Assembly (NCBI GenBank): GCA_946403315.1
Contig: CAMIZK010000008.1
Location: 1 to 39,959 of the forward strand
From: an uncultured Bacteroidales bacterium
GTDB lineage: Bacteria > Bacteroidota > Bacteroidia > Bacteroidales > Paludibacteraceae
DNA length: 39,959 nucleotides
Direction: 5' to 3'
Under the pieces are notes generated by a model. That model searched no databases. It saw nothing but the letters and a program-made list of their open reading frames with translations, and was not told where the DNA came from. Below are positions 1 to 39,959 of this stretch, piece by piece. The number at the start of each line of letters is the position of its first letter. Positions within the stretch are counted from its first letter, which is position 1. Position numbers and translations under genes: made by a program.

Positions 1-422
1 GCATAATGCTTCGGTGTCGTCAATTTCCGCTCATATATTTTACACTCGGATAAACAGGGTACGTTTTCCGCCAGATATCCTTCGATGTTGCTGAAGTCAA
101 ACTTCCCGTAATACGCATCCACCTCTGGCAATTCTTCCTCCAACTCTGCCCGATACCGCTCACTCAGACAGCCCATCACAATCAGCTTTCTTAACTTCCC
201 CTTCTTCTTCCGCTCCGCCATCTGAAGGATCATATTCACACTCTCCTCCTTCGCGTCACCGATAAATCCGCAGGTGTTGATCACGCATACTTCGCCCTTT
301 GGCTCCTCCGGATCATGCACACACCTCCAGCCTGCCGCCTCCAACTGCCGCATCACCCGCTCTGCGTCCACCAAATTCTTTGAACACCCCAGCGTAATAA
401 AATCTACTTGCCCTTTAACCAT
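1..422 (-). CDS. rimO: Ribosomal protein S12 methylthiotransferase RimO, N-terminal part (runs off window)
   Basis: RimO is a radical-SAM enzyme that methylthiolates a conserved aspartate of ribosomal protein S12. About 140 residues are visible and are absent from the ORF track because the frame is open at the edge. My translation starts MVKGQVDFITLGCSKNLVD, the family N-terminus. It continues through VINTCGFIGDAKEES and VMGCLSERYRAELEEELPEVD, which supply the three cysteines of the N-terminal methylthiotransferase domain. It reaches ERKLTTPKHYA, which in RimO lies just before the radical-SAM cysteines; those lie outside the window. The similar enzyme MiaB is less likely because GCSKNLVD and LTTPKHYA are RimO-like. 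It lies 20 bp behind recQ on the same strand, and its ATG is embedded in a 7-bp tandem array. Confidence 0.92.
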   Translation of the reverse strand, partial: MVKGQVDFITLGCSKNLVDAERVMRQLEAAGWRCVHDPEEPKGEVCVINTCGFIGDAKEESVNMILQMAERKKKGKLRKLIVMGCLSERYRAELEEELPEVDAYYGKFDFSNIEGYLAENVPCLSECKIYERKLTTPKHY

Positions 423-444
423 TCGCCTTTCGCCATTCGCCTTT
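417..444 (-). repeat. Heptanucleotide array at recQ-rimO junction
   Basis: Read on the minus strand, units alternate AAAGGCG and AATGGCG with exact 7-nt spacing, about four units. They fill the space from the recQ stop to the rimO start, and the rimO ATG is part of a unit. Confidence 0.8.
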
Positions 445-2626
445 AATTCCCCAAATCACAGTGGAACTTCAATCGTACCAACCGTACATGCATCTCGTCG
501 TAGTAATCCTCGCCTAACTCCTCCATCGCCTTCTTGATATTATCGTCATCGGCGTTCTTGAAGTAGTCGTAGATCTCTTCTTCCTCATCCGGATCCACTA
601 CCTCCTTAATAAAGTAATTGATGTTGAGTTTCGTGCCGCTGAAAACAATAGCCTCCAACTCTTCCAACATCTCATCCATCGACATACCGCAACTCTCGGC
701 TAAGTCGTCCAAATCCACACGACGGTCGATCGCCTGGATGATCTGTTTCTTTCGCGTACTCTTCTTCGCAACGGTTCGTATCCGCAAGTCTTCCGGCCGG
801 ATAATCTCGTTCTCATCGACGTACTCCTTAATAATATGCAAAAACTCATCACCGTACCGTTTCGCCTTGGCTACACCCACACCCGGAATCATCAGTAACT
901 CTTCCATCGTGATCGGATACGTCGTCGCCATCGCCTCCAGACTCGGATCCTGGAAGATCACAAACGGCGGAACATCGTTCTTCTTCGCTACCTTTCGACG
1001 GATATCCTTTAAGATCGCATACAGCACCTCGTCGGCAGCCGCACAGGTGGCACCTGCACCGTCCATATCGATCTCATCCTCGTCTTGCACCTCAATCGGC
1101 ACTTCGAACTTACCCGGTTTGCGAATGAACTTCAGTCCGTCTTTCTGCAGTTTCAGGTCACCGTAACTGTCCACATCCTTCTTGATCATCCCCACTAACA
1201 GCGCCTGTCTCAAAATAGCATGCAGCGTACTCTCTTCCACGTCACTCGCCGCACCGAAGTTATCCAGCTCATCGTGGTGGTAACTCATCACCTCGGCCGT
1301 CTGGTTTCCGTGCAGGATATCTACAATATGTTCGGCCTTATGGTGCTCGTTCACTTGCTGAATCGTCTCCAGCGCGATCTGTAACAACTCGCTCGCATCG
1401 ATCTGCTTATACGTCTTCCGGCAGTTGTCGCAGTTACCGCATTTGTCTTCGTTATATTCCTCACCGAAATAGTGCAGCAGCAGTTTCCGCCTACAGATCG
1501 TACTCTCCGCATAACTCTGCGTCTCAAACAGCAACTGATTGCCGATTCCGATCTCCTTCGGCGTCTTGTCTTTTTGGAATCTTCTCAGTCTTTCAATATC
1601 GTCCGGACTGTAGAAACACAGACAGATTCCTTCACCTCCGTCTCGACCCGCACGACCTGTCTCCTGATAGTATCCCTCCAGACTCTTTGGAATATCGTAA
1701 TGCACCACAAACCGTACGTCCGGCTTGTCAATACCCATACCGAACGCGATCGTCGCTACAATCACCTGGCACTCTTCCATCAAGAATGCGTCTTGGTTCT
1801 CTGACCGTGTCTGAGCGTCCATGCCTGCATGGTACGGCCGTGCACTGATTCCGTTCACCTTCAGCACCTCCGCCAGATCTTCCACCTCCTTGCGTGCCAA
1901 ACAATAGACGATACCGCTCTTGCCTTCCATCCCTCGGATGAAACGCACCAGATCCTTATCTACGTCCGCCGTCTTCGGTCTCACTTCGTAATACAGATTC
2001 GGACGGTTGAAACTGCTCTTGAACACCGTCGCATCCATCATACCTAAGTTCTTCTGGATGTCTTTCTGCACCTTCGGCGTTGCCGTCGCCGTCAATGCAA
2101 TAATCGGCGCTTTACCGATTCGTTGCACCATGCTGCGGATCTGACTGTACTCCGGACGGAAATCATGACCCCATTCCGAGATACAATGCGCCTCATCCAC
2201 CGCGTAGAAAGAGATCTTCACGCCCTTCAAAAAGTCCACGTTCTCTCCCTTGTTCAAACTCTCCGGCGCCAGATACAGCAACTTCGTCTTTCCTGCCAGC
2301 ACATCCTCTTTCACCGCTGCGATCTCAGGCCGACTCAAACTCGAATTGATGAAATGCGCTACACCTTCCTCCTCCGAGTAGTTACTCATCGCATCCACCT
2401 GGTTCTTCATCAGCGCTATCAGCGGCGAAATAACAATCGCTACGCCGTCCATGATCAACGATGGTAACTGGAAACAGAGACTCTTTCCTCCTCCGGTCGG
2501 CATCAATACAAACGTGTCTTTCCCCTCCATCACATTACGTATGATGGCTTCCTGATTGCCCTTGAACGTATCAAACCCAAAGTACGTCCGCAATGCCTCT
2601 ACTAACTGTTCATGTGTTACTTCCAT
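443..2626 (-). CDS. recQ: ATP-dependent DNA helicase RecQ
   Basis: RecQ is a 3'-5' superfamily 2 DNA helicase used in recombination and replication-fork repair. The 727-residue length is usual for Bacteroidales RecQ. Visible features in order: Walker A TGGGKS near residues 44-49; DEAH box at about 144-147 in VDEAHCISEWGHDFRPEY; motif III LTATATP; motif VI GYYQETGRAGRDG; RecQ zinc-binding cysteines CRRKLLLHYFG...CGNCDNC near 385-410; winged-helix region; and an HRDC domain around 525-605 (PPFVIFQDPSLEAMA, LLMIPGVG). The acidic C-terminus (DPDEEEEIYDYF) is typical of the family in this phylum. The start MEVTHEQLVEAL fits a promoter immediately upstream. It probably cotranscribes rimO. Confidence 0.97.
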   Translation of the reverse strand: MEVTHEQLVEALRTYFGFDTFKGNQEAIIRNVMEGKDTFVLMPTGGGKSLCFQLPSLIMDGVAIVISPLIALMKNQVDAMSNYSEEEGVAHFINSSLSRPEIAAVKEDVLAGKTKLLYLAPESLNKGENVDFLKGVKISFYAVDEAHCISEWGHDFRPEYSQIRSMVQRIGKAPIIALTATATPKVQKDIQKNLGMMDATVFKSSFNRPNLYYEVRPKTADVDKDLVRFIRGMEGKSGIVYCLARKEVEDLAEVLKVNGISARPYHAGMDAQTRSENQDAFLMEECQVIVATIAFGMGIDKPDVRFVVHYDIPKSLEGYYQETGRAGRDGGEGICLCFYSPDDIERLRRFQKDKTPKEIGIGNQLLFETQSYAESTICRRKLLLHYFGEEYNEDKCGNCDNCRKTYKQIDASELLQIALETIQQVNEHHKAEHIVDILHGNQTAEVMSYHHDELDNFGAASDVEESTLHAILRQALLVGMIKKDVDSYGDLKLQKDGLKFIRKPGKFEVPIEVQDEDEIDMDGAGATCAAADEVLYAILKDIRRKVAKKNDVPPFVIFQDPSLEAMATTYPITMEELLMIPGVGVAKAKRYGDEFLHIIKEYVDENEIIRPEDLRIRTVAKKSTRKKQIIQAIDRRVDLDDLAESCGMSMDEMLEELEAIVFSGTKLNINYFIKEVVDPDEEEEIYDYFKNADDDNIKKAMEELGEDYYDEMHVRLVRLKFHCDLGN

Positions 2627-2648
2627 AACAAAAAATTCAATTTGGGCG

Positions 2649-2680
2649 CAAAGATACTAAAAAAAAATTATATGTGCAAG
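2649..2680 (-). promoter_or_regulatory. Bacteroidetes-type promoter for recQ
   Basis: On the minus strand, -33 CTTG is followed by 20 nt and the -7 box TATCTTTG. This is the sigma-ABfr type used in Bacteroidetes, about 25 nt before the recQ ATG. Confidence 0.7.
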
Positions 2681-2762
2681 ACTTTGGTACTTTTTTTTTG
2701 AAAATCAGCATTTTTTTTAAGTCATTTTTGCTCTTTTTTGATAAAAAATCGCAATATCATCA

Positions 2763-2787
2763 GTATTATATACATAGTATATAATAC
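2763..2787. repeat. Perfect 11-bp inverted repeat, 3-nt spacer
   Basis: Arms GTATTATATAC and GTATATAATAC flank ATA. It lies in the 440-bp recQ/MFS intergenic region. A sequence-related inverted repeat lies at 19387-19407, and both sit next to 11-nt tandem arrays. There is no G/C-rich stem, so a terminator is unlikely; a protein-binding site or element terminus is possible. Confidence 0.8.
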
Positions 2788-2810
2788 CAATATGTTAAAG
2801 TGCAAAAAAT

Positions 2811-2865
2811 AGTGCGTGATAAGTGCGAGATAAGTGCGCCATAAGTACGTCATAAGTGCGTCACT
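2811..2865 (+). repeat. Five-unit 11-bp tandem array (AGTGCGNNATA)
   Basis: Units AGTGCGTGATA, AGTGCGAGATA, AGTGCGCCATA, AGTACGTCATA and AGTGCGTCACT are contiguous with an exact 11-nt period. A possible extra unit precedes them (AGTGCAAAAAAT). One helical turn per unit would put a bound protein on one DNA face. The rest of the 2627-3066 gap holds the two promoters, the inverted repeat and A/T tracts; I see no credible gene in it. Confidence 0.85.
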
Positions 2866-2975
2866 TTCGTGGTCGAAAGCATCTCTTCTGCAGGTATCTC
2901 CCATACTCCTTTCGAAAGATTTCGGTACGTTTCGAAGTGAAAAACGATATTTTTTTGAAAAAAAATCACAAAACA

Positions 2976-3007
2976 CTTGCACAATTCAAAAAAAAGCAGT
3001 AATTTTG
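2976..3007 (+). promoter_or_regulatory. Bacteroidetes-type promoter for the MFS-Sus operon
   Basis: The -33 CTTG is followed by 20 nt and the -7 box TAATTTTG. Transcription would begin about 3014, which favours the downstream ATG at 3067 for the transporter. Confidence 0.7.
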
Positions 3008-3066
3008 CGCCGATTTTTGTAATGTATATTTTACAAATCAGGCAACTTAATTATAAAATTGATATC

Positions 3067-4407
3067 ATGCAGAAACGGAATTTATCCTTTGCACAACTCT
3101 TTAATTTGAGTTTCGGCTTCTTCGGAGTGCAAATAGCATACGCCCTCCAAAGTGCCAACATTTCACGTATCTTTGCTACCTTGGGCGCTGACCCCCACAC
3201 GCTGAGTTTCTTCTGGATCCTCCCGCCGTTGATGGGTATGATCGTGCAGCCGCTCGTAGGTAAGTATTCGGATAAAACATGGACGCGTCTCGGCCGTCGT
3301 AAACCTTACCTGCTCGTCGGTGCCCTCATCGCTCTCGCGGTGATGATTCTCCTGCCGAATGCCGGTAACTTCAGTTTCGGCCAGTCCGTCTTCCTCGGCC
3401 TCAATGCCGCAATGTGGTTCGGCCTATTCAGCCTCATGTTCCTCGATACCTCCATCAACATTGCTATGCAGCCGTTTAAGATGATGGTAGGCGATATGGT
3501 CAACGAAGAGCAGAAGGGTACGGCTTATGCCATCCAGTCTGCCCTCTGTAACGCAGGCTCGGTAGTAGGTTATCTCCTCCCGATCTCCTTGACGTGGGTA
3601 GGTATCGCGAATACCGCTCCGCAAGGCGTCATCCCCGACACCGTCAAATGGTCCTTCTACCTCGGTGCAGCTATTCTCACCCTTTGTTCGCTCTATACCT
3701 TTATGACCGTCAAAGAGATGAATCCGGAGGAATATGCCGAGTTCCACGGCATCAAGGATAAGAAAGTGGACCCATCAGACGAAAAAGGCATTATCACCTT
3801 GCTCAAAGAAGCACCTTCTGCTTTCTGGACAGTGGGCCTCGTGCAGTTCTTCTGCTGGTCTGCCTTCCTTTATATGTGGAACTATTCGAATGGCGCCATT
3901 GCCGTGAACTGCTTTGGCTGGGATGGAGTAGATACCGAAGTGGCAGAGTTTCAAAATGCCGGAAACTGGGTTGGCGTAGTATTCTGCGTACAAGCAGTCG
4001 GTTCGCTCCTATGGGCGGCTTTCCTGCCTTGGCTCGAGAAACGTTTCCATAACAAGGGAGCGTATTCGATCTCGCTCGTCGTGGGTGCAATCGGTTTTAT
4101 TTCCACTTTCTTCGTAACGAACCAGTATGTGCTCTTCGGCAGTTATCTCCTCATCGGTGCCGCTTGGGCGGCAATGCTTGCCCTGCCGTTCACCATCGTT
4201 ACCAACGCTATCAAGGGCGGTAACATGGGATATTACCTCGGCTTGTTCAACTGTACCATCTGCCTGCCGCAGATCATTGCAGCACTCCTCGGCGGTGTAC
4301 TCCTTACTTATATATGCGGGGGCGCGCAGGCGGGTATGCTCATCGTTTCCGGTGTGCTCCTCCTCTGTGGTGCTGCATCTGTCTTTATCATTAAAGAGAA
4401 AGAATAA
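3067..4407 (+). CDS. MFS sugar transporter (SLC45/GPH-like disaccharide:cation symporter type)
   Basis: This is an inner-membrane transporter of 446 residues with about twelve hydrophobic segments. The N-terminal FGFFGVQIAYALQSANISRIF, PPLMGMIVQPLVGKYSDKTWTRLGRRKPY and the loop-2/3 basic motif are typical of sugar-proton symporters that accompany Sus-like loci in Bacteroidales. I start it at MQKRNLSFAQLFN (3067), not at the ORF-track start 2977, because the promoter -7 box lies at 3000-3007 and the earlier start would fall inside the promoter. Given the galactan locus around it, galactose or a short galactooligosaccharide is the likely substrate; this is inference, as the sequence does not set specificity. 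It is first in a five-gene plus-strand operon. Confidence 0.85.
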   Translation: MQKRNLSFAQLFNLSFGFFGVQIAYALQSANISRIFATLGADPHTLSFFWILPPLMGMIVQPLVGKYSDKTWTRLGRRKPYLLVGALIALAVMILLPNAGNFSFGQSVFLGLNAAMWFGLFSLMFLDTSINIAMQPFKMMVGDMVNEEQKGTAYAIQSALCNAGSVVGYLLPISLTWVGIANTAPQGVIPDTVKWSFYLGAAILTLCSLYTFMTVKEMNPEEYAEFHGIKDKKVDPSDEKGIITLLKEAPSAFWTVGLVQFFCWSAFLYMWNYSNGAIAVNCFGWDGVDTEVAEFQNAGNWVGVVFCVQAVGSLLWAAFLPWLEKRFHNKGAYSISLVVGAIGFISTFFVTNQYVLFGSYLLIGAAWAAMLALPFTIVTNAIKGGNMGYYLGLFNCTICLPQIIAALLGGVLLTYICGGAQAGMLIVSGVLLLCGAASVFIIKEKE

Positions 4408-4444
4408 TATCGCATAAACAACAAACAAATAATTAATATCTATT

Positions 4445-5410
4445 ATGAAAAACAAATCTACAATTCTAATCATGGCCTTGGCCATTGTAACGGCCCTTGT
4501 GGGCTGTAAAAGGAATGAGATTGACATCGAAGAAGAACTGAAGGAACTCTCGGAAGAGACTTTCAAAAGTCTTGAGTATTGCAGCCATGTTGATCTGAAC
4601 GGCTACAATATGGATGTCATTCAATTCCATTTCAATCATGCTGACAACACAGTGGAAAAAACTACCTTCTCCTTCGGTGATGGCGTTTCGGCTGCGTTTG
4701 AATCGAAGACCTATTCGCTGGTCTGGGATGAATTTACAAGTTCTATGTTAGGCAGAAAAGCGCGGCTTGTCGCTGAGGATGAAGAACTGAACTTGCTCTA
4801 TCTGAATAATGTCTTTACACTCTCCGATTCCGTGCAGATGACCGAGAAGGAAGCCCTTGCGGATATCGCTTCTTCCATCTCCTCGAATATTGCGAACTCG
4901 GATTGGGCTGCTTATGAACCCGTTTATGTGATGCAGGACCATTGGACCATGGATACAACATGGTATGAGACCCACCGTCAGGGAAAGAAGATTATCGTGG
5001 ACACCATCACAGGACGCTTCAAACATGAGGAACAGATCCCTGTAGGTGTTGCTTCTCAAAAGATTTCTTATCTTCGTTTCTATGATGATGTTACTTCTCA
5101 TAGAAAGACTTTGGCTTGGGCAAGCGGAGAGCAGGTTAATATTGTAACACCTGATACGACGATTTTACCTCAAGTCCAGGATGCTACGAAGAACGATACC
5201 ATTATTACGTTCTCTATCGAAGAAACACCTGCAACTCGTATTGTTGTTGATTCTGCTAATCACTGGAGTCTTGCTAAGGTCAAAGAGGGCGCGTTTGATG
5301 TGATATTCAAACATACTGATGACGGCGCAGATGAGACTTTGCAAATGTCCGCTTGTACGGATAGTACATTTACGCTGAATAATGCGATTTATCATAACCT
5401 GAAAAAATAA
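4445..5410 (+). CDS. Lipoprotein of unknown function in the Sus-like operon
   Basis: This is a 321-residue lipoprotein: a hydrophobic signal ends at ALVGC with the lipidated cysteine at 21. The acidic stretch a few residues on (NEIDIEEEL) suits surface export in Bacteroidetes. After it come about 280 residues of mixed, probably beta-rich sequence with no domain I recognise; the segment DHWTMDTTWYETHRQG is notable. It sits 37 bp after the transporter and only 6 bp before susC, so it is translated with the uptake system. A carbohydrate-binding surface role is a guess from position alone. Confidence 0.75.
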   Translation: MKNKSTILIMALAIVTALVGCKRNEIDIEEELKELSEETFKSLEYCSHVDLNGYNMDVIQFHFNHADNTVEKTTFSFGDGVSAAFESKTYSLVWDEFTSSMLGRKARLVAEDEELNLLYLNNVFTLSDSVQMTEKEALADIASSISSNIANSDWAAYEPVYVMQDHWTMDTTWYETHRQGKKIIVDTITGRFKHEEQIPVGVASQKISYLRFYDDVTSHRKTLAWASGEQVNIVTPDTTILPQVQDATKNDTIITFSIEETPATRIVVDSANHWSLAKVKEGAFDVIFKHTDDGADETLQMSACTDSTFTLNNAIYHNLKK

Positions 5411-5416
5411 TACTGT

Positions 5417-8400
5417 ATGAAAAACAATATATTCAATCTTCGCGCGCTGCTGATGTCATGTCTCCTCTTTGTGGGACTGTCAGCTTTCGCTCAACTCTCG
5501 GTGCAGGGTAATGTCACTGACGCCGCTACTGGTGAACCCATTATAGGCGCGTCTATCCTCGAAATAGGCACTACAAATGGTACGATTACTGATTTCGATG
5601 GTAAATTTTTACTCAATGTAAAAACAGGTGCAAAACTCTCTATCTCCTACATGGGTTATAAAACCCAGGAACTCGCGGCTGCGCCGAACATGAGCGTCCG
5701 TCTGGGTGAGGACACCGAGTTGCTGGAGGAAGTCGTAGTCGTTGGTTATGGTGTAGTGAAGAAAGGTGACGCCACCGGTTCTGTTACTGCGATCAAACCC
5801 GATGATATGAACAAAGGTCTGACGACCAACGCTCAAGACATGCTCCAAGGTAAGATTGCCGGTGTGAACGTAGTCGCTGCGGATGGTACGCCGGGTGGAG
5901 CCGGAGCAATCACGATTCGTGGTGGTGCTTCCCTCAACGCTTCCAATAATCCCTTGATTGTCATCGATGGACTCGCAATGGATGAGAATGGTATCCAAGG
6001 TGTATCGAACCCGCTTTCTATGGTTAACCCGAACGATATTGAGAGCTTTACCGTCCTCAAAGACGCTTCCGCTACCGCTATCTATGGTAGCCGTGCTTCC
6101 AATGGTGTCATCCTTATTACTACCAAGAAAGGTGCAAAAGGCAGCAAACCCAAAGTAAGTTACGCCGGTAACCTCTCTATCGGTACGCTGACCAACCGCA
6201 CCCAGGTGCTCACGGCGGATCAGCTCCGCGGATATGCTACCGCCCTGGGTCATAACGAAGAGAAAACCAATTCTTTAGGAACAGCAAGTACCGATTGGCA
6301 GGACCAGATATACCGCACCACGGTTTCCACCGACCATAATATCTCGATTATGGGTGGCGTGAAGAACAATATCGTGGACATGCCGTATCGTGCATCGGTG
6401 GGCTATACCCTCCAAAACGGAGCTATCAAGACTTCGCAGATGCAGCGTGTTACCGCATCCCTCAACCTCAGCCCGTCCTTCTTGGATAACCACTTGGCAT
6501 TCAATATCAATACCAAGGGAATGTATATCTACAACCGCTATCCTGCCGGGGTCGTAGGTGCGGCTCTGTCCATGGATCCTACTATGCCTGTTAGAGGACA
6601 GGCGGTTAATGCCAATGGAGATGTCCTCGTGCCGCAGAACGTGCTTGATAACTGGTTCGACGGATACTACCAGCGTATCGTTTCTCCTTCTGGATACAAC
6701 GATGACGCATGGCCCTATACCAAAAACTCACAGACTACAGGCAACCCGGCTGCTGCTTTGGCACACAAGAATGACCGTGCAAACGCAGGCTCCTTCGTCG
6801 GAAATATCGAGGCGGACTATAAGATTCATGGTTTCGAAGATCTGCATATCCACGCTAACTTCGGTGCTGACTATTCCTACGGTAAGCAGAAAACGGTTTT
6901 GCCGGCTTATAGCTATGACAACCACTATTTCGGTTGGAATGGCTGGAGCGATATGAGCAAGTACAACCTCCAGTTCTCCGCTTATGCGCAATACGGACAC
7001 GATTGGGAAGAGGAGAAACAGCATTTTGATATAATGGTCGGTTATGAGAACCAGTATTTCTACCGTAAAACGCAGAGCGATGGTTCCGGTTTCTACCAGA
7101 CCACGAATAAGGATCCTGAATTGGCAGGACAACCCTATAACAGATATACCAATACCTATATCACGGATAATGCCCTCCAGTCTGTCTATGGACGTATCAA
7201 CTGGAATGGTTGGGACCAAGTCCTCGTTACCGCTACCTTCCGTGCGGATGCTTCCTCTCGTTTCGCTAAATATAACTCGAAAGGACAGAACGCACGCTGG
7301 GGGCTCTTCCCATCTGTAGCGCTCGGTTGGAAGATCAAAGAGACCTTCCTCAAGGATGTCAATTCTATCAATGACCTCAAACTCCGTATCGGTTATGGTA
7401 TCACGGGTCAACAGAACTTAGGTGTGGATTACTACTATCTGCCTACTTATGCTACGGCGCAAGACCACGCGTATTACCCCGTTCTGGATGGTGGCGAGGA
7501 CAATCCTCTCTTCGCCGGTAGAGATGCAAACGGCAACGCGGTGTATTATACCAGCCGTCCGGGTGTATATAATACAGACCTGACTTGGGAGAAAACATAT
7601 ACCAGCAATATCGGTATCGACTTCGCCTTCCTCAACAACCGTATCAATGGTAATATCGACTACTATCATCGTCGTACCAAAGACCTCTTGAGTACCGTCA
7701 ACGTATCTGCCGGTTCGAACTTCAAGAACCAGATGCTCGGAAACATCGGTAGCCTCTACAACCAAGGTGTTGAGTTCGCTATCAATGCGGTGCTCGTAGA
7801 TACGAAGAACTTCAAATGGGACTTGGGCTACAACGTAGCTTGGAACCAGAACAAGATCACCCAGTTGCTCTCGGACGATCCGGACTACTTCGTTCCGACC
7901 GGAGGTATCAGCTCGGGTACCGGTAATACGATCCAGGCGCATAAAGTGGGCGAAGCCGCTTACTCTTTCCTTGTCTATGAGACGAAAACCATGACCGATG
8001 AGAATGGGGTGACACGTCATTATTTCATCGACCGTAACAAAGATGGTCAGATCAACGATAACGATAAATACATCTACCACAATCCTGCTGCTCCTGTCAC
8101 TATGGGTCTGCAGACCAAGTTCCAGTTCTATGGCTTCGACTTGGGCATCACGCTCCGTGCTAATATCGGCAACTATGTCTATAACGACGTATTGGCAGGC
8201 AACCTGCAATGGGTAGAAGCAGATAAAGTTTACCAGAATCAGAATGGCGGTTACCACTCTGTCCTGACTTCTGCTTTCAACTGCTATTATGGAGACAACA
8301 TGCGTAGCGATGATATCCGCACGTACGTTTGGAACGATGCAACCCAAGCTTACGAAGTGGGAACGGATTCCAAAGGTGCTTTGGTGAAGAACTCCAACTG

Positions 8401-8632
8401 GTATGCTTCGGACTTCTTCGTGGAGAAAGCATCTTTCCTCCGTATTGACAATATCACGCTCGGTTATAGTTTCAACAAGACGAAAGTACAGGGACGTGCG
8501 TACGTTACTGTATCCAACCCGTGCGTCTTCTCTAAATACAAAGGACTCGACCCGGAGGTCGGCGGAGGTATTGACAACAATATCTATCCTCGTAGTATGA
8601 CTACCGTGATGGGTATCACGCTCCAATTCTAA
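5417..8632 (+). CDS. SusC/RagA-family TonB-dependent outer-membrane transporter
   Basis: This is the outer-membrane importer of oligosaccharides, powered by TonB. Length 1,071 residues is normal. Signal peptide 1-25 ends SAFAQ. A carboxypeptidase-regulatory-like domain follows (VQGNVTDAATGEPIIGASI, about 28-105). Next is the SusC signature EEVVVVGYGVVKKGDATGSV, and a plug domain with IRGGASLNASNNPLIVIDGL and the family motif ASATAIYGSRASNGVILITTKKG. A roughly 22-strand barrel fills the remainder and ends in a terminal aromatic, VMGITLQF. No N-terminal STN domain is present, so it does not look like an anti-sigma-signalling transporter. It is directly followed by its SusD partner. Confidence 0.95.
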   Translation: MKNNIFNLRALLMSCLLFVGLSAFAQLSVQGNVTDAATGEPIIGASILEIGTTNGTITDFDGKFLLNVKTGAKLSISYMGYKTQELAAAPNMSVRLGEDTELLEEVVVVGYGVVKKGDATGSVTAIKPDDMNKGLTTNAQDMLQGKIAGVNVVAADGTPGGAGAITIRGGASLNASNNPLIVIDGLAMDENGIQGVSNPLSMVNPNDIESFTVLKDASATAIYGSRASNGVILITTKKGAKGSKPKVSYAGNLSIGTLTNRTQVLTADQLRGYATALGHNEEKTNSLGTASTDWQDQIYRTTVSTDHNISIMGGVKNNIVDMPYRASVGYTLQNGAIKTSQMQRVTASLNLSPSFLDNHLAFNINTKGMYIYNRYPAGVVGAALSMDPTMPVRGQAVNANGDVLVPQNVLDNWFDGYYQRIVSPSGYNDDAWPYTKNSQTTGNPAAALAHKNDRANAGSFVGNIEADYKIHGFEDLHIHANFGADYSYGKQKTVLPAYSYDNHYFGWNGWSDMSKYNLQFSAYAQYGHDWEEEKQHFDIMVGYENQYFYRKTQSDGSGFYQTTNKDPELAGQPYNRYTNTYITDNALQSVYGRINWNGWDQVLVTATFRADASSRFAKYNSKGQNARWGLFPSVALGWKIKETFLKDVNSINDLKLRIGYGITGQQNLGVDYYYLPTYATAQDHAYYPVLDGGEDNPLFAGRDANGNAVYYTSRPGVYNTDLTWEKTYTSNIGIDFAFLNNRINGNIDYYHRRTKDLLSTVNVSAGSNFKNQMLGNIGSLYNQGVEFAINAVLVDTKNFKWDLGYNVAWNQNKITQLLSDDPDYFVPTGGISSGTGNTIQAHKVGEAAYSFLVYETKTMTDENGVTRHYFIDRNKDGQINDNDKYIYHNPAAPVTMGLQTKFQFYGFDLGITLRANIGNYVYNDVLAGNLQWVEADKVYQNQNGGYHSVLTSAFNCYYGDNMRSDDIRTYVWNDATQAYEVGTDSKGALVKNSNWYASDFFVEKASFLRIDNITLGYSFNKTKVQGRAYVTVSNPCVFSKYKGLDPEVGGGIDNNIYPRSMTTVMGITLQF

Positions 8633-8679
8633 TATGCAAGAATTCATAGAATAAAGAAACTTCAAAAATTAAAAGCGTT

Positions 8680-10401
8680 ATGAAATACACAAAAATATTC
8701 TTTGCAGCCTTATTAGGTTTAGGTATGACGGCGTGTTCGCTTGATAGAGAACCACTGGATCCTAACACAGACACGAAATTTAATAAAGATGCTGTGTTCG
8801 CTAAATGCTACGCTACCTTTGGTGTTACCGGACAAAAAGGACCGGACGGCAACGGAGACGTAGATGGCATTGATGAGGGTACTTCTTCCTTCTATCGTAT
8901 GTTCTGGGAACTGAATGAGTTCTGTACGGACGAAGGTTGGTGGATCTGGAATGATGTGGGATTGGCGGATATTCGTACCCTGACATGGAGTTCGAGCAAC
9001 GACCTGGTATATGGATTGTATTCGCGTCTGAACTTTGATATCACGCTCTGCAATTCGTTCTTGGATAAGACTACCGAATATACGGATGACGAGACATTGG
9101 CGCAACGCGCGGAAGTGCGTATGCTGCGTGCAATCAACTTCTATTATCTCTTGGATATGTTCTATCGCATGCCGTTCTCGCTGACCGTTTCGCCTAACAA
9201 ACCGATGCCGACTACGCGTCAGGAGTTGTTTACATGGCTGGAGACGGAATGTCTGGAACTGGCTTCCGATCCGCATATTATCCAGGCGGGACAGAGAACC
9301 AACAAATACCGTGTCGATCAGGCATGCGCTTGGTTCCTGCTGATGCGTCTGTACCTCAATGCAGAGGTATATAACGAGTCCGCACTCGGCGCAAGGGATG
9401 GCGAACCGAGATATGCGGATGCAAAGCAATACGCGAAGAAACTGATGGATAGCTCGTACAAACTGCACGGCTATGACAAATCTGCAAAGGCTGCGATTGA
9501 TCTGGCTAAGGAGCGTACCGCTGATCATGTGTACTACTCGGCTTACCAGCAGCTCTTTATGGGCGATAACGATAACAACGGCGCTCAGGAAGAAGCAATC
9601 TTCATGATTTACCAGGATGCAATCCATTCCCAGAACTGGGGCGGTTCACGCTTCCTCGTCAGCGCCGTTCGCGATGCGAACTATGTGCCTTTCGGCTCGA
9701 CGGATACATGGTCGTGTTTCCGCTCTTCGCCTGAATTCGTATATTACTGGGTGGACAAATCCAAAGCATCCTCTATCTCTCTGAATGAGTATCAGATGCC
9801 GGTTGCTCTCGGTGATGACCGTGCAATCATGGCTTCCAAGACCACCGCAGGAAAGAAGATGTCTTTGACCGGAAATGAAGCAGCCGATTTCTATGCTTCT
9901 TGGTCGGTTCTTAAATTCACAGGTGTGTACTCGACCTCCGAGACCACGACTCTGAAGGATTCCCAAGGAAATGACTCTATTGTAGAAGCTCCGTGGATCT
10001 GGGCTTCGCCTGTCGGCGAACCTCAATGGCCGGATACGGACATTCCTTTGTTCCGTCTCGCAGAGGCTTACTTGACCTATGCCGAGGCTTGCTTCCGTAC
10101 GGGAGAATTGGCTCCCGCGGTAGAGGCTGTAAACTGCCTGCGCCGCCGCGCCAATGCACCGGAGGTTACCACGCTGGATGAGGAATCGCTGTTGGTTGAG
10201 TGGGCGAAAGAGTTCTGGTGTGAAGGACGCCGCCGTACAGACTTGATCCGCTTCGGACAATTTGCAGGTCCGTCCTCTACCATGACATGGGAAGGACATA
10301 AAGCAGGGAAGGACGCAAAATACAATGTGTATCCGATTCCGGCTAAGGATGTTACTGCCAATGAAAACTTAAAAGGTCTAAACGAAGAAATAGGTTACTA
10401 A
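8680..10401 (+). CDS. SusD/RagB-family glycan-binding lipoprotein
   Basis: This is the surface lid and substrate-binding partner of the upstream SusC transporter. It has 573 residues, with lipobox GMTAC and the cysteine near residue 19. The N-terminal SusD-like region contains LAQRAEVRMLRAINFYYLLDMFY, a typical helical TPR-like stretch. The C-terminal RagB/SusD region contains PLFRLAEAYLTYAEACFRTGE, AVNCLRRRANAPE and EFWCEGRRRTDLIRFGQF, then the usual ending YPIPAKDVTANENLKG. The gap to susC is 47 bp. Ligand specificity cannot be read from sequence; galactan is inferred from GH53 and GH2 nearby. Confidence 0.95.
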   Translation: MKYTKIFFAALLGLGMTACSLDREPLDPNTDTKFNKDAVFAKCYATFGVTGQKGPDGNGDVDGIDEGTSSFYRMFWELNEFCTDEGWWIWNDVGLADIRTLTWSSSNDLVYGLYSRLNFDITLCNSFLDKTTEYTDDETLAQRAEVRMLRAINFYYLLDMFYRMPFSLTVSPNKPMPTTRQELFTWLETECLELASDPHIIQAGQRTNKYRVDQACAWFLLMRLYLNAEVYNESALGARDGEPRYADAKQYAKKLMDSSYKLHGYDKSAKAAIDLAKERTADHVYYSAYQQLFMGDNDNNGAQEEAIFMIYQDAIHSQNWGGSRFLVSAVRDANYVPFGSTDTWSCFRSSPEFVYYWVDKSKASSISLNEYQMPVALGDDRAIMASKTTAGKKMSLTGNEAADFYASWSVLKFTGVYSTSETTTLKDSQGNDSIVEAPWIWASPVGEPQWPDTDIPLFRLAEAYLTYAEACFRTGELAPAVEAVNCLRRRANAPEVTTLDEESLLVEWAKEFWCEGRRRTDLIRFGQFAGPSSTMTWEGHKAGKDAKYNVYPIPAKDVTANENLKGLNEEIGY

Positions 10402-10462
10402 TAATGTACCTTATTAATCAATTTTATAAACCAATTTTATTAACAATTTAATTATCAAAAGT

Positions 10463-11809
10463 ATGAAAAAGTTATTCGCTTTTGTAGCAGTCGCTCTGTT
10501 TAGCGTTGCTACGTTCGCAAGTCGTGAAGTGGTTCCGTCTGATGACGATCTGGCATCGTATGCAACAGGAACCTACACGATGTGTATCTACAACGAGAGT
10601 GCCTGCAACGGTATCGTCCTCAACGGAACGTACGCAGGTTGGCCTAATGCTGCCGATCACGCTAATCTGCTTGACTTCGTAGCAGTAGATGGCTTCCAGG
10701 ACTGGTATGTTGTTTCGTGGAATGATGAAACAGGTGCTGAAGCAAAAGATGGTGGTGTACAAGCTAAACCGATTCAATTGGACGGTAGCGGTTTGTTCAA
10801 CTGGGATTATCAGCTTGGTCCCGATGCAGAACTGATTCGCGGTACTGCTGACTTGCTCCCCGGTAATAATGGTACTGAAGTTGATATCAAGAATATCCAA
10901 CCGGGTATCGTTGTTATTGATGTAAAGAGCTGGAAGAATAATCCTTGTACAGCTGTATATCACACTTACAAAGTATCACTTGTTTCGCCGGATTGCAACG
11001 ACGAGGACTATGTCGTTCCTGCTATCTCCGGTGGTTTCAATGGTTGGGCACAAGAGGCTATGACTCTGAATGAGTTGAAGACCGCAGAGCGTCAGAATGA
11101 TAACCTCCCCGGTGCTGTATTTGAAGCCAGCTTTAAAGCCGCTGAGGGTTCTGAGTTCAAATTCCGTTCCGCTGCAGAGTGGGGCGCTGACTGGAGCAAC
11201 GAGCTCAAAGAGTATGACGCTGAGAATGACGAGTGGAAAGCATTTAACGGAGGTGCAAACCTTGTACTTGGCGCAGAAACCGAGATTATGTATGACCTTG
11301 GCGATCCTACCTTGTATTCATGGAACAACTGCGAGAAACCCGAGCCGGTTGACTCAACAGTTTATTACACGGTAGTACTTCTTAATGCTCCGGCAAATGG
11401 ACCGGCAGCCGGTGTTGAGATTATCGGTACGTTCGATGGCTGGGCTGGTACTGCAATGGAACTCCTTAATACCGGTTGGTACTTTGCTCAATTTGATGTT
11501 ATGGGATTCCAAGAGTTCAAGTTCCGTGAGGCTGGTACCTGGGATAACGAAATCGTTTATGTAGAGAGCGGTGAGGGACTCGCAAATATGAAATTCGAGC
11601 AACTCTGGCAGGATGACACCTACAAGGGCACTCCTTGCAAGATGATCGAGCTTGATCTCAGTGGCGAAGATTATGTATGGAAAGCTAACTATCAGGGCAT
11701 CGAGAACGTAGTTCTGACCGAGAAGGCTCAAAAGGTAATGGTTGATGGCGTTATGTACATCATCCGTGACAACAAGATGTTCAACGTTCAAGGAACTCAA
11801 GTTCGCTAA
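10463..11809 (+). CDS. SusE/SusF-like secreted glycan-binding protein with a short C-terminal tail
   Basis: This 448-residue exported protein lies downstream of SusD, where SusE/F proteins normally sit. The signal MKKLFAFVAVALFSVATFAS has no lipobox cysteine, unlike classical SusE/F lipoproteins. The body holds about three beta-sandwich units with the starch-binding-type motif GxFxGWxxxxM: NGTYAGWPN, SGGFNGWAQEAM and IGTFDGWAGTAM, the latter two each followed by an FKFR strand. The last 37 residues (GIENVVLTEKAQKV onward) match the tail of the GH53 protein encoded 8 kb away, suggesting a common sorting or anchoring signal. It is the last gene of the operon; a strong terminator follows. Confidence 0.8.
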   Translation: MKKLFAFVAVALFSVATFASREVVPSDDDLASYATGTYTMCIYNESACNGIVLNGTYAGWPNAADHANLLDFVAVDGFQDWYVVSWNDETGAEAKDGGVQAKPIQLDGSGLFNWDYQLGPDAELIRGTADLLPGNNGTEVDIKNIQPGIVVIDVKSWKNNPCTAVYHTYKVSLVSPDCNDEDYVVPAISGGFNGWAQEAMTLNELKTAERQNDNLPGAVFEASFKAAEGSEFKFRSAAEWGADWSNELKEYDAENDEWKAFNGGANLVLGAETEIMYDLGDPTLYSWNNCEKPEPVDSTVYYTVVLLNAPANGPAAGVEIIGTFDGWAGTAMELLNTGWYFAQFDVMGFQEFKFREAGTWDNEIVYVESGEGLANMKFEQLWQDDTYKGTPCKMIELDLSGEDYVWKANYQGIENVVLTEKAQKVMVDGVMYIIRDNKMFNVQGTQVR

Positions 11810-11831
11810 TCCGAACCAAACATCAAAAAAG

Positions 11832-11862
11832 AATAGGGACGCTTCGGCGCCCCTATTTTTTT
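11832..11862. terminator. Intrinsic terminator, probably bidirectional
   Basis: The stem AATAGGG(A)CGC closes on a TTCG loop and pairs with GCG(C)CCCTATT, followed by a T tract. A-rich sequence on the left gives a U tract for the convergent GH2 transcript too. Confidence 0.85.
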
Positions 11863-11868
11863 GCCTTA

Positions 11869-11955
11869 CCGGACTATGACTGTCCGGTTGATTGTAGCCT
11901 TACGGAGGCTTGACGTTAGCCTTGACTGTCGGTTGACCGTCGGTTGACCGTCGGG
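11869..11955. repeat. Inverted repeat plus ~11-bp tandem array between convergent genes
   Basis: CCGGAC and GTCCGG form a perfect 6-bp inverted repeat (7-nt spacer, 11869-11887). TTGA-initiated units follow: two irregular ones of about 12 nt, then TTGACTGTCGG, TTGACCGTCGG, TTGACCGTCGG at exact 11-nt spacing (11922-11954). The array stops 3 bp before the GH2 stop codon. The architecture resembles the 2763-2865 and 19339-19407 sites, but the sequence differs. Confidence 0.7.
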
Positions 11956-11957
11956 TT

Positions 11958-14438
11958 TCATTGCATGAAGAATGCTCCATTGTGCCTTTTTTTGAGAATA
12001 AATGTGCATTGTCCGGCGAAGGCGTGCATCTGCGGCTCAACGAATGAATCCAAGCAGGCAGCGTCACCGTTAGCGGCAGCGACAAATCCGTCGCCTTCGT
12101 ACCGTATCAGGTTATTGGCCTTCGGACAAAGGTTACCGTCCTTATCCACCACCTTCACCGTCATATAGCATAGTTCCTCAGGATTTTCCTCTTCATTGGC
12201 CCAAATAACCTCCAAATGATCCGGCTCGCCTGCAGTCTTTACGCTCTCTCTTGCCATCTCTTTTCCCTTCTCGTCATACGCCACTACCGTAATTTCACCT
12301 GCTTCAAACGGCACATCGAACCACATCAGGCGGTAACGGGGTAATAACTCCGGTCTCGGCGCACTTCCCCATACCGGCGGTACAAAATCGCCTACTTTCG
12401 GCATCTGACTCACTCTCGCTTCCTGTGACTCGTAACCGTTAACCGGTAACCCTTTCGCCATTAATTCCGTTTCTTCCGTGGTCGCAAAACGCAGTTTACC
12501 GTAACTCTTGCCGTTCACAAACAATTCCGCATTCGGGTAACTTGTGTAGCAGAATACCGGCACTAAATCGCCCTCTTCCCAGTTCCAATGCGGTAACACA
12601 TGTAGCGTCGCGTCCTCTTTGTTCCATTGGCTTCGGTATAGATAATACCGATCCTTCGGCAGCGATGCCAAGTCAATAATTCCGAAATAACTGCTATGAC
12701 TTGGCCATGCGTCCGTATCGTACGGCGAAGGCTCTCCTAAATAGTCAAATCCCGTCCAAACAAACTGACCCAAGGTCCAGTTATAATCGTCCTGCAACTG
12801 AAAATCTTGTTCCGGCAGACCGGACCACGGACAATACTCCACGTCATATCCGCTACTCTGATAATCCTCATAAATCGCAAAATCCTTCAGCACAGCAGGG
12901 ATCTTATAAACGCCTCTACTGGATACCGTACTTGCTGTTTCGCTACCCAAAATCATCTTCTGCGGCAGATTCTCATACGCTTCTTCATATCTTCCGGTTC
13001 GATAATTGAAACCCGGTAATTCCACCGCCGCTCCAAATCCGTTATGAATCACATGCATCGCTTGGTCCATACCGTTCGTCACCGGTCGGGTGGGGTCTAA
13101 TTCATGGAATAGCGCTTGCAGTTTTGTCACGATCTCAATACCGTCCGGCAGCACCTGGTTCCATACCTCGTTACCGCTCGACCATAGCATCACGCACGCG
13201 TTGTTGCGATAGTGCTTCACCATATTCGTGATATCCCGTTTCCACCATTCGTTGAACTCTACGCTGTAGTCGTTCTCCGTCTTGCCGTGGTTCCAAACGT
13301 CAAACGGCTCGATCATCATCATCATTCCCATCTCGTCGCATAACTCCACCAACTCCGGTGCCGGCATGTTATGACTTGTGCGAATCGCATCGCAACCCAT
13401 ATTCTTCAGCATCGTGATCTGGTGACGTAACGCGTCCTTATGTACCGCCGCACCCAACGGTCCTAAGTCATGGTGATTGCATACGCCCTTGAATTTTCGG
13501 GTCTCGCCGTTCAACTCAAATCCCCTCTCTGCCGTATAAGAAATACTCCGGATACCAAATCGCGTCTCTTTCTTATCCAATATCTCTTTATCCCGCAGTA
13601 CACGCGTCCGCGCTATATACAGGTTCGGATCCTCAGGCGACCATAATTGCGGCTCTATTACCTCTGCTACGCCTTCCTGTCCTTCTATCGTTGCAACCAC
13701 CTTGCCATTATACAGTATATCAGTCTGAATGCTGATATCTGATGGCTGATGACTGATGGTTTCAACTCCATCCTGCACATCCACCTCGATCGTCACCTGC
13801 GCATACTCTTTGCTCACTTTGGGTGTCCGAACCAAAATGCCGAATGTCGGGATATGAATAGGATCCGTTTCTACCAAGTGCACATTCCGGTACAGTCCTG
13901 CACCCGGATACCAGCGGCTCTGCTGCGGTTTGTTCTCCAGGTACACATCAATATCCACGCTATCTGAATGCTGATGGCTGAATGCTGACGGCAGTATATA
14001 GCAGTCAAACGTGTTGTACCCGTACGGCCAATAAACCATTTCCTCGCCGTTCACATACACGTCCGCATGACTCATCGCGCCGTCAAAAACAAGCGTGTAG
14101 AACTTGTCTTTCTTTACTGCCACACGCGTCCGGTAATGACCCTTACCCATCCACGGCAGACCACCGCTTCGGCCTGTCTTCCACGTAGGCTCCTTCTCAC
14201 CGTTCTGAACAACAATCACTTCTTGCAGGTCATTTGCCCGGTCAAAAGGTCCGCTGATCGCCCAGTCGTGCGGAATAGTCACATCCTCCCATACGGGATT
14301 ATCCGTCGTGTCTTGAGTGAACTGCCACTCCCGCAACAACGTGTCCGTACGAACTGTTTCTTGCTTTGTCGAACAAGCACAAAATACCATGCTACTAATC
14401 AGCAGCATGGTAGAAATAATATTGAAATTACCTTTCAT
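11958..14438 (-). CDS. GH2-family beta-galactosidase, lipoprotein
   Basis: This glycoside hydrolase removes terminal beta-galactose from oligosaccharides. It has 826 residues; the signal ends VFCACS, with a lipobox cysteine, so it is periplasmic or surface-anchored. Domains in order: N-terminal sugar-binding jelly roll (DWAISGPFDRANDL), immunoglobulin-like domain, and a TIM barrel with RTSHNMPAPELVELCDEMG. The acid/base glutamate lies in VMLWSSGNEVWNQ (about residue 420) and the nucleophile in ILGSETASTVSSRG (about 499). C-terminal beta domains follow. Two loops (about 149-159 and 227-240: SAFSHQHSDS, ISHQPSDISIQTD) are encoded by 7-nt tandem repeats. It is third in the galK-galM-GH2 operon. 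Other GH2 activities remain possible, but galK and galM next to it favour galactose. Confidence 0.92.
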   Translation of the reverse strand: MKGNFNIISTMLLISSMVFCACSTKQETVRTDTLLREWQFTQDTTDNPVWEDVTIPHDWAISGPFDRANDLQEVIVVQNGEKEPTWKTGRSGGLPWMGKGHYRTRVAVKKDKFYTLVFDGAMSHADVYVNGEEMVYWPYGYNTFDCYILPSAFSHQHSDSVDIDVYLENKPQQSRWYPGAGLYRNVHLVETDPIHIPTFGILVRTPKVSKEYAQVTIEVDVQDGVETISHQPSDISIQTDILYNGKVVATIEGQEGVAEVIEPQLWSPEDPNLYIARTRVLRDKEILDKKETRFGIRSISYTAERGFELNGETRKFKGVCNHHDLGPLGAAVHKDALRHQITMLKNMGCDAIRTSHNMPAPELVELCDEMGMMMMIEPFDVWNHGKTENDYSVEFNEWWKRDITNMVKHYRNNACVMLWSSGNEVWNQVLPDGIEIVTKLQALFHELDPTRPVTNGMDQAMHVIHNGFGAAVELPGFNYRTGRYEEAYENLPQKMILGSETASTVSSRGVYKIPAVLKDFAIYEDYQSSGYDVEYCPWSGLPEQDFQLQDDYNWTLGQFVWTGFDYLGEPSPYDTDAWPSHSSYFGIIDLASLPKDRYYLYRSQWNKEDATLHVLPHWNWEEGDLVPVFCYTSYPNAELFVNGKSYGKLRFATTEETELMAKGLPVNGYESQEARVSQMPKVGDFVPPVWGSAPRPELLPRYRLMWFDVPFEAGEITVVAYDEKGKEMARESVKTAGEPDHLEVIWANEEENPEELCYMTVKVVDKDGNLCPKANNLIRYEGDGFVAAANGDAACLDSFVEPQMHAFAGQCTFILKKRHNGAFFMQ
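13718..13759. repeat. Heptanucleotide array inside the GH2 gene (first)
   Basis: Plus-strand units CTGAATG, CTGATAT, CTGATGG, CTGATGA, CTGATGG run with an exact 7-nt period. The coding (minus) strand reads through without stops and gives ISHQPSDISIQTD. Confidence 0.85.
13961..13992. repeat. Heptanucleotide array inside the GH2 gene (second)
   Basis: Units CTGAATG, CTGATGG, CTGAATG, CTGACGG at 7-nt spacing are the same family and orientation as the array 200 bp away. They encode SAFSHQHSDS on the minus strand. Confidence 0.85.
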
Positions 14439-14460
14439 TTTTCACTTTTCATTTTTCACT
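14433..14460 (-). repeat. Heptanucleotide array filling the galM-GH2 gap
   Basis: On the minus strand the galM TAA is followed directly by AGTGAAA, AATGAAA, AGTGAAA, AATGAAA. The GH2 start ATG lies in the last unit, so the whole 22-bp spacer is repeat. Confidence 0.9.
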
Positions 14461-15456
14461 TTACAGAAATCTATATTCGGTTATTTCGTCTAATTTTTCG
14501 CCCGGTCTCAATACGATATTCGGGAAATGGTCATGGTGAATACTGTCCGGCCATTGTTGCGCTTCCAGGCACACCGCATGCTTTTCGTCATACATCGTGC
14601 CGCTCTTACCTGCGTTGCGCTCGATGAAGTTACCCGTATACACCTGCAATCCCTTCATCGTCGTCCAGCATTCCATCGTCCGGCCGTCCGCCTCCAGTGT
14701 CGCCGCATGACGTAACGCTTTCGGTGCATCCGCTTCGCACAGACACCAGTTGTTGTCGATACCCTTCCAAGGCGTAAAGAACGGATCTTTCATGCGGTCA
14801 CCCAAACGGGTAGGCTGACGGAAATCCATCGGACTATCCACTACCGGCAGAATCTGACCCGTCGGACAGGTCCATTCGTCGAACGGCGTGTACCGGTCGG
14901 CATTCACCTGCAGCATATGGTCATCTACTCGACCGCTGTCTTCACCTGCCAAATTGAAATACGCATGGTTCGTCATGGCAACTAACGTCGGCTTGTCCGT
15001 CTTGGCCTCGTAATGGATCACCAGACGGTTGTCTTTCGTCGCTGTGTACGTCACCCATACATCTACATTGCCCGGATAACCTTCCTCGCCGTCTTTACTG
15101 CGGTAGTGCAGCGTGATTTCAAACAAACTCTGCGCCGTCACTTCCCATAACTTCGCGTTGAAACCTTCCAAACCGCCATGAAGACTGTTTGGCCCGTTGT
15201 TGACAGGAAGAGAGTAGGTGACTCCGTCCAATTCAAACGTTCCTCCACCGATTCGATTCGCTACGCGACCGCAGATCGCATTGAAATACGTCTCTTTCTC
15301 TTTCCATTCATCTGCCGTACGAAAACCCAACACGATGTCTTTCACTTCCCCTTTCCGGTTTGCTACCAACAGCTTCGTGATCTTCGCTCCCAGATTACTG
15401 ATCTCGACCTTCAGTCCTCCCGTGCTCTTTATGGTGTAGAATTGAACTGTTTTCAT
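14461..15456 (-). CDS. galM: Galactose mutarotase (aldose 1-epimerase)
   Basis: It interconverts alpha and beta anomers of galactose so that galactokinase can act. The 331-residue length is normal for a cytoplasmic GalM; no signal peptide is present. Family motifs: GRVANRIGGGTFELDG, NNGPNSLHGG, the catalytic-histidine stretch AMTNHAYFNLAG, GIDNNWCL and the late glutamate segment VCLEAQQWPDSIHH, where the catalytic base lies. The start MKTVQFYTIKSTGG is placed at the ATG that ends a 7-bp repeat array directly behind galK. Cotranscription with galK and GH2 is clear from gaps of 24 and 22 bp. Confidence 0.95.
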   Translation of the reverse strand: MKTVQFYTIKSTGGLKVEISNLGAKITKLLVANRKGEVKDIVLGFRTADEWKEKETYFNAICGRVANRIGGGTFELDGVTYSLPVNNGPNSLHGGLEGFNAKLWEVTAQSLFEITLHYRSKDGEEGYPGNVDVWVTYTATKDNRLVIHYEAKTDKPTLVAMTNHAYFNLAGEDSGRVDDHMLQVNADRYTPFDEWTCPTGQILPVVDSPMDFRQPTRLGDRMKDPFFTPWKGIDNNWCLCEADAPKALRHAATLEADGRTMECWTTMKGLQVYTGNFIERNAGKSGTMYDEKHAVCLEAQQWPDSIHHDHFPNIVLRPGEKLDEITEYRFL

Positions 15457-15483
15457 ACATCAAACATTATACATCATACATCA
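15454..15483 (-). repeat. Heptanucleotide array filling the galK-galM gap
   Basis: Minus-strand units ATGTATG, ATGTATA, ATGTTTG, ATGTATG run from the galK TGA to the galM ATG. The unit itself carries ATG and TGATG/TAATG stop-start overlaps in shifting frames. Confidence 0.9.
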
Positions 15484-16662
15484 CTCCAACCGCATTACGC
15501 CATTTCCGATTTCTGCTACATAAAAGTCTGCTTTTAGACCCGTCTTCTCTTCGTATTCCTTACCTACAAAGGCCTTGAAGTCCTCGATCGCTTCGTCTTT
15601 CACCAGACTTACCGTGCATCCGCCAAAACCGCCACCTGTCATACGGCTACCGAGCACACCCTCTACCTGCCAAGCGGCTTCCGCCAAGGTATCCAACTCC
15701 TTACCCGTCACCTCATAATCATCGCGTAACGATACGTGACTGGCGGTCATTAACTCACCGAAATAAGCAATCTCGCCTTTCTTCAATGCCTCTACGGCTG
15801 CTGCTGTTCTCGCTACTTCGCCTACCACGTGACGCGCCCGCTTCTTGGCTATAGGATCACTAATCGCTCCTTCTACCTCTTTCCAGTCCTCCGGTGTCAA
15901 CTCAGCCAGGCACTTAATCGGTTTCACTTTACAAATCTGCTCCACAGCCGTCTTGCATTGACGAACGCGGTCGTTATACGCACCCGAATCCAGATGGTGA
16001 GGACTGTGCGTGTTCGTGATCACAACCTTGATGCCCTCTAACTTCACCGGCACATGCTCGAACTCCATCGTGTCGCAGTTCAGATAAATCGCATGGTCTT
16101 TCTTGCCTTGCGCACTCGCAAACTGATCCATGATACCGCACATCACACCGGCATATTCATGCTCGCATGCCTGACCAATCAATGCCAACTCCGTCCGGTA
16201 TTTCTTATCATCTGCATCCTTCCAACCCATTTCTTCCGTAAAGGCACGTGCTGTCACTACTTCCATTGCCGCACTGCTGCTCAAACCGGCACCGGCAGGA
16301 ACATTGCCGTAATACAACAAATCGTAGCCGCTCTCTAACTTGGCCTCCGGATGACGACGGGCGATGATCTCGATGCAACCTAATGCGTAGTTGCACCATG
16401 CCTTGTCCGGTTGAGGTTGAATCTCCGAAATAGGAATCTCGTACTTCTGCGGCATGTTCATGGACTGGAAACGCAGTACCCGATCGGCATTCTTTGCGAT
16501 CAGTAACCATGCTCCGAAACTTAACGCACATGGGAAGACACAGCCTCCGTTGTAATCCGTATGCTCACCGATTAAATTTACACGACCCGGGGAGAAATAC
16601 ATTTTCTCTACTTGTTTTCCGTAGGCTTGCTCGAAAGCCATTTTCATCTCTTGTGTTGTCAT
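15481..16662 (-). CDS. galK: Galactokinase
   Basis: It phosphorylates galactose at C1 with ATP, the committed step into the Leloir pathway, in the cytosol. It is 393 residues, the usual size. GHMP-kinase features: galactose signature GRVNLIGEHTDYNGG near residue 27, ATP-binding loop VPAGAGLSSSAAMEV, catalytic-aspartate segment GIMDQFASAQG, and C-terminal motif RMTGGGFGGCTVSLV. It is first in the galK-galM-GH2 minus-strand operon, reading from a promoter that overlaps the divergent promoter of the membrane-protein gene. The next Leloir genes (galT, galE) are not in the window. Confidence 0.97.
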   Translation of the reverse strand: MTTQEMKMAFEQAYGKQVEKMYFSPGRVNLIGEHTDYNGGCVFPCALSFGAWLLIAKNADRVLRFQSMNMPQKYEIPISEIQPQPDKAWCNYALGCIEIIARRHPEAKLESGYDLLYYGNVPAGAGLSSSAAMEVVTARAFTEEMGWKDADDKKYRTELALIGQACEHEYAGVMCGIMDQFASAQGKKDHAIYLNCDTMEFEHVPVKLEGIKVVITNTHSPHHLDSGAYNDRVRQCKTAVEQICKVKPIKCLAELTPEDWKEVEGAISDPIAKKRARHVVGEVARTAAAVEALKKGEIAYFGELMTASHVSLRDDYEVTGKELDTLAEAAWQVEGVLGSRMTGGGFGGCTVSLVKDEAIEDFKAFVGKEYEEKTGLKADFYVAEIGNGVMRLE

Positions 16663-16690
16663 AATTATAGATATTTGATTAAAAAGTGCA

Positions 16691-16738
16691 CAAAATTACA
16701 AAAAAATTTTGATATATGCAAAAAAAGTTGTATCTTTG
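16691..16738. promoter_or_regulatory. Interlocked divergent promoters (galK minus, membrane protein plus)
   Basis: Plus: TTTG at 16708-16711, 19 nt, TATCTTTG at 16731-16738. Minus: TTTG (CAAA at 16719-16722), 20 nt, TAATTTTG (16698-16691). Both -33 boxes lie within TTTGATATATGCAAA, so each spacer contains the other promoter's -33 box. A similar arrangement occurs at 20776-20823. Confidence 0.75.
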
Positions 16739-16763
16739 CAGCAAATTTTTAAAAAATAATACT

Positions 16764-17516
16764 ATGGATCACAATTTGGAGTTCACGCTGATGGCGTTAA
16801 TGTTCGTCCTTATTGGACTTATGTTGGTTTCATTTTTCTTGGTTTGGCACTGGTTTGACGCCCGTAAGAGGTTGAGTATCGTGCGTGAGGTGACGCGTGA
16901 GCAAACCATACAGGCGATTCGTCATTCCCATAACCGTTGTCGTTGGCTGCTCGGTGTAGGTCTTTTCCTCGCCTTGTGTTTCATTCCGATTCCCTTCTTC
17001 CTTGAGGCGTACTATAACTACCTCGTTTATCCGGGAATCGTCATTGTAGCGGATACCTTGATCTTGCTTGCTTTGCGGATGAAAGCAAAGGATGCCATCG
17101 CTTCAATTGACGAGTATGTCAATGCTAACGAGGAGCATGTTCGTGAAGCAGCGGCAGAGCGTGCCCGCATGCGTGATCAATGGAGACGGGATGCAGCGGT
17201 ACTGAACCCGAAGGCGCAAGCGCAGATCAAAGAAGAACTGGGCGATAACTATGAGATTTGGTTTCAACACGATATCCTCGTCGGACGTAATGTGCTGGCG
17301 AATCGGGAGGAAGGAAAACTCTATGCGCAAGGTGTCGTTCTCTCCTTCGGCGAGATCATGGAGGTGCGCAAAGGACGTAAAGACCTTAAACTCGTTACTT
17401 CCAATAGTATGCACCCCTTCGTCACCATTGACTTCGGTGCACTGCCGATCAATCCGGAGACTGGAAACAAATACATGGACGAGATAGCAGAATTGATCGA
17501 AAAGATTATCCCATAA
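16764..17516 (+). CDS. Membrane protein of unknown function, possible PH-like C-terminal domain
   Basis: I do not recognise a named family. The 250-residue protein has a hydrophobic helix at about 8-29 and two more at about 58-78 and 84-103. A charged helical stretch follows (about 107-150, AKDAIASIDEYVNANEEHVREAAAERARMR). The soluble C-terminus contains ILVGRNVLANREEGKLYAQGVVLSFGEIMEVRKGR, which has the strand pattern of bacterial PH-like or YcxB-like domains; that is inference. I start at MDHNLEF (16764), not the track start 16716, because the -7 box at 16731-16738 lies between them. It is a single-gene unit, divergent from galK and ending at a terminator. Confidence 0.75.
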   Translation: MDHNLEFTLMALMFVLIGLMLVSFFLVWHWFDARKRLSIVREVTREQTIQAIRHSHNRCRWLLGVGLFLALCFIPIPFFLEAYYNYLVYPGIVIVADTLILLALRMKAKDAIASIDEYVNANEEHVREAAAERARMRDQWRRDAAVLNPKAQAQIKEELGDNYEIWFQHDILVGRNVLANREEGKLYAQGVVLSFGEIMEVRKGRKDLKLVTSNSMHPFVTIDFGALPINPETGNKYMDEIAELIEKIIP

Positions 17517-17517
17517 C

Positions 17518-17549
17518 AAAAAAAAGAGGCACCCGCCTCTTTTTTTTTG
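17518..17549. terminator. Bidirectional intrinsic terminator
   Basis: AAAAAGAGGC pairs with GCCTCTTTTT around ACCC, giving T tracts in both directions. It separates the convergent membrane-protein gene and panB. Confidence 0.92.
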
Positions 17550-18365
17550 TTAGTAGCTTTCCTCTGCCGAAGGAAAACTCCCGTCTTTCACGTCTTTGAT
17601 ATATTCGCCTACTGCCCCCTTCACCTCTTCGGCTAAGTGTGCAAAATGGCGCAGGAACTTCGGCTTGAATCCTTCGTTTAAACCTAACATATCGTGCAGT
17701 ACCAGCACTTGACCGTCGCATCCGTTGCCGGCACCAATACCGATCACAGGACAATGCACGGCTTTCGTCACTTCCTGCGCCAACGCAGCCGGGATCTTCT
17801 CTAACACAATGCAGAAACAACCGGCCTCATCCAATAACTTCGCGTCATTCAGTAGCTTCTCCGCCTCCGCTTCTTCTTTGGCCCGTAACCCGTAACCGCC
17901 AAACTGGTTCACACTCTGCGGCGTCAGACCCAGATGACCCATCACCGGCACTCCTGCTTGGATCATATGCTTAATCGACGGCAGAATTTCCTCTCCGCCT
18001 TCTAATTTCACGGCATCGCAACCGCTCTCCTTCAAAATCCGGATAGCATTACGCACCGCTTCTTCCTCACTCACTTGGTAACTTCCGAACGGCATATCGC
18101 ATACCACCAACGCATGCTGGGCCGCACGAACAACACCCTTCGTCAGGAAAATCATCTCCTCCAACGTGATCGGAAGCGTGTATGAGTTGCCGCAAACGAT
18201 GTTGCTTGCACTGTCGCCAACCAATAAAATATCCACTCCCGCTTCGTCTAACAAACGAGCTAAGGTGAAATCATAACTCGTTAACATGGCGATTTTCTCG
18301 CCTTCCGCCTTCATCTGACGCAACTTCGCTGTCGTCATTCGGCTATTCTGTACATGTACTGACAT
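17550..18365 (-). CDS. panB: 3-methyl-2-oxobutanoate hydroxymethyltransferase
   Basis: It transfers a one-carbon unit from methylene-tetrahydrofolate to 2-oxoisovalerate, giving ketopantoate, the first step to pantothenate and coenzyme A. The 271-residue length matches the family. Conserved stretches: KIAMLTSYDFTLARLLDEAGVD, LVGDSASNIVCG with the metal-binding aspartate, VVCDMPFGSYQ, AVKLEGG, MGHLGLTPQSVNQFGGY, VLEKIPAALA with the catalytic glutamate, and IGIGAGNGCDGQVLVLHDMLG. It follows the FecCD-type permease by 21 bp, entirely repeat sequence, so it is probably cotranscribed although functionally unrelated. Confidence 0.96.
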   Translation of the reverse strand: MSVHVQNSRMTTAKLRQMKAEGEKIAMLTSYDFTLARLLDEAGVDILLVGDSASNIVCGNSYTLPITLEEMIFLTKGVVRAAQHALVVCDMPFGSYQVSEEEAVRNAIRILKESGCDAVKLEGGEEILPSIKHMIQAGVPVMGHLGLTPQSVNQFGGYGLRAKEEAEAEKLLNDAKLLDEAGCFCIVLEKIPAALAQEVTKAVHCPVIGIGAGNGCDGQVLVLHDMLGLNEGFKPKFLRHFAHLAEEVKGAVGEYIKDVKDGSFPSAEESY

Positions 18366-18389
18366 CTTTTATCTATAATCTTTTGTCTA
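18363..18389 (-). repeat. Heptanucleotide (14-nt double) array at permease-panB junction
   Basis: From the permease TAG the minus strand reads TAGACAA, AAGATTA, TAGATAA, AAGATG, ending in the panB start. The spacer consists of the array alone. Confidence 0.8.
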
Positions 18390-19355
18390 TTTATTTTTCA
18401 TAATTATCCATATGATCACAGGCGCACCAAATAAGGCACTAACCGTCATAATCGGCAGCGGATGCACGAACAGCGAACAAATCACGTCGCATACCAGTAA
18501 CAGGCATGCACCGATCAGCGCACTCGCCGGTATCGTCACGCGGTGATTGGACGTCTTGAAGATCCCCCGCGCAATATGCGGCACCGCCACACCGATAAAC
18601 GCAATAGGACCGCAGAAAGCCGTGATACCTCCGGCCAACAGACCCGTCGCTAACACGATAAACAACCGCGTCCGACCGATATGAATACCCAAACCCCGTG
18701 CATAGTCTTCGCCTAACAACAATCCGTTCAGCGGTTTCAGACTCAGCAGCACAAACACCGTTCCTGCCATCAGGATAGGTACTAATAACTGCATATCCGT
18801 CCAACCGACACTGCTCAGCGAACCCATCGTCCACACAATAAACAGTTTCAACGCGTCCGGATTCGCGAACTGCTGCAGCAACGTCACCAACGCGCCCGCA
18901 ATAGCTCCGAACATGATACCCACGATCAGCAGACTCACGTTGCTCTTCACCCGCTTACTCACCGCCAGCACCAGCAACAGCACCAAGGTCGCACCGATAC
19001 ACGCCGCAATAGGAAGGCTGATGGCTGAAAGCTGAATGCTGAACGCTCCTAACATCGTTAGGAGAGCGACACCTAAACTCGCCCCTGAACTCACGCCCAA
19101 CGTATACGGCCCTGCCAACGGATTTCGGAATAAGGTCTGCATAATCAAACCGGTTACCGATAATCCGGCACCTGCCAAGATCGCTGTTACTGCCTTCGGC
19201 AGACGGATGTCATGTAAAATCCTTCCGTCTATCTCCGACATCGCTCCGAACGGCCATAACCATTCCGTACCGCCTTTGCATACGTCCAATATGAAAAGCA
19301 GCACCAATGCGATACCCAACGCACCAAATATAATCCCTGTTCGTGTACTATGCAT
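18387..19355 (-). CDS. FecCD/BtuC-family ABC transporter permease (iron-chelate or cobalamin)
   Basis: This inner-membrane permease subunit serves siderophore, heme or vitamin B12 import. It has 322 residues and about ten hydrophobic helices. Family motifs: RLPKAVTAILAGAGLSVTGLIMQTLFRNPLAGPYTLGVSSGASLG, then FIGVAVPHIARGIFKTSNHR near the coupling helix, and LPIMTVSALFGAPVIIWIIM at the end. No periplasmic-binding protein or ATPase gene is adjacent, so its partners are elsewhere. Residues about 104-113 (FSIQLSAISLP, near a predicted loop) are encoded by a 7-nt repeat array, and the start codon lies inside an 11-nt array. Substrate cannot be decided. Confidence 0.9.
   Translation of the reverse strand: MHSTRTGIIFGALGIALVLLFILDVCKGGTEWLWPFGAMSEIDGRILHDIRLPKAVTAILAGAGLSVTGLIMQTLFRNPLAGPYTLGVSSGASLGVALLTMLGAFSIQLSAISLPIAACIGATLVLLLVLAVSKRVKSNVSLLIVGIMFGAIAGALVTLLQQFANPDALKLFIVWTMGSLSSVGWTDMQLLVPILMAGTVFVLLSLKPLNGLLLGEDYARGLGIHIGRTRLFIVLATGLLAGGITAFCGPIAFIGVAVPHIARGIFKTSNHRVTIPASALIGACLLLVCDVICSLFVHPLPIMTVSALFGAPVIIWIIMKNK
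19016..19045. repeat. Heptanucleotide array inside the permease gene
   Basis: Plus-strand units CTGATGG, CTGAAAG, CTGAATG, CTGAACG at exact 7-nt spacing. Same family and orientation as the two arrays in the GH2 gene. Encodes FSIQLSAIS on the minus strand. Confidence 0.85.
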
Positions 19356-19382
19356 GTACTGGTTATGTACTATCCCGCACTA
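19339..19382 (-). repeat. 11-bp tandem array spanning the permease start codon
   Basis: Minus-strand units TAGTGCGGGAT, AGTACATAACC, AGTACATGCAT, AGTACACGAAC. The ATG of the permease is in the third unit, and its first residues (MHSTRT) are repeat-encoded. Units resemble the AGTGCGNNATA array at 2811-2865. Confidence 0.75.
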
Positions 19383-19386
19383 CCTT

Positions 19387-19407
19387 ATAATATACTATGT
19401 ATATTAT
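19387..19407. repeat. Perfect 9-bp inverted repeat, 3-nt spacer
   Basis: ATAATATAC, TAT, GTATATTAT. On the minus strand its core TATACATAGTATAT is identical to that of the inverted repeat at 2763-2787, and it lies 4 bp from an 11-nt array. It falls in the GH53-permease gap. Confidence 0.8.
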
Positions 19408-19422
19408 CCCGTGATTTTGGAT

Positions 19423-20748
19423 TTATTCGATCTCTATACCGGTCACATTGTATTTCTTTCCGTTGCGTTCGATGAGCAACTGCCCCTCATGAACTACTTT
19501 CCGGCTGCTTGTCTTTGACGATTCAACCGCCTCTATTCCTTCTCCTTGTTCCGCAAAAGTGCCTAAGTAATAAGGTGCACGGCTGTTGATTGCGTGACCG
19601 GAGGTAGTACTTTGCTCATTCCAGAAACCGCGGTTGGACCACTTCTCTTCTACCAGTCCCGCCTTTGTCGCCCAGTTTACATAATCGCCGTTGCCTAAAT
19701 CTTCCGGAAACCAATAACTGATACCATCTACATTCTCCAGCGGCTTAAGGTTGTCCACGATATCCTTTACAAAATTAGTTTGTCCTTGAACGGAACATTC
19801 CCATGCATCCCGTGTATCGAAATTCACGCCTTGCGTCGGCCAATATTGGAAGTTATAAGCGCATTCCACAATATGCACACGTTTGTCGGGAAACAGCGTC
19901 TTCAGGTTCTTCAGCGCATTCACTAAATTGTTCTTGTCGCTCTTGTCTGCCACCTGTTCACTCGTCATATAGCCGTGCCAGAAAGGATAGTAACTCAGGC
20001 CGATTACATCGAAATCCACGTTTGCGTCAACCAGTTTGTTGTAATAGTAACTGTTGTAACCGGTATTTGTCGGACGGTCTGTATGTATGATGATTTGCGC
20101 GTTCGGACATTCGGCACGCACAGCGTCACATCCGGCTTTAAGCAGGTTCAGATACGCAGGCCAGTTGTCGTCTTTCTGTCCTTTGGAATAATCTGGTGTA
20201 AAATTGTACGGATGCACCTGAATACCGCATAGACCATACATGATCTCATTGCCTACCTGCACGAAATCCGGTGTCGCACCGGCGGCCTTCAGCGTCTGCA
20301 GCACCATATGCGTGTACACGCTTATACTGTCGGCCATCACAGCATCCGACGCACCCTTCCAAGCAGCTGGCGCTTGGATATGACCGGCATCCACCCACGA
20401 GTCCGAGTAGTGAAAATCCAACATGAAGTTCGCACCTGCGTCCTTGATACGCTTACCTAATGCCGTCACATACGCCAAATCCTGACAGATCGCATAGTCC
20501 GTAGTCTGATAATCAGGCGCTTTCTGATTCGGATGAACGAAAATACGTACACGGAACGTGTTCCATCCGCATTCTTCCTTCAACCATGTGATCAGATCAC
20601 TGATCTTCTTTCCGTTCACATCCTTGTAACCCGAACTGTATTGCTCATACTGCGGTAACATCGAGATGTCTCCTCCTACAAACTTTCCTTGCGCGTATGC
20701 GCATGTGCACAGGAACGCGATAATAAATAAGGTACAAAAACGCTTCAT
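19423..20748 (-). CDS. GH53 arabinogalactan endo-beta-1,4-galactanase, secreted
   Basis: It cleaves beta-1,4-galactan chains internally to give galactooligosaccharides. It has 441 residues from MKRFCTLFIIAFLCTCAYAQ; the track start at 20778 lies inside the promoter and is rejected. The signal peptide is cut after about residue 20, without a clear lipobox. GH53 motifs: KFVGGDISMLPQYE, FRVRIFVHP, FMLDFHYSDSWVD, acid/base glutamate in FVQVGNEIMYG (about 165), IGLSYYPFWHG and nucleophile in VHIVECAYNF (about 293). The final 38 residues (GIEAVESSKTSSRKV onward) resemble the tail of the SusE/F-like protein. It is probably first in an operon with the permease and panB. Confidence 0.93.
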   Translation of the reverse strand: MKRFCTLFIIAFLCTCAYAQGKFVGGDISMLPQYEQYSSGYKDVNGKKISDLITWLKEECGWNTFRVRIFVHPNQKAPDYQTTDYAICQDLAYVTALGKRIKDAGANFMLDFHYSDSWVDAGHIQAPAAWKGASDAVMADSISVYTHMVLQTLKAAGATPDFVQVGNEIMYGLCGIQVHPYNFTPDYSKGQKDDNWPAYLNLLKAGCDAVRAECPNAQIIIHTDRPTNTGYNSYYYNKLVDANVDFDVIGLSYYPFWHGYMTSEQVADKSDKNNLVNALKNLKTLFPDKRVHIVECAYNFQYWPTQGVNFDTRDAWECSVQGQTNFVKDIVDNLKPLENVDGISYWFPEDLGNGDYVNWATKAGLVEEKWSNRGFWNEQSTTSGHAINSRAPYYLGTFAEQGEGIEAVESSKTSSRKVVHEGQLLIERNGKKYNVTGIEIE

Positions 20749-20775
20749 TTCACTCTTTTTGTTAAAAATTGCATG

Positions 20776-20823
20776 CAAAAGTACAAAAAAATTTGCATAT
20801 ATGCAAAAAAAAGTGTACCTTTG
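20776..20823. promoter_or_regulatory. Interlocked divergent promoters (GH53 minus, lipoprotein plus)
   Basis: Plus: TTTG 20792-20795, 20 nt, TACCTTTG 20816-20823. Minus: TTTG (20807-20804), 20 nt, TACTTTTG (20783-20776). The two -33 boxes form the ends of a perfect palindrome TTTGCATATATGCAAA. Confidence 0.8.
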
Positions 20824-20905
20824 CAGCCGATTTGTGTGATTTTTTATAGAAAATTCACGAAAAAAATTAAATAACGTTATTTATTAATTTTAAAATCAAA
20901 ACAAA

Positions 20906-21790
20906 ATGAAGAAATTTTTTGCATTTGTAGCTGCAGCGCTCGTAGCGTTCAGCTTCACCGCTTGCAACGAGAACAACCCGACTCCTGGTAAGGATGGTAA
21001 GTTCGCTATCTTGGTAGAGAATGTTACTGCAACAACTGCCGATGTTACTGTTACTCCGTCGGACACCAGCGCTTACTATTACTGGAGTGTTTACTATGCT
21101 GAGAGTATTAAAAACGTAGGTGACTCTCTGGGTATTTATTTGGCAGAGAACTTAAAAGCTGAGTATGGTTCTTATGATTGGGATTTGGTTGCTAGCTATC
21201 TTTTGATTAAAGGTCAGGATAATTACGCTTTAACAGGACTTCCTTCCGAGACCGATTTAGCGGTTGTTGCTTTCTATCTGGATTCTACTTACACTGTTCT
21301 TGGTGAAGTGGGTGTTAAGGAATTTACAACCCCGAAGATGGAAATTGCAGAAACGGTAGCTTTGAACTTTACTTCTGCTGAACTTGACCTCTCTTATTAT
21401 CAGGATTATGGTATCGTTGGTCTCTCTGGTAAAGCACAAGATGGTTATGACCTTGAACTCTTCTTCTATGCTGACGAACTAAATGGTACATTCACCGAGA
21501 GCGATTTCTACAGCGATGGTCAATATGTTTATAACTACGTAGAATGGGGAGATGGTGATGAAGATTGGACTCCTCTTGCTAAGATGAACTTAGTTGGAGC
21601 ACTCAATGCAGAGGCTACTGAGTATACTTTCAGTGGTTCTGTAGTTGGTAATAATGCTGTTGAGTACACCTTTAACGCTATTGCTACTATTGCTGCTGAG
21701 GAAGAAGAAGGTGGTGAGGGAGCTGCTGCTCCGAAGCGTGCTGCTAAGAAAGAGGCTCATAAGGTTGCAAAGAGAATCGTTAGAAAGTAA
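20906..21790 (+). CDS. Lipoprotein with beta-sandwich-like repeats and cationic C-terminal tail
   Basis: This is a 294-residue lipoprotein with lipobox FSFTAC and cysteine 20. Residues about 32-65 (FAILVENVTATTADVTVTPSDTSAYYYWSVY) resemble fibronectin-III/Ig-like units seen in Bacteroidales surface lipoproteins. A second beta-rich half runs to about 260. The protein then changes sharply: an acidic run EEEEGGEG is followed by a lysine/arginine/alanine helix, PKRAAKKEAHKVAKRIVRK. I cannot assign a function. It is divergent from GH53 and shares its promoter region, so coregulation with galactan use is plausible. A terminator follows. Confidence 0.78.
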   Translation: MKKFFAFVAAALVAFSFTACNENNPTPGKDGKFAILVENVTATTADVTVTPSDTSAYYYWSVYYAESIKNVGDSLGIYLAENLKAEYGSYDWDLVASYLLIKGQDNYALTGLPSETDLAVVAFYLDSTYTVLGEVGVKEFTTPKMEIAETVALNFTSAELDLSYYQDYGIVGLSGKAQDGYDLELFFYADELNGTFTESDFYSDGQYVYNYVEWGDGDEDWTPLAKMNLVGALNAEATEYTFSGSVVGNNAVEYTFNAIATIAAEEEEGGEGAAAPKRAAKKEAHKVAKRIVRK

Positions 21791-21846
21791 AACTCTCTTC
21801 TGAACGGTTTTCTACTTTTGGAAAACTTTTCAACAATTTAAAAATT

Positions 21847-21879
21847 GCAAACGACTGTCTTTCAGCCGTTTGCTTTTTT
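21847..21879 (+). terminator. Intrinsic terminator after the lipoprotein gene
   Basis: GCAAACG(A)CTG and CAG(C)CGTTTGC pair around TCTTT, followed by six T. Confidence 0.9.
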
Positions 21880-21915
21880 GTTTTGGATAACTTTTTCTTT
21901 TTGTTGAAAAAAAAA

Positions 21916-21947
21916 TTTGCACAATTGGAAAAAATGTAGTACCTTTG
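21916..21947 (+). promoter_or_regulatory. Bacteroidetes-type promoter for nrdDG
   Basis: TTTG, 20 nt, TACCTTTG; the ATG of nrdD is 40 nt downstream. I see no obvious NrdR-box pair by eye. Confidence 0.78.
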
Positions 21948-21986
21948 CACCGTATTTCCGCTTGAACAAAATTAATACTATATATT

Positions 21987-24086
21987 ATGGAAACATACAT
22001 TATTAAACGTGACGGTAAGAAGGAACTTTTTACCATTGACAAAATCAAAAATGCCATTTCCAAGGCATTCATCGCAGTAGGCGCTTTTGCAACCGAAGAG
22101 ACATTAGGTGCCGTATTGTCGCACCTCCGCGTTCGTGACGGACAGACCGTTGAGGAGATCCAGAACCAGGTCGAAGTAGCCCTCATGGCCGAAGGTTACT
22201 ACCAGGTCGCTAAGGCTTTCATCCTCTATCGCCAAGGACATACAGAGGATCGTGAGACCCAGCGCCGTCTGGACTTTATGATGAACTATGTCCAGGCATC
22301 CAACGCTGCCGAAGGTTCGAAATTCGATGCTAACGCGAACGTGGAGCATAAGAACATCGCTACCCTCATCGGCGAACTTCCGAAACAGGGATTCATCCGC
22401 CTCAACCGCCGTCTGCTCACCGAGCGTATCAAAGAGATGTATGGCAAGGAACTCTCCGATCGGTATATGAACCTGCTTAACCAGCACTTCATCTACAAGA
22501 ACGACGAGACCAACCTCGCTAACTACTGCGCTTCTATCACCATGTACCCCTGGCTCATCGGCGGTACCAAGTCTATCGGTGGTAATGCAACGCCTCCTCA
22601 TAACCTCAAGTCCTTCTGCGGTGGGTTCATCAACATGGTCTTCATGGTTTCCTCCATGCTCTCCGGTGCGTGCGCTACGCCTGAGTTCCTCATGTATATG
22701 AACTATTTCATCGAGCAAGAGTACGGTGAGGATTATTACAAACGCGCAGACGAAGTAGTGGATCTCAGTAAGCGTCGTCGTACGATCGACAAGGTCATCA
22801 CCGACTGCTTCCAACAGGTTGTTTATAGCCTGAACCAACCTTCCGGTGCACGTAACTTCCAGTCCGTCTTCTGGAACATCAGTTACTATGACCGCTTCTA
22901 TTTCCAGTCGCTCTTTGAGCACTTCCGCTTCCCGAACGGCGAAGAACCGCATTGGGACAGCCTCAACTGGCTGCAGAAGCGTTTCATGAACTGGTTTAAC
23001 GAAGAGCGTACCCGTTGCGTCCTCACCTTCCCGGTTGAGACCATGGCCCTCCTCGCAGAAAACGGCGATATCAAGGATAAAGAGTACGGTGACTTCACGG
23101 CTGAGATGTATGCGAAAGGACACTCGTTCTTCACCTACGTTTCCGACAATGCTGACTCTCTCTCTTCCTGCTGCCGTCTGCGTAATGCTATCACCGACAA
23201 CAGCTTCAGCTATACCCTCGGTGCAGGTGGTATCTCTACGGGTTCTAAGTCCGTGCTTACTATCAACCTCAACCGCGCTATCCAGTATGCCGTACGTAAC
23301 AACATCCCGTATCAGGCTTACATCGAAGATGTCGTGGATCTTATGCATAAGGTACAGCTCGCTTATAACGAGAACCTCAAGTCGCTCCAAGAGAAAGGGA
23401 TGCTGCCGCTCTTCGATGCCGGTTACATCAACATCGGCCGTCAGTACCTCACCATCGGTGTCAACGGTCTTGTGGAAGCCGCTGAGTTCCTCGGTCTCGA
23501 GATCAAAGATACACCGGAGTATGCCCACTTTGTACAGGAACTCCTCGGTATCATCGAGAAGAAGAACAAAGAGTACCGCACCAAGGACGTTATGTTCAAC
23601 TGTGAGATGATTCCGGCAGAGAACGTAGGTGTTAAACATGCGAAATGGGATCGTGAAGACGGCTATGTCGTTCCGCGTGATTGCTATAACAGCTATTTCT
23701 ATATCGTAGAGGACAAGTCCCTCAACGTACTCGATCGTTTCCGTCTGCACGGACGCAAGTACATCGAGCACCTGACCGGTGGTTCTGCTCTCCACTGCAA
23801 CTTGGAGGAACACCTCAGCAAGGAGCAGTATCGTCAACTCCTCCGTGTAGCGGCTATCGAGGGATGTAACTACTTCACCTTCAATATCCCGAACACGATC
23901 TGTAACGACTGCGGTCATATCGACAAGCGTTACCTCAAGGAGTGCCCCCATTGCCATTCCAAGAATGTGGACTACCTCACCCGTGTCATCGGTTACATGA
24001 AGCGGGTTTCCAACTTCTCGGAGGCACGTCAGAAAGAAGCCGCTCAACGCTACTATGCTGAGAAAAGCAAAGCGCCTAAATGCTAA
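21987..24086 (+). CDS. nrdD: Anaerobic ribonucleoside-triphosphate reductase, glycyl-radical
   Basis: It reduces ribonucleotides to deoxyribonucleotides without oxygen. It has 699 residues. The N-terminal ATP-cone (METYIIKRDGKKELFTIDKIKNAISKAF, about 1-95) gives allosteric control. The catalytic barrel contains SFCGGFINMVFMVSSMLSGACATPEF and SLSSCCRLRNAI. The C-terminus has a zinc site CNDCGHIDKRYLKECPHC and the glycyl-radical loop RVIGYMKRVSNFS. All expected key residues are present. The stop codon itself belongs to the first unit of a 7-nt array that leads into nrdG, its activase, 27 bp on. It fits a strictly or facultatively anaerobic lifestyle. Confidence 0.96.
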   Translation: METYIIKRDGKKELFTIDKIKNAISKAFIAVGAFATEETLGAVLSHLRVRDGQTVEEIQNQVEVALMAEGYYQVAKAFILYRQGHTEDRETQRRLDFMMNYVQASNAAEGSKFDANANVEHKNIATLIGELPKQGFIRLNRRLLTERIKEMYGKELSDRYMNLLNQHFIYKNDETNLANYCASITMYPWLIGGTKSIGGNATPPHNLKSFCGGFINMVFMVSSMLSGACATPEFLMYMNYFIEQEYGEDYYKRADEVVDLSKRRRTIDKVITDCFQQVVYSLNQPSGARNFQSVFWNISYYDRFYFQSLFEHFRFPNGEEPHWDSLNWLQKRFMNWFNEERTRCVLTFPVETMALLAENGDIKDKEYGDFTAEMYAKGHSFFTYVSDNADSLSSCCRLRNAITDNSFSYTLGAGGISTGSKSVLTINLNRAIQYAVRNNIPYQAYIEDVVDLMHKVQLAYNENLKSLQEKGMLPLFDAGYINIGRQYLTIGVNGLVEAAEFLGLEIKDTPEYAHFVQELLGIIEKKNKEYRTKDVMFNCEMIPAENVGVKHAKWDREDGYVVPRDCYNSYFYIVEDKSLNVLDRFRLHGRKYIEHLTGGSALHCNLEEHLSKEQYRQLLRVAAIEGCNYFTFNIPNTICNDCGHIDKRYLKECPHCHSKNVDYLTRVIGYMKRVSNFSEARQKEAAQRYYAEKSKAPKC

Positions 24087-24116
24087 CAGCCAACAGCTAA
24101 CTGCTAATAGCTAATG
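24081..24116 (+). repeat. Heptanucleotide array at nrdD-nrdG junction
   Basis: Units GCTAACA, GCCAACA, GCTAACT, GCTAATA, GCTAATG. The nrdD TAA is in the first and the nrdG ATG in the last. TAA recurs at multiples of 7 nt and so falls in different frames. Confidence 0.9.
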
Positions 24117-24563
24117 AAAGTAGCTTCTTTTGACATCGTTTTTCAAGAGATTCCGGGCGAGGTAACACTCGCCCTTAATCTCTCTAATTGTCCCTGCCAT
24201 TGTCCCGGCTGTCACAGCCCCCATCTGGCGGAAGACATCGGCGAGGAATTGACCACCGATCTCATCGACGGTCTCATCGACCGCTACGGCTCTATGATTA
24301 CCTGCGTCGCCTTCATGGGCGGTGACGCCAATCCCGATGAAGTCGCCCACTGGGCCGAATATGTCCGTCCGCTCAAGACCGCATGGTACTCAGGAAGAAC
24401 TAGTTTTCCTAGGAATCCTAGGGCCCTAGATTATCTTAAACTCGGCCCCTACATCGAATCGCTCGGAGGACTCAAATCGCCTACAACCAACCAGCGCCTC
24501 TACAAACGGGTAGGGAACGAATGGCAAGACATAACATCCTCGTTCTGGAAAAAGAACCTCTAA
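24114..24563 (+). CDS. nrdG: Anaerobic ribonucleotide reductase activating enzyme
   Basis: This radical-SAM activase generates the glycyl radical on NrdD using SAM and a 4Fe-4S cluster. It has 149 residues, the short form usual for NrdG. The cluster motif CX3CX2C is in NCPCHCPGCHSPH, with an additional cysteine inside it. FMGGDANPDEV supplies the SAM-binding GGE-like motif with D in place of E. The C-terminus LGGLKSPTTNQRLYK is family-typical. The segment between WYSGRT and LDYLKLGPY is encoded by a CTAG-rich repeat (24401-24431) and probably differs from relatives. The start is the ATG ending the 7-nt array after nrdD. Confidence 0.93.
   Translation: MKVASFDIVFQEIPGEVTLALNLSNCPCHCPGCHSPHLAEDIGEELTTDLIDGLIDRYGSMITCVAFMGGDANPDEVAHWAEYVRPLKTAWYSGRTSFPRNPRALDYLKLGPYIESLGGLKSPTTNQRLYKRVGNEWQDITSSFWKKNL
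24401..24431. repeat. CTAG-bearing 8-9-nt repeat inside nrdG
   Basis: CTAG occurs four times at 9, 9 and 8-nt steps, within the units TTTTCCTAG, GAATCCTAG, GGCCCTAG. CTAG is normally scarce in bacterial coding DNA. Encodes TSFPRNPRALD. Confidence 0.75.
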
Positions 24564-24593
24564 AAAAATCCCCGCGAGATTTTCGCGGGGATT
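24562..24593. terminator. Intrinsic terminator shared by nrdG and the giant gene
   Basis: AATCCCCGCGA and TCGCGGGGATT form an 11-bp stem. Seven T follow on the minus strand, so it is strongest for the giant-protein transcript and weaker for nrdG. Confidence 0.88.
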
Positions 24594-24595
24594 TC

Positions 24596-24630
24596 CTTTC
24601 GCCATTGGCCTTTCGCCATTCGCCATTAGT
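24596..24630. repeat. Heptanucleotide array at the 3' end of the giant gene
   Basis: Plus-strand units CTTTCGC, CATTGGC, CTTTCGC, CATTCGC, CATTAGT. It lies between the terminator and the stop codon of the giant gene and overlaps the stop. Sequence family is the same as the 417-444 array. Confidence 0.8.
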
Positions 24631-27600
24631 AAATCAGTATCTTATCCGTCTGGCTTTGTTCTCCGTACATCGTTCGGATGAAGTAGATGCCATTGACCTC
24701 AGGAAGGGTCAGTTGCATAATTCCTTCTTCCAACTCGCCGTTACCTATGAGCATACCGGTGAACGAGTAGATAGCGTATTGTCCGCCGTGCGGCGCATCT
24801 ACATTCACTATAGGCATCTGTCTCGGCGCATTATTCGGATATACCTGAATAGGATTGCTTACCGTCGGGTAATCAGCAAACGGCAGATCCGGTTTCTGAA
24901 TGGTAATAGGATGGGTAGGAATAAGTTCCTCGTTGATACCTTTGCGCTTAGCCCACATGGTAACCTTGTCATCCTCTGCGAGTTCTTTAGTGTACAAGTA
25001 GTCGTGTTGATATGTAACAATCGCTCCTTCACCGATCTGCCATCTGATATCATCGAACTCATAACCGCAGTTACAATAGGTACTCAGCGGCGCTACTACA
25101 TCGTCCCAGTTTTGCTCAATAATCCAACTTGGATATCGAATCTGGAACTCTAACGGATCGGACTGAATATCGTTACATCTGTTGTGAATCAGAAGTGTAA
25201 CAGTGTAGTTACCCGGTCGAACTCCGCACTGCTGCTCCGGATAGCATTGGCTAACATCTGAAGGCTGCGGAATATTCACTTGAGCCATACCCTTTCTGCG
25301 TATAGGATTATTGTAACTATTCTTGAATCCTACCTGTTTTGCCGCATTGTCAAAGAGCAGGTCGTATGTCATTTCGCCTATTTGATCAACGGTAAAGTTA
25401 ATATCAAATGTCAATGCTTTCTCCGGAATGTAACCGATCTTCTCTGTACTAATGGTTGTGATAGACGAAGCAACAGAGAGGTGTAGAACACCAATGGCAT
25501 ATACTTTGTCGTTCGAATCACGGATAGTATCCGTATAAACACCCGGTTGGGAGTAGAGCTTGTTGTTGAAACTCCATCTGAACTCCGGTTCGTTGTCACA
25601 CAAAGTATATTCTGTTGTATCCGGTGTTATCACAATCAGGTGCAACACACGCGTACTATCGCATTTTCCGATTTGCCATGAGCGCTCATAGTCACCGCTA
25701 TTGTAATACTTGCGGTTTTCCCATGTGTATGGCAACTCTTCCGGTAACAGTCTCACAGTCGTATCCATTCGGAATACCGGATAAACGGTGAGGTTCAATG
25801 TGACGATAGAGTCACAACCGTCAACGCTCTTTAGTTTGACACGGTGCTCTCCATTCTTGTAAAACTTCTCGCCTCCAAATTCGACGGTATCGCCTTCACA
25901 TATCGTTTTGGTGACTGCCGGCATCTCATACGTCGGCGCTTCATATACCTCAATTCGGTAGAGGCTATCCATACGGTTGGTTACGGTCGATCTACGTACA
26001 AAGGTGTAGTAACCCGCGGTCCGAATAGTATCTTTATCAATAATGAGTTGTGAACCCGTACACAACGGAATCTGGTTCCAATCTGAGTAGTGCGTCGTCA
26101 CTACAAACTCAAGCAGATTGATACTGTCGCATCCGTACTGATTGAGGTAGTTGTCTTCAATAATGGTCGTCGCTACATCCGGTATCCATTTCTGGGAAGT
26201 TTGATCCCACTGCGGCATGCCTATCTTCGTGTCATCGTAATACTTGCCGTTATGGATATACGGCACATCTTCGTCCGTGATCACAATACGTGTCTTGGTC
26301 ATCGAGATCGGATTAACGATCAGCGTCAGGTTAACGATGGTATCAAACGATGACTCAGCTCCGCCACTGACTACGGCTGAGTATTTACCGGTTTTCGTGA
26401 TGATTTGACCATAGAAGTTGTAACCGTTACCATCGTCACAGATATATTTCGTACGCTCTACGGTGATCGTACGTTTCGTGTTCACCGCAATCTGGAAGAT
26501 AGAGTCACAACCATAAGCAGTCTTCAAGGTGTCGCGATAGATGGTATCCAACTTGGTGATGTGAATACCGTGGATATACGTTCCTTCTTGATCCAACTCT
26601 TTAATCAGATGTTGCTCATACGTGTAGAACGACGGATGGTTCGTTACCACCAACTCATATATACTATCGAAACCATAAGTGGTCAGATATCGGTCGAAGT
26701 AATGCTTCTCCACATTATCACCGTAACGCGTGAGGTATGGGTTCACTTGTGCCTTACCTTCTGCGTAGATCTTTTGTCCGTGCCATTCGATGGTATCCGG
26801 TGCACAGAGATCCAGGTACTCGGTGAAGTGGTAAGACGGGTGTACCTCCAAGTGCAGGTGATGGATAACATCGCAGCCGTAGTCGGTTTTGCTAATACAT
26901 TCATAGTCTCCGGTCTTATCCAAGACACGCGGAACACCCGTTGTCGCATCCGGACAGAAGGTATAGGTATCCTGATCAGATATATATACGGTATCCCATT
27001 TCTCAAATATCGGCTGTACGCTGATAATATAACGCGTCACACGGTCGCATCCGTTCTCGGCCGGAACCGTGTCGTAGTACGAACAACTTTCTCGGATTGT
27101 GTCTCCGTTAATGATAAACGTGTTGCCGAAGCAAAGGTTGATGTTCTCTTCCACATACTCCGTCTCTCGTACGAACAAATGCAAGGTCGTTACTACCCGT
27201 GATGAATCCGTCCATGCGGTCGGTAATGCATAATCACCTGTTTCACTGTACTCGTAGCCGTGCCATACGAAGGGTAATTCATTACTGCATACATACGCCG
27301 TCGTATCAATCTTGAAGTCTTTCAGAACCGTCAAAATTAACTGATACGTATCCACACATCCATTGCTGTTCTGACTTGTATACGTATAGATACCCGATGT
27401 CATACAGGTGTCGCCGTGGAACATCACCGTATCGCCGGCAAAAATCGTTCTTGTCTCCGTCTGATGGTTTATCGGCTGTACCTGCAACGACAGCATCACA
27501 ATCGAATCACATCCGTTCACCGCCGTCAGTGTGTCGTAATACGTTCCCGACTCCGTCAACATCCGGTTGTCGAATTGATAGAAGTCACCCTCACAGATAG

Positions 27601-30600
27601 TCGCTACAATCGGCTCTTCCAGTCGGGACGTCGGCAGTACTGTCACTTTCAATCCGATAGTGCTCAACTTACCTTCCGTGTTCACTACCGAGTCTCGGTA
27701 GATGCCCGATTCATAAATCGTCTTGCCGCGCCATACTAACGGTAACTCATTCGCGCAAACCGATACGGAATCGTCAAACAAGCGGTTCACCGTCAGACGT
27801 AACTCAACGATACTGTCGCATCCGAACGATGAAGTGAACCGAACCGGATAGATACCCGCCGTAGAGTAGGGCACACCTTGGAACATCACCGTGTCGCCTT
27901 CGTAAATACTCCGCTCAATCGAGTGGTAGTATTTCTGCAGTACGTTCAGGTGTAAGATCACCACGCTGTCGCATCCGTTACCGTTCTTGATCGTGTCGCG
28001 GTATTCACCCGAGACACCCAAGAACCGGTTGTTGAAGTTATACAAATCGCCTTCACAAATCTCGCGGTAGATCGTCGTATCCGTCGGCTCGTTGACTACC
28101 AGCCGCAAACCGTAGAACATCCGTTCGCCGTTCACAAAACTCGTGTCGTTCCGATAGATACCGGAAGCGTATAACGGCGTCACTTTGCCGTTCCATTTGT
28201 TCACCCATAGATACGGAAGTTCTGTCTTACATACCGTCACCGTCGTATCCACTAACGGGTGAACAACGACTTGCAGTACTGATGTGCTGTCGCACTCTTC
28301 AGGTGTGCGCGCATAATGCGTGTACGTGCCCGAAGTATATAAGGTGTCACCATAGAAGTATATCGTGTCGCCTTCAAAGATATGCTCGGTACGTGTGCTG
28401 AAGTACGGTTTGTTGATGGTGAGGTGTAACTCAACGATGGAATCACAACCATCCTTCTTCTGTAAGGTATCGTGGTAGATTCCGGCCTCTGTCAGGTGTA
28501 GCCCATTAAAGAGGTACGAACTACCTTCACAAATAGCAGCGTGGTTGATTACGACAACCGGTTCATGAACGATGAGTTGCAATCCGTAGAACAATTGGCG
28601 TCCTTCTGCATCGTAGGTCGTATCGTTGCGATAGATACCTGCAGCATACAACGGAGTGATCTGTCCGTTCCATTTGTTCACCCATTGATACGGCAGATCG
28701 TTCGCGCAGACAACCACTGTAGTATCCACCATCGGGTGTACAACCACCTTAATGTCTGTGATACTGTCGCAGCCGTCCGGTGTGTAGCCCTTGATGGTAT
28801 GCAAGGTGTCCTTATCAAACGTGAGTCCCATTACAGAGGTTGACTGACCTTCGATAATATGACGCTCAATGTAGTTGTAGTACGGTTGATTAACGGTAAG
28901 GAATAGGGTAGTGGTGCTATCGCAACCGTTGCTTCCCTTCACTGTGTTCTCATAGATACCGGACTCCGTCAGGGCAATACCGTTGAATTGATACGAATCA
29001 GTACTGCAGATAGTAGCCCGGATGGTATCGTACTTCGCTTCATTGACAATGAGTTGAATGGTATAGAACGTGCGCTCTCCGTTAACATAACTGGTGTCAT
29101 TACGGTATATACCGGCATTGTACAACGGTTTAACTTCACCGGTCCACTTGTTCGTCCATATGTACGGCAGCTCACCATTACATACAATGACGGTGGTATC
29201 GATGGCCTTATGTACATTGAGGAACAGTTCGGCAATCGAGTCACATCCTTCTGCTGTCTGTCCGTAATGGCGATAGGTACCGGAGGTGGTGTACGTCTCG
29301 CCGAAGAACGTATAACTCTCCCCTTCGTAGATATCTACCGGAATACGTACGTAAATCGGTTTGTTCACCGTTAGGAACAGCGATACGATGGAGTCGCAGC
29401 CTGCGGTGGAACGAAGGGTATCTACATAAGTGCCTCCTTGGGAATAACGAACACCGTTGAACCAGTAATCCGATCCTTCACACATCGAGTGGCGAACGGT
29501 ATCGTGGTATACCGGCAGCACATGAACGTAGCGTATAAGCGTACTGTCATAACCATCCTGAGTCTGCAGGTATGCGGTGTACGAACCGGTCTCGTAGATG
29601 TCCTTCTTGTATATCTTCGTGCGGTCCTCGTTGTACCAAGTGTACGGCGTCTCGTTGTAACAGATGGAGACGGTGTCGTGGTACTGATAAGTAGCATGAA
29701 CACGCAGACTGAGGCTGTCGATGCTATCGCAACCGAATGCGCTCTCAAATACGAATCGGTATTCACCGGCCGCGTAGAGCGTATCGCTCTTGAACGTAGC
29801 TCCGCTCTTGCTCTTGTGCTCCCATACATACGGTGTATCCACATCCGCGATATCTACTTGACGATGCTTAAGGAACTTCGGATAGAAATTGAGGCTCAAC
29901 GTGATGATCGAGTCACAACCGTGGACAGTGGTCAGCGTATCGTTATAGAGTCCGGTGAGGGTGAGGAACCGCGGTTGACCGGATTTGGTCAGACCAAAGC
30001 GCAATGAGTCACCTTCACAGATCGTAGCGGTGATCGTATCATACTTAACAGGCATTACGCGTACGAAACGAACGCATGTACTGTCTGCCTCACCATCCGC
30101 AGTGCGGAAGTTCTGTATATATTCGCCCGTATGGTAGATATCGGTCTTACTGCCCCATGTGTACGGCGTCTCGCTCTGACATAGTTGTACCGTATCACGG
30201 TAGAGATAGTTCTGATGGAAGAACAAATGCAAACTATCAATACTGTCGCAACCGAACTTCGAGTAGTAGGTAAAGCTGTAGTCACCTGGTGCATGGAGCG
30301 TATCGCGTCTGATGATCGTACCGTTCTGAACGTGGGTCCATATATAGGGTGTATCTGCCGTCGAGATATGACGTGTCGAGTCGTTGATGTAACGCGGAAG
30401 AACATTGAGACGCAACTCGATGATAGAGTCACATCCGTTCTCCGTTCTTACCAGCGTATCCCGATAAACACCGCTCTGCTTCAGGAACCGCGGCTGGTGG
30501 GCACGGCTCAAACCGAACTGCAGCGAATCGCCGTAACATAAATTCTGATCCAGATACGTGATCGTCTGCGCTTTGTAGTTCACGAATAGTACATAGATAC

Positions 30601-33600
30601 TGTCTAACGGATAGTAGGTAATCAAGGTATCTGCATAGCTGATCGTGTCGTCTGCATTCGGAACCGTGAACGTCTGTTCATATCCCGTGTTCCAGAAATG
30701 CGTGTGGGTCGTCTCAATCGGCGCACAGACATCAATCGTATCACGGAATACATGCGTATAATGAACCGTGAAGTTCATCGTAACCACCGAGTCACAACCA
30801 AACCGATTCGGCATCGTGTATTCATAGTCTCCGTTTACCCATAACGAATCCACATGCGTCGTATCAGTGCCGTCCGCCTGTTTCCAGGTATGGGACCATA
30901 AGTATGGTATCTCACGGTCCGTCACCGTCGCTGTGAAATGCTTTGTCTGAACCGGCTCACGTACGTAGAGGTGTAGGATAATCACGCTGTCGCACATATT
31001 TGTGGCCGGTACCGTGTCAAAATACGTACCGGTGTTATGGAGCGTACGCGTCGTACGGGAACCGTCTTTATGATGCTCGTTCCAATACCGATATCCGTTA
31101 TTGCAGATCGTGTCGAACAAGTGCGTCTCATACTGCTGACGGTAGTAAACAACCAAATCATAGAAATGGTCGTAGAACCCATAGGACAAATGCTTTGTCG
31201 AATCAGTGAAGTGTAGCAGTGCCGAGTCTTGATCAGGTGTCTGGAATTTGATCGCAAAGTGTTCCTCCAGATCGTCATTGAACGTATACGTATACTCCCT
31301 ATTCGCTATATGGCATATCTCAATCGTGTCTTGGTAACTGTATGTTGGATCTACCGTCAGGTGCAGCGTATAGACCGCTTTGCAGAAATGGTGAGCCGAA
31401 TCCATGGCACTTACATAATCACCAATCGAGTCATACACACCCGTCGTACTCAGTACGCTGTCGTTAAATACATACGTCTCGCCTTGATGGATATGGGCGT
31501 ATAAATGCTCATGCAGCGTGTCTGCATAAACAACCGTCCATTTCGTGATACTGTCGCACTCGTAAGCACGGTCGTTGTGAATAACCGTGTTATGCTTCGT
31601 ATCCATCCATGCCGAGATCGTAGGAACTGTGTCGTAATAAACACCCGGTGCTTTGATCCACGTCGTGTCGTGCGGCCAGAATAACTGAACCGAATCGCCC
31701 TTACACAGCGCATACGTCTTTTCCGGAATAAGCGCCTGGTGAGGCCGTACGATGATATGGTGGAAATACGAACTGTCGCAGTTATACACAATCGTATCGT
31801 TCGTGTAATGGATACCCGTCCATTTGCCTTGCCATGTGCCGCTGTATCGGCCGTTCTCTCGGTGCTCGAACCACGGATCAGTCAGGTTACCTAATACCAC
31901 GTCACCGCCACTCGTCAGATAATCTTCACATACAAACGTCGAATCGTTTTTCGTCAATTCCGGAATGATACGTAAGGTCAGATAAACCGTCGAATCGCAT
32001 CCGCATGCCGTCTTGTCCGTGTGCGGATAACGAACCACCTCACTCCAGATCGTATCCGGATTCTGCCGGCCTAAGATATACGGTAAGGCTTGCTCGCAGA
32101 TCGTATCGACGATCTCAATCGTGTACGTCGTGTCCACTTGGATCTTCACCGTGTACAGCGTGTCGCAGGTCTGCAGCGTGTCGCGGAAGATCGTGTCGCT
32201 CAGATACGTCACGCCGTTCCAGGTCACGCCTTCCGGCTGACAACCGCGTAATACCTTCACCGTATCCACCGGAATCTGAACCGTCAGATCCAGTGAACGG
32301 TAATCCGTAATGAAATGTTCGGCGTCAAAGACCGTATCCGTGTATAAGCCTGTCGAGTAGTAGTTCTCTCCGTTGATACCCCATACATACGGCGTGTCCA
32401 ATGCGCAGATGCTGACTACGTCTTTGCGTTCTGCAATCACCCGTAACTGATAGATCATCTCGCATCCCGTTGCCGGATCGATCTCCGTCTCTTGCGTATA
32501 CGTCTTCGTCACCAGTTCCGTAATCGTCTCGCCGCGCCAGTCTATCGTCTCACCCTCATGCATGATTCGTGTCTCTACGATATGGCGCTGAGGCGTCTTC
32601 GTGATCTCATAATAAATGATACTGTCGCACTCGTTACCCGCAGAATGCTTGTAAGCCGTGTCGTGGAAGACCACACCTACCGGGTACAGCACCGGATCGA
32701 AATAGCTCTTCCCGTTGATAATCGTATCTTTGTTCTCGCAAATCTCAATCCGTTCCGTCCTTCTCGGTGCCTCTACAATCGTCAGGTTCACGCGATAGAT
32801 ACTGTCTGTACCAAACACACTCGTCAGATGATCCTCGTACTGCTTCATCTCACCGATCGTATGTTGCAGCGACAAACCGCGCCATACAAACGGTAATGAC
32901 GTCTCGCATACCGTCGTGTCTAATTCATACAGATATGTCGGACGAACAACCAGCGTCATCCGCTCTTCGTTCGTACATCCGCCTTCGGATGTAGTGAAGT
33001 GATGGTAGGTACCGGAAGTGGTGAGCACAGTGTCGGCGCGTAACGGATCAGGTAACTGATACGTCCATGTGTAAGGTAACTCCGTATCCACGATCGTGTC
33101 GCTCCGCTCAAGGAACGTAGCTGTGTTGAAATGCATATATACCTTCACAATCGAATCGCAACCATGAATCGTCTTGAGGTTCGAAATGACAGTTGTGTCC
33201 TCGTTATAAACCTTACCTTGGTAGTAAATAGCAGCTCCCTCGCTACAGGTGTACATATGGCGTACGATGGTATCTTTATAACTCGGGTTGATGCTGATAT
33301 TGAGCACGAAGATAGAGTCCACTTTTGTGTGACCATCGGTCCAAACAGTATCGATGTGTGTTCCTTCAAGCCATATTTGTTTACCACGCCATTCTACAGT
33401 GTCACCCTTACATAACGACCAGTTGTCCGTGTATTGATTCACTTGTGGCGAGGCGGGAATGATGTTTACGGTCAAACGGTAGATACTGTCGCAACCGTAG
33501 ATAGTCTTGTAACTGTCGTAATACACACCATCGGTTCCGATAGGCTGACCATGCCACATATAAATCTCGCCTTGAGGCAGATCGTGCGATTCGTCGAAGA

Positions 33601-36600
33601 TATATGCGTTGACTTTGTCGAGGTTGATCGTAACAATCGAGTCACAACCGTTCGCAGCGGTGAAGGTGTCTACCACTTGCGTAGAACTCGTATATAGTTG
33701 TCCTTTGTATGTCGTTTCTCCACAGAAAGTGATCGTGCGGTAGGTATGTTCTACCGGATTAACTGTCAAGTGCAAAGTATAAGTACTGTCCTTGCCATTG
33801 CGCGTCTGGTATGTATGCGTATAATCGGTGGTCTCTCCTACATGCTGATTGCTCCAACCGGCATGGCCGTGCCATACAAATGGCTCGCCTTGGCATACGG
33901 TTGCCCATTCTTCGAAATGATATTCCTCTTCGTCTTTGCTCAGGATAAGTCGCCAAATCTCGCTACATCCGGTCTCGGCATTCGGACTCTCAAACTCATA
34001 AGTGCCTACTGCATTGAAGTTTTCCGTCTTCTGAACACCGTTATCCCAGTAGGTCCAAGTGTATCCGTGTTCACCACCTAACGTGCCGCGAGTCTCATAA
34101 ACGCGTTGCGGATGTTTGTTGATATGAACGCGAATCAACGTGTCGCAGGTTAGGTAGTTGTCGTAATGACCGGCCTCTGTATAGGTCACCCCATTGAACG
34201 TAACTTGCTCATCATCGCAGATAGTGAACGTTGTGTCTATCTGTTGTAACTCAAGTACGGTTAGATGCAGACGATAGTAGTTGTAACTGCCGTCCGCTTG
34301 TTGTTCGCTCGAGTAGTAGTCGCCTGACTGGCTGGCAGAGATACCGTGCCAGTTCAACGTCGTGCTCGGACAGATGGTAGCGATCGAATCGATGGTATCT
34401 ACTTTGTTTACCGTCAACTCCAGTACGGCTACGCTGTCACATCCGAAGCGGTTCGTGCCGTAGTAGAAATAAGTGCCGGTACCATGGTATACATTCCCAT
34501 TCCAGGTATAACTCTCGCCGTCGTTCATGCGGTGAACAAACTTATTCGTATCCACGCTCAGTACATTGAGCGACAGATGAACCGTGGAGTCGCATGTGGT
34601 ATGGAAGGTATAGGTATAGTTGCCGCTCTCCGTTAACATACGATCACCAAAGGTGTAACTGCTTCCGTTACAAATCGTTTGGGTGATATAGGTGTCCGGA
34701 ATATAACGAACGATGAGGTTCAGTATATGTTCGATACTGTCTTGACCTTGACTACCTGTCTCTATCTCCGTGTAACGGCTGGCTGCAGAATACGTGTTAC
34801 CGCGCCAGACAAAGGTCTCGCCCGGACATATGACCTCAGTCACCTCGTCACGAATAACTTCCCAATCTACAGAAAGCGTTAAGATGCTGTCGCAACCTTG
34901 AGTGGATGCATAGCGGATATCAATGGTCTCCGGACCATTGAAGGTGTGATTGCGGTAGTTAGCCGGGAAATGAGTGAATGTGATACGCTCTGACCAGCGG
35001 TAAACAGGGTTCACCGTCAGGTTCAAGACATAGAGCGAATCCACTTCGTACGTGTTACCTACATAAACGGTATCTACATAGGTTCCGGTATTGAAATAGT
35101 CTTTTCCGCGCCATGTGTACGTATCTCCTTCACAGATCATCTCGTTCCATGTCCGGATATTCATCTGAGGAGCGGCCTCTTCCATTCCTACACCTATGGT
35201 GTAGATACTGTCACAACCGTTGACGGAGGTGTAAGCGTCTTTGTATAAGCCTGAGTTGATAATAGCCTGACCGCGCCAGTACAGCGTCTCGCCCGGCACA
35301 ATCGTAGCCGTGTCATGACGGTGGAACGCATTGCCTTTTAGCAGCACTGTCGTCACAATCGAATCACAACCGTACAAAGTCTTTAAGGTATCTACTATCG
35401 TAGTCGTAGTAGTGTAGTTCTTGCCGCTCAATGTGTACGACTCGCAGAATGGAATCGTCTCTGTGCTTCGCTTAAGCGGGTTCACCGTCAGGTTCAACTG
35501 GTAGATACTGTCTTTGCCCGAACGGGTGGTGTAGGTATCGTAGTAGATACTGGTTGCGCCAATTCCCTGATGGTTCAAGCCACTCTGACCACGCCAGCTG
35601 AATTCTTCGTTCTCGCAGATCGTGATATCTTCTACAAAATGATACTCCGTCTCGTTCTTCGTCAGTATCAAGCGCCATAATTCGCTACAACCGGTGGTCG
35701 TATTCGGACTCTCGAATTCATACGTACCCGGTTGGTTAAACGTCTCGGTCTTTTCTACACCGTTATCCCAGTAGGTCCAGGTATATCCGTGGCTGTTGCC
35801 GAGGCTGGCAGTGGTGGCATATACCTGCTGAGGATGTTTGGTGATGATTACTTCCATCAAGGTGTCGCAACTAAGGTAGTCAAAGAAACGACCCGACTCG
35901 CTGTACGTCTTACCGTTGAACGTGATGTTCTGATCATCGCAGATGGTGAACGTCGTGTCAATACGTACCAGTTCACGTACCGTCAGGTGTAAACGGTAGA
36001 AGTTATAACTGCCATTCTCCTGACGCTCACCGGCAGTATACTGACCGGTTTGACTCGCTACGATACCATGCCAGCGGAACGGAATCTCATTCGGACAGAT
36101 AACAACCGTTGTGTCGATCGTATCTACATGATTGATAGTCAGTTCTAACACGTTGATGCTGTCGCATCCAAAGCGGTTAATCTGTCGGTCATAGTATGTG
36201 CCTGCTTCCCAATACGTATCGCCGTTCCATACATAACTATCACCCTTATTCATATGGTGAACGAACGTGTTCGTATCGGCTTTCAGTACGTTTAGAGACA
36301 GCACTACAACCGAGTCACATCCCTCTTCACGGAAGGTGTAACGATAAACGCCTTTCTCTGTAAGTACCTGATCTGCAAATGTATAAGAGCTACCTTCGCA
36401 GATGTTCTTCGTGATGCGCGTCTCCGGGATATAGCGAACAGATAGATTCAGAATATGCTCTACGCTGTCTTTGCCGTCCGCTCCTTTCTCTGTCTCTACA
36501 TAGCGATAGGCCTCTTTATATTCATGACCGCGCCAGGTATACGTCTCGCCAGGGCAGATGGTGGCAGAGATCTCATCACGGATCACTTCACGGTCCACAT

Positions 36601-38560
36601 ATACGGTAACAATCGAGTCGCAACCCAAGGATGAGGTGTATTTGATCTCATACTCGTGGATATCCTCATAGATAATTTGATCGCGGTAAACTGCCGGGAA
36701 ATGGGTGAAAGTCACGCGCTCCGATGTAGCAAAGGTCGGATTGACTGTCAGATGAAGGATATATACCGAATCAGGATCAACCGTACCGTTAACCGTGTAA
36801 TCCCCGGTATTGAAATACTTCTCTCCGGTCTTTTCCCACTCATAGTAATCGCCTTGGCATATAGCTGCGTTGTACGAACGGATGTTCGTCACAGGAGCCG
36901 CTTCCCGCAAGCCCACACCTAAGGTATAGATACTGTCGCAACCGAATGATGTCACATGCCGCTCTTCGTATTGACCATCATGCGTGATGGTCTGACCGCG
37001 CCATATAGTGGTCTCACCCGGATAGATGGAAATCGTATCATGGTGATGGAATGCGATGCCTTTGGATAATATAGTCGTTACAATCGAGTCGCAGGCATAC
37101 TGAACCGATGTGAGCGTGTCAACGAGAATGCTTGATTCTGTGTATGTTATACCATCCCATAGAATCGAACCGCAGAACGGTATCGTACGAGTGGAGCGTA
37201 CAATTGGCTTCACGGTCAGGATCAATTCATAGATACTGTCTTGATCGGCTGCCGTGCGAAGTCGATCGAAATAATGGAGAGTTTGACCGATACCTTGCCG
37301 GTTGAGATTGTTCAAACCGTGCCATTGGAATGGCTCGTTCTCGCATATCGTCACCTCTTCGATGAAATGATAACTCGTCTCATCACGGGTCAACTCCAAA
37401 CGCCAGATATCATTACATCCTGTTTCGCTGTTCTTCGTCGTGTATTCATACGTACCCGGATCATAGATCGTATCTATGTGTAGCACTCCGTCTAATGAAT
37501 ACTGCCAGTAGTAAGGATGAGTCGCATCCAGCAAACCGGTCTGCAAGTGTAGGGTAGAGGGGTTCTTTTGTATCGTGATCTTATATACTGTGTCGCAACT
37601 AATCTTGTTGTAATAAGTTCCCCCTTCGCTATAGGTCACGCCGTTGAACGTCACCGATTCACCGTCACAGATCCGATATTGCAGCGGCAATTCCTGTAAT
37701 GGTCTGAATGATAAGTCAATACGGTATATCACGTGATCTCCGTTACTGCGTGTCCCTGGCATCGAATAAATACCGGTCTGACTCTGCGTGATGCCGTTCC
37801 AGGTATAAATCTCACCCGGACATGCAATCACAACCGTGTCAATCGTATCTACATGATAAACCGTCAGAACCAAACGATTGAGAGAGTCGCAACCGAAACG
37901 ATCAACGTACGACTGTTCATATACGCCGCTCGTACGGTACTCTTCTCCATTCCAGGTGTATGCGCTACCTTCCGGAATGCGTATGTTCTTCTCCGTCGTA
38001 TCAGGAAGGTGACCAATCATGTTAAGGATGGTAACCGAGTCGTAGTCCTGAAAATGGATACTGTCGCGATAGATACCTCCGGCTGTGATGACTTGACCAT
38101 TCCAACTCTTGCTGTCTCCAATACATAGCGTATCACGCACCTGTACCTCAACACGCTCGCGGACACGGACACGGAGAATACTGTCGCAGCCTTCCTGGGA
38201 CTTGTACACTTTCTCGTAGAATCCGGCTCCCGTGATGCTGATACCGTACCAATCGAACGGAGCACCCCCGCGCTCTATCGTTCGCTCCGGCTCCCAGCGG
38301 AGATAAGTCGGATACACATTCACCCGGTGCGTGTTCACCACTGTGTCTAACACAGGCGGCGTGGCAGACGCAACAAGAATGGTGTCATACAGCGTCGTGT
38401 CGCTATATACCACCGTTTGACGAGTGTCCATAACAAGGGTGTCCCCCGGACAAATCTTGTGTTCTACCGGCGTGCTGTATGTGATAGAAGCCTCACCGGT
38501 ACTCACTGCTGCTACTGTCAGTAGCAGACAACTCAAAAATCTATAGAGATGTTTTTTCAT
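24626..38560 (-). CDS. Giant modular secreted protein (4,644 aa) with T9SS type A sorting domain
   Basis: I start it at ATG 38560 (MKKHLYRFLSCLLLTVAAVSTGEAS, a signal peptide); the track start at 38566 is a TTG. Almost the whole protein is made of roughly eighty modules of 50-60 residues. The pattern is ICxGDxYxWxGxxYxxxGxYxDTxxxxxGCDSIxxLxLTV, usually with two cysteines each (IC and GCDS). Higher-order repeats are nested within it: an 11-module, ~574-residue block in about three tandem copies, then ~172-residue and 159-residue blocks. A non-repeat C-terminal region follows, then a T9SS type A domain (IQVYPNNAPR, YAIYSFTGMLIGNG, NGIYFIRT, TDKILIY). Function is unknown; a surface fibre or adhesin is the likely class. 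It is cotranscribed behind an outer-membrane barrel gene. Confidence 0.93.
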   Translation of the reverse strand: MKKHLYRFLSCLLLTVAAVSTGEASITYSTPVEHKICPGDTLVMDTRQTVVYSDTTLYDTILVASATPPVLDTVVNTHRVNVYPTYLRWEPERTIERGGAPFDWYGISITGAGFYEKVYKSQEGCDSILRVRVRERVEVQVRDTLCIGDSKSWNGQVITAGGIYRDSIHFQDYDSVTILNMIGHLPDTTEKNIRIPEGSAYTWNGEEYRTSGVYEQSYVDRFGCDSLNRLVLTVYHVDTIDTVVIACPGEIYTWNGITQSQTGIYSMPGTRSNGDHVIYRIDLSFRPLQELPLQYRICDGESVTFNGVTYSEGGTYYNKISCDTVYKITIQKNPSTLHLQTGLLDATHPYYWQYSLDGVLHIDTIYDPGTYEYTTKNSETGCNDIWRLELTRDETSYHFIEEVTICENEPFQWHGLNNLNRQGIGQTLHYFDRLRTAADQDSIYELILTVKPIVRSTRTIPFCGSILWDGITYTESSILVDTLTSVQYACDSIVTTILSKGIAFHHHDTISIYPGETTIWRGQTITHDGQYEERHVTSFGCDSIYTLGVGLREAAPVTNIRSYNAAICQGDYYEWEKTGEKYFNTGDYTVNGTVDPDSVYILHLTVNPTFATSERVTFTHFPAVYRDQIIYEDIHEYEIKYTSSLGCDSIVTVYVDREVIRDEISATICPGETYTWRGHEYKEAYRYVETEKGADGKDSVEHILNLSVRYIPETRITKNICEGSSYTFADQVLTEKGVYRYTFREEGCDSVVVLSLNVLKADTNTFVHHMNKGDSYVWNGDTYWEAGTYYDRQINRFGCDSINVLELTINHVDTIDTTVVICPNEIPFRWHGIVASQTGQYTAGERQENGSYNFYRLHLTVRELVRIDTTFTICDDQNITFNGKTYSESGRFFDYLSCDTLMEVIITKHPQQVYATTASLGNSHGYTWTYWDNGVEKTETFNQPGTYEFESPNTTTGCSELWRLILTKNETEYHFVEDITICENEEFSWRGQSGLNHQGIGATSIYYDTYTTRSGKDSIYQLNLTVNPLKRSTETIPFCESYTLSGKNYTTTTTIVDTLKTLYGCDSIVTTVLLKGNAFHRHDTATIVPGETLYWRGQAIINSGLYKDAYTSVNGCDSIYTIGVGMEEAAPQMNIRTWNEMICEGDTYTWRGKDYFNTGTYVDTVYVGNTYEVDSLYVLNLTVNPVYRWSERITFTHFPANYRNHTFNGPETIDIRYASTQGCDSILTLSVDWEVIRDEVTEVICPGETFVWRGNTYSAASRYTEIETGSQGQDSIEHILNLIVRYIPDTYITQTICNGSSYTFGDRMLTESGNYTYTFHTTCDSTVHLSLNVLSVDTNKFVHRMNDGESYTWNGNVYHGTGTYFYYGTNRFGCDSVAVLELTVNKVDTIDSIATICPSTTLNWHGISASQSGDYYSSEQQADGSYNYYRLHLTVLELQQIDTTFTICDDEQVTFNGVTYTEAGHYDNYLTCDTLIRVHINKHPQRVYETRGTLGGEHGYTWTYWDNGVQKTENFNAVGTYEFESPNAETGCSEIWRLILSKDEEEYHFEEWATVCQGEPFVWHGHAGWSNQHVGETTDYTHTYQTRNGKDSTYTLHLTVNPVEHTYRTITFCGETTYKGQLYTSSTQVVDTFTAANGCDSIVTINLDKVNAYIFDESHDLPQGEIYMWHGQPIGTDGVYYDSYKTIYGCDSIYRLTVNIIPASPQVNQYTDNWSLCKGDTVEWRGKQIWLEGTHIDTVWTDGHTKVDSIFVLNISINPSYKDTIVRHMYTCSEGAAIYYQGKVYNEDTTVISNLKTIHGCDSIVKVYMHFNTATFLERSDTIVDTELPYTWTYQLPDPLRADTVLTTSGTYHHFTTSEGGCTNEERMTLVVRPTYLYELDTTVCETSLPFVWRGLSLQHTIGEMKQYEDHLTSVFGTDSIYRVNLTIVEAPRRTERIEICENKDTIINGKSYFDPVLYPVGVVFHDTAYKHSAGNECDSIIYYEITKTPQRHIVETRIMHEGETIDWRGETITELVTKTYTQETEIDPATGCEMIYQLRVIAERKDVVSICALDTPYVWGINGENYYSTGLYTDTVFDAEHFITDYRSLDLTVQIPVDTVKVLRGCQPEGVTWNGVTYLSDTIFRDTLQTCDTLYTVKIQVDTTYTIEIVDTICEQALPYILGRQNPDTIWSEVVRYPHTDKTACGCDSTVYLTLRIIPELTKNDSTFVCEDYLTSGGDVVLGNLTDPWFEHRENGRYSGTWQGKWTGIHYTNDTIVYNCDSSYFHHIIVRPHQALIPEKTYALCKGDSVQLFWPHDTTWIKAPGVYYDTVPTISAWMDTKHNTVIHNDRAYECDSITKWTVVYADTLHEHLYAHIHQGETYVFNDSVLSTTGVYDSIGDYVSAMDSAHHFCKAVYTLHLTVDPTYSYQDTIEICHIANREYTYTFNDDLEEHFAIKFQTPDQDSALLHFTDSTKHLSYGFYDHFYDLVVYYRQQYETHLFDTICNNGYRYWNEHHKDGSRTTRTLHNTGTYFDTVPATNMCDSVIILHLYVREPVQTKHFTATVTDREIPYLWSHTWKQADGTDTTHVDSLWVNGDYEYTMPNRFGCDSVVTMNFTVHYTHVFRDTIDVCAPIETTHTHFWNTGYEQTFTVPNADDTISYADTLITYYPLDSIYVLFVNYKAQTITYLDQNLCYGDSLQFGLSRAHQPRFLKQSGVYRDTLVRTENGCDSIIELRLNVLPRYINDSTRHISTADTPYIWTHVQNGTIIRRDTLHAPGDYSFTYYSKFGCDSIDSLHLFFHQNYLYRDTVQLCQSETPYTWGSKTDIYHTGEYIQNFRTADGEADSTCVRFVRVMPVKYDTITATICEGDSLRFGLTKSGQPRFLTLTGLYNDTLTTVHGCDSIITLSLNFYPKFLKHRQVDIADVDTPYVWEHKSKSGATFKSDTLYAAGEYRFVFESAFGCDSIDSLSLRVHATYQYHDTVSICYNETPYTWYNEDRTKIYKKDIYETGSYTAYLQTQDGYDSTLIRYVHVLPVYHDTVRHSMCEGSDYWFNGVRYSQGGTYVDTLRSTAGCDSIVSLFLTVNKPIYVRIPVDIYEGESYTFFGETYTTSGTYRHYGQTAEGCDSIAELFLNVHKAIDTTVIVCNGELPYIWTNKWTGEVKPLYNAGIYRNDTSYVNGERTFYTIQLIVNEAKYDTIRATICSTDSYQFNGIALTESGIYENTVKGSNGCDSTTTLFLTVNQPYYNYIERHIIEGQSTSVMGLTFDKDTLHTIKGYTPDGCDSITDIKVVVHPMVDTTVVVCANDLPYQWVNKWNGQITPLYAAGIYRNDTTYDAEGRQLFYGLQLIVHEPVVVINHAAICEGSSYLFNGLHLTEAGIYHDTLQKKDGCDSIVELHLTINKPYFSTRTEHIFEGDTIYFYGDTLYTSGTYTHYARTPEECDSTSVLQVVVHPLVDTTVTVCKTELPYLWVNKWNGKVTPLYASGIYRNDTSFVNGERMFYGLRLVVNEPTDTTIYREICEGDLYNFNNRFLGVSGEYRDTIKNGNGCDSVVILHLNVLQKYYHSIERSIYEGDTVMFQGVPYSTAGIYPVRFTSSFGCDSIVELRLTVNRLFDDSVSVCANELPLVWRGKTIYESGIYRDSVVNTEGKLSTIGLKVTVLPTSRLEEPIVATICEGDFYQFDNRMLTESGTYYDTLTAVNGCDSIVMLSLQVQPINHQTETRTIFAGDTVMFHGDTCMTSGIYTYTSQNSNGCVDTYQLILTVLKDFKIDTTAYVCSNELPFVWHGYEYSETGDYALPTAWTDSSRVVTTLHLFVRETEYVEENINLCFGNTFIINGDTIRESCSYYDTVPAENGCDRVTRYIISVQPIFEKWDTVYISDQDTYTFCPDATTGVPRVLDKTGDYECISKTDYGCDVIHHLHLEVHPSYHFTEYLDLCAPDTIEWHGQKIYAEGKAQVNPYLTRYGDNVEKHYFDRYLTTYGFDSIYELVVTNHPSFYTYEQHLIKELDQEGTYIHGIHITKLDTIYRDTLKTAYGCDSIFQIAVNTKRTITVERTKYICDDGNGYNFYGQIITKTGKYSAVVSGGAESSFDTIVNLTLIVNPISMTKTRIVITDEDVPYIHNGKYYDDTKIGMPQWDQTSQKWIPDVATTIIEDNYLNQYGCDSINLLEFVVTTHYSDWNQIPLCTGSQLIIDKDTIRTAGYYTFVRRSTVTNRMDSLYRIEVYEAPTYEMPAVTKTICEGDTVEFGGEKFYKNGEHRVKLKSVDGCDSIVTLNLTVYPVFRMDTTVRLLPEELPYTWENRKYYNSGDYERSWQIGKCDSTRVLHLIVITPDTTEYTLCDNEPEFRWSFNNKLYSQPGVYTDTIRDSNDKVYAIGVLHLSVASSITTISTEKIGYIPEKALTFDINFTVDQIGEMTYDLLFDNAAKQVGFKNSYNNPIRRKGMAQVNIPQPSDVSQCYPEQQCGVRPGNYTVTLLIHNRCNDIQSDPLEFQIRYPSWIIEQNWDDVVAPLSTYCNCGYEFDDIRWQIGEGAIVTYQHDYLYTKELAEDDKVTMWAKRKGINEELIPTHPITIQKPDLPFADYPTVSNPIQVYPNNAPRQMPIVNVDAPHGGQYAIYSFTGMLIGNGELEEGIMQLTLPEVNGIYFIRTMYGEQSQTDKILIY
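27300..29330 (-). repeat. ~478-bp tandem super-repeats within the giant gene
   Basis: The segment VDTTVxVCxxELPYxWxNKW recurs at about 29210, 28733 and 28252, and more weakly near 27770 and 27300. The unit is about 159 residues (three modules). This is a different multiplication from the 1.72-kb block upstream in the same gene. Confidence 0.75.
32800..37985 (-). repeat. ~1.72-kb tandem super-repeats within the giant gene
   Basis: Equivalent segments recur near 37970, 36250 and 34520 (IPEGSAYTW / MNKGDSYVW / MNDGESYTW), so the period is about 1,720-1,730 nt. Each copy contains some eleven modules in the same order. The third copy decays toward its 3' end. Copies differ at many positions, so this is old duplication, not an assembly collapse. 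Confidence 0.8.
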
Positions 38561-38607
38561 ATCCAATTTCCAATATCCAATTTCTAATAGCCATTCGCCA
38601 TTCGCCC
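38561..38607 (-). repeat. Heptanucleotide array filling the barrel-giant gene gap
   Basis: From the barrel stop the minus strand reads GGGCGAA, TGGCGAA, TGGCTAT, TAGAAAT, TGGATAT, TGGAAAT, TGGAT, then the ATG of the giant gene. The unit sequence drifts from GGCGAA to GGAAAT type while keeping the 7-nt phase. Confidence 0.92.
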
Positions 38608-39576
38608 TTAATTATAGCACATACATCCGTGGTGGAATCCTACTCGAGCCGTACGGCTGCCACCAATCATATATGTCAACTTCACACCGGTAAAGAACGG
38701 TACGGTGCGTGTTGGCTCTGCAAACGTGTTTAGATACGGATTGACTTCTACTTTTCGCGCGTCATACTCGTTAGGCATAACTTCCGTCGTGTATCTCGTC
38801 TTCCATATCGCGTTTGGATCTTGGGTTCGTAACTGATTGTTCAAACCGTACTCCACGTAGAAACTTAACTTCAGCACATTACATACACGGCTCCGGGTCG
38901 GAACGGAGGAAAGAAGATCGTAACCAATCTCACCGATAAGACTTACGCCAACATTTAACTTATTATCCAGTTTGTTGTCAAAATCGTAATCCGTGTAACC
39001 ACGGTCTGGCATATCCACAAACGTAACGTCGTAGTAATGGTTGGTCGCACTCAGGTTGTACGTTCCGTATGAATGGGTTTGAGGATGGATGGCATAACTT
39101 ACTTTCAATCCTCCGCCTACATGAAATCCTTTCACGTAATAACCTACCAACATGGGTACGTCTATGTAGTTCCATTTTATCTCATCCGTCTGGTTTACTC
39201 GATAATGGAACGTGGTCGCATGACCTTGAGTGTCTTGCCCCTCGTGGTTATCTGTGTACGGATCTACTACTAACTTCGAGCGGTGAAAACTCATCTGCAG
39301 ACCTACGTTCACCCATAATCCGCTGTTTCGGAACTCGTAACCCAATCCTACCGTACCGCCTACATTGCCGTACGGCATCGCATTCGCTACACTCGTCTGA
39401 AGCATCGAGTAACCGACACTTCCGCTGATGTAACCGAAATGGAAATCATCCCCTCCCTCAAAAGGATTATGGTGACGACGGAAACTTTGACTGCTTGCCG
39501 ATAAACAAATCATCACTGCTATCGATAGCAGCATAACTCGTTTGACTGAATGAATAACGTTCTTTTTTTCTATCAT
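38608..39576 (-). CDS. Outer-membrane beta-barrel protein (PorT/OMP_b-brl_2-like)
   Basis: This 322-residue protein is predicted to form a small outer-membrane barrel. Signal peptide MIEKKNVIHSVKRVMLLSIAVMICLSASSQ, then alternating amphipathic strands: FGYISGSVGYSML, GTVGLGYEFRNSGLWVNVGLQMSF, and WNYIDVPMLVGYYVKGFHVGGGLKVSYAI, which is the typical pattern of PF13568-type barrels. LSLIGEIGYDLL-like and FFTGVKLTYMIG strands follow. The C-terminus ends GFHHGCMCYN, with two cysteines and no terminal aromatic. It is immediately upstream of the giant T9SS cargo, 47 bp apart, suggesting a dedicated anchor or export partner in the manner of SprF-SprB; however, it does not resemble PorP/SprF to my eye. 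Confidence 0.82.
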   Translation of the reverse strand: MIEKKNVIHSVKRVMLLSIAVMICLSASSQSFRRHHNPFEGGDDFHFGYISGSVGYSMLQTSVANAMPYGNVGGTVGLGYEFRNSGLWVNVGLQMSFHRSKLVVDPYTDNHEGQDTQGHATTFHYRVNQTDEIKWNYIDVPMLVGYYVKGFHVGGGLKVSYAIHPQTHSYGTYNLSATNHYYDVTFVDMPDRGYTDYDFDNKLDNKLNVGVSLIGEIGYDLLSSVPTRSRVCNVLKLSFYVEYGLNNQLRTQDPNAIWKTRYTTEVMPNEYDARKVEVNPYLNTFAEPTRTVPFFTGVKLTYMIGGSRTARVGFHHGCMCYN

Positions 39577-39654
39577 ACGTGTGTGTATATTATTCTATAT
39601 TTATTTCCATGCGCATTCGCAGGTATATGCAAGCGCACGCATACAAAAAGTTCG

Positions 39655-39686
39655 CAAAGATACAGCTTTTTTACCATATATAAAAA
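39655..39686 (-). promoter_or_regulatory. Candidate promoter for the barrel-giant operon
   Basis: Minus-strand -7 TATCTTTG (39662-39655) is clear. The -33 position 20 nt upstream is a degenerate TTTT. Confidence 0.55.
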
Positions 39687-39711
39687 TTTTTTGCAAAAAA
39701 AGTGAAAAAAA

Positions 39712-39743
39712 TTTGCATATTTCAAAAAAAAGCAGTACCTTTG
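39712..39743 (+). promoter_or_regulatory. Bacteroidetes-type promoter for tRNA-His
   Basis: TTTG, 20 nt, TACCTTTG. The 140-nt leader before the tRNA is unusually long. Confidence 0.75.
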
Positions 39744-39787
39744 CACCCGCTTTCTGAAAATGAGGGTTGGACGGAGTCCTTCGGGGC

Positions 39788-39882
39788 CCCCGAAAATTTT
39801 AATTTTTGGGGAGAGCGAGAACACGGCGAAAATTCCTATGAGCGACGAGGTCGCGATTCGTATTGAGCCGTAGATCGCGCGA
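39788..39882 (+). other. Structured leader upstream of tRNA-His
   Basis: CCCCGAAAA pairs with TTTTTGGGG (39788-39811; one G-T pair). Further on, GCGAC-GAG-GTCGC (39842-39854) competes with a longer pairing of CGCGAT (39852-39857) and ATCGCG (39874-39879). I see no reading frame. It could be a processing leader or a switch; only structure is visible. The whole 307-bp gap from 39577 holds this leader and two promoters. Confidence 0.5.
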
Positions 39883-39883
39883 T

Positions 39884-39937
39884 GGTGGTCATAGCTCAGT
39901 TGGCAGAGCATCGGATTGTGGTTCCGAGTGTCGTGGG
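39884..39937 (+). tRNA. tRNA-His (GTG), 3' part missing
   Basis: The sequence begins GGTGGTCATAGCTCAGTTGG with the extra G-1 typical of histidine tRNA. The D arm is intact. The anticodon arm TCGGA-TTGTGGT-TCCGA has anticodon GTG, and the 5' half of the T stem (GTGGG) follows. The expected TTCGA loop, closing strand and acceptor 3' half are absent: after 39937 the sequence is GAGCTTAAGACAAAAAC and the window ends. A broken gene, local rearrangement or contig-end chimera are all possible. Confidence 0.8.
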
Positions 39938-39959
39938 GAGCTTAAGACAAAAACTCTAA

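Follow-up and report, generated by a model that had tools for sequence, protein, structure and literature searches.

Short elements, usually composed of a palindrome and a tandem array of 11-nt units, are dispersed between genes in one genus of rumen bacteria. One of them lies at positions 2763-2865 of the window, the 39,959-nt stretch of Bacteroidales (Paludibacteraceae) DNA analyzed here. The best reading of this site as a whole, in which we place about even confidence, is that a dispersed two-part element is present here in a copy that lacks the gene, and that its array would be the cognate site of a small protein. The putative partner belongs to an orphan family of about 145 aa which, judged by sequence comparison, appears to be restricted to the genus and to be described here for the first time. 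The window contains the following features.

2763..2787, plus strand (site 1): type-A palindrome GTATTATATAC-ATA-GTATATAATAC, an inverted repeat with 11-nt arms and a 3-nt centre, 100% complementary
2788..2810, plus strand (site 1): type-A spacer CAATATGTTAAAGTGCAAAAAAT from palindrome to array, 23-25 nt being typical of type A
2811..2865, plus strand (site 1): type-A array of five 11-nt units AGTGCGNNATA, a gene-less "solo" copy
11922..11954, plus strand: third 11-nt array, three units of TTGACCGTCGG without a palindrome, of the wider 11-nt array class
19339..19386, minus strand (site 2): type-B 3' part and 11-nt units (GTGCGGGATAGTACATAACCAGTACATGCATAGTACACG)
19387..19407, minus strand (site 2): type-B palindrome ATAATATAC-ATA-GTATATTAT, an inverted repeat with 9-nt arms
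19408..19420, minus strand (site 2): type-B 5' box CCAAAATCACGGG (consensus TTCAAAATCACGGG)

The perfect inverted repeat and the five units that the preliminary description had reported at site 1 were confirmed, with the correction that the last unit is degenerate. The units are, in order, AGTGCGTGATA, AGTGCGAGATA, AGTGCGCCATA, AGTACGTCATA and AGTGCGTCACT; four of the five start with AGTGCG and one with AGTACG. TRF placed the array at 2811-2863 (period 11, 4.8 copies, score 71), and its lag-11 score of 19/22 was reached in 0 of 2000 dinucleotide shuffles. The inverted repeat and four units described for site 2 (19387-19407, minus strand) were also borne out, except that the first step is 10 nt and not 11; the other steps are 11 nt. 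These units (AGTGCGGGAT, AGTACATAACC, AGTACATGCAT and AGTACACGAAC) have a lag-11 score of 15/22, likewise reached in 0 of 2000 dinucleotide shuffles, and the predicted start codon of a FecCD permease gene (19355) falls within the type-B 3' part and units (19339..19386). With two mismatches allowed, the window contains exactly two matches to the palindrome core, both of them exact. The array at 11922-11954 follows a terminator-like hairpin between convergent genes; G035 and G022 have the TTGACCGTCGG unit at the orthologous position too, and G026, G002, G027 and G018 have other units there. Tandem repeats of period 7 were seen in the window at 422-444, 14433-14462, 15453-15483 and 24598-24627. 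A single open frame of 4646 aa, probably encoding a giant surface or secreted protein, covers 24626-38566 on the minus strand.

We examined the distribution of the core in draft MAGs. The 14-mer TATACATAGTATAT occurs exactly seven times in the window's genome (a 1.5-Mb draft, 73.6% complete) and its reversed-pattern control not at all. When near copies are included the number rises to 13, two of which (L014 and L015) do not resemble elements. Thus the further copies on which the preliminary description had made its reading depend were found in this genome, and also throughout the genus. The core was present in 28 of 61 relatives, with many copies in most genomes of the same genus, 0-2 in genomes of other families and only the background level outside the genus; among the sampled genomes of the genus, about two thirds contain it repeatedly. 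A 23-mer from the type-A palindrome gave more than 117 matches in GTDB genomes, nearly all of them Paludibacteraceae/Bacteroidales rumen MAGs, and none in viral contigs, and the type-B stretch 19371-19421 gave more than 100 matches in the genus. Only 7 of 169 cores lie inside ORFs of at least 150 aa, although such ORFs make up 61% of the DNA. Sampling of random 20-kb blocks gave about two intergenic 11-nt arrays per 100 kb for the genus, as against none in 289 kb of other families. Tandem-repeat periods of 7, 8 and 9 are over-represented in the genus, those of 10 and 12 are not, and period 11 exceeds both 10 and 12. Period-7 repeats are commoner than period-11 repeats genus-wide. An Rfam scan of a 1-kb stretch returned chance-level matches only, none of them on the element.

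Members of the class consist of a palindrome, a spacer and then 4-7 units of 11 nt. An 11-nt array follows the palindrome in 83 of 110 aligned copies, and control lags of 8, 9, 10, 12 and 13 give 2-10. The core TATAC-NNN-GTATA is shared among the 110 copies; arms and arrays differ, and four types were distinguished.

Type A: arms GTATTATATAC, units AGTGCGNNATA; includes site 1
Type B: box AAAATCACGGG, arms ATAATATAC or ATATATAC, then GGTGGGATACGATAT and locus-specific units; includes site 2
Type C: arms TATATATAC, units TATCCTATGGG, the third unit consistently divergent
Type D: palindrome as in type A, units CTTANNNATTC

Sites 1 and 2 are therefore not the "two related copies" of the preliminary description but representatives of subtypes A and B of a genus-wide class. 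The AGTRC likeness noted in the site 2 units is present, yet it is atypical of type B, in which units vary by locus. The palindrome is flanked by CAG/CGG/CTG in type A, AAAAAG in type C and CACGGG in type B. Read relative to the array, the central triplet of type A is either ATA or TAT, and in type-A copies such as L067-L183 positions -2/+2 pair A..C or G..T; by their sequence, these centre and -2/+2 variants look as though an inversion of the palindrome at its own site had produced them. In three hybrids (L246, L247 and L257) a C-type palindrome is followed by an A-type array, the switch falling close to the palindrome, and so modules have been exchanged between subtypes. In L273 (G002) about 65 nt of unrelated sequence splits a type-C array. 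At L384:7507-7656, in a genome that lacks the palindrome core, an 11-nt array reaches the unusual length of about 13 units (TATCTATCGTA).

Site 1 lies between RecQ (443-2626) and an MFS gene (2977-4407). Orthologues of the window genes, with their surroundings, were compared in 20 blocks, 18 of which were readable upstream of the MFS gene. This interval is a hot spot: 12 of the 18 readable species blocks carry an 11-nt array, and its type and orientation differ. Type A was found in G000, G034 and G027. G002, G004, G006, G018 and G036 have type C, in forward or reverse orientation, and G030, G022 and G026 have no array. At the less than base-exact resolution that these distant species allow, no target-site duplication was observed. 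Because the element is missing from some orthologous intervals and others contain a different subtype, in one orientation or the other, copies evidently come and go. The empty sites in relatives that had been called for were thus obtained, and together with the dispersed copies, the fixed order of parts and the 11-nt period they uphold the claim of a real composite element.

A protein family of about 145 aa was enriched among clustered ORFs near the elements, and its gene immediately follows type-A arrays and points the same way. Close homologues number one per genome, and 1-9 when distant paralogs are counted. No match to the family was found in Pfam, NCBIfam, PHROGs or PDB, nor in plasmids or phages, and it was not found in other genera (393 genomes of the order and 395 of the phylum). 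Eight residues are invariant in the alignment (G15, R26, K28, E44, R51, P57, E62 and R103), no catalytic motif is recognizable, and a dN/dS of 0.07-0.14 indicates purifying selection. A possible likeness to DUF6266 has no backing from a Pfam match. Literature searches found no description of a protein-plus-array system of this kind. The gene occurs in at least four neighborhoods across species (neighbors named by eye except RecQ/MFS), and therefore the gene-bearing unit has also changed place.

The association of the family with 11-nt arrays is nearly universal. An upstream array, defined by a lag-11 score of at least 16/22 within 400 nt upstream of the gene, was present in 83 of 86 non-redundant members; by the same criterion control lags gave 0-8 of 86. 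Such a lag-11 array preceded 93 of 600 unrelated ORFs at these array-enriched loci. The ORF control is conservative because its loci were selected for arrays. One of the three members without an array is truncated by a contig end. Most gene-linked arrays have no palindrome, many are in genomes without the core, and the arrays of most paralogs have no known dispersed copies. The gene-linked consensus unit is GT[GT]AT[TA][AC][GT][TC][GA]N, with GTKATTA as its conserved part, and unit and protein subfamily vary together. In 57 of 83 cases the gene strand carries a TAnnTTTGC promoter box upstream of the array; one case has the box on the other strand, and in none does it fall between array and ATG. 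The unit is on the strand opposite the gene in 17 of 83 cases, by subfamily, and a DNA site is therefore favored over an RNA site. Neither type B, to which site 2 belongs, nor type C yielded a partner gene.

The units of site 1 match the leader array of a family gene on another contig of the same genome (C1:49675-50103). The gene of this subfamily, subfamily A, was found in 10 of 41 genus genomes, always as one close gene per genome. All 10 of these genomes hold type-A arrays, compared to 5 of the 31 without the gene (hypergeometric about 3e-6); for arrays beyond the gene-linked one the figures are 6 of 10 and 5 of 31 (about 0.013). Up to about 26 gene-less type-A copies occur per genome, and G027 has about 26 type-A arrays with one close gene. 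The gene was not found in G034 and G031 (drafts 97% and 84% complete) despite several type-A arrays. In a comparison by local alignment and permutation, solo arrays matched the gene-linked array of their own genome better than solos of other genomes did (0 of 5000 permutations), a difference for part of which species relatedness may account. Two solos in the window's genome carry the unusual TTTGTGCGCG unit of the gene's leader. A search for decayed genes after solo arrays showed nothing at 72 of 91 elements and one weak match, and the idea that solos are remnants of recent gene loss was rejected in the absence of gene remnants behind them. The promoter box was found upstream of type-A elements on the same strand in 21 and on the opposite strand in 21 of 91. 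As both strands are equally frequent, a promoter as a fixed part of the solo element was rejected.

We propose a mechanism in which each part carries its own degree of confidence. The order in the home copy would be promoter, palindrome (in subfamily A only), array and gene, and from this order we consider autorepression most likely, the protein binding the DNA of its own leader. With an 11-bp step, successive sites are one helical turn apart and share a face of the DNA. Binding would accordingly occupy one helix face with one subunit per turn, and that the putative protein binds its array seems to us likely. The palindrome, with arms of 9-12 bp and a 3-nt centre and recurring with different arrays, could form a hairpin or cruciform and would most likely be the place where DNA is nicked or exchanged; some nuclease or replication step would act there. 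Such processing of the palindrome is suggested tentatively. The gene-less palindrome-plus-array copies would be non-autonomous dispersed elements, spreading in trans to intergenic sites with the array-bound cognate protein as the address. A need for the protein in the spreading of solo copies is a serious possibility to which we give somewhat less than even weight. In its general form the proposal is that a genus-restricted family of orphan proteins, in which every member binds DNA and evolves together with an 11-bp array of its own, drives the dispersal of gene-less elements independently of known transposases, with the array as address and the shared AT-rich palindrome as processing site, and in this form we give it distinctly less than even weight. 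The preliminary description had posed a protein-binding array and a small mobile element as alternatives. Both find support and are probably true together, not opposed; that interpretation as a whole is partly supported.

Several other explanations have to be weighed. The solos might be operators by which autoregulated repressors control other genes, and would then be kept by selection and not by selfish spread. One leader array per paralog, units that follow the protein subfamily, and the recurrence of arrays at an orthologous intergenic site (the MFS upstream region, in 12 of 18 blocks) agree with such a transcription-factor regulon. However, type and orientation differ among species at that one site, type-B copies are found inside operons in either orientation, arrays also lie between convergent genes (11922), and an operator would not need a conserved palindrome common to unrelated arrays, so that we regard a regulon as unlikely. 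It is quite unlikely that the element is an ordinary MITE of some transposase and that the small gene is a passenger captured with one subtype. The copies are indeed multicopy and intergenic, with modular ends and orthologous sites that lack the element, but no pair of inverted repeats bounds them: the palindrome lies inside one end, and no inverted copy of it was found at the far end in the aligned copies. A passenger, moreover, would not show linkage to an array in 83 of 86 cases over very divergent paralogs, including those in genomes without the core.

The position of the array between promoter and ATG in most gene-linked cases (box upstream in 57 of 83, downstream in none) would suit control at the RNA level, the array being an RNA-binding platform in the 5' leader (TRAP-like) and the solos transcribed leaders or sponges. 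The same unit class on the opposite strand in 17 of 83, the equal strand counts of the box at type-A elements (21 vs. 21 of 91) and the lack of an Rfam match speak against it and make it very unlikely in our judgment. That the arrays are functionless minisatellites made by slippage (periods 7, 8, 9 and 11) we scarcely credit. Periods 7, 8 and 9 are over-represented in the genus as well, but period 11 stands above 10 and 12 and is absent from the 289 kb of other families, and slippage does not lead one to expect a near-universal link to a gene family, a conserved GTKATTA or unit-specific differences retained from copy to copy, such as that of the third unit in type C.

The dispersed two-part element that we favor was compared with known systems. 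REPIN-RAYT systems combine dispersed intergenic palindromic repeats with a cognate gene, and the repeats are commoner in genomes that carry the gene (PMC8049555). The elements described here share these three properties, and the corresponding layout was found, with one close subfamily-A gene per genome and dispersed gene-less type-A arrays. They differ in that the protein has no Pfam match and is unrelated to Y1_Tnp (RAYT being a Y1 TnpA-REP, PF01797), in that no GTAG/GGAG tetranucleotide stands 5' of the palindrome, and in that the repeat is an 11-nt array beside an AT-rich palindrome, with many paralogs each having its own unit. Y1_Tnp scored above the cut-off in 12 of 41 genus genomes; it was present without the core in G008, G009 and G019, and none was found in the element-rich G000, G002, G006, G015, G031 and G034. 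A RAYT as mobilizer was rejected because Y1_Tnp does not track the elements. The BrickBuilt MITE of Porphyromonas gingivalis is an intergenic multicopy element with a minisatellite, a leader and a tail (PMC4596501). Both are intergenic multicopy elements of Bacteroidales that contain a minisatellite; BrickBuilt differs in its 23-nt unit and small inverted-repeat ends, and the abstract reports no cognate gene family for it.

The double-strand origin of pMV158 (bind, nic) also has a hairpin and tandem 11-bp direct repeats, with RepB bound on one side of the DNA (PMC9943647). That plasmid origin is served by an HUH initiator and its repeats lie 84 bp from the nick site, whereas the copies described here are chromosomal and dispersed, their arrays begin 23-25 nt from the palindrome, and the protein has no Rep similarity: it gave no Pfam Rep match and no plasmid or phage match. 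A phage origin was rejected, as the palindrome is absent from viral contigs and neither phages nor plasmids gave a match to the protein. ParR/parC of R1 comprises a small DNA-binding protein and 11-bp tandem direct repeats upstream of the operon, with cognate recognition specific to the family (PMC9426499). The likeness extends to a small putative DNA-binding protein, tandem 11-bp repeats upstream and a cognate unit that differs by family. The present system differs in its many dispersed chromosomal copies and in a protein without an RHH match in Pfam, and no ParM homolog was noticed beside the gene in a general view of its neighbors. We set the system apart as new on the membership tests that failed for REPIN-RAYT, MITEs, plasmid origins and Rfam families, and on the lack of a match in the libraries searched, its logic being convergent with that of REPIN-RAYT.

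A protein family paired with an array of fixed period and variable sequence offers some dozens of natural pairs from which a recognition code may be read. If the protein also moves or maintains the copies, this would be a bacterial repeat-dispersal system that rests on no known transposase family. It makes testable the question of why bacterial genomes retain populations of short dispersed repeats.
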